Assembly: GCF_014803405.1 (NCBI RefSeq)
Contig: NZ_JACYFG010000032.1
Coordinates: forward strand, 1 to 64,000
Direction: 5' to 3'
From: Pelagicoccus enzymogenes
GTDB taxonomy: Bacteria; Verrucomicrobiota; Verrucomicrobiia; Opitutales; Opitutaceae
DNA length: 64,000 nt
Shown here: one piece after another, positions 1 to 64,000 of the stretch
Numbering within the stretch: position 1 is the stretch's first letter
Layout of the letters: each line of letters opens with the position of its first letter
Position numbers and translations under genes: made by a program
Notes under the pieces: generated by a model
What the model saw: only the letters and a program-made list of their open reading frames with translations
Databases searched by the model: none
What the model was told of the DNA's origin: nothing

Positions 1-55
1 GTCTGGTCAAGATACATGGTTAACAGGTGTTAACAGACATGGTTAACACTTCTGT

Positions 56-1288
56 ATGCCGTGGATGGAGACCGATAAGATAACCCAAAGAAGAGATTTC
101 GTCTTCCTGGCATCGAAGCCTGGAGCGAACAAACGCGAGCTGATCCGCCGTTTCGGCATAAGCCCGCCGACTGCCTACAAGTGGCTGGAGCGCTACCGCA
201 AGGAAGGCTTGCCTGGTCTGGAGGACCGCTCGCGTCGGCCGGCGGGGCAGCCCAACAAGAGCTGCCCCGAGGTGGAGAGGAAGGTCTTGGAGCTTCGCCG
301 CAAGCACGACTGCTGGGGAGCGCGCAAGCTGCGCCGCCTGCTGCAAAACGCCGGGGAAAAGGAGCTTCCCTCGGCGACCACCGTGCACAACATCATCCGC
401 CGCGCCGGCTTGCTCGGCCAAGGCTCTCGCCCGTGCGTGGCGCCCAGGAGCTTCGAGCGTTCGCAGCCCAACGAGCTTTGGCAGATGGACTTCAAGGGGC
501 ACTTCGAGATGGCCGGGTCGAAGCGCTGCCACCCGCTCACCGCCTGCGACGACCACTCCCGCTTCAACCTCATCCTCAAGGCCTGCGAGGACGAGAGGAC
601 CTCCACGGTGCAGGAATGCCTGCTGTCATGCTTCGGCAAGTACGGGCTGCCTTGGGCCATCCTCTGCGACAACGGTTCGCCCTGGGGGCGGGGGTTCGGG
701 GCGGCCAGCGAGCTGGAGGCCTGGCTGCTGCGCCTGGGGGTGGAGACGATCCACGGCCGCCCCCTGCACCCCCAGACGCAAGGCAAGGAGGAACGCTTCC
801 ACCAGACCCTCAAGCACGAGCTGCTGGGCAGGACCACGCTGTGGCGCGACCTCGAGCATTGCGACCGGGAGTTCGCCCGGTTTCGCGAGACCTACAACCA
901 CGTCCGCCCGCACCGCTCGCTCGATCTCGACTGCCCCGCCGACCGCTACCGCGCCTCGGAGCGAGCCTTGCCCGCGACCATACCCCACTGCCTGAGCTTC
1001 TACGGCGAGGCCGAGCAGGTGCGCAAGGTGAAGAGCAAAGGCGACCTGATGTTCAAGGGACGCAGCTTCTTCATCGGAAGGGCCTTCATCGGGGAAAGCG
1101 TGGCGATAAACCAGTTCGACGATCTTCGCTGGGAAGTTTTCTACTGCTGGAAAAGCTTGGGGATGATCGACCTGAGCCGCGCGACCAAGCCTAGAAACAA
1201 CTACAACGCGCTTCTTGCTCCCCCTGGACGCCTAGGCGTCCAGGGGGAGCAAGAAGCCCACCTGAAAAGCGTTAACCATGTACCTTAA
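56..1288 (+). CDS. IS481-family DDE transposase
   Basis: A 410-residue transposase that cuts and joins the ends of its own element. The N-terminus (about residues 8-60) is a helix-turn-helix, then a second HTH region follows to about residue 125. The RNase-H-like catalytic core follows with D145 (LWQMD), D205 (LCDNGSPWG) and E246 (GKEERFHQTLKHELL), the DDE triad, all intact. The ATG at 56 lies just inside the left terminal repeat; an ATG at 65 is equally possible. The last 30 or so residues are encoded across a perfect 48-bp palindrome and into the right terminal repeat, so the reading frame uses nearly the whole element. The gene appears intact and the element may be active. Confidence 0.93.
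   Translation: MPWMETDKITQRRDFVFLASKPGANKRELIRRFGISPPTAYKWLERYRKEGLPGLEDRSRRPAGQPNKSCPEVERKVLELRRKHDCWGARKLRRLLQNAGEKELPSATTVHNIIRRAGLLGQGSRPCVAPRSFERSQPNELWQMDFKGHFEMAGSKRCHPLTACDDHSRFNLILKACEDERTSTVQECLLSCFGKYGLPWAILCDNGSPWGRGFGAASELEAWLLRLGVETIHGRPLHPQTQGKEERFHQTLKHELLGRTTLWRDLEHCDREFARFRETYNHVRPHRSLDLDCPADRYRASERALPATIPHCLSFYGEAEQVRKVKSKGDLMFKGRSFFIGRAFIGESVAINQFDDLRWEVFYCWKSLGMIDLSRATKPRNNYNALLAPPGRLGVQGEQEAHLKSVNHVP
1210..1257. repeat. 48-bp perfect palindrome in the 3' end of the transposase gene
   Basis: Bases 1210-1233 are the exact reverse complement of 1234-1257, with CCTAGG at the centre and no loop. It lies inside the coding frame about 30 bp before the stop codon. It could fold into a very stable hairpin in RNA or extrude as a cruciform. 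There is no T-run after it, so it is not a typical intrinsic terminator. Confidence 0.9.
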
Positions 1289-1318
1289 CATGTGTTAACT
1301 ATGTCCTTGCGCTAAACA

Positions 1319-1510
1319 CTCGCGCCACGATGCAGGATACGCGATTGGGGGTCTGCGGCACGTCGCCTTTTGGCTTCGCTCAAGATCTATGACAAGCAAC
1401 GGCCCCGCAGGTAGACAGCAATTCCGCTGCTTTTGGTGATTAACCTTTTTTTTGGGGGGAGGTTTTTCTTCGCCTTAAGCGTTTCGCATCAGCAGCGAGC
1501 TCGTATCCGT
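1319..1510. other. Intergenic gap between IS right end and uspA stop
   Basis: About 190 bases with no supported gene. It includes a T8-G6 homopolymer stretch near 1446-1460. No convincing terminator hairpin for the leftward uspA gene was found. Confidence 0.5.
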
Positions 1511-2365
1511 TTAGCGGAACATGAGGATCGGCACGTGGCAGTCGCGAGCGAGAGTCGCGGTGGTGCTGCCGATGAGCATGCGTTTGGCGCGGGAGTGGCC
1601 ATAGGCTCCCATCGCGAGAAGGTCGAAGCCGACATTCTCGACTTCATCCGTGATGACCTTGGCGGGCTCGCCTTCTCGAATACGGGCTTTGGCGGTGAAG
1701 CCAGCTTTATTGAGCGCTTCAGCGGCGTCTTGAACCTCGTTGCGGTTTCGATCGTCATCGCGGCCTACCCGTAGGACGTCGATTTCTACGTTGGCGCAAA
1801 GCGGATGTTCCTTCAGGAAGGCGAGAGCCTTTTGCGAACTGGGGCCTCCGTCATAGGCGAGGAGGCAACGTTTGATCGGCTTGAAGGCGCGGGAGGAAAC
1901 GAGCACGGGGCACTTGGCGACGCGGAGGGTACGCTCGATGTTGGTGCCGAGGTGTTTCATGGCGATGGCGTGGTTCACGCCGCGCTTCCCGATGATGATG
2001 AGGTCGACGTTGTTTTGAATGTCCTCCAAGACGTCAACGAAGAGACCGTGTCGCAATTCGGTATCCACGTTTTGGATTCCTGCTGCTTGGATGTGACGCA
2101 GGGCCTCGGAGAGGATTGCCTCGCCCTTCACCTGCGCCAAACGGGCTCGTTCGCGGTCAAAGTTGACCAAGTCGTTCATCAGGCTGTCGTAAGCTTCCGG
2201 GCCGATGTTGCCGGAGAAATCCGCGAGGGCTGCCTTTTCTCGGTGAGGGTTCAGAGTGTGGACGACGCGTAGCGAGGTGTTGAGTTGCTTGCTTGCCCAG
2301 ACGGCATGGTCGTAGACGCTCGCCGCGTAGGAGGATCCGTCAGTGAAGCTGAGAACTGTGTTCAT
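1511..2365 (-). CDS. Tandem-domain universal stress protein (UspA family)
   Basis: 284 residues made of two Usp domains (about 1-145 and 146-284). The C-terminal domain has the ATP-binding pattern G-x2-G-x9-G-S in GAYGHSRAKRMLIGS. The N-terminal copy has the related GKRGVNHAIAMKHLGTN, one residue longer in spacing and so possibly weaker for ATP. UspA proteins are cytoplasmic stress or regulatory proteins. It lies 26 bp downstream of a SulP transporter on the same strand and is probably co-transcribed. SulP/Usp pairs are common, and the Usp protein is often assumed to modulate the transporter; that link is inference here. Confidence 0.9.
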   Translation of the reverse strand: MNTVLSFTDGSSYAASVYDHAVWASKQLNTSLRVVHTLNPHREKAALADFSGNIGPEAYDSLMNDLVNFDRERARLAQVKGEAILSEALRHIQAAGIQNVDTELRHGLFVDVLEDIQNNVDLIIIGKRGVNHAIAMKHLGTNIERTLRVAKCPVLVSSRAFKPIKRCLLAYDGGPSSQKALAFLKEHPLCANVEIDVLRVGRDDDRNRNEVQDAAEALNKAGFTAKARIREGEPAKVITDEVENVGFDLLAMGAYGHSRAKRMLIGSTTATLARDCHVPILMFR

Positions 2366-2391
2366 GATGGGGAAATTGGCTGTGGGTTGGC

Positions 2392-3873
2392 TTAGTGTCC
2401 GCCGAGGTCTTGAGAGGCGCCGGGCTTGTCGTGTACGGCGAGCTTGCCTACGATAGTAGCGCTCGCTTCGTTGAGGCCAAGGATTTCTACCTCAGTTCCT
2501 TCGCGGCGGAACTTGAGGACCACCTTGTCGAGGGCTGTGACGGCGGAAAGGTCCCAGAAGTGAGCTTTCGAGACGTCGATGGTGACCTTTCTCAGTACTT
2601 CGGAAAAGTCGAAGGAGCGGGAAAAGTCAGAGGCGGAGACGAAGAAGAGCTGGCCGCTGATGCGGTAGACGCGTTCCTGGGTATTCGGCTCGCGGGTACT
2701 TGATACATCTAGGAGTTGAGCGACCTTGTGGGCAAAGGAGAGGGCGCTCAGCAACACTCCCACCATAACGCCGTAGGCCAGGTTATGGGTATAGACGACG
2801 ACGCCCACAGTCGAAAGCATTACGAAGGAGGTGAACTTCGGATGGGTTTTCAGGTTTTTTATCGAGCTCCAGCTGAAGGTTCCGATCGATACCATGATCA
2901 TGACTGCTACGAGGGCGGCCATCGGAATGCGGCTGACCCAGTCGTCCAGCAACAGGATGAGGATGAGCAGAAAGATGCCTGCCCAGAGAGTGGAAAGACG
3001 ACCGCGGCCGCCGGACTTTACGTTGATCACGGATTGGCCGATCATGGCGCAGCCGGCCATGCCACCGAAGAATCCGGTGATAAAGTTGGCGATTCCCTGG
3101 CCGCGACACTCGCGGTTCTTGTCGCTTTCGGAGTCCGTAAGTTCGTCGACAATGGTCGAGGTCATAAGGGATTCCAACAGGCCTACGATCGCGAGCGGGA
3201 AGGAGTAGGGCAGGATGATCCACAGGGTGTCTAGGTTGAGAGGGACTTGTGGAATGAAGAAGGGAGGGAATTCGGAAGGAAGTTGTCCCTTGTCGCCCAC
3301 TGTTGGAAGAAAATCCATGCCGAATCCCAGCGAGATTCCCGTGATGACGATGATGCAAACCAAGGGAGAGGGGACGCTCTTGGTCAGCAGCGGGAGCAGG
3401 TAGATGATAGCCAAGCCGCCAGCGACCATAGCGTACATGCGCCAGTCTTGACCGACGAATTCGGGAAGCTGGGCCATGAAGATCAGGATCGCCAAGGCAT
3501 TTACGAAGCCGGTGGTGACCGACTTGGAGACGAATTTTAGGGAGTCACCCAGCTTCAATGCGCCCGCGAGGAACTGCAGGACGCCTGTCAGAATAGTGGC
3601 CGCGAACAGGTACTGCAGGCCGTGGTCTTTCACTAGATCGACCATGAGCAGCGCCATCGCTCCAGTAGCCGCCGAGATCATGCCGGGCCGTCCCCCAGCG
3701 AAAGCGGTGATGAGGGCGATGCTGAAAGAGGCGTAGAGGCCGACCTTTGGGTCCACCCCTGCGATGATCGAGAAGGCGATGGCTTCGGGGATGAGCGCCA
3801 AGGCCACGACCGTGCCGGCGAGGAAGTCTCGCGGCGCGTTTGATATCCAGTTCTCTCTAAAGGTGTTTTTCAT
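2392..3873 (-). CDS. SulP/SLC26-family anion transporter with STAS domain
   Basis: An inner-membrane anion transporter (sulfate, bicarbonate or another oxyanion). The SulP core of about 11-13 membrane segments begins near [20 protein letters not shown]. The C-terminal cytoplasmic STAS domain covers about the last 95 residues. I start at the ATG at 3873 (MKNTFRENW, 493 residues), because the frame upstream of it reads as a basic non-family extension of 36 residues. With the UspA gene just downstream, a BicA-like sodium/bicarbonate role is possible, but the substrate cannot be told from sequence. It is transcribed away from the response regulator at 4229. Confidence 0.9.
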
Positions 3874-4228
3874 GGTGTGAGCGTCTAAAAGGGAACGAGG
3901 TCTCGCGTTTTCGAGAAAGCGGCGTTTCGCCCCGGCAAGCGGAAAAGCTGGGAAGGGAACCCCATACCTAGCTCGGGTCAATCGATAATGCGGGCCTTAT
4001 ACTGATTCCCTATTGTTTGCGTTTCCGCCTGCTTGGTGTTGCTTGCTTGCCTTGTGTTTGGGAATCTGAGCGGGCAAGGAGTTTATTTTACAAATAACAA
4101 CTAATTAACAAACATGTTTTAAAATTCCGTTGTCTTGAACTAGGGCAGGCTTCACAAAGCTCATAATTGCCACAGAACTAAAGAGGTAAGCGTAAGGTAT
4201 TACCTCTAACAGCGCCCGTAACTCCCCC
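3874..4228. other. Divergent promoter region between sulP and the response regulator
   Basis: 355 bases without a gene. The middle (about 4080-4130) is A/T-rich compared with its surroundings, as expected for promoters of the two divergent genes. No -35/-10 pair is clear enough to assign. An inverted repeat at 4182-4207 is listed separately. Confidence 0.5.
4182..4207. promoter_or_regulatory. Inverted repeat AGAGGTAA-N10-TTACCTCT in the leader of the response regulator
   Basis: A perfect 8-bp inverted repeat with a 10-bp spacer, ending 21 bp before the ATG at 4229. It could be an operator, perhaps for the regulator itself, or a leader hairpin close to the ribosome-binding region. The spacer also repeats the AGGTA half-motif. 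Confidence 0.45.
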
Positions 4229-4876
4229 ATGAACAAATTGTATATCGTCGATGGTCAGAAGACCGTCTGCCAGATGCTCGCCGAAAGCTTAACGTCCCGT
4301 AACTACGAAGTCGTAGGAACGTCCGACAAGATCTCGGGAGTTGTCGACGATGCGGTGGAGCTGGGGCCTGAAATGATCATCCTGGAGATGAACTTGCCGG
4401 ATGGTCGCGGAGCGGACCTGATTTCCAAGGTTCGCGCTCGTTTGCCGGACGCTCGCTTTCTTGTCTTTTCGGATGTCAAGTTGAGCGAGAGCATCAAGGC
4501 TTGCTTGCAGGCTGGCGCTCATGGCTTCGTCGAAAAGTCGGTGGACTTCGACATGTTTTTAAACGCCGTCAAGATCGTGAGCGAAGGGGGCTGCTTCTTT
4601 GGGTTCAACATTACGGAGGTGTTGCGCACGGTTGTGAGCGACAACAAGAAGAAGAGCCAGTACAACGATAACCTGACCCAACGCGAACGCGAAGTCTTGC
4701 AGCTGATCGCCCAGGGGAACAGCAACAAGGATATTGCGGCAAAGCTCGAGCTCAGCGTCAAGACGGTCGACAACCATCGCTGCAGCATGATGCGCAAGCT
4801 CGACGTGCACAACGTGGCAGCCATTACTCGTTACGCGATCGAGCACCGCCTCATCTCCGTCAATTTCGTCGATTAG
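4229..4876 (+). CDS. NarL/LuxR-type response regulator with Glu at the phospho-acceptor site
   Basis: 215 residues: a receiver domain (1-125) and a LuxR-type HTH DNA-binding domain (about 148-210, NLTQREREVLQLIAQGNSNK). The conserved phospho-accepting Asp of the receiver is replaced by E53 (MIILEMNLPDG). The first acidic pair is also incomplete (D8-G9 instead of DD or ED), while the usual Lys (FVEKS) and Ser (FLVFSD) are kept. Asp-to-Glu at this site often mimics the phosphorylated state, so the protein may be constitutively active or controlled without a kinase. No histidine kinase is adjacent. The start is the first ATG in frame, right after the inverted repeat in the leader. Confidence 0.92.
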   Translation: MNKLYIVDGQKTVCQMLAESLTSRNYEVVGTSDKISGVVDDAVELGPEMIILEMNLPDGRGADLISKVRARLPDARFLVFSDVKLSESIKACLQAGAHGFVEKSVDFDMFLNAVKIVSEGGCFFGFNITEVLRTVVSDNKKKSQYNDNLTQREREVLQLIAQGNSNKDIAAKLELSVKTVDNHRCSMMRKLDVHNVAAITRYAIEHRLISVNFVD

Positions 4877-4902
4877 CGGCCTCGACCGTGTTGAGCGGGA
4901 GC

Positions 4903-7014
4903 CTAGTCGTTCTGCTGGGCTTGAACTGCTGTCAGGGCGATGGTGTAGATGATGTCGTCCACCAGGGCGCCGCGCGACAAGTCGTTCACCGGCTTCTTGA
5001 GGCCCTGCAGCATGGGACCGATTGATATCACGTTCGCTGAACGCTGTACTGCCTTATAGGTGGTGTTACCGGTATTGAGGTCAGGGAAAATGAATACGTT
5101 GGCCTTGCCGGCGACCGGGCTGTCGGGAGCTTTGGTGCGCGCGACATCGGCGATTGCGGCAGCGTCGTACTGAAGCGGACCATCGATGATAATGTCGGGA
5201 CGGGCTTCTTTTACCAGGCGAGTCGCTTCAACCACCTTGTCGACGTCGGCGCCCGAGCCGGAGCCGAGGGTGCTGTAGCTGATCATCGCCACGAGTGGAT
5301 CGATGCCGAAGGCCTTGGCCGAGTCGGCGCTCTGGATGGCGATGTCTGCGAGTTCCTCTGCGTTGGGATCTGGGTTGATGGCGCAGTCGCCATAGACCAG
5401 CACTTGGTCGGGCAAGCACATGAAGAATACGGAGGAAGCGATCTTTGCTCCCGGCCGGGTCTTGATTAGCTGCATGGCAGGGCGAACGGTGTTGGCCGAA
5501 GAGTGTACGGCTCCCGAAACCAGTCCGTCCACTTCGTCGTGCTTGAGCATCATGGTGCCGAGCACCACGTTGTCGCTCAAGTGGTCGCGAGCGATTTTCT
5601 CGGTCATGTTTTTGTGTCGCCTCATTTCGACCAATGAGGGCACGTAGCGTTCTCTAATCACGTCCGGATTTACGATCTCCAGTCCGGTGGGCAAGCTGAG
5701 CCCCATAGCGTCCGCCTTGAGTTGGATGGAGTAGGGGTTGCCGAGCAATACGCACTTGGCGATGCCGCGTTCCGTGCAGGCCACAGCGGCTTGCATCGTG
5801 CGGGGTTCGTCGCCTTCCGGCAGGATGATGCGCTTGGGCTTTTGGCGAGCGTTGCGGGTAAGCATGTGGCGAAACGCAGGTGGGGAAAGCTGGCGTTTCA
5901 TCTGGGATGCGAGCGTATTGCGAATCCAACTACTGCTGATGCTGATAGCAACGGTTTCCATTGCTTGGTTGATGCGGTCGTTGTCGTCCGGCGCGATCTC
6001 GAGGTTCATGTCGTAGAGCGCCCGTGCCGTTTCGAAGGAAGTCTTGCTCACTCGCATGACCGGCAAGCCGCTTTTCCATGCGATTTGGCAGAGTTTGACG
6101 ATACGTTCGTCTGGCCGCTGGTCGCTTGTCAGGACGAGGCCGGCAAGGCGAGTGCCGTTGAGGGACGCCATGCTGGCGGCGAGGATGATGTCGCTGCGGT
6201 CGGAAGGCGTCACCAGAAGGGTTCCGGTCTTGAGCGTGTGCAGCAAGTTCGTGACGTTGCGAGCAAGCAGCTCGATCTTGAAGACGCGACGGCTAGTCAT
6301 GTCGCCTTCGTTGAGGACCTCGGCATTGACGAGTTTCGCGACGTCTGAAACGCGTGGGGCAAGCAATTTTTCGTCGCGCGGTATCATGCCGATCATCTCC
6401 AAGTCGTCGTTCCTGAAGACGGGGCAGTTGTTTTTGATGAACTGCTTGAGCGGTTCTACCCCGATGCCGTCAAAGTCGATGTTGTCACGGGCCGCGTCGA
6501 TGTCTGCCTTGTTGATGACGACGCCGGCCACGCGTCCCTTGAAGTCGTGAACGGCCAGCTCCAGTTCTTTGTTCAGGTGGTCTAGGCTGCGGTTGCCGAG
6601 GCTGGTGACGAGGATTTGCTTAGAGGAGAGGGTTTGGGCGAGTTTGGAGTTGAGGCGGGCTCCCATGGGGAAGCGTTCGGTTTGGATCAGGCCTTCAACG
6701 ATGAGCACGTCAGCGTTTTTGGACGCTTCCTCGAAACGCTGGATGATGTTTTCTAGGAGGAGCTCGAGATGCTCTTCGCTCACTAGCTTCTTGGCTTCCT
6801 CCATGGAAATGGGTTCCGGAGGTGTGAGGGTGGTAACGGCCCTGATGAAGCTGGTGGAGCGGTCGCCGGGTTCGTCTGGAGTTACCGGTTGGGCGATGGG
6901 CTTGAAGAAGCCGACCCTTACCCCTTGTCGTTCGAGGGCCCGTACAAGCCCTATGGATACGGTCGAGAGGCCGACTTTGGCTCCCGTGGGTACTGTTAGG
7001 AATACATGCTTCAT
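4903..7014 (-). CDS. pta: Phosphate acetyltransferase, long (DRTGG-containing) form
   Basis: Interconverts acetyl-CoA plus phosphate and acetyl-phosphate plus CoA in the cytoplasm. 703 residues, the length of the long E. coli-type enzyme. An N-terminal BioD-like P-loop domain (VFLTVPTGAKVGLST) is followed by a DRTGG domain (about 210-330) and the catalytic PTA domain (about 380-700; RIILPEGDEPRTMQAAV, YGDCAINPDPNAEEL). Its start lies 1 bp after the ackA stop, so translational coupling is likely. The ackA-pta pair serves acetate overflow or acetate assimilation. Confidence 0.97.
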   Translation of the reverse strand: MKHVFLTVPTGAKVGLSTVSIGLVRALERQGVRVGFFKPIAQPVTPDEPGDRSTSFIRAVTTLTPPEPISMEEAKKLVSEEHLELLLENIIQRFEEASKNADVLIVEGLIQTERFPMGARLNSKLAQTLSSKQILVTSLGNRSLDHLNKELELAVHDFKGRVAGVVINKADIDAARDNIDFDGIGVEPLKQFIKNNCPVFRNDDLEMIGMIPRDEKLLAPRVSDVAKLVNAEVLNEGDMTSRRVFKIELLARNVTNLLHTLKTGTLLVTPSDRSDIILAASMASLNGTRLAGLVLTSDQRPDERIVKLCQIAWKSGLPVMRVSKTSFETARALYDMNLEIAPDDNDRINQAMETVAISISSSWIRNTLASQMKRQLSPPAFRHMLTRNARQKPKRIILPEGDEPRTMQAAVACTERGIAKCVLLGNPYSIQLKADAMGLSLPTGLEIVNPDVIRERYVPSLVEMRRHKNMTEKIARDHLSDNVVLGTMMLKHDEVDGLVSGAVHSSANTVRPAMQLIKTRPGAKIASSVFFMCLPDQVLVYGDCAINPDPNAEELADIAIQSADSAKAFGIDPLVAMISYSTLGSGSGADVDKVVEATRLVKEARPDIIIDGPLQYDAAAIADVARTKAPDSPVAGKANVFIFPDLNTGNTTYKAVQRSANVISIGPMLQGLKKPVNDLSRGALVDDIIYTIALTAVQAQQND

Positions 7015-7015
7015 C

Positions 7016-8212
7016 TTATTTGCTTCCGACGAGTTGTTCGGTTTCGCGGGCGATCATGAGTTCTTCGTTGGTGGGGATCACGATTACCTTAACCGGTGAG
7101 TTCGCTTGTGAAATGATTCCATCCTGGTCGACCCCAGCGGTGGCGTTCGCCTGCTCGTCTACCAGCATCCCGAGGTGCTGGAGCCTAACGAGCGTTTCGG
7201 TACGGGTCTGGACGTCGTTTTCTCCGATGCCTCCGGTGAAGACGAGGGCGTCGCACTTGTCCAATGCAGCTCTCAGGGAGGCGATGCTTTTGGCGAGGCG
7301 GCGGGTGAAGATTGAGACGGCTCGCTTCGCGGCTTCGTTTCCGTTGGCGGATGCCTGCCGCAGCGAGCGCATGTCGTTGGAAAATTCAGAGAGTCCGAGC
7401 AGACCGCTTTTTTTGTTTAGAATCGTATCGATTTCTTCGATACTAAGCCCGAGGGCTCGGTGCAGGTGGAAAACGATTCCGGGGTCAAGGTCTCCGCTTC
7501 GCGTGCCCATGACCAGACCTTCGAGTGGGGTCAGTCCCATGGTAGTATCCACGCAAGCGCCGTTTTCGATGGCGGCGGCGCTGCAGCCGTTGCCGAGGTG
7601 GGCGGTGATGATGCTCGTTTGGTCTAAGGGCTTGCCGAGGATGCGGGCTGCCTCCGAGGTGACGTACTTGTGGCTGGAGCCATGAAACCCGTAGCGCCTG
7701 ATGCCGTGCTCGCGGTAAAGTTCGTAGGGAATGGCGTAGAGGTAAGCCTCGGGTTCTATGGTTTGGTGGAACGCGGTGTCGAAAACGCCGACTTGCGGGA
7801 GTTCTGGAAAGTGCTGTCTCGAAGACTCGATGCCCAAAAGGTTTGCTGGATTGTGCAAGGGAGCGAGCGAGGAGCAGGATTTAACTGCGTCCAGAGCCTC
7901 CTGGTCCATAAGGCAAGCCGAGGTGAACCGCTCTCCGCCATGCACCACGCGATGTCCGACTGCCTCGATTTCGAGGTGCATCTCGTCGGAGGCCAAAAAG
8001 TTGGCGAGCGTATCCAAGGATGCTTCGTGTTCGGAACCGCCCGGCAGGTTTCCCTTCTTGGGAGCGGAGAGAAGAGGGCTCTCAAGCTTGAAGCTAGGGG
8101 CTTGGGAACCGAGTTTGTCGAACAGGCCACGGGCGAGGTCTTTGCCCGTTTGGGTGTCGATGACAGAAAATTTCAGGGAGGAGCTCCCGCAGTTTATGAC
8201 CAGTATGTTCAT
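7016..8212 (-). CDS. ackA: Acetate kinase
   Basis: Phosphorylates acetate with ATP, or makes ATP from acetyl-phosphate. 398 residues, normal family length. Motifs are clear: NCGSSSLKFSVID at the N-terminus (nucleotide/phosphate site), YGFHGSSHKYV, AHLGNGCSAAAI, DTTMGLTPLEGLVMGTRSGD and FTGGIGEN. It is the first gene of the ackA-pta operon; the promoter should lie in 8213-8340, which has an A/T-rich stretch near 8275-8305. Confidence 0.97.
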   Translation of the reverse strand: MNILVINCGSSSLKFSVIDTQTGKDLARGLFDKLGSQAPSFKLESPLLSAPKKGNLPGGSEHEASLDTLANFLASDEMHLEIEAVGHRVVHGGERFTSACLMDQEALDAVKSCSSLAPLHNPANLLGIESSRQHFPELPQVGVFDTAFHQTIEPEAYLYAIPYELYREHGIRRYGFHGSSHKYVTSEAARILGKPLDQTSIITAHLGNGCSAAAIENGACVDTTMGLTPLEGLVMGTRSGDLDPGIVFHLHRALGLSIEEIDTILNKKSGLLGLSEFSNDMRSLRQASANGNEAAKRAVSIFTRRLAKSIASLRAALDKCDALVFTGGIGENDVQTRTETLVRLQHLGMLVDEQANATAGVDQDGIISQANSPVKVIVIPTNEELMIARETEQLVGSK

Positions 8213-8340
8213 TAGCTGACTGCATTTTGCGAATCAGGCTGATGATATCAACTAATCACGACGGCCTTACAAACCCAAATTAAAGAAAGTTTAGTAATTA
8301 ATTATGAAATACGGGCCAGGAAGGGGGCAGATTGTTGGGC

Positions 8341-9072
8341 TTACTTACGTAACTTGATTATTCCGACAGAGTTCAGCATGCGAATGATCGGGTAGGTCAG
8401 GTCCAGCTCGAACCAGCGCTGAGCGAAGTTTGCCCTTCTCGGATAGCGATGGTGGTTGTTTTGGAAGCACTCGCCCACGAAGAAGAGGTCCCAAACGAAG
8501 GTGTTGCGTGAGTGGTCGCCGTTATCGTAGTTCGCGTAGCCGTATTTGTGTCCGCACCAGTTCACGAAGGCGCCGTGAACGGGCCCCATCAAGTAATGCA
8601 CGGGGAGCAAGGCATACCAGAGTGGGTGAGGAGCGAAGGTGACATAGAAAGCGGTGTAGGCGACGCAGAAGGCGATACGGGTGATCCAGCTGTCGCCGAT
8701 GCGGTCGACAATGGGCCAGGAGGGGTAGTCCTTCAAGGCAACGTCCGGGCGGTCGTCGTAGTTGCCCGCCAGGATGCCTTGGTAGACATTCTTGGTGTTG
8801 ACCATCATGGAGATGACGTCCTCGAAAAAATGCGGCGAGTGGGGGTCCTCCTCGGTATCGCTGTGCTTATGGTGCTCCATGTGCAGGATGGCGTAGGCCC
8901 GCGGGTTCAAGTAGCTCGCGCCCTGGGTGATCCAGGTGAACAGGTAGAAGAAGCGGTACCAGAAGGGACGCAGGTGGAACATGCCATGCGCGGCGTAGCG
9001 ATGGAGGAAGAAGCTCTGCGCGAAGACCGAGAGGTACCAGTGGAGCAGAAAAAACGCGATTATGGGCCACAT
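8341..9072 (-). CDS. Short acyl lipid / acyl-CoA desaturase (membrane di-iron)
   Basis: 243 residues with the three histidine boxes of membrane fatty-acid desaturases: HRYAAH (24-29), HMEHHKH (64-70) and NNHHRYP near the C-terminus. It has several hydrophobic membrane segments. It would introduce a double bond into an acyl chain. It is the last gene of the lipid-modification operon, after two cyclopropane-synthase homologues, so it may provide or modify the unsaturated chain those enzymes act on. It is shorter than the usual delta-9 enzymes of about 300 residues but holds all three boxes. Confidence 0.87.
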   Translation of the reverse strand: MWPIIAFFLLHWYLSVFAQSFFLHRYAAHGMFHLRPFWYRFFYLFTWITQGASYLNPRAYAILHMEHHKHSDTEEDPHSPHFFEDVISMMVNTKNVYQGILAGNYDDRPDVALKDYPSWPIVDRIGDSWITRIAFCVAYTAFYVTFAPHPLWYALLPVHYLMGPVHGAFVNWCGHKYGYANYDNGDHSRNTFVWDLFFVGECFQNNHHRYPRRANFAQRWFELDLTYPIIRMLNSVGIIKLRK

Positions 9073-9108
9073 GTTTTGAAAGACGATTGGGATTCCTTGC
9101 GGATTGGG

Positions 9109-10125
9109 CTAATCCGCAGAGAAAAGGTAATGGGAAACACCCCATTCATTCCCGTTTTTGTAGCCGAACAGTTCGGCGCAGGACAACATGAATATTCGCC
9201 AGCGGTTCTCCCAGACGACTGCGCTTTCCTGGCCATAGATCTTCTCCATCGCGGCGCGGGTGCGGGGCTTGTTTCTCTCAAGGTTTTGGAACCACGCTTC
9301 GGCTGTCTTTTGGTAGTGGACGCCGTTCAGTTGCCATTGCTCCTCTAGCTTGAAAGGAGAGCAGACGCGCGGAAGCAAGTCGTGGGATGGCATGATGCCG
9401 CCGGTGAAAAAGTGGCGCGCCATCCAGTCGTCGGCCTCCTTGTCCTCGAAGAGGTAGGCGATCTCCTTGTGGGAGAAAACGTGGATGAACATCTTGGCCC
9501 CGGGGTTGAGCCAGGAGTGAATGCGGGCGAAGAGCTGCTGGTAGTTTCTCATGTGCTCGAACATCTCGACGGAAACGACGCGGTCGAAGCTCTCTTCCGT
9601 CTCGAAGGTGTTCATGTCGGCTGTGATCACTTTTAGGTTGCTCAGTCCAAGCCTTTGGGCTTCCCCTGTGATGTAGGTCCGCTGTCCCGATGAATTGGAT
9701 ACGGAAACGATTTGTGAGTTGGGGAAATTCTCGGCAGCCCAGAGAGAGAAGGATCCCCAACCGCAGCCGAGTTCCAGAATGCGATGCCCGTCCTCGATCT
9801 TGGCGCGCTCGGCTACTTGCTTCAAGGAGGCGATCTCCGCTTCGTCGAGTGTGTCGACGCCATCGGGCCAGTAGCAGCAGCTGTATTTCAAGCGGGCGCC
9901 CAGGGCGATCTTGTAAAAGTCGGATGGGACTTCGTAGTGCTGTTCGTTCGCCGCGTCCGTGTCGACCGCTAGGGGGCTGGACTGAAGTTGAGAGATGAGC
10001 TGCTCCTTCTTGACGCGAGCGTTTACTTTTTCGCTCTTCAAGCGCTTCTTTACTAGGGTGCGGATCCCGAAGCGAACGAGCCAGGTTGGCAGGTAGCCGT
10101 TTTCGGCGAGGGAAATTGTATTCAT
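9109..10125 (-). CDS. Cyclopropane-fatty-acid-synthase-like SAM methyltransferase (second copy)
   Basis: 338 residues. The S-adenosylmethionine site ILELGCGWGSFS and downstream family features are present, including a Cys in MLSCAELFGY where cyclopropane synthases keep a catalytic Cys. The protein is shorter than, and diverged from, the neighbouring 427-residue copy, so it may methylate a double bond without ring closure. It starts 19 bp after the stop of the first copy. Two diverged CFA homologues in one operon with a desaturase recall gene sets that make unusual methylated, cyclopropane or furan fatty acids. Confidence 0.88.
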   Translation of the reverse strand: MNTISLAENGYLPTWLVRFGIRTLVKKRLKSEKVNARVKKEQLISQLQSSPLAVDTDAANEQHYEVPSDFYKIALGARLKYSCCYWPDGVDTLDEAEIASLKQVAERAKIEDGHRILELGCGWGSFSLWAAENFPNSQIVSVSNSSGQRTYITGEAQRLGLSNLKVITADMNTFETEESFDRVVSVEMFEHMRNYQQLFARIHSWLNPGAKMFIHVFSHKEIAYLFEDKEADDWMARHFFTGGIMPSHDLLPRVCSPFKLEEQWQLNGVHYQKTAEAWFQNLERNKPRTRAAMEKIYGQESAVVWENRWRIFMLSCAELFGYKNGNEWGVSHYLFSAD

Positions 10126-10144
10126 CGATTGGATAATGTTGAAG

Positions 10145-11428
10145 TTAGTTTGCTACGCTTTCGAGAAATTGCACGGGGCGGAGGGTGTTGTTCGCTGAAT
10201 CCCTGTCGAACGCAGCCTCCTCGAAGCGGTAGGACTCGCAGTTCATGCGTCCGAAGACGACCTGAGCGAGGTTGATGTGCCGCTCCTTGAATCCCGCGAT
10301 GCAGTAATCGAAGTACAGCCTCCATTTCCTGTGGAACGTTTCGGGGAACCCTAGCTCCTTGATCCGCCCCCAATTCGCCTCGAAGCGATCTCTCCAAAGC
10401 TCGAGGGTCCGGGCGTAGTGAAGTCCGAAGGTTTCGAGGTGGTAGGTATTGAGGTTAGCCTTGTCCTTGGCTTGGAAAAGGGAGGAAATGGAGGGGAGGT
10501 GCGATCCGGGGAAAATGTGCTTGCGGATGTAGTCCGAGGTTTTGCAGTAGGTCTCGTATCGATGGTCGGATGACATGATAATCTGGATACAGGAGAGCCC
10601 GTCTGGCTTCAGGAGGCGATCGATCGCAGAAAAGTAGCTCGGCAAATGTTCATGCCCGACGGCTTCGATCATTTCTATGGAGACGATCTTGTCGAACTGT
10701 CCTATCATGTCGCGGTAGTCGATTTGCACGATTTCCACTTTGCCGGATAGTCCAGCGCGCTTGACTCGCTCCACAGCGTAGTCGTACTGGCTTGGCGAGA
10801 GGGTGATGCCAGTGACGGAACAGCCATAGTTCTCGGCCGCGTAGACGGCAAAGCCTCCCCATCCGCAGCCTATTTCCAAAACGTTGTCGCTTGGCCCGAG
10901 GTCGAGCTTGCGGCAGATGCGGTCGTACTTTTCATGCTGCGCTTCCAGGAGGGTGTCGTCGGGTTTCCGGAAGTAGGCGGAAGAGTAGGTCATGGAGGAG
11001 TCGAGAAACTGCTCATAGAAGTCGTTGCCCAAGTCGTAGTGGGCTTCGATGTTTCTCTTGCTTCCCGATTTCGTATTGGAGTTCCTGCGGTGGAGAATCC
11101 GTTCCTGCAAGGAAGCGAGTCGCGATATGAGCGGCATCGCCCACTCGAAACGATCGCTCATCAGCACGTCCTTGTTCTTGATGAACCAAGCGAGCAGGGC
11201 GGCAGGATCGGGCGAATCCCATTCGCCGTCGATGTAGCTCTCTCCGAGCCCGATGTCTCCCTTCAGCGCGACGCGCTTGAAAAAGTTGCTGTCGTTCACG
11301 ACGAGTTCGACGGGTTCTTGGTCCTCCGCGCAGCCGTACACGTGGGTGTGTCCGTCAGGGAGTCGCAGCCGCAGGCAGCCACGATTGGCTTTCTCGAAGA
11401 AGCTTAGTATTAGGTCTTGGATTTTCAT
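10145..11428 (-). CDS. cfa: Cyclopropane-fatty-acyl-phospholipid synthase
   Basis: Transfers a methylene group from S-adenosylmethionine to the double bond of phospholipid acyl chains. 427 residues: an N-terminal lipid-binding part (1-130) and a Rossmann methyltransferase with VLEIGCGWGGFA (about 190). The C-terminal YFDYCIAGF keeps the Cys that matches the conserved active-site Cys of E. coli Cfa, followed by the HINLAQVVF tail typical of the family. It lies 12 bp after the DUF1365 gene in the same operon. Confidence 0.93.
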   Translation of the reverse strand: MKIQDLILSFFEKANRGCLRLRLPDGHTHVYGCAEDQEPVELVVNDSNFFKRVALKGDIGLGESYIDGEWDSPDPAALLAWFIKNKDVLMSDRFEWAMPLISRLASLQERILHRRNSNTKSGSKRNIEAHYDLGNDFYEQFLDSSMTYSSAYFRKPDDTLLEAQHEKYDRICRKLDLGPSDNVLEIGCGWGGFAVYAAENYGCSVTGITLSPSQYDYAVERVKRAGLSGKVEIVQIDYRDMIGQFDKIVSIEMIEAVGHEHLPSYFSAIDRLLKPDGLSCIQIIMSSDHRYETYCKTSDYIRKHIFPGSHLPSISSLFQAKDKANLNTYHLETFGLHYARTLELWRDRFEANWGRIKELGFPETFHRKWRLYFDYCIAGFKERHINLAQVVFGRMNCESYRFEEAAFDRDSANNTLRPVQFLESVAN

Positions 11429-11440
11429 ATGCGGTGGCGG

Positions 11441-12235
11441 TTAGGCGGAGTTCTTGGATTTCGGTTTTATGTAAGTTCGTGTTTCTGTCTGTCGCTCGGG
11501 GTGCTGGGCTTTCTTGAAGTGCGGGACCTTTTTGAGAGCGAGCCGAAGGGCTTGCCAGTGGATCGCTGCGATCACCTGTAGGGTGATGAAGGGAAACCTC
11601 AGCGTGTAGCGAAGCAGGTTTGTATTTGTGAGAGGAATACGTTTTCCGGATAGGGAACTGTAGAAATAGGTTCCTTCTGCGTCACTTTCGGTGATGGCGA
11701 GGCGGAGGTGCTCGTCGGGGCGATGTAAGTCGAAATGCAGCTGTGTATCGAGGTCTGAAAAGGGAGAAATGTAGAAAAGCTTTCTGTGGGACTGTCTGAG
11801 TCGGTTCCCCGAAGGCTCGAACCGGTCGACGAGGTAGAGCTTTTGCTCGTTGAATGTATTGGCGACCTCAGCGAGGCAGCAGAGCAAGGAGCCGTCGTCT
11901 GCGTAGACGTAATAGAATGAAACTGGGTTAAAGACGTAGCCCCAGGTTCTTAGGTTGGTTACCAGTTCGATGCGCCCCACTTTCTGTTGCATGCCCTTGT
12001 TGCGCAGGAAAGACAACACGTTGGCCTTTATGCCTTTTTCGCCTTGGTCGAGATGGTCCCGATCGTTCAGGGCGTACAGGTTTCTGGAATTGAGGCTGAA
12101 GAGCGTGAGGCGTTTTCGAAGGGTGTCTAGCTCGTCAAGGTCGAGGCAAAACATAAAGGTCGCGTACGCGAAGCGGTGACGCTTCGGACGCTTGCGTTTA
12201 TGGGCCACGCGACATCTGTAGAGGCAGGATTTCAT
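11441..12235 (-). CDS. DUF1365 family protein
   Basis: 264 residues, recognised as DUF1365 by its start (CLYRCRVAHKRKRPKRHRF), the YVFNPVSFYY segment and its constant neighbours: an FAD-dependent oxidoreductase upstream and a cyclopropane synthase downstream. Its biochemical function is unknown; the context points to membrane-lipid modification. Its ATG overlaps the stop of the oxidoreductase gene (ATGA, 12232-12235), so the two are translationally coupled. Confidence 0.92.
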   Translation of the reverse strand: MKSCLYRCRVAHKRKRPKRHRFAYATFMFCLDLDELDTLRKRLTLFSLNSRNLYALNDRDHLDQGEKGIKANVLSFLRNKGMQQKVGRIELVTNLRTWGYVFNPVSFYYVYADDGSLLCCLAEVANTFNEQKLYLVDRFEPSGNRLRQSHRKLFYISPFSDLDTQLHFDLHRPDEHLRLAITESDAEGTYFYSSLSGKRIPLTNTNLLRYTLRFPFITLQVIAAIHWQALRLALKKVPHFKKAQHPERQTETRTYIKPKSKNSA

Positions 12236-13497
12236 GAGAGCGGGTCGCGGCCGTCGTTGAGTTGCTTGCAGAGGTTAAGGGCGGAGGTGAAGGCGTCTTC
12301 GTGAAAGCCGTAGCGAAAGTAGCTGCCACAGTAATAGATCGGACCGTTTTCGTTGAGTTGGGGTAGCGAGGGCTGAGCCTTGATCGCCGCCGCATCGAAG
12401 CGTGGATGTTCGTAGGTGAAGCTCCAATGGGTCTGTTGCGGGTCGATTTCGCCGGGGTAGTCGACGCTGACGAAGTAGTTTTTTCGGTCAGAGACGTTTT
12501 GAAGCTTGTTCATCCAGTAGTGGGTGGAGCCCACTTGCTTGGAGTCGATGGATTCGTATCGATAATTCCATGACGCCCATGCTCTTTTGCGTCGCGGCAT
12601 GACCTTGGGGTCGGAATGCAACACGACTGGATTTACGTTGTACTGGAAACGCGACAAGAGATTCTGCTCGGGTTCGTTCGGCTGTTCTAGCAGGGCGAGG
12701 GCTTGGTCTGCATGGGTGGCAATAATCACGTCGTCGAAATCGTTATACTCGCCCAGCTTGTTAATGACCCGTACCTTGCCCGCTTGGCGGCGAAGCTGTG
12801 TTACGCCAGCGTTGGTTCTGGTCTTTGAGGATATCTCTTTCAGAATCTTTTCCTTATACTGTTGGCTGCCGCCTTGCAGCGTTTTCCACTGGAACTGGTC
12901 GCCGAAGCCGAGCATGCCGTGGTTTACGAGGAAACGCAGCAAGGTGATTGCGGGGTAGTCCTTCATTTTGTCGGTAGGCGTAGACCAGATCGCTGCGGTC
13001 ATGGGGAGCAGGAACTTCTCGGTGGCGAGGGGATCGATGTGGTTTCGCGCGATGAATTCCGTCAGCGGGAGTTCTGTGTCCTTTTCGTTGGCCAAGAACT
13101 CGCGACCCGCCTCGAAGAGTCGTTTCATCGCCAGGAGGAGCCGATAGCGCTGAGGGCTGAAGGCGCTGGCCAGGTCGGGGAAAAAGCTTGAAAGGCTCGT
13201 GTAGCTCGTCTCGAAGCCGGACGCGGCGTCGTTCACGCTGAACGACATGGATGTATTGACAGATTTGATACCGAGGTGATCGAAGAAGCGGATGAGGTTG
13301 GGATAGGTGTGGTCGTTGTAGACCATGAATCCAGTGTCCACCGGGACCTTGCGACTTCCCTCGTCGAGGTAAACCGTGTTGGTATGTCCACCCACGTAGC
13401 CGTTTTTCTCGAAGACGGTGATGTCGTAGCGGTTTCGCAGAAAGTAGGCACAGGCCATGCCTGCGATACCTGTACCTATGATGGCCAAGGATCTCAT
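12232..13497 (-). CDS. FAD-dependent oxidoreductase of the CFA/DUF1365 cluster (amine-oxidase-like)
   Basis: 421 residues. The N-terminal dinucleotide-binding motif is GTGIAGMACAYFL, followed by an acidic residue in VFEKNGYVGGHTNTV. The whole chain fits the NAD(P)-binding amine-oxidase-like proteins found with DUF1365 and cyclopropane synthases. It presumably oxidises or reduces an acyl-lipid intermediate; the exact reaction is not known to me. It is followed by DUF1365 with a 4-bp overlap. A 57-bp gap separates it from the MerR-like regulator upstream, so an operon is probable. Confidence 0.9.
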   Translation of the reverse strand: MRSLAIIGTGIAGMACAYFLRNRYDITVFEKNGYVGGHTNTVYLDEGSRKVPVDTGFMVYNDHTYPNLIRFFDHLGIKSVNTSMSFSVNDAASGFETSYTSLSSFFPDLASAFSPQRYRLLLAMKRLFEAGREFLANEKDTELPLTEFIARNHIDPLATEKFLLPMTAAIWSTPTDKMKDYPAITLLRFLVNHGMLGFGDQFQWKTLQGGSQQYKEKILKEISSKTRTNAGVTQLRRQAGKVRVINKLGEYNDFDDVIIATHADQALALLEQPNEPEQNLLSRFQYNVNPVVLHSDPKVMPRRKRAWASWNYRYESIDSKQVGSTHYWMNKLQNVSDRKNYFVSVDYPGEIDPQQTHWSFTYEHPRFDAAAIKAQPSLPQLNENGPIYYCGSYFRYGFHEDAFTSALNLCKQLNDGRDPLS

Positions 13498-13554
13498 TTG
13501 AGTGGTTTGACTTTGATTTTTGGCAGCCCGGAGTGAGGGTTGCGGGTCAGGGCG

Positions 13555-14523
13555 CTAAGGTTGCGGTATCTCGATGCCGTCTTCCTTGCAGAGCCTGATG
13601 AGAGCGAGCTCCATAATGCGACGCGCCTTCGCCGTTTCGTTGTACAGGTACTCGTGGATCTCCTTGTCCTTTTCGGACGCGTTCAGGCACTGCTCGCTGT
13701 AGTCCTCGAAGGCTCCGAGGCTGGTGATGATAGAACTAACGTGGCGAGGGCATTCGCATTCTAGTTCTGGCAAGGAGTTGGCGATCTCGGAGAGTTGTCG
13801 CTCGTTGAAGAGACGCGGGGGCGGTTCGTTGATGACGGAGGAGCGGGATCGCGGATGTGAGATGCTCGGCATGAGGCTATAGAGATAGCGTTCGAGCATG
13901 ATGCTGTTGATGGGCCACCGCAGAAGGTGCACTTGCGCCTTGGCAAGGTCCTTGAGCAGGCCGCGCGGCATAAAGTCGAAAATAAGGACGACTGTAATTT
14001 CTGGGAAGCGTTTCGCGAACTCGATGATGGCAGCTTTTTCCGCTGGGTTTGGACCTTGGCTGTCGATGAGGGCGATGCTGAGATTGTGCTCGTTCTCCAC
14101 GTAGGACGTTAGGGTCTCGACGGAGTCGAAGCTCTTGGAGTTCCAGAAGAGCGGAGTAGCGGCTGACAGGCGAACGCTGTTGGCGGGAGTGACGAAGCCA
14201 GCTTCCAAGTCGGTAAGCGACGGGATCTCGTTGGCGTACGAGCTCTCGCTGGTTGACTTCAGTTCGGCGAGCCGCTTCTGCAAGGTTTCGTTGTCCAAAC
14301 GGGCGATCTGGCCGATAGAGTCGCCCAAGTCGATCAGCGATTTCAAGTTGATGAGCCGCTTCAAGTCGTCGCTGCTCAAGATTCGTTCGCCCGAGTCGGT
14401 TTCGATCGATGTGGTGAAGTAGTCCCTCCGCATCCAGGTGCGGATGGTGTTGGGTGAGATTCCTGCCATTTTAGCGGCAGTTCCTATTTTGTAGCCTGAG
14501 CTCGCGTCACTTTCTTGGATCAT
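13555..14523 (-). CDS. MerR-family regulator with degenerate C-terminal sensor domain
   Basis: 322 residues. The N-terminus (about 11-80; YKIGTAAKMAGISPNTIRTW) is a MerR-type winged helix. In many bacteria the regulator at this place in CFA/DUF1365 clusters is a LitR/CarH-type protein with a vitamin-B12 light sensor. Here the C-terminal part (about 115-230) has a Rossmann-like pattern (EITVVLIFDFMPRGLLKDL), but no E/D-x-H-x-x-G cobalamin motif is visible. It therefore probably senses something else or has lost its ligand. It is the likely regulator of the lipid operon that follows directly. Confidence 0.82.
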   Translation of the reverse strand: MIQESDASSGYKIGTAAKMAGISPNTIRTWMRRDYFTTSIETDSGERILSSDDLKRLINLKSLIDLGDSIGQIARLDNETLQKRLAELKSTSESSYANEIPSLTDLEAGFVTPANSVRLSAATPLFWNSKSFDSVETLTSYVENEHNLSIALIDSQGPNPAEKAAIIEFAKRFPEITVVLIFDFMPRGLLKDLAKAQVHLLRWPINSIMLERYLYSLMPSISHPRSRSSVINEPPPRLFNERQLSEIANSLPELECECPRHVSSIITSLGAFEDYSEQCLNASEKDKEIHEYLYNETAKARRIMELALIRLCKEDGIEIPQP

Positions 14524-14751
14524 GAATGAGTGTTTTAGGATGGTTCATAAATGTTTCAATCATAAAATGAATCGAGTTTGAACAATCTTTGGGCGATTCA
14601 AGCGATCTAAGGTTCGTTTGCTGTGGTCCTAGGGTTACGCGCGAGCGCTCCCAGCGGATCCTTTCAAACGTCTCGAGGGAGCGGCAAAGGCAAAGCCGGC
14701 TCCCGAGGGATGGCCGGCTTTGCGGAGAAATTTGCTGCGTTCCTACCCTGG
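14524..14751. other. Intergenic gap upstream of the MerR-like regulator
   Basis: About 230 bases that should hold the promoter of the lipid operon. No clear inverted repeat or MerR-type spaced promoter could be assigned by eye. Confidence 0.4.
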
Positions 14752-15825
14752 TCAGGAGGCCATGACGGTGCGGGAAGCGGTTTCCGCTTTCAGCGGACAT
14801 TCCGCGGGAATCGGTATCATCTTCGCGGCTACGAGGGTGGTGCAGGGGTTGTTCTCGCGACCGCGTCGGAAGGTCTTGATCTGCCCGACGGCCATGTCCA
14901 CGGCGCGTCGGCCGTTTTCGTGATGGTCCTGGTTTATGCCTCCGTGGCGGGCGGTATGCTCGTCGGCGTCCAAGGAGACGAAGCGGCACTCTTGGCCTTC
15001 CTGATGAAGCCTGCGTGCTACCTCCTCCAGGTTGTTCCAGTTGCTGATGATGGCCTCCAGCTTGTTTTCGCGGGCCCACTCCAAGGTGGAAGGGATGACG
15101 TCCTCTTTGTAGTCGGCCCCATGCTGGAAGTAGAAGGGAGGCACCCAATTTTCCGGGGCAACCTCCCGTCGGTGTGTGTGGAAGCCGGCGGCGAAAGTGA
15201 ATCGCTTATGGATTTCTTCAAACTCCGAGACCGCGAGTCCGAATCGCTTGATGCCGACGCGGTGCAAGTCGGCGATGACTTGTCCCACGGCGTCGATTTG
15301 GTCGCAGAGCACGGTGTCGAACGAGAGGTCTTCCGGCAGGGGGTTGACCTTGATGCAGGAGAAGAGGTCCCAGTCTAGCTCGAAAGGTTCCTCGTGATAG
15401 TCGAAGGCTCCGAAGATCACGCCTTGGATGCCTCGAGCTTTGAGGACTCGATTGAGGGACTTGCTGTCTTTGTATTCCTTGCCGAGCCAAAAGATGTCCA
15501 GCTTGTAGCCGAGCTCCTGGGCCCGCTCTTTGGCCCCTGCCAGCAGCAAGCGGTGAACATGGTGTTGGTTGATGCGGTCGTCCTTAACGTTGATGATCCA
15601 TGCGATAACCTGCTCGCTGGGCTGATTTTTGGTGGCTTGCCGGTAGGCTACGAGAGCCGAGAGGGCGGGGTCGGGGCGATAGCCCATTTCGTTGGCGAGC
15701 TTCTGGATGCGATCGCGGGTGGCTTGAGGCAGGCTGGGGTGGTTCCTCAAGGCGAGGGAAACGGTGGTCTGGTGGACGCCGGCGACTTTCGCGACGTCTT
15801 TCATCAATACACGTGGCTTGTCCAT
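14752..15825 (-). CDS. LacI-family transcriptional regulator
   Basis: 357 residues. The N-terminal LacI HTH is clear (VLMKDVAKVAGVHQTTVSLA, 6-25), and the hinge is followed by GYRPDPALSALVAYR, a linker variant I associate with Opitutae. The sugar-binding periplasmic-protein-like domain covers about 65-357. No catabolic operon adjoins it: downstream is the lipid operon and upstream the end of an RND pump. Its target is thus unknown. Three operator-like palindromes lie 90-195 bp upstream and suggest autoregulation. Confidence 0.92.
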   Translation of the reverse strand: MDKPRVLMKDVAKVAGVHQTTVSLALRNHPSLPQATRDRIQKLANEMGYRPDPALSALVAYRQATKNQPSEQVIAWIINVKDDRINQHHVHRLLLAGAKERAQELGYKLDIFWLGKEYKDSKSLNRVLKARGIQGVIFGAFDYHEEPFELDWDLFSCIKVNPLPEDLSFDTVLCDQIDAVGQVIADLHRVGIKRFGLAVSEFEEIHKRFTFAAGFHTHRREVAPENWVPPFYFQHGADYKEDVIPSTLEWARENKLEAIISNWNNLEEVARRLHQEGQECRFVSLDADEHTARHGGINQDHHENGRRAVDMAVGQIKTFRRGRENNPCTTLVAAKMIPIPAECPLKAETASRTVMAS

Positions 15826-15915
15826 GGTAGTGAGTTTTGGGGGTAGGGGGTTGTCTTTTGTTCAGCTCGACCTCTCTCCGAGCAGTTACGCTTTAGAGAG
15901 AGTAACAGGTCGACG

Positions 15916-16018
15916 TTGCGAGCAAGCTCAAGCATGCATTGAACGCAGCTCTTGCTATAGCGCAAGCTGTTGAAGCGATTTAGCTCATTTCAGCTGCGGA
16001 AACAACTTGCGCGCAAGT
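15916..16018. promoter_or_regulatory. Cluster of three TTGC..GCAA palindromes upstream of lacI (candidate operators)
   Basis: Three related inverted repeats: TTGCGAGCAA at 15916-15925, CTTGCTATAGCGCAAG at 15951-15966 (imperfect spacing) and ACTTGCGCGCAAGT at 16005-16018 (perfect 14 bp). Even-length palindromes with a central CG are typical of LacI/GalR operators. They lie 90-195 bp upstream of the LacI start at 15825. Confidence 0.45.
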
Positions 16019-16044
16019 GCGCTTTAATGGCAAGTGGCAAAGAG

Positions 16045-19000
16045 CTAGCTGCGGTGGCCTCCGAACAAACCTTTCCACCAGGTAACGATACCCCACTTGA
16101 TGTCCTCCAACATGAGGTAGACGCAGGGTACGAGAAAGAGGGTGATGAAGGTTGCGAAGGCCACCCCGAAAGCGAGCGAGGTTGCCATGGGAATGAGGAA
16201 CTGCGCCTGCAGGCTGGTTTCGTGGAGTATGGGTACCAAGCCGACGAAGGTGGTGACGGAGGTCAGGAGGATGGCCCGGAAGCGCTGCATACCCCCGTGC
16301 CGCACTGCTTCGAACAGGTTCAGGCCGCTGGTTCGAAGGCTGTTCACGCGTTCCACCAGGACAAGGGAGTCGTTCACGACCACGCCTGCCATGGCGATCA
16401 TGCCGATGAAGGAGAGGATGCTTAGGTCTTGAAAGCCGTAGAGGTGTCCCACGATCGCTCCTCCTACGCCAAAGGGGATGACTGCGATCACGATGACGGG
16501 CTGGATGTAGCTCTTGAAGGGGATTGCCAGCAACATGTAGATCAGGACGAGCACGATGAGGGAACCTCCGATCAGGGCGGGGCCGGATTCAGCGAAATCC
16601 TTGGCTTCGCCTCCCATAGCTGGAGTCACGGTTGGGTACTTGCGCAGCACTTCCGGGAGTATTTCGTCATAAACGGCGGTCTTGATTTCGTTGGTGGAGA
16701 TGCTGGCTTTGTCGGCTTCCGCCTGCACGCTGACGATTCGCTTGCGGTCGAGTCGGGAGATGGACGGGTAGCCCGTACCCATTTGGATGTCCGCCACTTC
16801 TTGGATGGGAATGCGGGCTCCGCTGGGCGTGACGATGCGCATGTTTTCGAGATCTCCGAGCGACTCTCGCTCGGAACGAGGGTAGCGGACCATGATCTTC
16901 ACGTCCTCCTTGTCGCGCTGAACGCGCTGGACCTCGGCGCCGTAGAAGGCGTTGCGAACTTGTCGGCCAAGGTCGGCTGCGTTGAGTCCGAGGGATCGGG
17001 CATTGTCCTTGAGGCTGATCTTGAGCTCCCGCTTTCCCTCGGAGTAGGTGTCGCGGATGTCGTAGAGCCCCTCGATTTCCTTGAGGCGATCTTGTATTTC
17101 CAGGGATGCCGCTTTGAGCTTGTCGAAGTCGCGGCCCGTCAATTGTACGTCGACCGGAAGCCCGACTGGTCCGCTGGCGTTGGCTTGGAAGTTCAGGCGT
17201 TTCGCTCCAGGGATTTGCCCCACTTTCTGTCTCCAGCGTTCAACTACATCGTTCGCGTTGGAATCGCGCAGTTCGCTCTTGGCGAGCTCCAGCACGATTT
17301 GCCCGACGTTGCTGCCGGAGGTTCCTCCTCCGCCACCGCCCGGCCCGCCAGGGCTGCTGGAGGATCCGAGGCTGACGAGCTTGTTCTTAACGGGGTCAAT
17401 CAAGCCAGCTTCAAGGTCCTCCTGTCGAATCTCCTCGAGCGCTTTCTCGATTCGATCCATGGCCTTTTCGGTTTCGCTGACAGGGGTGCCTTCCACCATA
17501 GTCAAACTAGTGAAGATGTAGTCCGAGGGAACGCTTGGGAAGAGCACGAAGCGAATGGCCCCAGAAAGGGGCAAGGCGACAGCGGCGATAAAAAAGAGGC
17601 TGAAAAAGGCGAAAGTGTACCAGCGCCATTTGATGGCCCGCTTCAGCCAAGGCTGATAGACGTTCTCGATGAAGCGCTCGAGCCCGTCTGAGAACCGCCG
17701 CTGCAATTTGGAGAGCGGGTTCAGCTTTTCTCGGTCGTGCTTGTCGCCGACTGTGCAGAGGGAAAGGTGGTAGGGAAGCACCAGCTTGCTTTGCACCAGA
17801 GAGAAGCCGAGGGTGGGAATCACCACGAAAGGGATCACCCCCATGAACTTGCCAATGGTTCCAGGTAGCAAGAAAATGGGTACAAAAGCAACCATGGTCG
17901 TCAGGACCGCGAAGGTTACGGGAGTGGAAACTCTATGCGTGCCAGAGATGGCGCTTTGCACGCCCGGGCCGTTCTTTTGGAATTCCGTAAATACGCTTTC
18001 GCCTACCACGATGGCGTCGTCGACCACGATTCCCAACACCAGGATGAAGGCGAACAGGGAGAGCAGGTTGACAGTGATGCCTACGAAGGGGCCGATGGCC
18101 AAGGTCGCGAGGAAGCTAACCGGGATGCCGATGGCGACGAAGAACGCCAAGGTTGGACGGAGGAAAATGGTGAGCGAGATGAGCACCAAGATGAAGCCGA
18201 TGAGGCCGTTCTCCAGCAGCATGTCAATACGGCCACGCAGGTAGAAAGAAGAGTCGCTCCATGCTTCTAGAGTAACGCCTTCGGGGATCCAGGTAGCTGC
18301 CGCTTTTTCGACGTACTCGTAGACGGATTCAGAGATTTCCAGCGGATTTTCGTATCCGACCTCTCTGATGAGGATGGTGGCGGCTGGTTTGCCGTTGAAG
18401 AAGCTCGAGGTGTCGTTGTCGACCAGTCCGTCGCGAACGGTTGCAACGTCTTTGACGTAAACTCGCGATCCGTCGGGCTTGGTGAGCAGCACGATGTTTT
18501 CGAAGTCGAAGGCGTCGTAGGCTTGCTCTTTGGTGCGTAGTTGGATTTCGCCTCCGTCCGCTTTGATCATGCCGCCCGGGAGGTCTAGGGAATTCGCTCG
18601 TACCGCTCCTACAACTTGGTCGAAACTGAGATTGTAGTTCCTGAGCTCGTTTTCCGTAACTTCGATGGAAAGCTCGTAGGCGCGTACCCCTTCCATGGAT
18701 ACTTGGCTAATTCCGGAAATCTCGGTTAGTTCGTCTCGGACGCGCTGGGCGATTTTTTTGATTTCGATTTCGCTCGTATCGCCGTAGACGGATACGCGAA
18801 TGACGTCCTTCGGTATCAAGATTTCCTCTACGATGGGCCGTTCGGTATTCGCCGGAAAACTGGGGATCGCGTCGACGCGTGTCTTGATGTCGTCTTTGAG
18901 TTTGGAAACGGAGTAACCTTTGTTGACGGTGACGGTTACGGAACCGTAGCCTTCGGAGGCGGTGGAGTTGATTTCCTTGATGCCGTTAACGCCTTGCAAG

Positions 19001-19203
19001 GCCTCTTCGATGCGGATGATGACGAGTTCCTCAACTTCCTCTGGCGATGCTCCGAGGAAGGGGACCCGAACCGCGACCATATCGAGAGAGAATTCGGGAA
19101 AGAGCTCGGTTTTGGCGGTGAACGAGGACGCAAGCCCGCCAATCGCGAGGATTAGCATCATCAGGTTGGCTGCGACTCCGTTTTTAGTGAACCATGCGAT
19201 CAT
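16045..19203 (-). CDS. RND efflux pump permease, system 1
   Basis: 1052-residue inner-membrane proton-driven transporter with the usual two halves of six membrane segments and large periplasmic loops. The TM4 proton-relay pair is present (GIVVDDAIVVGESVF). The start MIAWFTKNGVAANLMM is typical. The middle periplasmic domain contains a Ser/Gly-rich stretch (GGPGGGGGG, about residue 620) that looks like a flexible insertion. It is the last gene of tetR-omp-mfp-rnd, 20 bp after the adaptor gene. The substrate is unknown; drugs, metals or lipids are all possible. Confidence 0.93.
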   Translation of the reverse strand: MIAWFTKNGVAANLMMLILAIGGLASSFTAKTELFPEFSLDMVAVRVPFLGASPEEVEELVIIRIEEALQGVNGIKEINSTASEGYGSVTVTVNKGYSVSKLKDDIKTRVDAIPSFPANTERPIVEEILIPKDVIRVSVYGDTSEIEIKKIAQRVRDELTEISGISQVSMEGVRAYELSIEVTENELRNYNLSFDQVVGAVRANSLDLPGGMIKADGGEIQLRTKEQAYDAFDFENIVLLTKPDGSRVYVKDVATVRDGLVDNDTSSFFNGKPAATILIREVGYENPLEISESVYEYVEKAAATWIPEGVTLEAWSDSSFYLRGRIDMLLENGLIGFILVLISLTIFLRPTLAFFVAIGIPVSFLATLAIGPFVGITVNLLSLFAFILVLGIVVDDAIVVGESVFTEFQKNGPGVQSAISGTHRVSTPVTFAVLTTMVAFVPIFLLPGTIGKFMGVIPFVVIPTLGFSLVQSKLVLPYHLSLCTVGDKHDREKLNPLSKLQRRFSDGLERFIENVYQPWLKRAIKWRWYTFAFFSLFFIAAVALPLSGAIRFVLFPSVPSDYIFTSLTMVEGTPVSETEKAMDRIEKALEEIRQEDLEAGLIDPVKNKLVSLGSSSSPGGPGGGGGGTSGSNVGQIVLELAKSELRDSNANDVVERWRQKVGQIPGAKRLNFQANASGPVGLPVDVQLTGRDFDKLKAASLEIQDRLKEIEGLYDIRDTYSEGKRELKISLKDNARSLGLNAADLGRQVRNAFYGAEVQRVQRDKEDVKIMVRYPRSERESLGDLENMRIVTPSGARIPIQEVADIQMGTGYPSISRLDRKRIVSVQAEADKASISTNEIKTAVYDEILPEVLRKYPTVTPAMGGEAKDFAESGPALIGGSLIVLVLIYMLLAIPFKSYIQPVIVIAVIPFGVGGAIVGHLYGFQDLSILSFIGMIAMAGVVVNDSLVLVERVNSLRTSGLNLFEAVRHGGMQRFRAILLTSVTTFVGLVPILHETSLQAQFLIPMATSLAFGVAFATFITLFLVPCVYLMLEDIKWGIVTWWKGLFGGHRS

Positions 19204-19223
19204 CTTGAGTAGTGGTTGCGTGG

Positions 19224-20498
19224 TTACAGGGACGCAGTGGCCTCTGGTTCGCTGTCCCTCTGTTCCTCGTCTTCGGCTGACTTGTTCTTGTCTGGATCGG
19301 TGGTGAGGCGGACTTCCATGCCGTTAACCACGTATTGCAGGGGCGTTAGGCAGACGCGTTCGCCCGCCTTCAGCCCCTCTCGCACGATTACGTTTTCTCG
19401 GGTTTTCTGGAAAGGAGTAATTTTTCTGATCTCCAAGGTCCGGTCGTCTGTGACGATGTAGAGCGAGTCATCCTCTCGCAAGGCGCGTCGCGGCAGCTTG
19501 AAGGAGTCGACCGCCGTTTCGCCCAGTATTTCGGCTCGAACGAACGAACCGACTTTCAGCGGCGGACGGTTCTCGCCTTCTCGATTCGCGTAGGGATTCT
19601 TCACTTGAGCGACCAGGTAGAGCAGACGGGTCTTGGGGTCGACTGCTCCCTCGGAACGATCGATAATGCCTTGCCATTGGTAGTCCTTGCCGCCGTAGGT
19701 GGCGGTAAGGGTGACCTTGGGCTTGCTTCCGCTGGTGGTACCGTCGACGTAGGTTTCGGGCAAAGGAACAAGTCGCGTATCGTCCAGGCTGATACCCAAT
19801 CTAACTTCAGCGGTATCCACTGAATAAATACTGGCGATCTGGCTGGTGCGGGCATTCAGGAATTGTCCAATGTCGATGAACTTGGCTTGTACTCGTCCGT
19901 CGTAGGGAGCCTTGACGGCGGTGCGGGCTAAGTCTCGCTCTGCTGCCACCACGCTTGCGGTAGCGGCTTCGAGGGTGGCGAGGGCTCTGGCCAGCTGTGG
20001 CTTGCGCAGGACGAGGTCGCTAGGGGCTTGCGCGTTGCCGATCTTTTTCCAGTCTTCCATTGCCTGCTCGCTGGCGGCTAGCTCCTGCTCGTAGGCGAGG
20101 TGGGCTTCTGCTTGGCGGCTGCGGGCCGCTGCGAGGTTGGCGACGTAGTCGGTGTCGTCGATTCTGGCAAGGATGTCGTCCTTTGCGAAATAGCCACCTG
20201 CATAAAGGGCGGGCGAGATGCTTTCGATCCGTCCGGAGACTTCGGCGAGAAGCGTCGTTTGGGTGCGAGCTTCCACGATTCCTTGGCTTCTAACGATGGC
20301 TTGGGTGATCTCAGGCTGGACTTCGATCACCTCCACTGTGGGGACGACCTTGATGGACGGTTTCGACTCGGGCGTTTGCTTTAGAAAAAGCGCCAAGCCG
20401 ATGATGGCTGCGCCGCCAAAGAGGATGATGAGTCCGGCGGGCAGCACGTGGAAGAGTAGCCATTGCGGGAAGTTGGGTCGGTATTCTTTTTCTTCCAT
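19224..20498 (-). CDS. RND periplasmic adaptor (membrane fusion protein), system 1
   Basis: Links the inner-membrane RND pump to the outer-membrane channel. I start at the ATG at 20498 (MEEKEYRPNFPQWL, 424 residues), because the open frame further upstream overlaps the end of the outer-membrane gene and has no membrane-fusion-protein character. A single N-terminal membrane anchor (about 12-35) is followed by lipoyl/barrel-sandwich halves around a coiled-coil hairpin (about 100-170) and beta-barrel domains. The tail is acidic (DKNKSAEDEEQRDSEPE). It starts 19 bp after the outer-membrane gene. Confidence 0.92.
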   Translation of the reverse strand: MEEKEYRPNFPQWLLFHVLPAGLIILFGGAAIIGLALFLKQTPESKPSIKVVPTVEVIEVQPEITQAIVRSQGIVEARTQTTLLAEVSGRIESISPALYAGGYFAKDDILARIDDTDYVANLAAARSRQAEAHLAYEQELAASEQAMEDWKKIGNAQAPSDLVLRKPQLARALATLEAATASVVAAERDLARTAVKAPYDGRVQAKFIDIGQFLNARTSQIASIYSVDTAEVRLGISLDDTRLVPLPETYVDGTTSGSKPKVTLTATYGGKDYQWQGIIDRSEGAVDPKTRLLYLVAQVKNPYANREGENRPPLKVGSFVRAEILGETAVDSFKLPRRALREDDSLYIVTDDRTLEIRKITPFQKTRENVIVREGLKAGERVCLTPLQYVVNGMEVRLTTDPDKNKSAEDEEQRDSEPEATASL

Positions 20499-20517
20499 GA
20501 TTGTATTGGGAAAGAGA

Positions 20518-21903
20518 TTACAAGTCGCCTCCGAGGGCGATGTGCAGGTTGATGCGATTTTGCAGGCGTTGGTTTTGGATGGAGATGAGTAGGGAACGTG
20601 CGTTGAAGGAACGGCGTTCCGCGTCGAGCACGGCAGTGATGTCAACGAGGCCGCGCTCGTAGAGCTGCCAGGCTTGCTGTTCTGCTAGTTGGTTCTCCTC
20701 GGCGCTGAGGCGGGTTGCGTCCTCCAACTCGCGGAGGTCGCCTTCTGCCCTGAGCGCTGTCTCCACTTCGCGGAAAGCGTTGAGAATCGTTTCTTGGTAG
20801 GCGGCAAGCTGCGCGAGCTGATTTGCGTCGAGCTGCTCGCGTTGAGCCTCGAGTCGCCCCCCTTGGAATAGGCTGGCCCCGAGCTCCCCCGCTATGGACC
20901 AAACGTTGAAGTCGCTGTCGAGGAGATCGGAAAAGCGATTGCTCAGCGTTCCGTCGGAGGCGGTAAGGGAAAGGCTGGGAAGCCAGTTGCGGCGAGCGGC
21001 GGTAGCGAGTGAAAGGGCGGAGGCGAGGCGGTTTTGCTGGGCTAGGATGTCGGGCCGGCGGGAGAGGAGAGTGGCGGGGATGCCGCTGGAGGGGGGAGGT
21101 GGGAGCGCGGGAAGGTCTGCGGCGAGCTCCAATTCCGCAGCGGGGTAGCGGCCTAAGAGGGCTTCCAGGTTACGCACGCTGGCGTCCTTTTGGCTGCGGC
21201 GGCTGAGGGCGGTTGCGTTGCTGCTGGCAGCTTGAGCTCGAGTCAAGCGCAGGTCGAAGGCGTCGACCAATCCGCGGGAATAGCGACGCTCCAAACTCTC
21301 CAGGTTGGTTGCGAAGTTCTTAGCGCTGGCCAATGCGAGTTCGTGCTGCAGCTTCGCTTCAATTGCGGAGAACCAGCTGCGAGCTACTTGTCCGGAGAGC
21401 GATAGCTTGAACGCTTCGAAGTCGTATTGGCTGGCTTGATACTCGGCAATTGCCGATCGCGCTTCCAAGCCGAGTCGATTCCAAAGGTCGATTTCCCAGC
21501 GAGCGGACAGGCCGAGCGAGTGGTTTTCGCTTTGCGCCGAGCTGGGAGGGGAAAAGCTCAGCATGGATTGCGATTCGCTGGATCGGAGGCTGGCGTTTAG
21601 GCTGGGAAGTCTCAGCGATTTAGAAATGCGGGCGGCCGCCGCTACGGCTTGGGTTCGTTGGTAGGCGCGTTCGGCTCCTAGATTGTTCTCTTCCGCCTCT
21701 TGGGCGAGTGACTTCAGCTGGTGGGACCCGAAGGAGGCCAGCCAATCGCTGACGCTCGAGTTTGGGCTATCGGGAGTCGACCAGGCCGGCGGCAGGTTCA
21801 TCTCAGCCTGTGGCGCAGCATTGGAAGGCGCGGTGTTCTGGCAGGAGGCGAGCAGCAAGCCAGCAAGAGAGACGCAGGCAAAGTGGGCGAGTTGGAATTT
21901 CAT
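20518..21903 (-). CDS. TolC/NodT-like outer-membrane efflux lipoprotein, system 1
   Basis: 461 residues. A signal peptide ends in a lipobox (LLASC, Cys21), so the mature channel is lipid-anchored. Two outer-membrane-efflux repeats follow, with the family pattern LLSRRPDILAQQNRLASA. It forms the outer-membrane exit duct of the pump. It lies 18 bp after the TetR gene; the four genes form one leftward operon. Confidence 0.92.
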   Translation of the reverse strand: MKFQLAHFACVSLAGLLLASCQNTAPSNAAPQAEMNLPPAWSTPDSPNSSVSDWLASFGSHQLKSLAQEAEENNLGAERAYQRTQAVAAAARISKSLRLPSLNASLRSSESQSMLSFSPPSSAQSENHSLGLSARWEIDLWNRLGLEARSAIAEYQASQYDFEAFKLSLSGQVARSWFSAIEAKLQHELALASAKNFATNLESLERRYSRGLVDAFDLRLTRAQAASSNATALSRRSQKDASVRNLEALLGRYPAAELELAADLPALPPPPSSGIPATLLSRRPDILAQQNRLASALSLATAARRNWLPSLSLTASDGTLSNRFSDLLDSDFNVWSIAGELGASLFQGGRLEAQREQLDANQLAQLAAYQETILNAFREVETALRAEGDLRELEDATRLSAEENQLAEQQAWQLYERGLVDITAVLDAERRSFNARSLLISIQNQRLQNRINLHIALGGDL

Positions 21904-21921
21904 CTCTAAACGGGTCGGGCG

Positions 21922-22554
21922 CTACTTGTTTTTGGTTCGATACTCTTTGCTGATCGCTTCGATGCCCCCGCTGATGTAGGCGACCATGGTGTCCGCATCG
22001 GGAAATTGGATACCGTCTTCGAGGGCGATGTTGCTCTTGCGGGTTTGCAAGGTGCCGCTAAGGGTGCTGCGAAGGTAGGCGAAGCAGAGGTTTACTAGGC
22101 TTTCAGGAAGGTCGGACAAGGTGCGTGACATTTCCTTGCGGAATCGGAGCACCACTTTGGCGAGAACGTCCTTATATATTTGCTGCATGAACTGGGACTC
22201 TTCGGACATGCCGCGTCCCACGGCGCGCATGAAGTGCTGGCCGTGGCTGCCATTGACGATGTTCTCGACCATAGGGCGCACCAGGATGTCGATGATGCGC
22301 TTGAGCTTGAGCGGGCGCTTTCCCGCCTTGGCCACCGCTTCGTCGAGCATCTGGATTCTCAGGGTGTTCAACGGCTCGAGACGGTAGCGTATCATTTCGA
22401 TGAATAGGGTCTCCTTGGAGCCGAAGTGGTAGTTCACCGAGGCCACGTTTGCCCCAGCTCGCCTAGTGATATTCCGGATAGAAGCTCCATGGAACCCATG
22501 CTCGGCAAATTCCTTTTCGGCTGCCTCGATCAGTTTTACTTGGGTTTTGTTCAT
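21922..22554 (-). CDS. TetR-family regulator of the efflux genes
   Basis: I start at the ATG at 22554 (MNKTQVKLIEAAEKEF, 210 residues), which begins right at the HTH domain; eight more codons upstream are possible. The HTH is clear (ASIRNITRRAGANVASVNYHFGSKETLF), and the C-terminal ligand domain resembles CecR/YbiH-like regulators. It heads the leftward pump operon and faces the rightward one, so it could control both. Confidence 0.92.
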   Translation of the reverse strand: MNKTQVKLIEAAEKEFAEHGFHGASIRNITRRAGANVASVNYHFGSKETLFIEMIRYRLEPLNTLRIQMLDEAVAKAGKRPLKLKRIIDILVRPMVENIVNGSHGQHFMRAVGRGMSEESQFMQQIYKDVLAKVVLRFRKEMSRTLSDLPESLVNLCFAYLRSTLSGTLQTRKSNIALEDGIQFPDADTMVAYISGGIEAISKEYRTKNK

Positions 22555-22575
22555 TCTGAGATTGCCAAGCGAAAT

Positions 22576-22585
22576 CAAACGTTTG
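22576..22585. promoter_or_regulatory. CAAACGTTTG palindrome, candidate TetR operator
   Basis: A perfect 10-bp palindrome flanked by AAAT and TTTTAATT, 22 bp upstream of the TetR start. Place and size fit an autoregulatory TetR operator that overlaps the leftward promoter. Confidence 0.45.
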
Positions 22586-22849
22586 TTTTAATTGAGGCAA
22601 GGCGAAAGCGGGGCGGATCGTTTGCTATCTGTTAGCGGGAGGGCTGATTTCGATTTGTTTTCCGATTTCTTCGCAATTTTAGAATTCGACACGTGAATTG
22701 ATCCGTTTCCGCGATCGAGGACCGTCGAGGGACTTGGCGCAGCAGTTGCATGGGCCGGGGCCTTTTTCAGACAACTCTCAACACTCTTCTGTTTTTCTCT
22801 CAGCCAGACTATGCCAACTAGGCCTGTTTTCACACGCCGCATCATTTCG

Positions 22850-24247
22850 ATGCGATTTTTAGCTAAAACGGTTTCGCTCGCCGTTGCCGGTTACGGCTTG
22901 TCGGGCTGTTACACCAGCCCGGCCTCCAAGATGGACGCCTTGGAGGCGGAGGTGCCCACCGCTTGGGCTGCCGCGGTCGACTCTGACGCCGCATTCGCCC
23001 CAGAGTCGTGGGTGAACGACTTCAACGACCCTCGTTTGCAGGCGATTTTGGAGGAGGCTCTCGAGTACAACTTCGACCTTCGAATCGCGGCGGCTCGCTT
23101 GGAGGCTTCCTTGTCGAACACGCGAGCTGGGCGCAGCGAGGTTTGGCCCACCTTGAATCTGTCGGGGAGCGGTAGCGAATCGCGCCGCAATCCGAGCGCT
23201 TCCGGAACCTCCCAGACAGCGACCAACGAGTCTTATGGGCTCAGCGCCCGCCTGAATTGGGAGATCGATATTTGGGGCAAGCTTCGCAATGGGTACCGTG
23301 GTGATTTGGCAGACGCGGAAGCTGCGGTGGCGGACTACCAAGCGGCTCGTCTCTCGCTCATGGGCAGAGTGGCCCAGGCTTGGTACACGGCCGTGGAAGC
23401 TCACCAGCAGTACGAGTTGGAAAAGCGGATTTTGGACGCATTGACTCAGAGTAGCCGCATCGTGGAGGAGAATTTTTCCAGCGGTATTGCCAGGGCCCTC
23501 GACGTGCGTCTCATTCGAGCAAATTTGGCTTCCAGCCAAAGCTCGCTGGAGGGGAGGCGTCGCAGCAGGGACGCCGCGGTCACGGCTTTGGAGACGTTGC
23601 TCGGGCGCTATCCGAAGAATGAGTTGGACGTCGTATCCAAATTCCCTGACTTGAGCGAAAGCATTCCGGTAGGATTGCCCTCCGAATTGCTTTTGCGTCG
23701 TCCGGACGTTGTTTCCGCGGAGCGCAGCCTCGCGGCGGCGGAGCAACGGAAGTTCGAGACCAGCAAGGCCCGCTTGCCTAGCTTGGACCTGAGCTTGAGC
23801 CGCGGGACCAGCGTGAGCGATGTCGGAGACATTTTGGAGTTGGTGGAACAGCGGGTTTGGAACCAGTCCTTGAGCGTTGGGCAAACCTTGTTTCAAGGGG
23901 GACGGCTCAAGGCCAACTACCGCCGGGCCAAGGCCCAGCACGAGCAAGCGGTAGCGAGTTATGCGGACACTGTGCTGACCGCATTTCGGGAAGTCGAAAA
24001 CGCTTTGTCTTTCGAGGAGTCTTTCACGCGGGACTATGAGGCGCTGAAGATCGCCGCCTCGGAATCCGTGGAAGCGGAAAAACTCGCCTGGGAAGAGTAC
24101 TCCAGCGGATTGACCACGATCACTACCGTGCTCGATTCTATCCGGCGTTCTATCACCGCCCAGCGCTCCTTCATTCAAGTCGCCAATCGGCGGATACAAA
24201 GTCGAATCGACCTCTACCTAGCCTTAGGCGGAGGTTTTGAGGCCTAG
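22850..24247 (+). CDS. TolC/NodT-like outer-membrane efflux lipoprotein, system 2
   Basis: I start at the ATG at 22850 (MRFLAKTVSLAVAGYGLSGC, 465 residues), because it gives a perfect signal peptide with lipobox LSGC (Cys20). The body has two outer-membrane-efflux repeats and the family motif LLLRRPDVVSAERSLAAAE. It is homologous to the system 1 channel but clearly diverged. It is the first gene of a rightward omp-mfp-rnd operon divergent from the tetR operon. Confidence 0.92.
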   Translation: MRFLAKTVSLAVAGYGLSGCYTSPASKMDALEAEVPTAWAAAVDSDAAFAPESWVNDFNDPRLQAILEEALEYNFDLRIAAARLEASLSNTRAGRSEVWPTLNLSGSGSESRRNPSASGTSQTATNESYGLSARLNWEIDIWGKLRNGYRGDLADAEAAVADYQAARLSLMGRVAQAWYTAVEAHQQYELEKRILDALTQSSRIVEENFSSGIARALDVRLIRANLASSQSSLEGRRRSRDAAVTALETLLGRYPKNELDVVSKFPDLSESIPVGLPSELLLRRPDVVSAERSLAAAEQRKFETSKARLPSLDLSLSRGTSVSDVGDILELVEQRVWNQSLSVGQTLFQGGRLKANYRRAKAQHEQAVASYADTVLTAFREVENALSFEESFTRDYEALKIAASESVEAEKLAWEEYSSGLTTITTVLDSIRRSITAQRSFIQVANRRIQSRIDLYLALGGGFEA

Positions 24248-24302
24248 TTGGCGCACTAGTCGCTATGCCCTCCGGTCCTAAAATTTTACGCACACACCAC
24301 CT

Positions 24303-25721
24303 ATGAGACGCATTCTTCAAGTTCTTTTGCCGGTCGGCATCTTCCTGGTTTTTGGGGTTCTTATTGCCCTGATCCTCGCAAGCAAGGAGGAGCCGCAGCA
24401 GCGTCGTTTTGCTCCTCCGAGCCCTGAAGTCGTAGTACGTACGCTCGAACGGGAAGACTTCCAAATCACGCTCCATTCGCAAGGCGCGGTTCGGGCGCGG
24501 ACCCGCAGCTCCTTGATACCCGAGGTTCGCGGTCGCATCGTAAAGGTGTCGCCTAATTTCCAGGAGGGAGCGTTTTTCGAACAAGGTGAGGTTTTGCTGG
24601 AAATCGATGACCGAGATTATCTGGCGGAGCTCGCGGTTTCCAAGTCGGCCCTCGCCCAGGCCGAGCTCGAGCTGCAGCAGGAAACGGCTCGCTACGAGCA
24701 GGCTCGCCGCGATTGGGAGCGCCTGAATCCCGGGGTGAATGCTACGGAGCTTACCTTGCGCGAGCCGCAGTTGCGTCAAACGCGAGCAGCCGTGGCCTCC
24801 GCCGAGGCTCGCGTTGCGACTGCCGAGCTCAATCTTAAGCGCTCGAAAGTGACGGCTCCTTATGCCGGTCGCATTTTGACCAAGAACGTGGACGTAGGGC
24901 AGTACGTGACGACGGGCAGCCAGCTGGCGGAAATCTACGCGGTCGACTTTGCCGAGGTGCGCCTGCCGCTGACGGCTTCTCAAATCGGATTCTTGGACCT
25001 GCCAGCGATTTATCGCGGATCGAACCCTTCGATCGACAACGGTCCCAAGGTGGTGCTCAGCACGACGGTAGGAGGAGAACGTTACAGCTGGGAAGGGCGT
25101 GTGGTTCGCTCCGAAGGGGCGGTGGACGAGCGTACTCGCCAGATATTCGTGGTCGCTCAAGTCGAGAATCCGTATGGGGCCTCGGTTCCCGGTCGTCCGC
25201 CGTTAAAGGTCGGGACTTTCGTGCAAGCGGAAATTGAGGGCTCCACCTTGCGCGACGTCTTTGTGATTCCGCGCGAAGTGTATCGAGAAAACAGTTACGT
25301 GCTAGTGGTGGATGGTCAAAATAACTTGGAGCGTCGCAAAGTCACTACGGTTTGGGAGAACGATAGGAATATCGTCGTCAGAAACGGATTGAGCGATGGA
25401 GATCTGCTCTGCTTGACTGACGTTCCCTACGCATTGGAAGGGTGGGAAGTGGTCGCCAAGAACGAGGACGCCAGCAAAAACGCTCCAATGGTCGCCGGCG
25501 GGCCTGCATCTGGTAGGCAGGGAGGCGCCTCCTATCCGGATCAGGTTTTGGCAAAGCTGGGCGATAAGTTGCCAGCTGCTCTAAAGGACGAGCTCGTGGC
25601 GGTGGCCGCATCCAAGGACTTCAGCAAACTGCGTCCCTTGATGGGGAAGATTGCCTCATGGGCGGAAGCGAACGGGGAGGAGATGCCTCCTAGGCCTATG
25701 GGCGGTCAGCCACGTAGCTAG
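24303..25721 (+). CDS. RND periplasmic adaptor (membrane fusion protein), system 2
   Basis: 472 residues. One N-terminal membrane anchor (about 5-25) is followed by barrel-sandwich, coiled-coil (about 105-170) and beta-barrel domains. It extends about 70 residues beyond the homologue of system 1, with a Gly/Pro-rich linker (GGPASGRQGG) and a small helical tail. That tail contains Lys/Leu-rich helices and is not a normal adaptor part. It lies 56 bp after the channel gene and 25 bp before the permease. Confidence 0.92.
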   Translation: MRRILQVLLPVGIFLVFGVLIALILASKEEPQQRRFAPPSPEVVVRTLEREDFQITLHSQGAVRARTRSSLIPEVRGRIVKVSPNFQEGAFFEQGEVLLEIDDRDYLAELAVSKSALAQAELELQQETARYEQARRDWERLNPGVNATELTLREPQLRQTRAAVASAEARVATAELNLKRSKVTAPYAGRILTKNVDVGQYVTTGSQLAEIYAVDFAEVRLPLTASQIGFLDLPAIYRGSNPSIDNGPKVVLSTTVGGERYSWEGRVVRSEGAVDERTRQIFVVAQVENPYGASVPGRPPLKVGTFVQAEIEGSTLRDVFVIPREVYRENSYVLVVDGQNNLERRKVTTVWENDRNIVVRNGLSDGDLLCLTDVPYALEGWEVVAKNEDASKNAPMVAGGPASGRQGGASYPDQVLAKLGDKLPAALKDELVAVAASKDFSKLRPLMGKIASWAEANGEEMPPRPMGGQPRS

Positions 25722-25746
25722 TTCGAACGAAACGAAGGGGATTGGT

Positions 25747-28700
25747 ATGCATAAGTTAATTGAGTGGTTTACGAAAAACAGCGTCGCGGCGAATTTGCTG
25801 ATGGTCGCGATTGTAGCGGTCGGCATAAATTCACTGTTGAACAAGGTGATCCTTCAGGAGTTTCCTGATTTTCCCTCTCGCAACATAACGGTGACGGTTC
25901 CTTATCCAGGATCCACGCCCCGCGAGGTGGAGCAGGCAATCATCACGCGTCTCGAAGAAGAGCTCTATGACATCGAAGGCATCAAGGAGATGACGAGCCG
26001 CGCCTCCTCCAGTTCCGGTACGGTGACCCTGGAAATCGAAGAAGGTTACAGCCTTGCCGAGGCTCAGGACCGGATCAAGAACCGGGTCGACTCCATTCGT
26101 ACCTTCCCTGTCGAGGCCGAGCGTCCGCAAGTGAGCATGCCCGAGCGCCGCGAGCGGGTAATCACCATTGTGGTGTCGGGCGATCTGAGTGAAATGGAGC
26201 TAAAGCGCCTCGGCGAGCAGATTCGAGACGAGGTAACGGGGATAGAGGGGATAACCATCGCTTCTCTCAAGGCCACGCGCCCTTACGAAATATCTGTCGA
26301 AGTATCCGAAGCGACACTACGCGAGTATGGTTTGACTTTGGATAGTTTGACCTCGGCGATTCGCGCTCATTCTCTCGATTTGTCGGCAGGGCGCATCAAG
26401 TCTACCAGCGGCGACATTATGCTGCGCACTTCCCAGCAGGCCTACACTCAAGAGGAGTTCGAAGAGATTGTTGTATTCACGCGGCCTGACGGCACGCGTA
26501 TCACGGTTGGCGAGCTCGCGAAGGTGAGCGACGGCTTTGACGAGACCCCTATCAATCCTCGCTTCAACGGAAAGAGGTCGGTCGCCATCGACGTTTATCG
26601 CGTCGGGCAACAAAACATCATCGAGCTTGGAGAGAAGGTTAAGAACTATCTCGAAATCAAGAACGAGCAACTGCCAGCGGGAATCACTTTAGACTACTGG
26701 CAGGACGATTCGGAGCGCATTTCCGAACGCTTGAGCATGCTGAAAGGCAGCGCTATTTTCGGCTACGTTCTGGTTGTTTTGGTACTTTCGCTTTTTCTGC
26801 GACCGTCCTTGGCGTTTTGGGTGGCCTTGGGGATTCCGATCGCGTTCTCGGGAGCCTTCTTCCTGTTGCCGTTCATGGGCATCAGCTTGAACCTGATCAC
26901 GCTTTTCGCTTTCATCTTGGTCCTCGGCATCGTGGTGGACGACGCGATCGTGACGGGAGAGAACGTTTATCAGCGCATGCAAAGCGGCGAGGATTCGCTG
27001 ACTGCGACCATCAAGGGAACGCAGGAGGTGGCGATCCCCGTTATCTTTGGTGTGCTGACCACGATCGCCGCTTTTTACCCGCTTGTGAACATGACCGGTT
27101 TTCGAGGGAATATCTTCAAGCAGATTCCCTTCGTGGTCATTCCAGTTCTGCTTTTCTCGCTCATAGAGTCGAAGCTGATATTACCGGCTCACTTGAAGCA
27201 TTGCCGGCCCATCAACAATGCCAACACTGCCAAAAAGTCGTTCATCACGCGAATGCAACGGGGCGTAGCCAATGGCTTGGAGCGCTTTGTAGACAAGGTT
27301 TATCGTCCCTCTCTGGAGCTGTGTTTAAAATATCGATACGCGGTGTTGATGGTATTTCTCGGCGTGCTTGGTTTGTTCGTGGCTCGCTTCATGGCGGGGC
27401 ATCTTTCCTACACCACTTTCCCGAGAATTCCGCGTACTATCGTAACTACTACGGTGGTCATGCCAGTCGGGACCGCTTTCGAGTCCACCCAGCAAGTCGT
27501 CGACAAGGTTGAGGCGGCGGCCATGACCTTGCAGGCGAACCTGCGCGAGGAACACGGCACGGAGATCATTAAGAATATTTTTGCCACCGCGGGTGGACGG
27601 CCTTTTAGCAGTTGGCGATCTTCCGCGGGAGTTGCGGAAGAAGGTGAAATTGTGCTGGAGTTGGCGTCCGTGCAGGAATCCGGAGTCGAGATTGGAAGCC
27701 GGGAGATTTCCATGGGATTGCGACGCTTGGTCGGGCCCGTTCCGGAAGCGGAGTCCTTGGACATTGCCTTTGCCCGTGGCGGCGGAGACGCTGTCAACGT
27801 GCAGCTCGAAGGTCCTCGAATCGAGGATTTGGTCGAGGCTTCGAAGGAGCTGCAGCGCAAGCTAGCTACTTACGAGGGCCTCTACGATATCGAGGATTCG
27901 TTCCAGCAAGCGACAGAGGAGCTAGAGTTGGAGTTGAAGCCTCAGGCGGTGCATCTGGGGGTCACCTCCCGCCAATTGGCTTCGCAAGTGCGACAAGCCT
28001 TCTATGGAGCCGAGGCGCAACGAATCCAGCGTGGTCGAGACGACATCCGGGTTATGGTTCGCTATCCGGAGGCCCAGCGCAAGAGCATCGCCTCCTTGCA
28101 CAACATGAAGATCCGCACGCAGGATGGATCGGAAGTTCCGTTCGAAGAAGTGGCGCGAGTAGTACCGGGCAAGAGCTTGCCTTCGATCCAGCGCTTTGAT
28201 CGCAACCGCATCATTCGAGTGACGGCAGCGGGCGACGAGAACCAAACGGATGAAGAGGGCATCCAGACTGACCTTGAAACCAATTACCTGCCTGAGCTTG
28301 TGAGCAAGTACTCTGGGATGTCCTTCACCCTGCAAGGTAACGCGGCGGAGTCTCGCGACAACAATCGCGAGTTTATGAACGGCGTGTATTTGGTGCTAGT
28401 GGTTATCTACGTGCTGTTGGCAATTCCATTCAAGAGCTACATCCAGCCGTTCATCGTGATGACTGCGATTCCCTTCGGAGTGGTCGGCGCGGTTATGGGG
28501 CACGACCTGATGGGATTCGTTTACGAGACCGTGCTGCAGCGTAGCACGAATCCGGTGATAAATGTAACCATGATGTCGATACTCGGTATGTTGGCATTGT
28601 CCGGCGTCGTGGTGAACGATAGTCTTGTGATGATGGACTATATCAATCAGCGGCGCAAGGAAGGGTATAGCCTTCCGGAAGCGGTTCGCATGGCGGGCCC

Positions 28701-28977
28701 GAAACGTTTTCGACCGATCTTGCTAACGTCGCTCACTACCTTCGTAGGGCTTTTGCCACTCATGTTCGAAAGCGCCCTGAGCGCCCAGTTCCTGATACCG
28801 ATGGCAGTTTCGCTCGGGTGGGGTATCCTTTTCGCCACCTTGATCACCCTTTACTTCGTGCCGATCACCAATCTAGTCGTGCATGATATCGGAAACTTCC
28901 TCAAGTGGGTTTACGGCAAGGAACGGGAGGCGGAGTCCACTCCAGACGCTACGGTTGCCGCTCGGGCTGCGGAGTAG
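25747..28977 (+). CDS. RND efflux pump permease, system 2
   Basis: I start at the ATG at 25747 (MHKLIEWFTKNSVAAN), which matches the start of RND permeases; the open frame upstream overlaps the adaptor gene. 1076 residues with two halves of six membrane segments and the proton-relay pair in GIVVDDAIVTGENVY. It lacks the Gly-rich insertion seen in system 1. It is followed by a good intrinsic terminator at 29012-29038. The substrate is unknown. Confidence 0.93.
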   Translation: MHKLIEWFTKNSVAANLLMVAIVAVGINSLLNKVILQEFPDFPSRNITVTVPYPGSTPREVEQAIITRLEEELYDIEGIKEMTSRASSSSGTVTLEIEEGYSLAEAQDRIKNRVDSIRTFPVEAERPQVSMPERRERVITIVVSGDLSEMELKRLGEQIRDEVTGIEGITIASLKATRPYEISVEVSEATLREYGLTLDSLTSAIRAHSLDLSAGRIKSTSGDIMLRTSQQAYTQEEFEEIVVFTRPDGTRITVGELAKVSDGFDETPINPRFNGKRSVAIDVYRVGQQNIIELGEKVKNYLEIKNEQLPAGITLDYWQDDSERISERLSMLKGSAIFGYVLVVLVLSLFLRPSLAFWVALGIPIAFSGAFFLLPFMGISLNLITLFAFILVLGIVVDDAIVTGENVYQRMQSGEDSLTATIKGTQEVAIPVIFGVLTTIAAFYPLVNMTGFRGNIFKQIPFVVIPVLLFSLIESKLILPAHLKHCRPINNANTAKKSFITRMQRGVANGLERFVDKVYRPSLELCLKYRYAVLMVFLGVLGLFVARFMAGHLSYTTFPRIPRTIVTTTVVMPVGTAFESTQQVVDKVEAAAMTLQANLREEHGTEIIKNIFATAGGRPFSSWRSSAGVAEEGEIVLELASVQESGVEIGSREISMGLRRLVGPVPEAESLDIAFARGGGDAVNVQLEGPRIEDLVEASKELQRKLATYEGLYDIEDSFQQATEELELELKPQAVHLGVTSRQLASQVRQAFYGAEAQRIQRGRDDIRVMVRYPEAQRKSIASLHNMKIRTQDGSEVPFEEVARVVPGKSLPSIQRFDRNRIIRVTAAGDENQTDEEGIQTDLETNYLPELVSKYSGMSFTLQGNAAESRDNNREFMNGVYLVLVVIYVLLAIPFKSYIQPFIVMTAIPFGVVGAVMGHDLMGFVYETVLQRSTNPVINVTMMSILGMLALSGVVVNDSLVMMDYINQRRKEGYSLPEAVRMAGPKRFRPILLTSLTTFVGLLPLMFESALSAQFLIPMAVSLGWGILFATLITLYFVPITNLVVHDIGNFLKWVYGKEREAESTPDATVAARAAE

Positions 28978-29297
28978 TTATTGCAGCTTAGCCAGTCTTT
29001 TAACGCAACAGAATGGGCCGCATCGATTGGGGCCCATTTTATTTCCTTTGGGTTTAATACCTCGAAGCTTGCTTCGACTTTTGAGGTGGATCGGCTTTGG
29101 GCCCTTCGCTTTGTCGGCAAGCCTCGGTACCGAAGAGAATTTCGCGATGGCGTCTTCGGAGAAGTCGCACCACCTGTTTTTTGAATACCTCGCTACCGCT
29201 CCGGCAGTCGACGAAGTCGAGAGCTTGCTCCGAGGATATTTATTTTAGCGTTTGATGTTTGGGGTCGGCTTTGCATTACCGGCTCCAAGGTCTCGCG
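28978..29297. other. Intergenic region after RND system 2
   Basis: About 320 bases between the stops of two convergent genes. It holds the terminator hairpin at 29012-29038. No gene is supported in the rest. Confidence 0.5.
29012..29047 (+). terminator. Intrinsic terminator of the RND system 2 operon
   Basis: Stem AATGGGCC / GGCCCATT (29012-29019 with 29031-29038), followed by TTATTTCCTTT. It lies 34 bp after the permease stop. Confidence 0.75.
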
Positions 29298-30236
29298 TTA
29301 TTGGGCGTCGAGGCTTTTCATCCAAGCCACGCAACGTGCTGGCCAATCGGAAAGCCTGTCGCGGCCGATCGCTAGGGAATAGCCGTGTCCGCCGTATGGA
29401 TACAGGTGCATTTCCGCATCTACTTTGTTTTTGAGCAAGGCCTCGTAGAATTGCAGGCTGTTTTGCACGGGTACCGACTTGTCGTCGGAGGAATGCACCA
29501 GAAAGGTGGGGGGCGTTTGCGGAGTGACCTGAAGTTCGTTGGAGTAAAGCTCCACCAGCTCTTGGTTGGGGTCTTCCCCAATCAAGTTTGTTCGCGAGCC
29601 ATTGTGGGTGTAGTCCTGCTTCATGGTGACGACTGGGTAGATCAAGGCCATGAAGTCGGGACGCGAGCTAAGGCGATCGATGGGATCGGAGGCAGTGGGG
29701 TCGCCTTCGTCGAAGTGGGTGCCCAGCGTGGAGGCGGCGTGGCCGCCGGCAGAAAAGCCCATGATGCCGACGCGGTTGGGGTCTATGTTCCACTTCTGCG
29801 CGTGAAAGCGAGTGAGGCGCATGGCCCGTTTGGTATCGAGAAGGGGACTGAGGTGGGGAACGACGTTGCTGTCGTCTTCCGGCAGTCGATACTTGAGGAC
29901 GATGGCGGCGATACCGTGGGCGTTAAGGTAGTTAGCGGTGTCGATGCCCTCCCAATCGTACGCGAGCACGGCGTATCCTCCACCGGGGCAGATGACTACG
30001 GCTTGGCCCGTGGCGCTTTGCGGTGAAGGCAAACGAACTTCGATGGTTGGATCCTGCACGTAGGCAATGCGGTCGAGGTCCTCGTTCTGGCCGCGTTTGT
30101 ATATCGTCTCCTTTAAGTGGGACTCTTTATGGTTGGGGGCCGGGCCGTCCCATAATGGAAGTTTGTAGTTCGTTTCTGCGTCAGCGCTGGCGAGAGTCAT
30201 TGTTATCAGGATACAGAGGAGTTTTAGGGGTTGCAT
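29298..30236 (-). CDS. Secreted alpha/beta-hydrolase, acetylxylan-esterase-like
   Basis: 312 residues with a signal peptide (about 1-20, ending ASADA). An oxyanion-hole motif CPGGGY is followed by the nucleophile elbow GFSAGG, an Asp in HSSDDKSVPV and a His in YGGHGYSL: a complete Ser-Asp-His triad. Such esterases (BD-FAE/acetylxylan-esterase-like) remove acetyl or other acyl groups from plant or algal polysaccharides in the periplasm. It stands alone, convergent to the RND operon, but fits the carbohydrate theme of the right half. Confidence 0.85.
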   Translation of the reverse strand: MQPLKLLCILITMTLASADAETNYKLPLWDGPAPNHKESHLKETIYKRGQNEDLDRIAYVQDPTIEVRLPSPQSATGQAVVICPGGGYAVLAYDWEGIDTANYLNAHGIAAIVLKYRLPEDDSNVVPHLSPLLDTKRAMRLTRFHAQKWNIDPNRVGIMGFSAGGHAASTLGTHFDEGDPTASDPIDRLSSRPDFMALIYPVVTMKQDYTHNGSRTNLIGEDPNQELVELYSNELQVTPQTPPTFLVHSSDDKSVPVQNSLQFYEALLKNKVDAEMHLYPYGGHGYSLAIGRDRLSDWPARCVAWMKSLDAQ

Positions 30237-30407
30237 GAAAGCTGGCTTAGCCCGCGGAGTGGAAAAGGCAACCTTTGTTGACTGTTGGATGAAATTGTCC
30301 GGAGCATCCGCTTTTTTGAATCCTGATCCTTGTTCGGATTCGTACCGGTAAACATGCGTTTCGTGTGTGGAAGCGCATTCCTTCTCAACCCTCAGCCCTG
30401 TTTCTCC

Positions 30408-31778
30408 ATGTGTGTTAGAATTCTACCCAAAGCGGTTTTGTGCGCGCTCATCCTTCTTTCCAACAGTGTTTCCGCTCAAGAATCCGAAGACGACGAGGTC
30501 TTCGAGCTGAGTCCCTTCCAGGTTTCGAGCGACCACGGCTACCGGGCGCGGCGAACGACCAAGACCGTACCTGAAGTCACGGTCAATGACATAGGAGCGA
30601 CTATCGATGGCGTTAACGGACCGTTTGACCCCAGCCTGAAGCGAGCGCATGGCGTTACCGTAGCTTTCGCCTACGGATTCTACGACGACCAGGAGTTGGT
30701 TAGGCGAGAAACCTTGAATCGGTACATCGACGAGGTGCGGAAGGTGCTGGCGACCCACGAAAGCTTATACTTCGAACCGAAGGAGTTACTGGTGCCCGAG
30801 GGAGATCGCAAGAGAGGGCGCAACAGTCGTCGATCGGCCTATACCTCCTATGCGCATTTCGACGTGTCCTTTGAATTTGGAGACGGGGCGTCGCCGTTCG
30901 AAAAAGTGTTGGAGATTCGAAAGATCGTCAGCGCGATCGGTATCCAAAATGATGTGACGAAGCTGTTCTATGGAGGAGCTAGCCTCGTTGCCCAGAAGTA
31001 TCGAGATACATTGCTTTTCGGCGTTGGAGAGCGGTACGAGGGGATTTCTCGCGTAGACGAGCTGGGCAGCTCGGTTCCTTACGTCACGGACGCCATAGGC
31101 CGCCAATTGAGAATGGCTGACCCATCGGTGGCGGTCACCTTGGTAAAGCCAGCTGATGCTGTCCGTATCGAATTTTCCTTGGAAGTAGAGAATCTAAGCG
31201 AGGTGGAACGGGCTCGCTCCATCGAGGAGGCTCTCAAGACGGCTCAAGGAGCGGTCGAGTCCGTTCAAGGTCTTGAATTCGAATCCGGAACTGTGCGGCT
31301 CTCTAAGGGGGAGGGCGTTCAAGGGCCGTCGACGCGTTTGAGTTCCTACTACGCTCAAGCCCTTTTCAGCGTGCGTATTCCCATAGGGGAAGGCTCTTTT
31401 GACCTGGAGCGTGTGCGTGAGGTTCGTCAGCTATTGTTCGAGCAAGATTGGGCGGATGCGGAATTGCGATTTGGAGCGGCGGCTTTAGTGGTGAACAACG
31501 TGGATCGGTATCGCAGCGAATTGCTGGCTGCGGTGTTCGCGGACCTCAAGGCCATGGACGCAGGCTTGGGAGACTTGTTCGAGGTCGTGCCAAGCATCGA
31601 AAACGTCCGCATTCAATTGCGGCAAGCGTCGCCAACCGAGGTGGAGCTCTGGATTCCCTACAGCTATAAGGTCGTTTCCGTGCGGGAGCGGGAGCATCAG
31701 AAGGACCTGTTCGAGCTGGAGCTGGAAAAGGCCCGAGCGGCGACGGCCGCCGCCCTGCGGGAAACCTCCAAGGGGTAA
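30408..31778 (+). CDS. Secreted repeat protein with a TonB-box-like 'ELSPFQV' N-terminus; function unknown
   Basis: I start at the ATG at 30408 (456 residues), which gives a clean signal peptide (1-23, ending SVSA). The mature N-terminus, DDEVFELSPFQVSSDHGYRA (28-47), is nearly the same as in the three TonB-dependent receptors of this window. No plug or barrel follows. Instead there is a tandem repeat of about 170 residues. Block A (about 82-131 and 252-302) is followed by block B (about 145-204 and 314-377), with the shared pattern GGASLV / GAAALV, and perhaps a third partial A at the C-terminus, which ends in a charged coiled coil (425-456). I recognise no family; a faint likeness to SIMPL/DUF541 is possible. 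It is convergent with the phosphatase gene, 3 bp away. Confidence 0.8.
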   Translation: MCVRILPKAVLCALILLSNSVSAQESEDDEVFELSPFQVSSDHGYRARRTTKTVPEVTVNDIGATIDGVNGPFDPSLKRAHGVTVAFAYGFYDDQELVRRETLNRYIDEVRKVLATHESLYFEPKELLVPEGDRKRGRNSRRSAYTSYAHFDVSFEFGDGASPFEKVLEIRKIVSAIGIQNDVTKLFYGGASLVAQKYRDTLLFGVGERYEGISRVDELGSSVPYVTDAIGRQLRMADPSVAVTLVKPADAVRIEFSLEVENLSEVERARSIEEALKTAQGAVESVQGLEFESGTVRLSKGEGVQGPSTRLSSYYAQALFSVRIPIGEGSFDLERVREVRQLLFEQDWADAELRFGAAALVVNNVDRYRSELLAAVFADLKAMDAGLGDLFEVVPSIENVRIQLRQASPTEVELWIPYSYKVVSVREREHQKDLFELELEKARAATAAALRETSKG

Positions 31779-31780
31779 CG

Positions 31781-33388
31781 CTAGGAATGATCTGCTTCGG
31801 TTCCCTTTTCCGAACCGTTGGCTAAAGCGGAGGCGGGAGAGGTGAGCATGTGGGTCGAGAGGAGGCAGATGTCGTCTTCTTCGGCGGTCTTTCGTGTGAA
31901 TGCTTGCAGCTGCGCTATGATTGTATCCAAAATCTCATTATCGTTTGCGGAGACGAGTTGTTGGAAGGTGTCTTTCAAGCGATCGATGCCGAAGATTTCG
32001 CCCGTTTCGTTTTGGGCTTCCAGTATTCCATCGGTGAAGAAGAGGAAGCGATCGTTGCTGCGGTATTCGAGCTCTTTGCAGGTGAAAGTTCCCTGAGGAA
32101 TAAGGCCTAGGGCTGGATTGACCGGTATGTCGGGCGAGGCTTGGCTGGAGAGCAGCAAGTGGGAGCCGCCGTTTTGGCAGATGCGACAGGTTTGCTTGTC
32201 GAAGTCGAAGTAGCAGAGAATTCCGGTAGCGAAAAAGACATGGCCTTTTTCGCTTAGCCAAGAGTAGAGCTTCATGTTGATCTCCTGCATGAAGCGAGCT
32301 GGCTCATGGGCGTGGTGGGCAATCTCGTTGACGGCTGCGTACAGCATGGCCGTTACCATCGCTGCTTGGGCACCGTGGCCCATGACGTCGGCGAGGAAAA
32401 TCGCGGCGTTACCCTTGGAGGTTCGCAGTACGGAGTAGAAATCGCCGCTAAGTTGGGAGGAGGCAATATGCCTCGCGTCGAAGTTAAGCTGGTCTATCCC
32501 GTCTGGGGTCTTGAACTGGGAAGTTCCTTTGGTGAGCAAGCTTTCTTGCAAGGTTCGAGCGAGCTTCAACTCATCCTCGAACTGTTTGTGTTGTCGTTCG
32601 ATTTGCTCGGCCATCAGCTTCTTGGCGGTAATGTCGCGGGAAATGCCGAAACTGCCCATAGTGTATCCAGATCGCGATTTCATGGGAAGTTTCAAGGACT
32701 GCACCCAAATCTTATTCCCCTCCCAAGTCACGTACTCCTCTTTTTCGACACGATCGATCTTGCCCGCTACCAGATCGGCTTCGTCTGCGGCTGCTTCGTC
32801 TGCGTGCTCGTTGTCGAACAAGTCAAAATCTGTCAGGCCGATGGCTTGGTTCGGATTATCCAGCCCACAGCGGATGGCTAGGTAATCGCTGATGGCAAGG
32901 AAGCGGCCCTCCCTATCCTTGAAGTAGATGTATTCCGGAAGGTACTTGAGCAGGAGTTGTAGGAGCCAGCTGGGAGAGACGTTGGAGTTGATGGCTGCAT
33001 GCTTGTCGTGCGAAGCGATCCCAAGTTTTTGGCGCATGCGGCCGGTTTCGATGGCATGGTCTAACTGAATGAGGAAAGCCGACTCCTCGAATTCGCAGAC
33101 CGCGATATTCTTCCCGACGCCGGGCGAATATTGCATTCGCTCCTCCAGCGAGTCCAGAGCCTCGCGGGTCGACAAGAATACGGTGGGCGGGGCGCTCGGC
33201 CAATTGGATATGGCTTTTGCTAGGGATACGGGATTGGGGCAGCTGTGGCCGACGATGATGATATCCACGTCGCCAGAGTAGCCGCTGATGGGTAGGTCGC
33301 TTTCAGCGGAACCTTGTTGCAGGTTGGGGTAACGCTGCGAGAGCCAGTCTGCGACCTGCGGGTCGCAATCGACTTTCAGTACATTCAT
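31781..33388 (-). CDS. PAS-domain PP2C/SpoIIE phosphatase with N-terminal pseudo-receiver
   Basis: 535 residues. The N-terminus (1-115) has the layout of a receiver domain, but Gly47/His48 stand at the phospho site (DIIIVGHSCPNP) and no conserved Lys is seen. A PAS domain follows (about 145-265; FKDREGRFLAISDYL), then a coiled coil and a SpoIIE-type Ser/Thr phosphatase (about 300-515). The metal-binding motifs are complete: LSGDFYSV, DVMGHGAQAAM, FFTDGILEAQ and EDDICLL. Such proteins act on anti-sigma-factor antagonists in partner switching. No anti-sigma or antagonist gene is next to it. Confidence 0.88.
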   Translation of the reverse strand: MNVLKVDCDPQVADWLSQRYPNLQQGSAESDLPISGYSGDVDIIIVGHSCPNPVSLAKAISNWPSAPPTVFLSTREALDSLEERMQYSPGVGKNIAVCEFEESAFLIQLDHAIETGRMRQKLGIASHDKHAAINSNVSPSWLLQLLLKYLPEYIYFKDREGRFLAISDYLAIRCGLDNPNQAIGLTDFDLFDNEHADEAAADEADLVAGKIDRVEKEEYVTWEGNKIWVQSLKLPMKSRSGYTMGSFGISRDITAKKLMAEQIERQHKQFEDELKLARTLQESLLTKGTSQFKTPDGIDQLNFDARHIASSQLSGDFYSVLRTSKGNAAIFLADVMGHGAQAAMVTAMLYAAVNEIAHHAHEPARFMQEINMKLYSWLSEKGHVFFATGILCYFDFDKQTCRICQNGGSHLLLSSQASPDIPVNPALGLIPQGTFTCKELEYRSNDRFLFFTDGILEAQNETGEIFGIDRLKDTFQQLVSANDNEILDTIIAQLQAFTRKTAEEDDICLLSTHMLTSPASALANGSEKGTEADHS

Positions 33389-33802
33389 TTTACTTCGAGT
33401 TAAAATTTAGAGGGGAGGATCGCGAGACTACTCAATTGTATCGAATAATCAAAGAGGGGAATCGTCTGGTGTTGAGGACAACGGCAGATTGGGGTAGCTT
33501 GTAAAGCTCCTGGAGTGGCAGCGTGAGGATTTACTGCCGTTGCGTGTCGTTTCTGCCGACTTCCAAGCAAGCGGGAGATTTGTGTTTTGAGGGACGAATC
33601 CATGGTTTGGTGACATGCTTGGCAAACGCGCGTATCCGCGTGGTTGATGCAACACATTCCAGAACGCGCCGCTCGGCTTACTCCCACGATGCTTTGTATT
33701 TCATACAGTTGGATTCCCTTGCGGGGGGCGGGATTCTTGGTTCCCTGAATCAACCCCAACCGCCAAAAAGCTATCTCAAATTTACCCAAATCCTTAGTGG
33801 TC
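33389..33802. other. Intergenic region between phosphatase and rhamnose-related operon
   Basis: About 410 bases between divergent genes. Open frames on both strands overlap one another, have no signal of coding use and are not supported. Promoters for both directions should lie here. Confidence 0.45.
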
Positions 33803-34777
33803 ATGGACGCAGTTCGCCTTTCGAGCGTCTATGGGCCAGAACAACTATCCCAAATTTCCGAAATCAGTGAAATGGTTTGCCCGCCGACAACCAAGGAAGC
33901 GTTGACCGAAAACCTAGAACTGATGAAAGAGGTTGAGTACCTCTTTGGGGGATGGGCAATGCCGGAGCTTTCCCAGGAGTTTTTGGATAGCGCCCCCAAC
34001 TTGAAAGGCGTCTTCTTCAGTGCAGGTACGGTAAAGCCATATGTTTCCGATGCATTTTGGGCTCGCAACATCGTGCTCACGAATGCCCACAAGGCGAATG
34101 CCGTACCGGTGGCAGAGTATTGTGTCGCTTCAATCATCCTCTCGCTCAAGTTGGGCTGGAAGTACTTGCGCGAGCTGCGCGAGAACAAGCGCTGGGCGCG
34201 TGAAACGGCTGAGGTCCCCGGTTGCTACGATGCGACCGTGGGCCTAATTTCTCTGGGCGCGATCGGTTTCAAAACCTTGGAATTGCTAAAGCCCTTCAAG
34301 GTGAAGGTGCTCGTCTATAGCACGAGCATGTCTCAGGATGAGGCCAACGAATGGGGTGCGGAGATCGTTGGCTTGGACGAAATTTTCGAACGTAGCGACG
34401 TGGTTTCTCTGCACACTCCGTTGCTACCGTCGACCACTGGCATGATCCGCGGTGACCACTTCCGTACCATGAAACCGCGAGCCACTTTCATCAATACCGC
34501 TCGTGGAGCGGTCGTGAATCAAGCTGAGATGATCGAGGCCATGCGGGAAAGGCCTGACCTTACAGCTCTGTTGGACGTCGTCTCGCCTGAGCCGCCCGAG
34601 GAAGGGGACGAGATTTTTAGCGTGGACAATATCCATATCACTCCCCACATCGCCGGATCCCTTGGACGGGAAGGACTCCGTCTTGGGCAGACCGCGATTG
34701 ACGAGTGCAAACGCTTCATCGCAGGTGAGGACTTGCTTTATCAGGTTGTTGAGGGTGACCTCGCTCGCATGGCCTAA
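33803..34777 (+). CDS. D-isomer-specific 2-hydroxyacid dehydrogenase
   Basis: 324 residues from the ATG at 33803; a GTG two codons earlier is possible. A cytoplasmic NAD(P)-dependent oxidoreductase that interconverts 2-oxoacids and D-2-hydroxyacids. The nucleotide motif is GLISLGAIG (about 147-155). The catalytic set is Arg235 (NTARGAVV), Glu263 (SPEPPEEG) and His282 (TPHIAGS). It begins an operon with an epimerase-like protein and L-rhamnose mutarotase, so its substrate is likely a sugar-derived acid or lactone product. The exact substrate is unknown. Confidence 0.9.
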   Translation: MDAVRLSSVYGPEQLSQISEISEMVCPPTTKEALTENLELMKEVEYLFGGWAMPELSQEFLDSAPNLKGVFFSAGTVKPYVSDAFWARNIVLTNAHKANAVPVAEYCVASIILSLKLGWKYLRELRENKRWARETAEVPGCYDATVGLISLGAIGFKTLELLKPFKVKVLVYSTSMSQDEANEWGAEIVGLDEIFERSDVVSLHTPLLPSTTGMIRGDHFRTMKPRATFINTARGAVVNQAEMIEAMRERPDLTALLDVVSPEPPEEGDEIFSVDNIHITPHIAGSLGREGLRLGQTAIDECKRFIAGEDLLYQVVEGDLARMA

Positions 34778-34789
34778 CTGTCGGAAACG

Positions 34790-35602
34790 ATGAAAATTGC
34801 AATCAATACGGTAACGCTCCGCGAGCACTCGCTGGAGAAAGTTGTATCCATCCTGTCTGACAACAAGGTGAAGGCAGTGGAGTGGGCGGGAGATGCGCAT
34901 GTGCCGCCAGGAAATCTTGAAACTGCGGAACGGGCCAAAAGCTTATGCGAGCAGGCAGGTATCGAATGCACGAGCTACGGTTCCTACTACCAGTGTGACG
35001 AACAAGGGCAAGGAGACGGGCCGTTTCGTTTTAATTTGGGGGCGACCGTCGCCCTCGACACTGCGGTGGCCTTGGGGGTCGATGCGATTAGGGTTTGGGC
35101 AGGGCGAAAAGCTAGCGCTGATGCCGACGAAGCGTATCGAGAGGAAGTTGCTCGCTGCCTAGCTGCCTTTTGCGACCAGGCGGATTCTTTGGGGATGACA
35201 GTTCACTTGGAATTTCACCGTAATACCTTAACGGATACGGTCGAGAGCGCATTAGCATTGATGGACACGGTCGCAAAGGGAAACCTCTACTCGTACTGGC
35301 AACCCCGTCATGGCATCGGGATTGAGGAGAATGTTGCCGATATCGAGGCGCTGGGTGACCGATTATCGCACGTGCATGTCTTTCACTGGCTGCTAAAGGA
35401 GGATGGTAAAACCGTTGAACGGCGGCCGCTGAAGGAAGGGCGCGAGCGTTGGGAGCGTTATTTCGCTGCGCTTCGAAAACGACCGCAAAGCCGGTACGCC
35501 ATGATGGAGTTTGTTATGGGGGATGCTTTGGATCAATTGCAGGAAGATCTCAGTGTCCTGCGATTGATCAACGGAGCCGTCGATCCGTATTGCACAGCTT
35601 AA
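34790..35602 (+). CDS. Sugar phosphate isomerase/epimerase family protein (TIM barrel)
   Basis: 270 residues of the xylose-isomerase-like TIM-barrel family, with metal-ligand segments such as HLEFHRNTLTD, YWQPRHG and HVHVFHWL. It probably isomerises or epimerises a sugar or keto-sugar intermediate. It lies 12 bp after the dehydrogenase and 4 bp before rhaM, so it belongs to a rhamnose-linked operon. No classical rhamnose isomerase, kinase or aldolase (RhaA/B/D) is present in the window. Confidence 0.88.
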   Translation: MKIAINTVTLREHSLEKVVSILSDNKVKAVEWAGDAHVPPGNLETAERAKSLCEQAGIECTSYGSYYQCDEQGQGDGPFRFNLGATVALDTAVALGVDAIRVWAGRKASADADEAYREEVARCLAAFCDQADSLGMTVHLEFHRNTLTDTVESALALMDTVAKGNLYSYWQPRHGIGIEENVADIEALGDRLSHVHVFHWLLKEDGKTVERRPLKEGRERWERYFAALRKRPQSRYAMMEFVMGDALDQLQEDLSVLRLINGAVDPYCTA

Positions 35603-35606
35603 CGAT

Positions 35607-35921
35607 ATGATACGCAGCGCCTACACGATGCGCCTGAAACCAGGGGCCGGGAGCGAGTACAAGCGACGCCACGACGAAATATGGCCTGAATTGTTGGAGG
35701 CGCTTCGGTCAGCTGGCGTATTGGAATTTTCAATATTCTTGGACGAGGGGTCTAGCACGCTTTTCGCTTTCAGGAAGTTATCCGAATCGAATTCGGTGGC
35801 TTCTCTCGCCCATTGTGCAGTGGTTCAGAAATGGTGGGCCTACATGGCTGACCTTATGGAGGTCAATCCGAACAATTCGCCAGTGAGCCATGCTTTGGAG
35901 GAAGTTTTCCACCTCGGGTAG
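35607..35921 (+). CDS. rhaM: L-rhamnose mutarotase
   Basis: 104 residues, the full family length. It interconverts the alpha and beta anomers of L-rhamnose. Tyr18, His22 and the Trp76-Trp77 pair occupy the positions I recall as active-site residues of E. coli RhaM. It is the last gene of the operon and is followed by a strong terminator at 36005-36040. Confidence 0.93.
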   Translation: MIRSAYTMRLKPGAGSEYKRRHDEIWPELLEALRSAGVLEFSIFLDEGSSTLFAFRKLSESNSVASLAHCAVVQKWWAYMADLMEVNPNNSPVSHALEEVFHLG

Positions 35922-36004
35922 CGTCGCGAAACTGACTGCATGCATTATGTGAGCTGCAGAGGATATGTTTACTGCCACAAGGCGAAACGGTCTCGCAGAA
36001 GCAA

Positions 36005-36041
36005 AGCCTAGCCCTTTTGGGGGCTAGGCTGGTTGCTTTTT
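36005..36041 (+). terminator. Intrinsic terminator after rhaM
   Basis: Perfect 10-bp stem AGCCTAGCCC / GGGCTAGGCT (36005-36014 with 36021-36030) followed by GGTTGCTTTTT. It lies between the convergent rhaM operon and the receptor gene; the stem could serve both strands, but the T-run suits the plus strand. Confidence 0.8.
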
Positions 36042-36066
36042 AGAATAGCGAAGAACGCTACCGGCC

Positions 36067-39000
36067 CTACCAGCTAAAGGTGCTTGTCAAGCGCCAGGTG
36101 GTTGGCACGGAGAGGCGATAGCGGTTGCTGTCGAGGGCGTTGCCGTTTGAGTCTACCGCATCCGGATTCAGCCCGGTGACTCGGAATCCGCCCTCATTGG
36201 AAGTGTCGACCAAGCGCGAGGCGTTGAGCTGGATTCTCCAATCGACGCTATCGTTCATGATTTTGGTCCTGTATCCAAATTTCACTCCAGCGGTGAGGAC
36301 GGAGTCGCCGAATAGCGGATTGTCCGGATCACCTATGCTTGCGTTTACGACGTTGTTGGGATCGTTGAAGCCGGGCACGTCGCTGAATTCTGGCACCAAA
36401 TCGGTGACGGGAATTTCCTTTCGGTTCGACCCGATGACTTTTCCATCCTCGAAGATGACGTTCGCTCCCACGGAGAAGCCTTTCAAGCGTCCTTCGCGAA
36501 AAGAGTAGTCTGCGACGAATTTTCCGGTGTACTCGGATACTCCCAAATTGGGACGACCTTCTCTCGCGAGGTCTGACGCGTAGCGACCGACCACGCTATC
36601 AACGAACCAGCGAGCGATGGTTTCATCAGCGAGTTCGTTTGTTAAGTTCCCGTTGCCGTCGCGCTCGAAGATGTCCGGATTGTTGGTTCCATCGTTGTTA
36701 AGCCCTTCCGCGAAGAATGGACCGTAGAAGGCCATGCGGTCGGACAACCAGTCTTCGACGCGAGGTGACACGTTAGTGACTTGGTTTTCGAGACGACTGA
36801 CGGAAAAAAGCAAGCGCAGGTTCTTGGTCGGATTGTAGGTGCCGGTAAACTCGAAGCCTTCGGAAGTTGAGTCCTGTGTGTCGTTTACGTTGTCGGGACG
36901 AACGTATTGGTTTGTGGTGACCTGGCCGTTGACGTCGTAGGTCCACCACTCGGAGAGGCGGCCAGCATCTTCAAGTGCGTTGTAGATGCGGTTTTCGATA
37001 CCGGGTATCGCCTGGGAAGGAAGCCAATTGGGCCCGTTCGCGTTGACCTGCGAAGTCTCGTAGAAGGAGAGACGGAGATCCATCTTGCCTTCCAGCAGGT
37101 TCGCTCCGATTCCGAACTCCTCGGTTTCGCCGCCCTGCGGAGGGATGACGCGACCGAAGTTGTCGGAACGCGGGTTGGAAACTTCGAAGTTTTCGGACTG
37201 GTTGGCGAAGATGCGGAGCTTGTCCGGTATGACGTGCACGATTACGCTTTTGGAAACTGAAGCGACGTCGATGAGCGGGTTATTGGCGTCGGGGCGCGCA
37301 TTGTAGTAGGAACGTTCGATATCGTTAGCGAAGAGTTCGCGCTCGCCCGTAGATTCGTCCGGGTCTATCCGACCGACAGATTGGTTGAAGGCGTCGCCTG
37401 ACTGACGGGTGCGCAGGTACGGGTAAACCGAATCCTCTCTCGCTCCTAAGAGCGTGACGACGCGACCGTTTAGGAAAAAGCTCTGAATGGAGCCGCTCAG
37501 GCCCTTGTTTATTTGCTCTCTCCAGTTTCCGCGGCCAATAGAGTTGCGGCGAAGTTCGACCGGAACGGGGGAGGTCGCTATTACATTTGGCGTCGATGTC
37601 ATATAGTTGTAGTAGAGGTCTTCCTCCTCGGTCAGGATATTGGAAGGTACTGCATTTATATTGAGCGAAGTGTCGCCCGGCTGAACGGCATCGCCGACGT
37701 ACCAAATATTATAGATGCGGCGCCCTCCATCGTTGAAGGCATCTTCCTGGTCTGCCCGAACACCCGAAGCCATCACATCTGGAATATAGTTATGGGCGCG
37801 CGTTTCCCAGCGGTATTCGAAATTTTCGGACCAGCGGTAGTTGGCTACTCCTGTGATACGGTGTTTACCAAGCCAAGACAGACGGTCGAACTTCTCTGCG
37901 AAATCGAAGTCGTAGTTCGCCTGAAGTTGGTAGGATTCGCTCGCTTGTTCGCGGTAGAGACCAAGTGGGCGACCGTAGATGAAGGGACGCATGAAATTTG
38001 GATTGGGAACGCGGTCACCGTTTTCATCAAGGTAGAGCATATAGCGGTTGTTATCCAACTGAATTGCTCGGGTTTGAGATATGATGGGAAAGTTGTTTTC
38101 GATCCTGTAGTCTTCTTTCAGACCGGAGAACGAAACGTAGAAGTTGTCGTTTATCTTTTGGTCGATATTGAATGACAGCTTGCTGTTCTCTTCGTCTCGG
38201 TAGTTGCCTGGCAGGCTTCCGAGGTCGAATTCATGATAGGGAAAGATGCCGGGATCGGTAACCTGCGGATCTAGGAAGCCGTTGGTTCGGTTCTCCAGTG
38301 GATGTGAAGTGCGGATGAGTGTCCGGCGATCAGATGCGGGGCCGCGGCTGCCAGTGGGAGTGCGCGTGCCCGAGAGGTTGATGCCGCCGTGCAGCTCCTG
38401 GTCTGGAAAGGCTCCGTCATGGTATATGATGAGAGCATTGTCTTTGCCGTCCAAGTCGTCGCCCAGACGGACTTGTCCGGCTGGCCTGCCGTGGCCTACG
38501 CCATCGATGTCGTAGGTTGGATCTATAATGCCCGAGACTGCTCTTACGGAGGCTGCGTTCGTGTTAGCGGGATCGGTAGGGTCCCACCAAAAACCGGCAT
38601 CGAGTAGGGCCTCTTCCAAGGCATCTCCGCTCAGCCCGTTAGCGACCTGATCGGAGTAAAAGTCGTTATACAGAGGAAGCCAGCCGCTAACGTTGTCGTG
38701 CACTAGGCGGTAGGTTGGCTTGCGGCTGAAACGATCAATCTCTTCGTATGCCACGTTGATTGTCGTATTCTTGCTCGGTTTGTATTGAAATGTCGAGTAC
38801 ACGCGATTGTCACGTTCCCGTGCGTGCTGTACGTCGTATTTCTGGTCGCCGAATTTGGCGGCGATTCTGAATCCCAGTTTGTCTTCGATCAAGGAACGGT
38901 TGAAATCGAAGCCGGTGCGCCAGGTACCAAAGTTGTCTAGGACGATGTCGAGCTTGTTGATCTCTTTATTGGTGTGGGCTTTCTTGGCAGTGTAGTTGAT

Positions 39001-39543
39001 TAAGCCTGCAGGGGTGCCGAGGCCAAAGAGAATAGAATTGGGGCCTCTAAGAAACTCGGCTCGCTCGACGTTGTAGCGATCACCGCCGATGAATACTTCG
39101 TGGAAGCCTTGAGTTTTTGCCGCCCGCCCGAGTCCGCGCACGCGTACGGAGGCTTCGGAAGCAGTGGGGTCGCCAAAGTCACCACCCGTGTATTGACCGA
39201 AAGCAGCCACAGTTTCAGAGGTCTGTTCCGAAAGTTCATTTGTCTCGGCGCCTGCTACCAGCTCGAGGGCCGATGTTAGGTCAGTTGCTCCGAGGTCGTC
39301 CATAAACGCATCGGTCAAAACCGTGACAGAGGCTGATACGTTTTTAAGCTCAGTATTCAACCGGCTTCCGGCTGTAGTCGATGCGCCGCGGTATCCTTCG
39401 TCTGCGGATCCGTCCACCTGGAAGGGCGAGAGAGTGAAGACATTTTCATCCTCTTCGCCGTCTTCTTGAGCGAAGAGGAATGCGGCGGGTGTGGCCGTTG
39501 CTAGCGACAGGGCTAGGAATGTATTTTTGTAGGTAGGTTTCAT
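36067..39543 (-). CDS. TonB-dependent receptor 1 (Opitutae type)
   Basis: 1158 residues, an outer-membrane active transporter for large glycans or chelates. A signal peptide (1-25) is followed by the TonB-box-like segment DENVFTLSPFQV and a plug domain (about 55-200; AEFLRGPNSILFGLGTPAGLINYTTKK). A 22-strand barrel ends in an aromatic residue (STFSW). It is larger than the usual 700-900 residues, with long extracellular loops. It lies between the rhaM operon and the GH78 rhamnosidase, so uptake of rhamnose-containing oligosaccharides is a fair guess. It has no SusD partner. Confidence 0.92.
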   Translation of the reverse strand: MKPTYKNTFLALSLATATPAAFLFAQEDGEEDENVFTLSPFQVDGSADEGYRGASTTAGSRLNTELKNVSASVTVLTDAFMDDLGATDLTSALELVAGAETNELSEQTSETVAAFGQYTGGDFGDPTASEASVRVRGLGRAAKTQGFHEVFIGGDRYNVERAEFLRGPNSILFGLGTPAGLINYTAKKAHTNKEINKLDIVLDNFGTWRTGFDFNRSLIEDKLGFRIAAKFGDQKYDVQHARERDNRVYSTFQYKPSKNTTINVAYEEIDRFSRKPTYRLVHDNVSGWLPLYNDFYSDQVANGLSGDALEEALLDAGFWWDPTDPANTNAASVRAVSGIIDPTYDIDGVGHGRPAGQVRLGDDLDGKDNALIIYHDGAFPDQELHGGINLSGTRTPTGSRGPASDRRTLIRTSHPLENRTNGFLDPQVTDPGIFPYHEFDLGSLPGNYRDEENSKLSFNIDQKINDNFYVSFSGLKEDYRIENNFPIISQTRAIQLDNNRYMLYLDENGDRVPNPNFMRPFIYGRPLGLYREQASESYQLQANYDFDFAEKFDRLSWLGKHRITGVANYRWSENFEYRWETRAHNYIPDVMASGVRADQEDAFNDGGRRIYNIWYVGDAVQPGDTSLNINAVPSNILTEEEDLYYNYMTSTPNVIATSPVPVELRRNSIGRGNWREQINKGLSGSIQSFFLNGRVVTLLGAREDSVYPYLRTRQSGDAFNQSVGRIDPDESTGERELFANDIERSYYNARPDANNPLIDVASVSKSVIVHVIPDKLRIFANQSENFEVSNPRSDNFGRVIPPQGGETEEFGIGANLLEGKMDLRLSFYETSQVNANGPNWLPSQAIPGIENRIYNALEDAGRLSEWWTYDVNGQVTTNQYVRPDNVNDTQDSTSEGFEFTGTYNPTKNLRLLFSVSRLENQVTNVSPRVEDWLSDRMAFYGPFFAEGLNNDGTNNPDIFERDGNGNLTNELADETIARWFVDSVVGRYASDLAREGRPNLGVSEYTGKFVADYSFREGRLKGFSVGANVIFEDGKVIGSNRKEIPVTDLVPEFSDVPGFNDPNNVVNASIGDPDNPLFGDSVLTAGVKFGYRTKIMNDSVDWRIQLNASRLVDTSNEGGFRVTGLNPDAVDSNGNALDSNRYRLSVPTTWRLTSTFSW

Positions 39544-40294
39544 AGTGTTTCTAGTTCGCTTGTTGAGCAGGTGTAAGCTGCTGAATATTGTGATTGGAAA
39601 ACGGGGTTGTTTTCTCGCTTATATTGTTACGAGTTCGATCTAGGGATCGTAGGTATTACAGCCGTACGGTATGCCTCGTTTCGATCGAACGTTTCCATTG
39701 AAGGATTTTTGAGGCTATTTGATTACGGTATATGTATATAGGATACAGGTTGGCTTAGGGCAGCGTGACGCATTCACCGAATGGGATTGCTGCTCTATAA
39801 AAAGGCTTTGGAAAACTCACAAAGCCCTGTGGGTAAGTCCGAATGAGCCGAACGATGGAAAAACTAAAGGGGGGGCTTTAGCTGCTAGTTTGAGAAATCG
39901 CTATCTGCGGTATCATTTTTGAATTGGGGTAGTCTAATAACAAAGGTGCCGTGGACGGTAGTTAGCCGAGGCCTGTCAATCGGCCGACACGTGACGCATT
40001 TTCGAAGGGGAAGCGGGGGTGCTCGAAACGGTCTATTAGGGCTGGTAAAAGATCCCATTATCCACCCTGGAGTTCCAGCTGAATAATGCGTATTAGGATG
40101 TAGGAATGAGTTTCAGCAGCGCATAATACTTGGTTGTAGGTCTTTACTACAGAGAAACTTGTAACTTTGCGTTTGCCGCTTGAGAAAAGACGGCAATGGA
40201 CTGCAACTACATAAATGGCAGCTACCATTCCGGTAGCTGCCAAGGGTAACAAAGCCCCGCACTTTCGGTGGAAAGCGCTAAGGGTGACAAGATA
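39544..40294. other. Long intergenic region upstream of receptor 1
   Basis: About 750 bases. The first part should hold the receptor promoter. A 10-bp palindrome TTCGATCGAA is at 39680-39689, about 135 bp upstream of the receptor start. A hairpin at 40217-40241 ends the rhamnosidase transcript. No gene is supported; the rest is probably decayed sequence next to the sulfatase remnant. Confidence 0.5.
40217..40241 (-). terminator. Hairpin downstream of the rhamnosidase/sulfatase-remnant unit
   Basis: Perfect 10-bp stem GGCAGCTACC / GGTAGCTGCC with a 5-base loop. On the minus strand it is followed by ATTTATG, a weak T-tract. Likely terminator of the leftward transcript. Confidence 0.55.
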
Positions 40295-40682
40295 TTATTG
40301 CAGTGGTTTGTTTGTGAATTGGAGCCACTCTTTCAATGGTTCGTCCAGCTGTTTGACTTTGGATGGGTACTTATCGGCTAGATTCACTCGGTCACTTTTG
40401 TCCTGCTTCAGATTGTAAAGCTCCTCTCTCGCTCCACTCGACTTCCATGAGATGAGCTTGTCCCACCGGAGCAGAGACGTATCCACGCTCGTACAACAAG
40501 GACTCGCTGAACAATTTGTCCAAGTTGGGCGTCTCCAGATGGGGATGCCCCATGAATCCGTAGTCGCTCCAGGTTTGGTCGTCGCTGATAATGAGGACAA
40601 CGTTTGGCTGTTTCGCAGCGATAATGGAGCTCAAGCAAGAAATCACTGCAAGCAGAGGTATCACGAACTTGGTCTTTTTCAT
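40295..40682 (-). pseudogene. Sulfatase remnant 1 (internal deletion and frameshift)
   Basis: The N-terminus of a secreted type I sulfatase is intact for about 70 residues: signal peptide (MKKTKFVIPLLAVISCLSS), then PNVVLIISDDQTWSDYGF with the metal-binding DD pair, and HLETPNLDKL. The frame then breaks at YVSAP, just before the expected catalytic Cys/Ser-x-Pro-x-Arg site. In a different frame the typical sulfatase C-terminus follows at once (DKLISWKSSG, ELYNLKQDKSDRVNLADKYP). About 350 internal codons, including the active site, are missing. It lies 26 bp downstream of the GH78 stop-to-start interval on the same strand, so it was once part of that transcript. Confidence 0.85.
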
Positions 40683-40707
40683 TGTATTGGAAAGAGCGCG
40701 GGGTGGA

Positions 40708-43446
40708 CTAGCGCTGGGACCTGAATCGAAACACGCCAGCTGGAAGGGTGTAAATTCCAGCCTGTTGGCCGTATGTATAAGGTTTTGTGTGAATGCGTTC
40801 CCAAGTGGGCTCGCTTAGGAATTCAATTGAGTCGCTATTGCGGGCGGGAACGTGCACCTCCGCGATAGCGTTTGGAGGAATTTCCACTAGGAGCTCGAAT
40901 GTCGTTCCCTCGATCGACCATTCGCAGCGGGCGAGGCCCTGTGGAGTTTGCAGAGAAGTCTTGGCCCACTGCAAACCGCCCCCTGCTTGGGGGCGTATAA
41001 GGAGTTTCTTGTATCCAATACTTTTTGACGTCTGGTCTATTCCGCCGACAGCGCGATAGAGCCACTCGCCGATAGCTCCGTATGCGTAATGGTTAAACGA
41101 ATTCATGCCGTCGTCGCCGAAGCCGGAGTCTTTTGTCCAGCTGTTCCAGCGTTCCCACATAGTGGTGGCTCCGTTTTCGATAGGGTAGAGCCAGCCCGGA
41201 TAACTCGTTTGCAGAAGAATTCGATAGGCGAGGTCGTGCAGTCCATAGCGGGAAAGGACAGGGCAGAGAAGGGGGGGTCCCAAAAAGCCGGTGGACAAAT
41301 GGTTTTCGCGACGCTCGATTAGCTGAACGAGGCGCTTGAGGGACCTTTCGCGCTGCGGAGATTCGAGGAGGTCGAATGCGAGTGCGAGCAGGTATGCCGT
41401 TTGGGAATCCCCTACGAGTAGTCCGTTGGGAGAAACAAACTCTTTCCGAAAGGCGATTCTGATATCATTGCGTAGCTTTGTGAATCGTTCGATATCCTCT
41501 TCGTAGCCGAACAGGTTCGCGATTCTTATCATGATGTCCGTGGTCCTGGCGAAGTAGGCGGTCCCGACCAGCTCGCATGGGGTGGAAGACCAATCCGGAC
41601 GGATCGCGTCCACCGCGAGCCAGTCTCCGTAGGCAGTCGCAGGGCGGATAAGTCCATTGCTTGTACCTTCTTGGTAGTCGATCCAACTTACCATGTGGGA
41701 GTAATAGCCTTCCAGCAGTGTAGCGTCGCCGTAGGCCCGATAAATTTCCCATGGACAGATGATGCCTGCGTCCGCCCAGCCAGCGTTTCCGTGTCGATGA
41801 GAATTCGTGTCGATTGCAAACTTCAGATCGCGACGCAGGGAGAATACGTCAGGTGCGATGTCGGGATAGGCTCCGTCGCCTGTTTGCCCGTCGTTTAGCG
41901 TTTGTATCCACTGTACGAAAAAAGAGGATACATCATAGTTGAAAGTTGCCGTTGGGATAAAAACCTGTGCATCGCCTGTCCAGCCAAGCCGCTCGTCGCG
42001 CTGCGGGCAGTCGGTAGGCAGTTCAAGGAAGTTCCCTTTTTGTCCCCATTGGATATTACTCTGAAGTTGATTGAGTTGCGGGTTCGAGCACTCGAAGTTG
42101 CCAGTTCGCTCCATATCGCAATGGAGGACGTGGGCGGTAAGCGTATTTTTGGTTGGCTTGGTCTTTAATCCAGAGATTTGAACGTATCTGAATCCATGAT
42201 ACGTAAAGGTGGGGAAGTACGTCTCGTCCGCCTCTCCGCTGCAGATGTACTGATCGGTCGCTTTGGCGCTTCTTAAGTTGTCCAGGTAGAGAGTGCCATC
42301 GCTTTTGAGCATCTCTGCGAAACGCAGGATGATCTTTTGTCCGGCTTCGCCATTGATTTTGAGTTCGACTGCACCGGTCATGTTTTGACCGAAGTCGAAA
42401 ATGTAGCGATCGCGGGAATGGGCGGTGATAGAGATTGCCTTCAGGTTTTCCTGGGAGCGAGTGAGGGGGCCGTTGCGGGGGAGTATATCGGCGTTTGGTG
42501 GCGGAAAGGTATGGGCTGCTTTCCATGACGACGAAGAGCGGAAGTCGGGCTTGTTCCACCCGGGCATCTCTTTTCGAGCGTCGTAGCTTTCACCGTCATA
42601 GATATCGGAGGCCCGTATAGGGCCGGTGGAGCTCGCCCATTCTTCGTCGCTTTTGACGACTTGCCGTTTACCGTCGGCGTAGTCTATTTCCAATTGGCAA
42701 AGCAGGCTGAGCTGGTCTCCGTAGTTAGCACGGGTCGGCGGAAAAAATAAATTGCCGCGGTACCAGCCGTCGCCGAGTACAACGCCGATCGCATTAACAT
42801 TTTTGTTGAGGAGCTTGCTGACGTCGTAAGTAAGATACGGAATCGTCTTGCGGTATTCGGTCCAGCCGGGAGCGAATCGGTCCTCGGAAACCTTCGCTCC
42901 GTTGATGCTTGCCTCGAACAGTCCACGGGCAGTCACGTAAAGACGTGCAGAGCGAACAGGCTCGTCGCGTAGACTGAACTCTTTGCGTAGGTACGGACTG
43001 GGTACAGAGCCTTTATCGCCCTTGTCGAGTCGACCGATCCACTTCGCTTGCCAGTCGCTCGGCTCAAGCAGCCCCGCCTCAAAGAAAGCAGTTTTGCTCC
43101 ACTTGCTCAATTTTCCCCACGCGTCCCAGATCGCCACGCGCCAATAGACTCTCTCCCTCGATGAAAGAAGAGGGCCGTCGTAGGCGATATCCAAACTGAC
43201 GTCGGTATCGATGCGACCCGTATCCCAAAGCAGGTCTTGCTGGGCGAAGTTGTGTGGGCTGGTTGCGGCCTGGATTCGGTAGGCCATCTGAGCAGCCCCG
43301 TAGCGCTTGTCGACCTGTCGCCAGGAAAGTCGAGGTTTGCGGGCGCAGATGCCGATTGGATTCTCGCGAAGGTTTACTCTAAGGTTCGTAACGGATGGCG
43401 CTGAGTTGCGGCTGGCTTCAGGGGTGTTTTTGAATTTTGGTGACAT
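40708..43446 (-). CDS. GH78 alpha-L-rhamnosidase
   Basis: Releases terminal alpha-L-rhamnose from glycans. I start at the ATG at 43446 (MSPKFKNTPEAS, 912 residues); an ATG eight codons earlier (43470) is also possible. Domains in order: N-terminal beta-sandwiches, the Bac_rhamnosid (alpha/alpha)6 barrel, and a C-terminal beta-sandwich. Numbered from 43470, the acid Glu493 lies in CPQRDERLGWTGD and the second catalytic Glu773 in TTMWERWNSW, both fitting the GH78 pattern. No signal peptide is visible, so it may act in the cytoplasm on imported oligosaccharides. Together with rhaM and a symporter it supports rhamnose use. Confidence 0.93.
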   Translation of the reverse strand: MSPKFKNTPEASRNSAPSVTNLRVNLRENPIGICARKPRLSWRQVDKRYGAAQMAYRIQAATSPHNFAQQDLLWDTGRIDTDVSLDIAYDGPLLSSRERVYWRVAIWDAWGKLSKWSKTAFFEAGLLEPSDWQAKWIGRLDKGDKGSVPSPYLRKEFSLRDEPVRSARLYVTARGLFEASINGAKVSEDRFAPGWTEYRKTIPYLTYDVSKLLNKNVNAIGVVLGDGWYRGNLFFPPTRANYGDQLSLLCQLEIDYADGKRQVVKSDEEWASSTGPIRASDIYDGESYDARKEMPGWNKPDFRSSSSWKAAHTFPPPNADILPRNGPLTRSQENLKAISITAHSRDRYIFDFGQNMTGAVELKINGEAGQKIILRFAEMLKSDGTLYLDNLRSAKATDQYICSGEADETYFPTFTYHGFRYVQISGLKTKPTKNTLTAHVLHCDMERTGNFECSNPQLNQLQSNIQWGQKGNFLELPTDCPQRDERLGWTGDAQVFIPTATFNYDVSSFFVQWIQTLNDGQTGDGAYPDIAPDVFSLRRDLKFAIDTNSHRHGNAGWADAGIICPWEIYRAYGDATLLEGYYSHMVSWIDYQEGTSNGLIRPATAYGDWLAVDAIRPDWSSTPCELVGTAYFARTTDIMIRIANLFGYEEDIERFTKLRNDIRIAFRKEFVSPNGLLVGDSQTAYLLALAFDLLESPQRERSLKRLVQLIERRENHLSTGFLGPPLLCPVLSRYGLHDLAYRILLQTSYPGWLYPIENGATTMWERWNSWTKDSGFGDDGMNSFNHYAYGAIGEWLYRAVGGIDQTSKSIGYKKLLIRPQAGGGLQWAKTSLQTPQGLARCEWSIEGTTFELLVEIPPNAIAEVHVPARNSDSIEFLSEPTWERIHTKPYTYGQQAGIYTLPAGVFRFRSQR

Positions 43447-43627
43447 CAGCAGTACCGGGGCGTGAGGCATGTCATGGAAGAGGCGCGACGATTGGTCTAG
43501 GCCTTGCCGGGGAATGTGCTTGCCTATTGGGGAAGGAGGGCGGAGGAGCCGGCATGCTCCTTGGAGTATAGGCTACGAAGAATGATGAAGCTTCGTTCGG
43601 CTGTCTATTGGATCAAATCCATACATA

Positions 43628-43663
43628 TTGAATCACGGCGGGTGTATTGCCCGCCGCTTGCGG
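43628..43663. repeat. Intergenic hairpin repeat, copy 1
   Basis: A 36-bp sequence that matches 63875-63910 at 30 of 36 positions, all six differences being transitions. It contains a GGCGGG / CCCGCC stem with a 7-base loop. It lies between the GH78 start and the symporter stop. Confidence 0.6.
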
Positions 43664-43687
43664 GGAACAATGCTAGACAGGGCGAGC

Positions 43688-45436
43688 TTAGGCTCCGGCG
43701 GCGGCCTTCTGGCGCTTGTAGGTGCGACGTAAGAGAACACCGATTGTGAAGACGAGTCCGCCGCAGAATAGGAAGGCGAATCGTCCCTCGATCGGGTTGG
43801 GGATTGCGGTAAGCAGAAGGATGAACGCTCCGAAGCTCATGGCGACGCCGCCCATCATGCCAGCTTGCTTGTAGTCTGTCTTGGCTCCTTCGCACTCTTC
43901 TTCGGAGATGGGGGTGCGCATGCGAACGTTGAAGGATTCGATCTCTTTGCGTCGCTTCTCCGACATGCGCTTGTAGAACAGCATCGTGAAGAAAAACCAG
44001 GAGCTGCAAGTTGCTAGGTTGGCGAAGAGGCCAATGCTCGGTATCCAGGTTTCAACTTCGGCTCGAGTCAGTTCTCTACCCAGTTGTCCCGCAAGCCAGT
44101 CGGTGTTGAAAAAGTAGAAAACAGTCAACGAGGTCATGAAGCCTACCATGGTGGTAGACCACGCAGCCCATGAAGGGGCTTTTTTGGTGAAGATCACCAG
44201 GGCGAGCGGGATCGTCATGGGCACCGCGAGCATGGAACCTGTCCATTGTACGAGTTTGAAAAGTCCGAATTGCTTCAGCTCGGTGAAGAACAGGGCCAAG
44301 CTGATGATCAAGCCGCCAAGGAATACCGTGGTGATGCGGCTGGTGAGCATGAGTTCCTTTTCGCTGGCGTTGGGGCGAAGCACTGGAAGGTAGAAGTTTC
44401 TGACGAAGATGCCGGCGTTCCGGTTTAAGCCGGTGTCCATGCAAGAGACAGTGGCTCCGAGCATAGCGCAGATCATCAGCCCCATCATGCCCATAGGCAG
44501 GTACTCCAGTGCAACGACGATGTAGGCGGCCTCCGCAGGGTTGTTCAATTCCGGAATGATCGCTCCAATATCTGGATACAGGATAGCTGCTGCCAAAGGC
44601 GGTATAAACCAGATGACCGGACCGATGTATGAAAGGATAGCTGCCAGGCCGGCTGCCTTGCGAGCATGGTCCGAGTTCTTGACCGCGAGGTAGCGTCCGG
44701 ATTCGATGAGGTTGTTGCAGTTGACGAGCTGTCGGGCGATGTTCGAAAGCATCCAAAAGGCTAGCAATCCATAGGTGAAGGGAGCGGAAAGGTCGAGATG
44801 GCCCTCCGGCATTTTAGCTACGAACTCGCTGGGACCGCCGACGGCGCTCATGGCGAAGATAGCGGCTACGATGGTTACGGGCACCATCACCAGCAGTTGA
44901 ACGAAGTCGTTTGAAGACGAGGCCCAAGAGCCTCCCAAAAGGGTGGAAGTGATTACGACGACGCCAGTGATAACGATCGCAGTTTCGAGAGGAAGTTCGA
45001 AGGAAACGGAAATGAAGAGGCAGAGCCCGAACAGCCAACCAGCTCCTCCGAGAATCCCGAGAGGAATGCTGAACCAAGTATAGAATTGCTGGCTGAACTT
45101 GTCGAAACGCTCCCGCACGGCTTCGACGGTAGTGATGGCTCGCATCTGGCGGGAGCGGGCGGCGAAATAGAAGTAGTTGACGGTGAAGCCGAGGGCGTTG
45201 CCGAGGTAGATGGTGAGCACTCCCCAGCCGTCGTTATAGGCCTTGGAGGCGGCCCCGGTGAAGGTCCAGGCGCTGAACTGGACCATGAAGGCCGAGGCTC
45301 CGACGAGCCACCACATCATGTTGCCGCCGCCGCGGAAGTAGTCGCTCGTGTTGGACACGAATTTCGAGGTGAGGTAACCTACTGATAGGAGCAGGCCGAA
45401 GTAGGCTGCGATGACGATGTAGTCGTAGATAGTCAT
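43688..45436 (-). CDS. Sodium:solute symporter (SSS family)
   Basis: 582 residues with about 13-14 membrane segments, an inner-membrane sodium-coupled importer. The beginning (YDYIVIAAYFGLLLSVGYL) and the WWLVGASAFMVQFSAWTFTG segment are typical. Similar transporters sit beside glycoside hydrolases and import sugars. The neighbouring GH78 enzyme makes L-rhamnose or an oligosaccharide a likely substrate, but this is inference. It ends with a basic tail (RRTYKRQKAAAGA). It may share a transcript with the rhamnosidase, though 242 bp separate them. Confidence 0.9.
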   Translation of the reverse strand: MTIYDYIVIAAYFGLLLSVGYLTSKFVSNTSDYFRGGGNMMWWLVGASAFMVQFSAWTFTGAASKAYNDGWGVLTIYLGNALGFTVNYFYFAARSRQMRAITTVEAVRERFDKFSQQFYTWFSIPLGILGGAGWLFGLCLFISVSFELPLETAIVITGVVVITSTLLGGSWASSSNDFVQLLVMVPVTIVAAIFAMSAVGGPSEFVAKMPEGHLDLSAPFTYGLLAFWMLSNIARQLVNCNNLIESGRYLAVKNSDHARKAAGLAAILSYIGPVIWFIPPLAAAILYPDIGAIIPELNNPAEAAYIVVALEYLPMGMMGLMICAMLGATVSCMDTGLNRNAGIFVRNFYLPVLRPNASEKELMLTSRITTVFLGGLIISLALFFTELKQFGLFKLVQWTGSMLAVPMTIPLALVIFTKKAPSWAAWSTTMVGFMTSLTVFYFFNTDWLAGQLGRELTRAEVETWIPSIGLFANLATCSSWFFFTMLFYKRMSEKRRKEIESFNVRMRTPISEEECEGAKTDYKQAGMMGGVAMSFGAFILLLTAIPNPIEGRFAFLFCGGLVFTIGVLLRRTYKRQKAAAGA

Positions 45437-45576
45437 TTGACGGGGCTGGGAGAGAGGACTGCAGTCCTTAAACCGCCATATTCGCAGGATACTTGGCCCA
45501 GTATCAATTGGCCTCGAATCAATACAGATAGAGTCTTCGATTCCGATTCGCCCGTGAGGCGAGATCCGGGAGCTCG

Positions 45577-47580
45577 CTACCTTTGGGTGCGAGAGATGCC
45601 TTGGAAAAAGGAAAGCAGGGAAGGGTCGCTTCCGTTTTCCAGCAGTCGGTTGTTGCGGTAGGCATCTACAAGTCTCTCCAAGTCAGCGATCCGATAGCGA
45701 ATGCGCTGACCTCGTTCATTGTCAGCGGTGCGTCTAATTTGTTTGAATACACGGATATCCTGGGTCTTGGGGACGATATCGACGCCATCCTTAATCGCCG
45801 ATTCGACCGAATCGAAGTGGTGGTGTTCAGCCAACACGATGCGACTCGGCTCCAAAACCAAGGTGTATCCATAATCCCCGTAAGCTTCGGAGAAGGCTCC
45901 GTCGATGGTGATGGCTTTGCCGCTGCGCTTCATGGGAGACTCGCCTTGTTCCAGTTTAACCGGGACGTGTCCGTTTACGATGAGGCCCTCCTCGGTATCT
46001 GCCTCGAACTCCTGCAAGACTTTGTCGCAGAACGCGGCCTCGTGAATGAGGTCGAAGTAGGGATCCTTCTTTTCGGCATGAGGTTTCTTGTCGGCGATGA
46101 AGTCGCGTTCGAAGGTAGCGATTCGCTCCTTGCCGAAGAGGGGCGAGAGAGGGCCACACCAGAGATACCAGAGAAAGTCGACGTCGTTAGGTTCCGCTCG
46201 TTCGATGCTGCGTCGCACGACCATTTCGATTCCTTCGAAAAGTTCCTTGCCCGAAAGCGGCTCTCCGTCGACTTCGAAAGAAAGGAATTCGCCGCTGGGG
46301 CTAGTGGGCACGCAGCCGTGAAAGATCAGGCAACATCCACGTTTCAAGTACATCGACCCGTGGTTGACCATGAATTCCATTTGTTCCCTGAGCTTCTGGC
46401 TGCGCAGGAACGACTGCTTCAGCCTGTCCAGGCAAGCCTGCTCCTCGACGCTCAGTTCGTAGGGACGCTCCGGATTGACCGTCGGCAAGTTCTTGTCGCG
46501 CAGCTCGTAGGTTTCACCGTCGATTTCGACGGTTCCCTTTTCGTAGTCGATGCGGTGCATGAGTCGGCGGTGCTCGAGGTCCCAGTGGGGATTGCGTTCG
46601 ATCATCTGTCCCTCGAGCTTGAACTGCATCACGGCGATCGCCTTCTGCATGCGGGCGACCAGTTCGATAGGTCTCATGCCGGAACCCTTGGGCATGAAGT
46701 GCTTGGCAGGATCGTTTCCGTACACGGTGTGAGCTAGGTGCTCCAGAGGAGTCAGTGGAACGCTGTAGCCTTCGTCGAGCTGACTGAGCCGGCGATAACG
46801 GAGTGAGATGCGTAGGGCGGTGCAGATCAGGGCTTCGTTGCCCAAGGCTGCTCCCAGCCAAACGGCGTCATGGTTTCCCCAGATAAAGGATACGTTCGGC
46901 TGCAAGCGGAGGTAGTCGACGACGCGATCGCCGCGAGGGCCGCGATCCCAGCAATCGCCGCCAATGATGAGCTCGTCGACCGCTAGGTTGCGAATCAGAC
47001 GGCCGATGATGTGGATGAGGTGGAGTAGGCGCCCTTGTCGCAGCAACTCTACGATGATGGCCTCGATAAATTCGTTCCCGGCCTGGTTGGAAGGAGCGTG
47101 CAGGATTTCGAGGAGGAGGTCCTTGTAGTCGTCAGGCAGCAGCTCGGTGGCCAGGCGTAGACTGTAGTTTGACATCAGGTGCCGCAACAGGGCGAACTGA
47201 GGGCCGAGCACGCGGCGGGCGAAATCGGCGATTTCGGTTTGATCGTTGAGCTCCCTCTCCAGCTTGGCGGTGACTTCCGCCGGATAGAAGGTTAGCTTGA
47301 GAAACTCGCTCAGGTTCTCCGATGTCATCGTGTTGCCGAACAACTGCTCGACCAGAGGGCGCAAGGTTCCGGAGGCGTTATTGATGATGTGCTGCAGCTT
47401 CTTGTCCTCGCCATGGATGTCGCTGATGATGTGGATGGCCCCTTGCGGCAGCGTTTGCACGGCGGATAGGCGAGCTATTTCTGCGATGGCCGCGTCCACA
47501 TTGGGAAATTTCGAGGCGAGCAGCTCGAGGGAAGAAAGGTCCGCTCCGGGACGTTTGAAGGAAAGGGTATTGGTTTTCAT
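45577..47580 (-). CDS. fbp: Class III fructose-1,6-bisphosphatase
   Basis: Hydrolyses fructose-1,6-bisphosphate to fructose-6-phosphate in gluconeogenesis. 667 residues, the usual length of the class III (Bacillus-type) enzyme. The metallophosphoesterase motifs are complete: ISDIHGE (about 53), GGDCWDRGPRGD (about 207), WGNHDAVWLG (about 235) and VNGHVPV (about 555). It fits a lifestyle on polysaccharides that yield C3 products such as lactaldehyde/DHAP from rhamnose. It is transcribed alone. Confidence 0.95.
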   Translation of the reverse strand: MKTNTLSFKRPGADLSSLELLASKFPNVDAAIAEIARLSAVQTLPQGAIHIISDIHGEDKKLQHIINNASGTLRPLVEQLFGNTMTSENLSEFLKLTFYPAEVTAKLERELNDQTEIADFARRVLGPQFALLRHLMSNYSLRLATELLPDDYKDLLLEILHAPSNQAGNEFIEAIIVELLRQGRLLHLIHIIGRLIRNLAVDELIIGGDCWDRGPRGDRVVDYLRLQPNVSFIWGNHDAVWLGAALGNEALICTALRISLRYRRLSQLDEGYSVPLTPLEHLAHTVYGNDPAKHFMPKGSGMRPIELVARMQKAIAVMQFKLEGQMIERNPHWDLEHRRLMHRIDYEKGTVEIDGETYELRDKNLPTVNPERPYELSVEEQACLDRLKQSFLRSQKLREQMEFMVNHGSMYLKRGCCLIFHGCVPTSPSGEFLSFEVDGEPLSGKELFEGIEMVVRRSIERAEPNDVDFLWYLWCGPLSPLFGKERIATFERDFIADKKPHAEKKDPYFDLIHEAAFCDKVLQEFEADTEEGLIVNGHVPVKLEQGESPMKRSGKAITIDGAFSEAYGDYGYTLVLEPSRIVLAEHHHFDSVESAIKDGVDIVPKTQDIRVFKQIRRTADNERGQRIRYRIADLERLVDAYRNNRLLENGSDPSLLSFFQGISRTQR

Positions 47581-47815
47581 GAGGAGGCTACGAGCGAGGG
47601 GCGAAGGATGAGGTGTTAGGAATTTGCTTTCAGCGAAAATGCAAGCTGAGCGTCAGATGGTAGCTCGCTCTTCGATCTGCAACGAGACTAGGTTCGATAC
47701 AGATGGAGCACAAGTGATAGTTATCCAATCCATTCGTTAACCTAGAGTACTATGTAGTGGAGAGACCGATACGCAACTCGGGAGAGGGTTTAGCGCGATC
47801 GCTTCCGCTGGAGGG
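47581..47815. other. Intergenic region between fbp start and araC stop
   Basis: About 235 bases, where the fbp promoter should lie. No clear element or small gene was seen. Confidence 0.4.
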
Positions 47816-48694
47816 CTATCGTTCGCGGTAAGCTCGTGGAGAGAGGCCGACGCATTTCCGAAAGCAGCGGGAGAAGTAGAGCGGGTCCTCGAACCCGAGT
47901 TCGTGGGCGATGTCTTTTATGGCGCGATCACTGGATTTCAATAGCTCTCCGGCTCTCTGGATGCGCAGCTCGTTCAGGTAGTTCATGGGACTGGTTCCGG
48001 TGTGCTGACGAAATCGCTGGCTGAATTGGGTGACGGAGTAGCCGGCAAGCTTGGCGTAGGTTTCGAGCGATCTCGGATTCGAAAGGTCGTCCCGCATGCT
48101 GTTCATCGCAGTTTCTATCCTGTGAGTGGACCTAGAATTGTCCATGTCGAGAGGGTTCTCATGGAGGCTGATCAGGATTTTGATCAGAGACAAGGAGAGC
48201 TGCAAGGTGGTGTGCTCGGTGTATCCACGTTCGACGGCTCCGAGTATTGCACGGAAATGACGTTTGAGATTTTCGCTCGCCGCGCAGTGGAGGATGGGAC
48301 TATTAGGGTGGAAGGCGGTCCAGGAAAGCAGGGCATCGGCTCCGCGACTCTCGAAGTCGATCCAGTAAAGGTTCCAGAAGGACTTGGGACTTGGCCAGTA
48401 AACGCAGTTGGTTCTCTTAGGGATTAGGGCGGCTTGTTTCGCCTTCAGTTCGCGTTTGAGTCCTCGGCTTTCCATCCAACCGCTACCCTCGGCCACGAAA
48501 AGGATTCTATTGCGGCCGGCAGCGGGGGTGCCTTTACGTTCATGCGGTTCTGAGCTGTTTTGATTGCCGACCTCCGTCACCAGAAAATCAGCGGTAAAAG
48601 GTCGGGAGCGGGCCAAGGACAGTACTCGCTGGGGAGTGCGGAAAAGGCGGACCTCTTTTTTGAAGGCTTCAGTGATTTCCGAAATATTGTCCAT
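47816..48694 (-). CDS. AraC-family transcriptional regulator
   Basis: 292 residues. The N-terminal half is an AraC-type cupin ligand domain (about 40-160); the C-terminal half holds two HTH motifs (about 195-290; SLETYAKLAGYSVTQFSQRF and AIKDIAHELGFEDPLYFSRC). It is divergent from the beta-galactosidase gene with 72 bp between their starts, so it very probably regulates that gene in response to a sugar. Confidence 0.93.
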   Translation of the reverse strand: MDNISEITEAFKKEVRLFRTPQRVLSLARSRPFTADFLVTEVGNQNSSEPHERKGTPAAGRNRILFVAEGSGWMESRGLKRELKAKQAALIPKRTNCVYWPSPKSFWNLYWIDFESRGADALLSWTAFHPNSPILHCAASENLKRHFRAILGAVERGYTEHTTLQLSLSLIKILISLHENPLDMDNSRSTHRIETAMNSMRDDLSNPRSLETYAKLAGYSVTQFSQRFRQHTGTSPMNYLNELRIQRAGELLKSSDRAIKDIAHELGFEDPLYFSRCFRKCVGLSPRAYRER

Positions 48695-48766
48695 GTTATG
48701 CGTAAGCCTGTGTATTCACTCGCCTGATGCAAGATGATAAAATCGCACTTTTAATTCTATTACGCT

Positions 48767-50689
48767 ATGAAGTTTGGTGTTCAGTATTATCCTAGCCATT
48801 GGCCGGAGAGCCAGTGGGCCGCAGATATTGCAAAGATGAAAGAAGTGGGCGTAAAGTTCGTCCGCATGGGTGACCTGAGCTGGAGCGCTTTCGAGCCTGC
48901 GCCCGGGGAATTCGACTTTTCCTGGATGGAAAGGGCGATCGCTATGATGGGAGATGCAGGGATCAAGACGATCCTCTGCACTTGCTCGCGTACGCCGCCG
49001 CCATGGCTGTACCGAAAGCATCCGGAGATCTTACCGAAGGATCAGAATGGTGTGACACGGTATCAAGATGGGCGATACGCGGTCGCGATGTCGCATCCTG
49101 TTTTTCAGCGTGAAGCGCTGCGAATCGATCAGGCGATGGTCGACTATTTCGCGGGCAACGAAAACATCATATCTTGGCAGATAGACAACGAAATTGGGTG
49201 TCACAACGACTGCTATGGTGATCACAGCATGTCCCAATTTCATGCGTATCTGAAAGAAAAATACAAATCCCCCAATGCTCTAAACGAAGCATGGGGCGAG
49301 CATTTCTGGGCGTTTCAGATTCAGGAGTTCGAGGACGTGCCACGACCCTTTGAGAATCCTCATATCCAGCTGGAATATCGTCGCTTTTTGTCTTCGCTGA
49401 ATGTGGATTTCGGCCGGTCGCGTTACCGGATGATGAAGGCGGCGGATCCGGACAAGCCGGTAACGACCAATTTTCAGAATCTGTATTGGGATCACACTGA
49501 TTACCATGCGCTGTCGAACGAGATCGATGTGAATGGGATGAATCACTATCCGGCTCGCACTCCGGAGCTGGCGCTAGATTGCCTGCGCGGAGACAAGGGA
49601 GAGGTTTGGGTGCTGGAGCAGCAATCGCACCTGGCAGCCATCGATTCGCCAACGGGCTGGACAAGGCTTTGGGCCTGGATGGCTATTGCCCACGGAGCGA
49701 GCGCCTTGATCTTTTTCCGGTGGCGTCAGTGCCGTTACGGGTGTGAGCAGTTCGGTGACGGCTTGTTGCCGCACAGTAACCGCGAGGGCCGTCTCTTCAA
49801 GGAATTCGCTAAGATGGGCGCTGAATTGGAAGTATTGGCGGATGTTATCGAGCCGACGAAACCTGATTCCAAGGTTGCTTTGACCTATAGCTACGAGTCG
49901 CGCTGGGCGGTCAAGGCGAGTGTGTACGGAGAGGAAATCGACCCTGTTTACGAAGCGGTAGATTTACATAAGTCACTGGCCAAGGTCGTGACTTCGGTGG
50001 ATTGCTTGGACCCTCGCGCTGACCTTTCGAAGTATCGCTTGGTGATCGCTCCTCGCTTGTGGTTGATCGACGATGCGGTGGCGAATAACCTACGTTCCTT
50101 CGTGGAGGCGGGGGGTACGCTTTGCCTGACGGCTGGTTCTGGTATTGTGGACGAAGTGGGAAAATGCTTCGCGGAACCGCGCCCCGGGAAGCTGTGCGAT
50201 CTTGCCGGTATATGGTGTAGCGACTTCGTGGGTACAAAAGGACTCGAACTTGTGTTGGAGAGTGAAGTAGATACTCGTTTAAGTGGCCTGAGGGCCAGCG
50301 TGGCCGCCGATGAAATCAATATCGATGGCGCCGAAGTCGTCGCCAAGCACGGAAACGGTTGGCGTAAAGGTCTCCCTGCGATCACTCGGAATCGGGTGGG
50401 TAAGGGGCAAGTGATTTATGTGGGGGTTCGCCTCGATACTTCGGAAATGTTGCCGCTTATCAGTTGGCTCACTGAGGAAGCAGGAATCGAGCAGGAATTC
50501 GATCGCGTAGAAGGTGTGACTGTTTACGAGCGAGTTTGTGACGACTATCGACTACTCTTTCTACTGAACTGGACTGACGAGGCGAAGGCTATGTCAATCG
50601 GCAGTGGCTGGGCGGATGCGGCGAGCGGGGAAGCGGTTGGCGAAGAGGTCGAGATTGGGGCTACTGATATGCGGGTGCTGAAGCGTTAG
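48767..50689 (+). CDS. GH42 beta-galactosidase
   Basis: 640 residues, a cytoplasmic retaining enzyme without a signal peptide. The GH42 start is typical (MKFGVQYYPSHWPESQWAAD). The acid/base Glu142 is in WQIDNEIG and the nucleophile Glu284 in VWVLEQQSH. After the TIM barrel (1-375) come the trimerisation domain (about 390-590) and a small C-terminal beta domain. It removes terminal beta-galactose (or arabinose) from oligosaccharides. The divergent AraC gene is the likely regulator, and a hairpin terminator follows. Confidence 0.94.
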   Translation: MKFGVQYYPSHWPESQWAADIAKMKEVGVKFVRMGDLSWSAFEPAPGEFDFSWMERAIAMMGDAGIKTILCTCSRTPPPWLYRKHPEILPKDQNGVTRYQDGRYAVAMSHPVFQREALRIDQAMVDYFAGNENIISWQIDNEIGCHNDCYGDHSMSQFHAYLKEKYKSPNALNEAWGEHFWAFQIQEFEDVPRPFENPHIQLEYRRFLSSLNVDFGRSRYRMMKAADPDKPVTTNFQNLYWDHTDYHALSNEIDVNGMNHYPARTPELALDCLRGDKGEVWVLEQQSHLAAIDSPTGWTRLWAWMAIAHGASALIFFRWRQCRYGCEQFGDGLLPHSNREGRLFKEFAKMGAELEVLADVIEPTKPDSKVALTYSYESRWAVKASVYGEEIDPVYEAVDLHKSLAKVVTSVDCLDPRADLSKYRLVIAPRLWLIDDAVANNLRSFVEAGGTLCLTAGSGIVDEVGKCFAEPRPGKLCDLAGIWCSDFVGTKGLELVLESEVDTRLSGLRASVAADEINIDGAEVVAKHGNGWRKGLPAITRNRVGKGQVIYVGVRLDTSEMLPLISWLTEEAGIEQEFDRVEGVTVYERVCDDYRLLFLLNWTDEAKAMSIGSGWADAASGEAVGEEVEIGATDMRVLKR

Positions 50690-50731
50690 TATTTTTGCCA
50701 CAAAAAGGCGCGAAGAATATTGCATCCTGTA

Positions 50732-50754
50732 CCGGCCGTATAAGGCCGGCTTTT
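50732..50754 (+). terminator. Hairpin terminator after the beta-galactosidase
   Basis: Stem CCGGCC / GGCCGG (50732-50737 with 50744-50749) followed by CTTTTCG. Short, but well placed 43 bp after the stop and before a convergent gene. Confidence 0.6.
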
Positions 50755-50774
50755 CGTGGCTAAACAGAGTTCTC

Positions 50775-52871
50775 CTACTGATAGATTTCGATGTAATCGA
50801 TCTCTACTGTGCCTTCAATTCTGTTGCTGAAGTCGATGCGGATCGTGTTTATCTGTCCTTGCCAGTCGGGATCGGAGCGCATGTCGATTTCGAAGATTTG
50901 CCAGTCGCCGTTGGCAGTGGGGTTCATTTGAACTCCGTTGCCAGCTTCTCCGCCGCCTTCGGGTGAAAAATATAGAAGCCAATTTGTGCTTGAAGTTTGG
51001 TTACGCGCTCGGACTCGGATGTGAAAGTAGTTGTCCGCGTTAACGGAGCCGTCGTTCATGCGAATGTAGGGATCCTGACGGTCGGAGTTCATGGTTAGAG
51101 TTAAGATTCCTCCCGTGATACTTGCGTCGAGGTCTTTGGTGAACATGTTCTCTTCTCCGTCGTACCAGTCGAATCGCTTGAACACGGTTGGCTGTGGAGG
51201 GCTGAATAGCCGATAAAAGGCGGGGACATTGGCATCTTCTAGCGAGAGATAGAGAGTATTTGGCGTTCCGTCTGGTATCGTTTCCCAGCCATCTGGCGCG
51301 AGGGACCCGCTTTGTCTTTGCAGTATCTGGTCGTTGGCCAACCAGGAGATTTCGAATTGCTTTGTGGCAGGGTTGAGAGAACCTTCGATAAACGGTCCAT
51401 CGGCAAATTTGTAGTCGATGACGCGCAATGGTGTGGGCGTTTCCTCAGCCGTGGGTTTCAGCTCCTGCGCATAGGTGGAGAGGATTCCTTGGGAATGCCA
51501 ACGGCTGAGGTCGATGACGCCGTCGCCACCATCGGTGAATTCGTTTTGGGTGAAGATGCTGTTCCATTCCCAAGCGGTTTTCTCTGCATTTGGTTTGCCA
51601 TGAGCGATACGGGTGCGTCCTCCCGCCGTGTAGACTAGGTAGAGGTTTTTCTGTGAATCTCCGATTAGCGAAGGACGGCTACCGGAGAAGTCGAGCACCT
51701 GGGTTTGCCAGTCTCCTGCATTGTCTCTCCAGTAGTGATGGTAGCGCGTGGTGGTCGTCCCTTCTGTGTAGTGCCGGAGCATTACGTGGATTGTGCCGTC
51801 GGGAAAAGCGTAGTGGGTGCATTGATTGATCGCGTTGCGTAGTGGAAGTATGGGGATGACGGTGATGTCGGGAGTATCGATGGTGATGAGCGTTTCCTTG
51901 GCGTCTGTTCCCGTGATGGAGACGAGCTGCCCCTCGTTGTTGTACCACGTTTTTCCATCGTCGTCGCTGTAGGCGTAGCATAGGTCGTGGTTGCCGTCTA
52001 GCGAGGTGCCGGTAAACACGTCTCGCCAGAGCCAGGTGACATGCAAGCGATTGCCCGCGTAGCTGATGGCATTTATATAGGCGTAGCGGTAGGGGCTGGT
52101 CTCGCTGCGGTCAGAAGCGATTTGACCGTCGCCGTTTCGGTCGAAGGTATAGGTGCCTTTGTCGCGGGCGATAAACTTGCCCAGAGCTTCCCGCCAGTCG
52201 TGAGTGCTTGCGTCGTATTCGAAGAGGTAGCTGTCGCCGTTACCTGAGGTGACGTAGCGGAAATAGAGAAGGAGGTTGCCGCTGGGGGTCGGAAGGAAGC
52301 GCGGATAGGTGAAATCGATGATGGTGTCGTCTTTGGCCTCGATGCTGGTGATAGGCCCGAGTCGGCTAAGGTTTTTGCTGAAGAGGCTCGCGTCCCACGT
52401 CACGGATTCCGGGTTGGTGGCGACGCCGGGAGCGGTGAAGCGATAGTTGAGCTCGGACTTGTGGTGATCGTAGGCCAAGTGGATGGAACCGTCGCCTTCT
52501 GCTATGCCGATTACAGTGACGTTGTGGCTGTCATTGTTCTCGATCTTGTAGTCGGTGAATCGGATGACATCCCATTTGCTGTTGGGCAGCTTACGGCGAG
52601 CGACGCAAAGGTTGCGGTTGTGATCGTAGTAGGTCGCGTACTGGTAGCCTTTGAAGGTTTGGATGGGCCACTGTTGGTGCGTCTTGCCGTTGATGTGGGT
52701 TCCGAATTTGGTTGGCCCGTAAGGCGACGGAGTTGCGTCAGCTGGAAAGGTCAGAGCCTTATCGTCGACAAGGCTATTCGACAGCTCGAAGACCTCGATT
52801 CCGTTTGTATTGGTAATGTGGGTACTGGCAAGGGCTACGATAGCGAGGGCAGTTTGTTGGGCGCGCTTCAT
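50775..52871 (-). CDS. Secreted BNR_4-type beta-propeller protein, putative ulvan-lyase-like polysaccharide lyase
   Basis: 698 residues. A signal peptide (about 1-24) is followed by a seven-bladed-propeller-like domain (about 30-560) and a C-terminal beta-sandwich that looks like a carbohydrate-binding module (about 570-698). Family marks are NDSHNVTVIG, GSIHLAYDHHKSELNYRF, FTYPRFLPTPSGNLLLYFRY and DTPDITV...NQCTHYAFPDGTIHVMLRH. His116, His136, Tyr189 and Arg205 have the same spacing as the active-site residues I recall for PL25 ulvan lyase (two His 20 apart, Tyr and Arg 16 apart). An EF-hand-like loop lies at 244-255. It may cleave a uronic-acid/rhamnose polymer outside the cell; other BNR_4 roles are possible. 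Confidence 0.75.
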   Translation of the reverse strand: MKRAQQTALAIVALASTHITNTNGIEVFELSNSLVDDKALTFPADATPSPYGPTKFGTHINGKTHQQWPIQTFKGYQYATYYDHNRNLCVARRKLPNSKWDVIRFTDYKIENNDSHNVTVIGIAEGDGSIHLAYDHHKSELNYRFTAPGVATNPESVTWDASLFSKNLSRLGPITSIEAKDDTIIDFTYPRFLPTPSGNLLLYFRYVTSGNGDSYLFEYDASTHDWREALGKFIARDKGTYTFDRNGDGQIASDRSETSPYRYAYINAISYAGNRLHVTWLWRDVFTGTSLDGNHDLCYAYSDDDGKTWYNNEGQLVSITGTDAKETLITIDTPDITVIPILPLRNAINQCTHYAFPDGTIHVMLRHYTEGTTTTRYHHYWRDNAGDWQTQVLDFSGSRPSLIGDSQKNLYLVYTAGGRTRIAHGKPNAEKTAWEWNSIFTQNEFTDGGDGVIDLSRWHSQGILSTYAQELKPTAEETPTPLRVIDYKFADGPFIEGSLNPATKQFEISWLANDQILQRQSGSLAPDGWETIPDGTPNTLYLSLEDANVPAFYRLFSPPQPTVFKRFDWYDGEENMFTKDLDASITGGILTLTMNSDRQDPYIRMNDGSVNADNYFHIRVRARNQTSSTNWLLYFSPEGGGEAGNGVQMNPTANGDWQIFEIDMRSDPDWQGQINTIRIDFSNRIEGTVEIDYIEIYQ

Positions 52872-53401
52872 GAGAATCCAAAGGTTCGTAAATAAGAATT
52901 GCCGTTTTGCTCGAGCTCCGAGGGAACGATGGTGGTTCTTTTGGGCAGGTTAGGATTCCTGCCTCGGTCCGTGAAAAAGCTTTCCTGCTCCGTAGGTTTG
53001 GTAGCCCTGGTAGGCAAGGTATTCGGGCTGGGCCTGCACTCTCGGAGATATGTCGAAAATGAGTTCCCATTTGTAAAGACACCGGTCTTTTCCGGTTTGA
53101 GTCCGCTCATGAAGGAACTTCGCGAAGCCGAGCAGATAGGAATGCTGCAGTGGGCGTTGGTAATGGTGGCCCCGCGTGATGCGAGCCGGTCGAAATTTGG
53201 GGGCAAGGTTTGAGGATGACCTCCGAGCGGACCGATCCAGTCATTCAAGTAGTTAACGGTGGTGATGAGAAAATTTGGTTTTTTCTCGGCTTGGAGCGGG
53301 AAACTTACAACCGCCATGAAGACGATTTTGGCGATGATTTTCAGGTAATCTCGATTCAATGCAGCTTCGGGGTTGGGGGCTGGTAGAGGGGGTCGGTACA
53401 A
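52872..53401 (-). pseudogene. Sulfatase remnant 2 (frameshifted, truncated)
   Basis: The N-terminal 110 or so residues of a type I sulfatase are readable, with a hydrophobic leader, KPNFLITTVNYLNDWIGPLGG and the catalytic-site pattern PICSASRSSFMSG (Cys-x-Ala/Pro-x-Arg). The metal-binding pair that is normally DD is NY here. After GVFTNG the frame breaks. The family motif GYQTYGAGKLFHG appears at about 52975-53015 in another frame and soon meets a stop. The remaining 300 or more codons are absent. It directly adjoins the start of the BNR_4 gene. Confidence 0.85.
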
Positions 53402-53442
53402 TCCAACGAGATGGTGTGTTGGGCTTCCATGAATTCCATCAG

Positions 53443-53460
53443 TATCGAAATCTTTCGCTA
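53443..53460. promoter_or_regulatory. TATCGAAA-TC-TTTCGCTA near-palindrome upstream of lacI 2
   Basis: An 18-bp inverted repeat with one mismatch, 62 bp upstream of the regulator start. Its half-site TTCGCTA recurs as a perfect inverted repeat at 59161-59177 between the tandem receptors. It is a candidate LacI operator. Confidence 0.4.
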
Positions 53461-53521
53461 GGCAGAGGGATCTCTTGGCGCGAAAGCTTGACGCAGGAAG
53501 CTTCCGATCAAAGCTACCGAT

Positions 53522-54565
53522 GTGGAACCCGCTAATTCACGCGTCAATCAAGCTGAAATCGCCCGTGCTTTGGGCTTGAGCCAATCAACTGTGTCTATCG
53601 CCCTCAAGGGAGATACGCGGGTTGCGAAAAAGACGAGGGAAGCGATCAAGAAGAAGGCAGAGGAACTGGGCTACGTACCTGATCCCAACCTGTTTGCCTT
53701 GTCGCTTTATCGCACGCAATCCAAGGCGGACAAGATTGTGGCCGGCATGGCTTGGGTGACCAATTTCCCTACGAAGGACGGATGGAAGGACATGCGGATG
53801 ATTCGCGACTATCGCAAAGGGGCCGAGGAACAAGCCAGGAAAATGGGGTATCAGCTCTACGACTTTTGGCTCGGAGATCCGGAAGTCTCATCGCAGCGTT
53901 TTCGTCAAATCCTACTTGCCCGGGGCATACGTGGTCTCATTTTCGCGCCACAGGCGGAATTCCACACGACGATCGACTTGGACTTTTCCGATTTTGCAGC
54001 GGTCACGCTTGGCTACACCCTCTGGAAACCGGAGTTGCACCTCGTGTCGAACCATCAGCACCGCACCATTCGCTTGGCGTATCGAAGCTTGCAGAACTTG
54101 GGCTACCAGAAGATTGGCATGGTGATGAACAGCTGGGTCGACAGACGAGTTGCTGGCTCCTTCACCGGAGGCTTTTTGAGCCTCAATCCGACGCTCAAAG
54201 GCAAAGGTTTCGTAGCTCCGCACTTGTATGAGGATTTCGACAGCACCGCATTTGAAAAGTGGTTCAACAAGTGGAAGCCCGACGCTCTGATATCAAGCGG
54301 GGATTGCAGCAAGAACGTTAAGGAATGGGCGAAAAACAAAGGGTTGGTTTTGGGGAAAGACTTTGCGTTCGCGGAATTGAACTTGATGGATTTGGACGGA
54401 TCGATCGCAGGTGTTTCGCAACGGGGAGAACTTATTGGTAAGTCCGCAGCCAGTGTCGTCGATTCCTTGCTCAACCATTTTGAGTACGGCATCCCTGCTG
54501 CGCCTTTGCGTACCCTAGTAGAAGGTGTCTGGGTCGATGGCGCGACCGCTCCTCGAAAAGGGTAA
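53522..54565 (+). CDS. LacI-family transcriptional regulator next to the tandem receptors
   Basis: 347 residues from a GTG at 53522. The HTH is VNQAEIARALGLSQSTVSIA (about 8-27), followed by the linker GYVPDPNLFALSLYR, similar to the other LacI protein of this window. The effector domain covers about 65-347. It lies between a decayed sulfatase plus lyase-like gene and two large receptor genes; these are the plausible targets. It is convergent with receptor 2. Confidence 0.92.
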   Translation: MEPANSRVNQAEIARALGLSQSTVSIALKGDTRVAKKTREAIKKKAEELGYVPDPNLFALSLYRTQSKADKIVAGMAWVTNFPTKDGWKDMRMIRDYRKGAEEQARKMGYQLYDFWLGDPEVSSQRFRQILLARGIRGLIFAPQAEFHTTIDLDFSDFAAVTLGYTLWKPELHLVSNHQHRTIRLAYRSLQNLGYQKIGMVMNSWVDRRVAGSFTGGFLSLNPTLKGKGFVAPHLYEDFDSTAFEKWFNKWKPDALISSGDCSKNVKEWAKNKGLVLGKDFAFAELNLMDLDGSIAGVSQRGELIGKSAASVVDSLLNHFEYGIPAAPLRTLVEGVWVDGATAPRKG

Positions 54566-54749
54566 AATCGCCGTAGTTGTAAGCCGGCTACGAGAACGGT
54601 CGCAAGTTAGGTCGGGTGTTACGTGAAAAAAGTTCCCCTAATGGGCGGTAAATCTCTCGCGAAAAGAGTCTCTTAGTCGTGAGAAATTGTAGTGAAATTT
54701 GGATACGACGCTCGGCAGTCTGCTTGGTTGTTTGCTTGGTATGATCAAC

Positions 54750-54780
54750 AAAAAGCCCCCGACTCCTGAGAGACGGGGGC
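54750..54780 (-). terminator. Intrinsic terminator of receptor 2
   Basis: Stem GCCCCCG / CGGGGGC (54755-54761 with 54774-54780), followed on the minus strand by TTTTTGTTG. It lies 33 bp after the receptor stop. A textbook terminator. Confidence 0.85.
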
Positions 54781-54812
54781 CAAGCTTATGGGGTGGTAGC
54801 TAAGATTCTTGA

Positions 54813-57800
54813 CTAGAAGCTGAAGGAATTGGTCAAGCGGAAGGTCGTTGGTTGATTTAGACCGAAGACCGGGCTGCCATCCGCGTTGACGCGGATGATG
54901 CGCAGGTCGTCGCCCTGCTTGAACACGTTATCCACATTCAACTGGACGCGCCAGTCGATCTTGTCGCCGTGCAACTTACCCTTGTAGTTGACCATGAGAC
55001 CGCCCGTTACGTGAGAATCGCCCTCATAAGGATTGTTCACGTCGCGGCGGACTGGTTGGAATTCTTCTCCATCGATCTGGCCGTTCCCATTGGTGTCTGG
55101 GTTCGGGAAGTTGAATGGCAGTTCGTCCAGTTCGACGGGAATCGAGACGTAGCCCAAGGCCTTTCCGCTTTCCCAACGGAGGTTGGTGCCAAAGGAGAAG
55201 CCCTTCATGAATCCGTCGCGGAAGCTGTAGTTCGCTGTGATACGAGCGTTGTACTCGGAGATACCGTGGCTAGCTACACCTTGCACGGCGAGCGCCTCGA
55301 GAATATCGTCACCAACGGTTTGGTAGAAGCGAGCGGTCAAGAGGTTCGAGTCCGGAGCGCGGCCACCAAGGGTGTCGACGAGGAAGGCGTTGTCTGGAAG
55401 AGGGCCATCGGCGTCATCGGCTGTGTCCCAAACTGGGAGATCTCCGTTGTCAGCAGCGATTGATCCTGGTCGCGCGAAGTACTGAGTCGCGTCATTGTGG
55501 CCATTAGAGTGGTACCCTTGGCTGATGAATTGATTCCAGTATTCGCCACGCAGAGCTACGTATTCGAGCGTTTGAGAGTGAACGTTCGAGATCGCATTTT
55601 CGAGACGGGAAACGCTGCCGCGCAGACGCAGGTTTTTGGTCGGGTTCCAAGTACCGCTCAACTCCCAGCCTTTGGATACCGAGTCGAAGGTGGTGTTGGA
55701 ATCCTCGGGACGGTCCCATCTCTGAGCGTCGTCGTCGTAGGTCCACTGAGGCACTCCGTTGTCGTTAATGATCTGCTCTCCGGTCTCTTCATCAATATCT
55801 GGAATGCGGGAGAAACCGCTCTCAACAATGAGATTGCCGTTTGCGTCGATGCCGGCCACACGCTCCCAGTCTTCGATCGTGTACGGAGTATTTTCACCGT
55901 TCTCGATGAAACGTTGGTCAAGAGCTTTGAGGGTGTCGTGTACGAAGCGTTCGAAGCTGACCATGCGGGACCAGACAAGACCGTTGCCTTGACGGGCGTT
56001 GACCTGTGCCGACTCGAAGACGTTGAACTTCAGGTCGAGCTTGTTCTCGAAGAGCGTCATACCGAAGCCGTACTCGGTCGTTTCACCGCCTTGGGAAGGA
56101 ATGCGTCGACCGAAGCCGTCAAAGTTAACGGTGGACAGGTCGAAGTTCTCCGAATCGTTGTAGAAGAAGCGCAACCAGGGCGTGGCGTGGAAAACGACAC
56201 TGCCGGTCATAAGTTCCTCCTTTTGCACGAGGTCCGAGGTGTTTACGGAAGTATCCCAGTCGGATCGCTCATCACCGTCGCTAATGCGGTCCCATGCAGG
56301 AGTTGGGTCTGGGAAGCGATCGTAAATCACGGTCTCAACTTCGTCGGAGCGCCAGCCCACAGTGGTTACGAGCCTAGTATCAAACGGCAGGTCGAGGTAA
56401 CTTTGCAGGGACGTACCGTAGCCAGTCTGGTCCAGGCCGTTGAAAGCGAGCGTGCCACCGATGATGCCCGGAGCGATCTCGAGACCCTCTTCATTCACCG
56501 TCCAGCGACCGCGGTCGTCGTTGCCGGTCGTGTCGTAGTAGTAGTGACCAATACGGTTGTTGAGGTGAGGACGGGTGCTGTCTGGAGCTCCAGTGAAGTT
56601 CAAAGTAGTATCTCCGACCTGCACGGGATCGCCCACGTAGAAGATTGGCCAGAACCAACGGTTAGAGGAGTGCTGGTCATTTGGACCGGTTCTCAAAATA
56701 TCTTCGTTGTAGGTGGCAACATCGCTCGCACGGTAAGTGAGCGCGTCGTCTCTAGAAGCGGATCCGAAAAGAGTGATACGATGCAAGCCGAGGAAACCGA
56801 GTCGATCCGAGCGGTCTCTGAAGTCGAGATCGTAGTTCGCTTGGAACAGTGCCGCCTCGGACTGGAAGTCCTCGTAGCCGCTGATGTGGCGACCATGGAA
56901 GAAGGGGCGAAGGAAGTTCGGGTTCTGTTCACGATTGGCAACCTGCTCAAGGAAGAGCGCGTTGTTGGCAGCGATCTCTTCAAGCTCACCCTCGGCTGGG
57001 AGACGGGTCTTGTTGCCTGCTCTCCGAATAGTAAGCGAACCACCGTTGTTGATGTGATCGATGATCGTCTGAGCCTGGAAAACGGCTTCATCGATAGTCG
57101 GGTCGACACTCGAACCGCCAGGGAATGCAATCACATCGCCTTCGGGACTAAGAAGGTTTTTAACCTGCGGGGCTCCGAAGAAGAGACCAGGGTCCTGAAT
57201 CGCGCCTGGGAGGTAGCGGTTTACGTCGATGGAGATCGCTTGAGACTGAGCTAGTGGACCGAAGTTTTGGTTACGCTCGTAGTCTTCTTTCAGATACGAA
57301 AGAGAAAGGTACAGATCCTCGTTTACCTTTTGCTCCCAGTTGAAGCCAAACTTCTGGCTTTTTACCTCTTGGAAGTTTCCGGGCAGGGTGCTGAGCTCTT
57401 GATCGTAGATCGGGAAGATGCTCTCGTCGAGTACCTGAGGGTCGGCGTAGGCGTTACCGTCACGGTTGTCGAACGCATGCGAACTGCGAGCAAAACGTAC
57501 GCGAGAGCGCGGGTACGCGTTACGTCCGTTTCCGTTTTGCGGCTGACCGCCGTTGACGCGAATGTTACCGTAAAGGGTTGTCAGGCCATCTCCAGCAGGG
57601 CTGTAAGGGATGGACCAGTCACCACCGGAGTAAGTTGCATCACCGGAGTAGTAACCGGTGACTGCTCGCTCACGACCGTCCATGTGCCGAATCCATTGAG
57701 CTTCGAACTCTAGTGGATTACCGTCCGCGTCCACCCTGACTCTCTCGTCGAAGACGTAGTCGCCTGTAGGGACAGGGCGTCCGTTGGAAGTACCTGGCCA

Positions 57801-58787
57801 GGAAGCGTCCCAGATGAAGTTGCGCTCGCGGAACTCGTCAAGGCTCATGTCACCATAACGATCCGGGTCTTCCGCCTGTAGCTCGGCCAGGCGAGTGCCT
57901 GCGTTGTTCCAAGCTTGTAGCCAATCGCTGACATTGTCCTGCGGCAGGCGGTAGTTCGGACGGCGGCCAATCGCAGAAGTGCGTTCGATGTAGGCGTCGA
58001 TCGTGGTCTTCTCGAACGGCTTGTATCGGAATGTCAAAAACGCTTTGCGATCGAGATTCTCAGCGGTCTTTGCCATGTACTTCGTGTCTGAAACGACACC
58101 CGCGAAACGGGCCGCTAGCTTGTCCTCGATCAGAACGCGGCTGAAGTCGACCTGCACGCGGCGAGAACCGAAATTGTCGAGACGGAAGTTGATATTATTG
58201 ATATCACGGCTCAGGTGAGCCTTCTTGGTCGTATAGTTCACGACGCCAGCGGGGCGTCCGAGACCGAAGAGAAGTGAGTTCGGACCTCTCAGAAACTCCG
58301 TACGCTGCATATTGTAGCGGTCCATTGGCCCTCTCACCTTCAGGTAATTGGCCGAATTCGTCGCACGGCCAAGACCGCGAATACGCACGGAGCTTTCACG
58401 GGAATTCGGGTCGGAGAAGTCGCCGCCGATGTAACCACCTCCTCCAGGATTGGAGATGCTTTGCGTATCGTTTGTAAGGTCGGTTTCGACACCAGCGAGC
58501 ATCGACAAGGCACCGTCGAGATCGGTAGCTCCTAGGTCGTCGAGAAAGGCGTCTGTCAGAACCTCGACCGAAGCAGCGACGTCCTTGAGTTGCGTGTTCA
58601 GTCGACTTCCTGCGGTGGTCGACTGGGCGCGGTAACCGTCGTCGCCGTCGGAGGAGACGGTGAAAGGCGAGAGTTCGAAGATTTCTTCATCGTCTGTCTC
58701 TCCTGAGTTCTGGGCCTGAAGGGAGGCCCAGGGGGTCGTTGCTGCCAGCGTTATCGCCAACCAGCCACTTTTCGGGATCTTATTCAT
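54813..58787 (-). CDS. TonB-dependent receptor 2 (tandem paralogue, EF-hand loop)
   Basis: 1324 residues, an outer-membrane active transporter. A signal peptide (1-26, ending SLQAQ) is followed by the TonB-box-like DEEIFELSPFTV, a plug domain (about 60-210; RTEFLRGPNSLLFGLGRPAG) and a large barrel ending LTNSFSF. A perfect EF-hand loop, DTNGNGQIDGEE (1231-1242), lies in the last extracellular region. It is about 70% alike (by eye) to receptor 3 and clearly a tandem duplicate. No SusD protein or TonB/ExbBD genes are nearby. It has its own terminator and a leader shared with receptor 3. Confidence 0.93.
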   Translation of the reverse strand: MNKIPKSGWLAITLAATTPWASLQAQNSGETDDEEIFELSPFTVSSDGDDGYRAQSTTAGSRLNTQLKDVAASVEVLTDAFLDDLGATDLDGALSMLAGVETDLTNDTQSISNPGGGGYIGGDFSDPNSRESSVRIRGLGRATNSANYLKVRGPMDRYNMQRTEFLRGPNSLLFGLGRPAGVVNYTTKKAHLSRDINNINFRLDNFGSRRVQVDFSRVLIEDKLAARFAGVVSDTKYMAKTAENLDRKAFLTFRYKPFEKTTIDAYIERTSAIGRRPNYRLPQDNVSDWLQAWNNAGTRLAELQAEDPDRYGDMSLDEFRERNFIWDASWPGTSNGRPVPTGDYVFDERVRVDADGNPLEFEAQWIRHMDGRERAVTGYYSGDATYSGGDWSIPYSPAGDGLTTLYGNIRVNGGQPQNGNGRNAYPRSRVRFARSSHAFDNRDGNAYADPQVLDESIFPIYDQELSTLPGNFQEVKSQKFGFNWEQKVNEDLYLSLSYLKEDYERNQNFGPLAQSQAISIDVNRYLPGAIQDPGLFFGAPQVKNLLSPEGDVIAFPGGSSVDPTIDEAVFQAQTIIDHINNGGSLTIRRAGNKTRLPAEGELEEIAANNALFLEQVANREQNPNFLRPFFHGRHISGYEDFQSEAALFQANYDLDFRDRSDRLGFLGLHRITLFGSASRDDALTYRASDVATYNEDILRTGPNDQHSSNRWFWPIFYVGDPVQVGDTTLNFTGAPDSTRPHLNNRIGHYYYDTTGNDDRGRWTVNEEGLEIAPGIIGGTLAFNGLDQTGYGTSLQSYLDLPFDTRLVTTVGWRSDEVETVIYDRFPDPTPAWDRISDGDERSDWDTSVNTSDLVQKEELMTGSVVFHATPWLRFFYNDSENFDLSTVNFDGFGRRIPSQGGETTEYGFGMTLFENKLDLKFNVFESAQVNARQGNGLVWSRMVSFERFVHDTLKALDQRFIENGENTPYTIEDWERVAGIDANGNLIVESGFSRIPDIDEETGEQIINDNGVPQWTYDDDAQRWDRPEDSNTTFDSVSKGWELSGTWNPTKNLRLRGSVSRLENAISNVHSQTLEYVALRGEYWNQFISQGYHSNGHNDATQYFARPGSIAADNGDLPVWDTADDADGPLPDNAFLVDTLGGRAPDSNLLTARFYQTVGDDILEALAVQGVASHGISEYNARITANYSFRDGFMKGFSFGTNLRWESGKALGYVSIPVELDELPFNFPNPDTNGNGQIDGEEFQPVRRDVNNPYEGDSHVTGGLMVNYKGKLHGDKIDWRVQLNVDNVFKQGDDLRIIRVNADGSPVFGLNQPTTFRLTNSFSF

Positions 58788-58794
58788 GTTATTC

Positions 58795-58815
58795 TGCAGT
58801 TTGCTATGGGTTGCG
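58795..58815 (-). promoter_or_regulatory. Conserved 5' leader block of receptor 2
   Basis: 21 bases just upstream of the start (TGCAGTTTGCTATGGGTTGCG on plus) match 63429-63449 in front of receptor 3 at 19 of 21 positions. A second shared block, AATCGCCTAGAAA, lies at 59070-59082 (283 bp upstream) and 63689-63701 (271 bp upstream). Confidence 0.55.
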
Positions 58816-59160
58816 CCACCCGCAGGTTAACCGAAGACCCTGGAATCGCGAAGCGAGGTGCAATGTTGCTTCGCGCTTCTGGTTTGGGGTACTTGCAGAT
58901 TAACGGGGTAACGTAGTAGTTGCCGAAAAGCACTCGTTTGAGCGATGCCCTCCGGACAAATCCATAACGCAACGATCGACTCGCGCAGACAACGGCTACC
59001 CAATCGATTCATATGAAGAATCGACGAACTTGGAATGAAATGAGCCTAAGAAGTCGGAAAATTGACAGAAATCGCCTAGAAAATACTACAAATGTACGAT
59101 ACTTGATTTGAGCAAATTTGTTGTGAGCAGGCGGACTGATTTGTATAAATGCGTATCGAG

Positions 59161-59177
59161 TAGCGAATTTTTCGCTA
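59161..59177. promoter_or_regulatory. Perfect inverted repeat TAGCGAA-TTT-TTCGCTA
   Basis: A 17-bp perfect inverted repeat about 375 bp upstream of the receptor 2 start. It shares its half-site with the near-palindrome in front of the LacI gene at 53522, so it is a candidate site for that regulator. Confidence 0.4.
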
Positions 59178-59404
59178 AATGTTCCATGCTCGAGGCGACA
59201 GCGAAACCTGCGCCTCGTGTGCGGATTGTCTGCAGCAACTTTTTTGGGAGGAAGTCAGTTGTGGTCGGGGCCGATTTGGCCGATTTCGCTGGCGAGCGGC
59301 TGGTTTTGAGCGATCTGGCGATTTACAGAAAAGGCTAGCTGCGACTGGCGCGCTAGGATTTTGAATACGTTTTTGGAGTAGCTGCTTCGAGTTTTGGGCA
59401 GTCC

Positions 59405-59438
59405 GATAAAAGCCTCCGCCTCTTGGTAGGCGGAGGCT
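59405..59438 (-). terminator. Intrinsic terminator of receptor 3
   Basis: Perfect 10-bp stem AGCCTCCGCC / GGCGGAGGCT (59411-59420 with 59429-59438), followed on the minus strand by TTTATCGG. It lies 24 bp after the receptor stop. Confidence 0.85.
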
Positions 59439-59461
59439 CGTTACCCATAGCTAGCGCAGAA

Positions 59462-62400
59462 CTAGAAGCGGAAAGAGTTGGTGAGCTTGAAGGTGGTCGG
59501 ACGATTGAGGGCGAACACGGGGCTTCCATCCGAGTTGAAGCGGATGATGCGCAGGTCGTCGCCTTGCTTGAAGACGTTGTCCACGTTGAGCTGGATGCGC
59601 CAATCGATCTTGTCGCCGTGCAGCTTGCCCTTGTAGTTGACCATCAAGCCGCCGGTGACGTGCGAGTCTCCTTCGATGGGGTTCTCCACGTCGCGTCGTA
59701 CGGCGAGGAACTCGGTCTCGTCGATCAGGCCGTCTCCGTTAACGTCGGTATTGGGGAAGTTGAAAGGGAGTTCTTCGTCCGCAACTTCCACGACGTCGTA
59801 TCCAAGGCCTTTACCGCTCTCCCAGCGGAGGTTGGTGCCAAAGGAGAAGCCCTTCATGAAACCGTCGCGGAAGCTGTAGTTGGCCACCACGCGGGCATTG
59901 TATTCGGAGATGCCGTGGCTGGAGATACCTTGGATGGCGAGGGCGTTCAGGATGTCGTCGCCAACGGTGTTCCAGAAGCGAGCGGTCAGTAGGCGATCCG
60001 GCTGAGGTATCGCTCCCATCGTCTCGACTCGGTAGTTGTTGTAGGGCAGCTCGCCGTCGACCTCGGTATCCCATACGGGTAGTTCGTCGGCTGCTGGCGA
60101 ATCCGGTTCGGCCCAATATACGGTGGCGTCGTTGTGGCCGTTGGTGTGGTAGCCAGCGTCAAAGAACTGGTTCCAGTACTCGCCGCGTTTCGCCACGTAT
60201 TCCAAGGTTTCCTCGTGCACGTTGGAAATGGCGTTTTCCAAGCGGGAGACGCTACCGCGGATACGCAGGTTGCGAGTGGGGTTCCAAGTGCCGCTGAGTT
60301 CCCATCCTTTGGATACGGAGTCTTGGGTGGTGTTTACGTTGGTCTCTGGTCTCCAGCTTATTTCCTCGTCTTCGAAGGTCCACTGAGGGTTGCCGTTGAA
60401 GTCGATGATTTGGTTGCCGTCGTCGTCGAGCTCAGGAACGCGATAGCCGGGGCTGTCGGTCAGCAGGTTGCCTTCTGCATCGATCCCCGTGACCCGGGTC
60501 CAGTCCTCGATGTTATAGGGAGTGGGGTCGCCGTTGGTGAACCGTCCATCGAGAGTTTGCAGCATGCGCCGCACCGTGTCCTCGAAGTTCTTCATGCGAG
60601 CCCACACGAGGGAACCGGCACGCTGGTTGACCTGGGCGGTTTCGTAGATGTTGAACTTGAGGTCGAGCTTGTTCTCGAAGAGGGTCAGTCCGACGCCGTA
60701 TTCGGTGGTCTCACCGCCTTGGGAGTCGATGTTGCGACCGAAGCCATCGGTAGCGGGCGAGGTGAGGTCGAAGTTTTCCGACTCGTTGTAGAAGAAGCGG
60801 AGCCATGGCGTGGCGTGGAAAACGACGCTACCGGTGGTGAGGGCCTTGGTCTGTTCGAGCGTGGTAATAGGATTTGCAGTATCCCAGTCCGAGCGTTCGT
60901 CGCCATCGCTGATCTTATCCCAAGCGGGCGTCTCGTCGGGCAACCGTTCGTACATAATGCTGGCGACAGTGTCCTCGCGCCAGCCGATGGTGGATACGAT
61001 GCGGTTGTTCCAGAAGAAACTCTGCAGGGACGCCCCGTACCCCTCTTGTTCCAATCCGTCGAAGGAGAGGGTGCGGCCGATGATGCCTTCCTCGATTTCG
61101 AGGCCTTCCTCGTTGATGAGCCACTCGCCGCGGTCGGAGTTTTCGTTAGTGTAGTAGTAGTGCCCGATGCGGTTGTCGAGGTGTGGGCGAGTGTTTTCCG
61201 GCAGTCCGGTGATGTTCAGGCTGGTATCGCCGAGCGCGACGGGGTCGCCAATGTAGAAGATCGGCCAGAACCAACGATTAGCCGAGTGCTGGTCGTTCTC
61301 GCCTGTCCTAGCGAGGTCCTCGTTGTAGGTGGCCACGTCGCTGGCTCTCCATCCAAGAGTCGAGTCTTTGGAAACCGAACCGAAGCCAGTGAGGCGGTGC
61401 AAGCCGAGGAAGCCCAAGCGGTCGGAGCGGTCGCGGAAGTCGAAGTCGTAGTTGGCTTGGATGAGGGCCGATTCCGATTCGTACTGCTCGTGTCCGCTGA
61501 TGTGGCGTCCGTGGAAGAAGGGACGGAGGAAGTTCGGGTTCGGTTCCCGGTTGGCCACTTGCTCGAGGAAGAGCGTGTTGTTGGCCGCGATTTCCTGCAG
61601 CTCGGCTTGCGGGATGATTGCTGTGTTTCCTCCCTGTTTGCGTCGCTCGAGCGAGCCGCCGGCGTTAATATGGTCGACGATCATTTGAGCCTGCGTGACA
61701 GCTTGATCGAGCGTGGGGCGGATGGTGCCGCCTCCTGGAAGGTCCGTCCGCGTGGCAATCTCGCCGTTGCTGTCTAAGGTTACCAGATCCTTCACGTAGG
61801 GCGCTCCGAAGAACAGTCCAGGGTTTTGGATCGCGCCTGGGAGGTAGCGGTTGACGTCGATGGAAATCGCTTGGGTTTGTGCGAGAGGTCCAAAGTTTTG
61901 GTGACGCTCGTAGTCTTCTTTCAAATACGAAGCGGAGAGGTAGAAGTCGTCGTTTACCTTTTGCTCGAAGTTGAAGCCAAGCTTCTTGCTCTTGATGTCG
62001 CGGTAGTTTCCGGGAAGTGTGCCGAGCTCTTGGTCCATGAAGGGAAAGATTCCTTCGTCCAGAACCTGTGGGTCCGCGAACGCTTGACCGTCGCGATTGT
62101 CGAACGGGTGTGAACTGCGAGCAAAGCGAAGTCGTGTGCGTGGTTGCACAGCGCCGCCACGTCCGTTGGTCGGCTGTCGACCGGTAGTGGTGATGTTGCC
62201 GTAGAGGGTGGTGTACCCTTCGCCCCCTGGGCTGTAAGGGATGGACCAGTCACCGCCGGAGTAGGTGGCGTCACCGGAGTAGTAGCCGGTGAGGGCGCGT
62301 TCTCTGCCGTCCATGTGACGGATCCATTGGCCCTCGAATTCGAGGGGATTGCCGTCGGCGTCCGTTTTTAGGCGCTCGTCGAAGACGTAATCTCCGGTGG

Positions 62401-63418
62401 GGCGCGGACGTCCTTGGCTCTCATATGGCCAGGAAGCGTCGTGCAGGAAGTTGCGTTCGCGGAACTCCTCGAGACTCATGTCGCCGTAGGTGTCGGGATC
62501 AGAACTCTTGAGAGCAGCGAGTTGCTCGCCTGCGTTGTTCCAGCCTTCTAGCCAATCGCTTACGTTGTCCTGAGGCACGCGGTAGTTCGGTTTGCGAGCG
62601 TCGAGCGTGGTGTTTTCGATATAGGCATCGAGAACGGTGTTCTTGAAAGGTTTGTATTTGAATGTTAAATACGCCTTGCGGTCTAGATTTCTGGCGGTCT
62701 CCGCCATGAACCGCTGATCGTTGATTACGCCGGCGAAACGAGCGGCAAGCTTGTCTTCGATGAGGGTGCGGCTGAAGTCGACTTGCAGACGGCGCGTGCC
62801 GAAGTTGTCTAGCACGAAGTCGATCTTGTTGATGTCGCGCCGAAGATGAGCTTTCTTGGTGGTGTAGTTCACTACGCCAGCAGGCCGACCGAGCCCGAAG
62901 AGCAAGGAGTTAGGACCACGCAGGAACTCGGTACGCTCCATGTTGTAGCGGTCCACGGGGCCACGTACCTTGAGGTAGTTAGCGGACTTGGTCGCTCGGC
63001 CGAGGCCGCGAACGCGAACGGAGTTTTCCCTCGCATTAGGATCGTTGAAATCGCCGCCGATGTATCCACCGCCGCCGGGCGATGAGATGTTCTGAGTGTC
63101 GTTGGTGAGGTCGGTATCGACGCCGGCGACCATCGAGAGTGCCCCATCGAGATCGGTGGCGCCGAGATCGTCCATGAAGGCGTCGGTAAGAACGGTGACG
63201 GACGCCGCGACGTCCTTCAGCTGAGTGTTCAGTCGACTGCCAGCGGTGGTCGAGTTTGCGCGGTAGCCATCGTCGCCCTCTGAGGATACGGTAAAAGGCG
63301 ACAGTTCGAAGATTTCCTCTTCGTCCGCTGCCTCCGAATTTTGGGCAGTGAGGTGTGCCCAGGGGGTAGTTGCTGCGAGCGTGACTGCTAACCAGCTGCT
63401 TTTCGGGATCTTTTTCAT
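59462..63418 (-). CDS. TonB-dependent receptor 3 (tandem paralogue, EF-hand loop)
   Basis: 1318 residues. Same architecture as receptor 2: signal peptide, DEEEIFELSPFTV, plug (RTEFLRGPNSLLFGLGRPAG), long barrel ending LTNSFRF. The EF-hand loop is DVNGDGLIDETE (1225-1236), different in sequence from that of receptor 2 but with every calcium-ligand position kept. The plug and C-terminus are nearly identical to receptor 2; the central loops differ more, which suggests different ligands. The own terminator and a long upstream region make it an independent transcription unit. Confidence 0.93.
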   Translation of the reverse strand: MKKIPKSSWLAVTLAATTPWAHLTAQNSEAADEEEIFELSPFTVSSEGDDGYRANSTTAGSRLNTQLKDVAASVTVLTDAFMDDLGATDLDGALSMVAGVDTDLTNDTQNISSPGGGGYIGGDFNDPNARENSVRVRGLGRATKSANYLKVRGPVDRYNMERTEFLRGPNSLLFGLGRPAGVVNYTTKKAHLRRDINKIDFVLDNFGTRRLQVDFSRTLIEDKLAARFAGVINDQRFMAETARNLDRKAYLTFKYKPFKNTVLDAYIENTTLDARKPNYRVPQDNVSDWLEGWNNAGEQLAALKSSDPDTYGDMSLEEFRERNFLHDASWPYESQGRPRPTGDYVFDERLKTDADGNPLEFEGQWIRHMDGRERALTGYYSGDATYSGGDWSIPYSPGGEGYTTLYGNITTTGRQPTNGRGGAVQPRTRLRFARSSHPFDNRDGQAFADPQVLDEGIFPFMDQELGTLPGNYRDIKSKKLGFNFEQKVNDDFYLSASYLKEDYERHQNFGPLAQTQAISIDVNRYLPGAIQNPGLFFGAPYVKDLVTLDSNGEIATRTDLPGGGTIRPTLDQAVTQAQMIVDHINAGGSLERRKQGGNTAIIPQAELQEIAANNTLFLEQVANREPNPNFLRPFFHGRHISGHEQYESESALIQANYDFDFRDRSDRLGFLGLHRLTGFGSVSKDSTLGWRASDVATYNEDLARTGENDQHSANRWFWPIFYIGDPVALGDTSLNITGLPENTRPHLDNRIGHYYYTNENSDRGEWLINEEGLEIEEGIIGRTLSFDGLEQEGYGASLQSFFWNNRIVSTIGWREDTVASIMYERLPDETPAWDKISDGDERSDWDTANPITTLEQTKALTTGSVVFHATPWLRFFYNESENFDLTSPATDGFGRNIDSQGGETTEYGVGLTLFENKLDLKFNIYETAQVNQRAGSLVWARMKNFEDTVRRMLQTLDGRFTNGDPTPYNIEDWTRVTGIDAEGNLLTDSPGYRVPELDDDGNQIIDFNGNPQWTFEDEEISWRPETNVNTTQDSVSKGWELSGTWNPTRNLRIRGSVSRLENAISNVHEETLEYVAKRGEYWNQFFDAGYHTNGHNDATVYWAEPDSPAADELPVWDTEVDGELPYNNYRVETMGAIPQPDRLLTARFWNTVGDDILNALAIQGISSHGISEYNARVVANYSFRDGFMKGFSFGTNLRWESGKGLGYDVVEVADEELPFNFPNTDVNGDGLIDETEFLAVRRDVENPIEGDSHVTGGLMVNYKGKLHGDKIDWRIQLNVDNVFKQGDDLRIIRFNSDGSPVFALNRPTTFKLTNSFRF

Positions 63419-63428
63419 TTCGTTTTTT

Positions 63429-63449
63429 TGCAGTTTGTTCTGGGTTGCG
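63429..63449 (-). promoter_or_regulatory. Conserved 5' leader block of receptor 3
   Basis: Matches the block in front of receptor 2 at 19 of 21 positions, 11 bp upstream of the start codon. It may be an untranslated-leader element or simply part of the duplicated unit. Confidence 0.55.
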
Positions 63450-63722
63450 TTACCCCCGCCTGCGGAACCGACTCTGCAGCTGTTTGTCGCAGGCTATGCG
63501 GTAGCCTTGTGGCCTACGGCGTGAGAAATTTCTCTGGGGGTAACGGTTTGTAAGCCAGCGTGCGACGCCGGGTAGTCTGTGCGGCTGCTGGCTGCAACTA
63601 GCCCACGACACATCTGCGGTTCGGGACAATGGAAGTCGGATCAATACTTATGAAGGGTATATGAAAGAAATTTGTTCCGCGTCGTCTTAATCGCCTAGAA
63701 ATTTGGATACACGTCTAAGAGG

Positions 63723-63758
63723 CATGCATATAGCAAGGTCGATCTTGTCATATGCATG
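63723..63758. promoter_or_regulatory. Imperfect 36-bp inverted repeat upstream of receptor 3
   Basis: Arms CATGCATATAGCAAG and CTTGTCATATGCATG pair at 13 of 15 positions around a 6-base spacer. It lies about 305-340 bp upstream of the receptor start and could be a regulator-binding site. Confidence 0.4.
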
Positions 63759-63874
63759 GAGATGATTTTACGAATCCGTTACGGTTTGTAGGAATCCGGA
63801 TTCATGCAAAAACGGTATGAATCAAATCTATCGAAATTTGAGAGGCAGTTTTATGTGAAGAATTCTTAAAGGCG

Positions 63875-63910
63875 TTGAATCGCAGCGGGTACATTACCCG
63901 CCGCTCGCGG
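63875..63910. repeat. Intergenic hairpin repeat, copy 2
   Basis: Second copy of the 36-bp element at 43628-43663. Here the stem is GCGGGT / ACCCGC with a 5-base loop. Confidence 0.6.
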
Positions 63911-64000
63911 CGTCGCTAGTCTCTGCGATTCATCGAGCTCCGGAGCCCGAAGGGTCAAATCGTCGTGATGCCCCGTCGCGGTCTTCCGCGATCGACGAAG

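Follow-up and report, generated by a model that had tools for sequence, protein, structure and literature searches.

Why would a protein with neither a plug nor a barrel begin like a TonB-dependent receptor? TonB is usually regarded as a motor for outer-membrane receptors, and the receptor segment through which it would be reached is found here on a protein of another kind, P0001. The gene lies at 30408..31778 on the forward strand (ATG at 30408, stop codon at 31776-31778) of a 64,000-nucleotide stretch of Pelagicoccus enzymogenes DNA, hereafter the window, and encodes 456 amino acids. On the basis of its translation and its relatives, we describe P0001 as a tagged, SIMPL-like, putatively periplasmic protein.

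A receptor-type segment on P0001

Residues 1-23 of P0001 (30408..30476, forward strand) are a predicted signal peptide, MCVRILPK-AVLCALILLSNS-VSA, which was recognized by eye, has a plausible cleavage site between VSA and the following Q, and contains a helix at residues 5-22 in the structural model. The tag, residues 28-47 (DDEVFELSPFQVSSDHGYRA; 30489..30548, forward strand), stands behind the signal peptide and has the form of a receptor N-terminus, EVFELSPFQV..GYRA, with a core box at V31-V39 (30498-30524, forward strand). The preliminary description had reported that P0001 shares an ELSPFxV segment with three receptors of the window, and this was confirmed. Receptor 1 (36067..39543; Pfam Plug E = 1.9e-7), which is of the source type of the tag, reads NVFTLSPFQV, and receptors 2 (54813..58787; Plug E = 1.1e-7) and 3 (59462..63418; Plug E = 1e-9) both read EIFELSPFTV; all three are encoded on the reverse strand.

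A search of the 6.2-Mb genome with the P0001 protein returned P0001 itself, the sole full-length match, and 19 more matches, all of which fell inside P0001 residues 3-91 (best E = 5e-8) and sat in open frames of 659-1343 amino acids. Because some of these matches took in the signal peptide, we built a signal-free profile, the receptor-only HMM, from 43 receptor N-termini of the same genome, each extending from 10 residues before the box leucine to 48 after it. This profile was run on 1388 ORFs from the window and 27 chosen loci, with E-values given for a nominal 50,000 sequences, and found P0001 at E = 1.3e-8. Its matches were receptors and tagged proteins exclusively; two unexpected matches (in loci L044 and L045) were further tagged non-receptors. 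The receptor-like tag on P0001 is beyond chance.

No plug or barrel family was found in P0001 by Pfam, as the preliminary description had also held, and the model of its 456 residues consists of alpha/beta lobes only. Residues 18-79, tag included, had AlphaFold pLDDT values below 50 and were modeled as disordered. P0001 therefore has what is looked for in a TonB box, since its receptor-type box lies close to the mature N-terminus in a segment that is predicted to be flexible, and burial of the motif in the repeat fold is unsupported by the model.

The genome has at least 43 receptor genes. These are the strong matches, of which the window's three were assigned by Pfam and the other 40, all large carriers, by length and barrel-like C-termini. 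LSPF was present in 44 of 44 strong-match receptor rows, one row being a duplicate. At least 5 more receptors (L069, L070, and L112-L114) have the variant boxes LAPF, LAAF, and LEAF, and weak N-terminal matches at C54, C49, C35:187807, and C39 were kept outside the counts. In L112-L114, an extra N-terminal domain recognized by eye is followed by the box and then the plug. A box behind an N-terminal extension and before the plug has the usual position of a TonB box and, because the box here sits after the added domain and before the plug, we infer that LSPFxV serves receptors of this lineage as their TonB box. The classical TonB box comprises five residues; in these receptors the SPF part, which lies past those five, is conserved as well. 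Adjoining receptor 1 is an alpha-L-rhamnosidase gene (Pfam; 40708-43470, reverse strand), an arrangement that suggests a rhamnose-glycan uptake locus.

The body of P0001 and its relatives

The body of P0001 had been described as A-B-A-B repeats, which proved to be wrong; AlphaFold and the family profile both give A-A-B. The tag is followed by a first lobe A (residues 82-194, beta-alpha-beta-beta-alpha-beta; 30651..30989), a disordered linker, a second lobe A (residues 251-361; 31158..31490) whose fold matches ferredoxin-like halves, a lobe B (residues 365-424; 31500..31679), and a C-terminal helix, all encoded on the forward strand. Judging from the alignment to structure 7c50 and from hhalign, lobe B would complete a SIMPL-like domain. 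Copy 1 lacks lobe B and covers only positions 40-170 of the family profile, whereas copy 2 covers positions 5-237. Both alpha/beta units were modeled mostly at pLDDT 57-90, save for a loop near residue 300, and the second unit modeled alone reached 87.3.

Family searches of the body returned nothing over threshold in Pfam and nothing at E = 0.01 in NCBIfam. The SIMPL family (PF04402) had no Pfam match in P0001 and a single sub-threshold match, located elsewhere, in the same genome. When the second unit was compared with solved structures, the only whole-domain match among the matches listed was the SIMPL-like 7c50, whose alignment took in 172 of 192 residues at an rmsd of 7.0; its Z of 10.0 was tied with those of ferredoxin-like half-domain matches. 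The hhalign comparison of the family profile with 19 Verrucomicrobiota SIMPL ORFs was collinear over 222 columns at E = 2.6e-4 with a low probability (19); these ORFs were picked by position, and lengths of 155, 404, and 553 amino acids suggest wrong or fused frames among them. The same comparison gave E = 1.1e-3 when only tagged members of the P0001 family were used; with an unrelated control, the corresponding values were 0.44 and 0.27. A sequence search of solved structures with the family alignment gave chance-level matches only (best E = 0.12). We call the body of P0001 SIMPL-like, a candidate member of a family whose Pfam profile it does not match. P0001 would have in common with SIMPL/YggE proteins the two-lobed fold of its second unit, but it differs from them in falling below Pfam detection, in lacking lobe B in copy 1, and in having a TonB-box tag.

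Searches with the P0001-domain profile found the domain in 38 of the 252 genomes that represent the family; at the level of the order, 273 genomes were sampled and 21 had it. A search for related loci with P0001 alone as the query found none, and the family alignment as the query found 7. One named relative, from Pelagicoccus mobilis (Puniceicoccales, Pelagicoccaceae), matched the receptor-only HMM at E = 2.3e-23 and retains the start of the plug beside the box ('GYRSKNTLAGTRLKTDLKDVGAAINVLDASFFQDSGA'), as does L268, a relative from another family of the order. In L047, all receptor sequence but the box is gone, and DEVIVLSPFEI stands shortly before the domain. Since the plug start is kept in some members and the box alone in others, the tag is best read as the N-terminus of a receptor that was transplanted and, in some members, pared back until only the box was left. 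The most reduced tags (L047, L063, L059, L048, and L102) gave non-significant E-values of 0.015-4.9 with the receptor-only HMM and were assigned by position and motif.

A tree of the SIMPL-like family had 33 rows, 13 of them tagged and 20 untagged. All tagged rows lay on one side of one branch, and the single origin of the tag that this implies had only modest support, 68/79 (66% of bootstrap trees). The tree omitted fragments and partial domain matches (L064, L075, L076, L078, and L079) as well as duplicates (L009 and L010). Two rows, L065 and L077, were counted as untagged although contig ends cut their N-termini, so that 18 of the 20 untagged rows were readable at the N-terminus. Because untagged SIMPL-like proteins exist, including one in a congener (G007, L043), the tag is dispensable for the function of the fold. 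An artefact of a single gene or assembly was ruled out by the 13 tagged rows together with L268 and L270, which come from other families.

Other tagged proteins and the conservation of the box

The P. enzymogenes genome gave 46 strong matches to an N-terminal profile. Of these, 43 were receptor-like and 3 were non-receptors, namely P0001, a 659-residue VWA protein, and a 2034-residue alpha-2-macroglobulin (A2M). This profile had included P0001 and six other tagged proteins, whose E-values are biased; the unbiased test of the tag is the receptor-only HMM, which matched the VWA protein at E = 1.7e-15 and the A2M at E = 5.2e-12. The tag of the A2M is internal, at ORF residues 1194-1245, between a bait-region domain (1020-1112) and an A2M domain (1275-1365), so that a tag can be preceded by more than 1100 residues.

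Further carriers were identified across related genomes from among the matches listed. They included a VIT-VWA protein (G015) that contains a Plug fragment over the Pfam cut-off (E = 6.7e-7), a VIT-TPR-DUF2135 protein (G178), and VWA proteins of the YfbK type, one of which (L101) has an anti-sigma-like N-terminus detected below the NCBIfam cut-off and another (L196) a start that resembles it by eye. A DUF4139/4140-like protein (G001) was recognized just below the Pfam cut-offs, with its tag at E = 0.0014 only. A Plug fragment inside an A2M also fell below the Pfam cut-off (E = 8.8e-4), and the A2M of G013 (L100) was missed entirely by the receptor-only HMM and assigned by position and motif. 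By sequence, then, the same receptor-derived segment is found on six unrelated architectures: SIMPL-like, VWA, anti-sigma/YfbK, VIT, A2M, and DUF4139-like. Matches to the receptor-only HMM and the Plug fragments in carriers indicate that the tag came from a receptor N-terminus by transplantation and is not a product of convergence.

The interpretation in the preliminary description is supported in part. Its core, the transfer of a TonB-box-like segment from receptors to a protein of another kind, is well supported; the tag did not prove to be exclusive to P0001. A general signal for export or processing had been named as the reading that would speak against this proposal. Its export part did not hold, the segment being internal in A2M, VIT, YfbK, and DUF4139-like proteins and only 3 of 46 strong carriers in this genome being non-receptors; export as the sole meaning of the tag was ruled out by the same internal positions.

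Several observations were made beside these carriers. L197 (6524-9319) and L196 (7067-10417) encode YfbK-type VWA proteins in which the tag is internal and a plug-like piece is also present; L197 has an anti-sigma-like N-terminus at a sub-cut-off NCBIfam score. Each gene is followed by a long ORF with a secreted-protein-like start, the one in L196 being without a Pfam match. A possible carrier in the P. enzymogenes genome, L071 (G000:C5:608000-611000), is a secreted protein without a Pfam match that has a weak box-like segment, EELLVIELSGFEVFS, after its signal peptide (E = 0.4).

The box appears to have been retained on non-receptors. Among 49 genomes with any match to the VWA protein at 1e-20, 11 close orthologues were counted at E < 1e-100. 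LSPF occurred in all 11 and LSPFx[VI] in 10, and the receptor block T-LAGxR, scored with a loose pattern, in 6. More distantly, L211 (27% identity) had no box, and nine more VWA loci gave no match to the receptor-only HMM. For A2M, 51 search rows, some of them receptor N-termini matched via the tag alone, were reduced to 30 loci, and L233, L240, L247, L248, and L249 were excluded because the anchor pattern failed. At the internal site of the remaining 25 sequences, in segments picked by eye, exact LSPF was present in 11, a loose box ([VITFYLM]x[LM]xxFx[VILT]) in 22, and either of these in 23. L244 had no box, and a doubtful IASFSL in L252 was kept outside the box count.

The boxes also differ between genomes in a consistent way, which we refer to as a dialect. 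The residue two before the box leucine was aromatic in 44 of 44 receptor rows of P. enzymogenes (one a duplicate) and in the 10 of 22 matches tabulated for G005, and was aliphatic in all 20 receptors sampled from the 33 matches of G010 and all 10 sampled from the 38 of G013. All 21 non-receptor boxes tabulated, which came from ten genomes, had the dialect of the receptors encoded beside them in the same genome; six of the ten genomes were represented by 1-2 receptors. Likewise, boxes of different families agreed in dialect in 12 of 12 genomes with two or more. A second A2M of G178 has isoleucine, an aliphatic residue, at this position. Aliphatic exceptions outside the table were the receptors L070 of P. 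enzymogenes (VIDLAPF) and L107 of G005 (VIELDPL), and the doubtful carrier L071 (VIELSGF) was off the dialect of its genome. Common descent can partly account for this agreement, which is still what would be expected if the boxes meet the same partner.

Tagged genes were found side by side in several genomes. In G178, three tagged genes lie in a row on one strand and encode VIT-TPR-DUF2135, SIMPL-like, and A2M proteins, the last being split by a stop in the assembly. A tagged SIMPL-like gene adjoins a tagged VWA gene in G096, and a tagged DUF4139-like gene is followed by a tagged VWA gene in G001. In G015, a tagged VWA gene adjoins the tagged VIT-VWA gene, and the pair is beside a response regulator and a histidine kinase (both by eye) and another VWA gene (Pfam). 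In G077, a tagged VWA gene adjoins an A2M gene without a box, one of two A2Ms in that genome being box-less. The tagged VWA genes of L263 and L265 have as neighbors what appear to be response regulator and histidine kinase genes, together with a further VWA gene, which suggests a regulated envelope module.

No tagged gene adjoins P0001, no neighbor of P0001 in the window recurred at any of the five loci of relatives with which it was compared, and no adjoining tolQRA or pal genes were recognized by eye. Its neighbors are RND pump genes (Pfam) and, by reading, an esterase-like gene and a PAS/phosphatase-like gene. The window contains a divergent pair of RND efflux operons (16045-22578, reverse strand, and 22811-28977, forward strand; RND by Pfam), both of which include an outer-membrane factor by reading, and a TetR-like regulator gene (21922-22578, by reading) is flanked by them.

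Probable docking on TonB-type domains and its alternatives

We consider it probable that P0001, a SIMPL-like protein exported to the periplasm, has in its disordered N-terminus a functional TonB box, acquired from a receptor and docking on a TonB-type C-terminal domain. Such a domain would bind the box by strand addition, and P0001 would be docked on, and possibly pulled by, TonB or a TonB_C protein, as TolB is by TolA. The A2M, VIT, VWA, anti-sigma/YfbK, and DUF4139-like proteins would form one set with P0001 by virtue of the same receptor-derived segment; the distribution of the tag indicates that P0001 is no isolated curiosity but belongs to a group of proteins marked in this way. The sequences suggest that tagged non-receptors would bind TonB, and these proteins may in turn be coupled to the proton motive force and share a role in envelope surveillance or maintenance.

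The segment could instead be a neutral relic, with abundant receptor N-termini fused to other genes by recombination and serving just as signal peptide and linker without a role for TonB. We regard this as unlikely. Receptor genes are indeed very abundant, fusions are recurrent, and untagged relatives exist; however, no signal peptide is needed where the segment is internal, LSPF has outlasted its flanks in the VWA orthologues (11/11 versus 6/11), and the dialect mostly tracks the receptors of the same genome. It is also improbable that envelope proteins of this order, receptors and others alike, use the segment as a general signal for sorting, retention, or processing, recognized by a protease or chaperone, for example, and not by TonB. 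Its occurrence on unrelated envelope proteins and the conservation of SPF beyond the classical box are compatible with such a signal, but the scarcity of non-receptors among the strong carriers is not, nor is a location at the TonB-box position of receptors even behind an added N-terminal domain, nor one so far from the N-terminus in A2M.

Alternatively, tagged proteins could be decoys or competitors that occupy TonB and thereby dampen or prioritize receptor transport, with no work done on them. The sole point in support is that P0001 is predicted to be soluble with one exposed box. A box inside an A2M, between the bait-region and A2M domains, would go unexplained, as would the clustering of several tagged genes, and we find this very hard to credit. 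Docking of P0001 on a TonB-type domain is the explanation that we compare with known systems below.

The closest working precedent, by analogy, would be TolB of the Tol-Pal system. TolB is soluble and periplasmic and uses its N-terminal region to bind TolA, a relative of TonB; PMC12204202 proposes that it originated from an outer-membrane protein after loss of the barrel. P0001 differs in that the six-bladed beta-propeller is replaced by an unrelated alpha/beta body, and in that its tag, which occurs on six architectures, shows homology to local TonB-dependent receptors. TonB boxes on non-receptors are described for group B colicins and klebicin C in the relevant passages of PMC11658791. Those proteins are imported toxins, whereas the carriers found here are envelope proteins of the cell itself. 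PorE of Bacteroidetes, as presented in PMC12204202, is an envelope lipoprotein and not a receptor, although its carboxypeptidase-like domain resembles the one found in receptors; the proposal is that a TolA/TonB-like protein transduces force to it. PorE belongs to another phylum and has another domain and partner system, and the passages on it in PMC12204202 do not mention a box of this type.

No published account of such tagged non-receptors was found among the matches listed in a search of titles and abstracts, preprints and subscription papers being excluded. The presence of the tag on unrelated periplasmic proteins suggests that receptors are not the only targets of the motor or its relatives. 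If TonB or TonB_C paralogues engage A2M, VWA/VIT proteins, and sensors, the proton motive force could act on envelope defence or maintenance throughout the lineage, and the Tol-Pal precedent makes such recruitment mechanically possible. In Bacteroidetes, annotations of A2M, VWA (YfbK), and M56 proteins often include segments of carboxypeptidase-regulatory and plug-like type; if confirmed, these modules would be a parallel in another phylum.

A broader reading is tentative, and we hold it with considerable doubt: Puniceicoccales and related Opitutia may have a TonB-coupled periplasmic system in which carriers are bound, and possibly driven, via their boxes. Its bound partners would be the A2M, VIT, VWA, DUF4139-like, and SIMPL-like proteins together with membrane anti-sigma/YfbK sensors. 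TonB_C domains would have spread too, onto tandem-repeat, TPR, ankyrin, and sigma-factor proteins, and box and TonB_C together would be a general code for peptide recognition in the envelope.

The P. enzymogenes genome had 33 TonB_C matches (loci L081-L095; C6, C8, C35, C37, and others). The 27 over the cut-off offer many possible partners for the tagged proteins. Unusual TonB_C proteins included a secreted one in which the domain occurs four times in tandem, another with two, and fusions with TPR, ankyrin, and sigma factor, the partners being named by eye. In the region of one such locus (L095, G000:C2:174941-175162), a sigma-factor-like part and a hydrophobic stretch, both recognized by eye, are followed by a C-terminal TonB_C domain.
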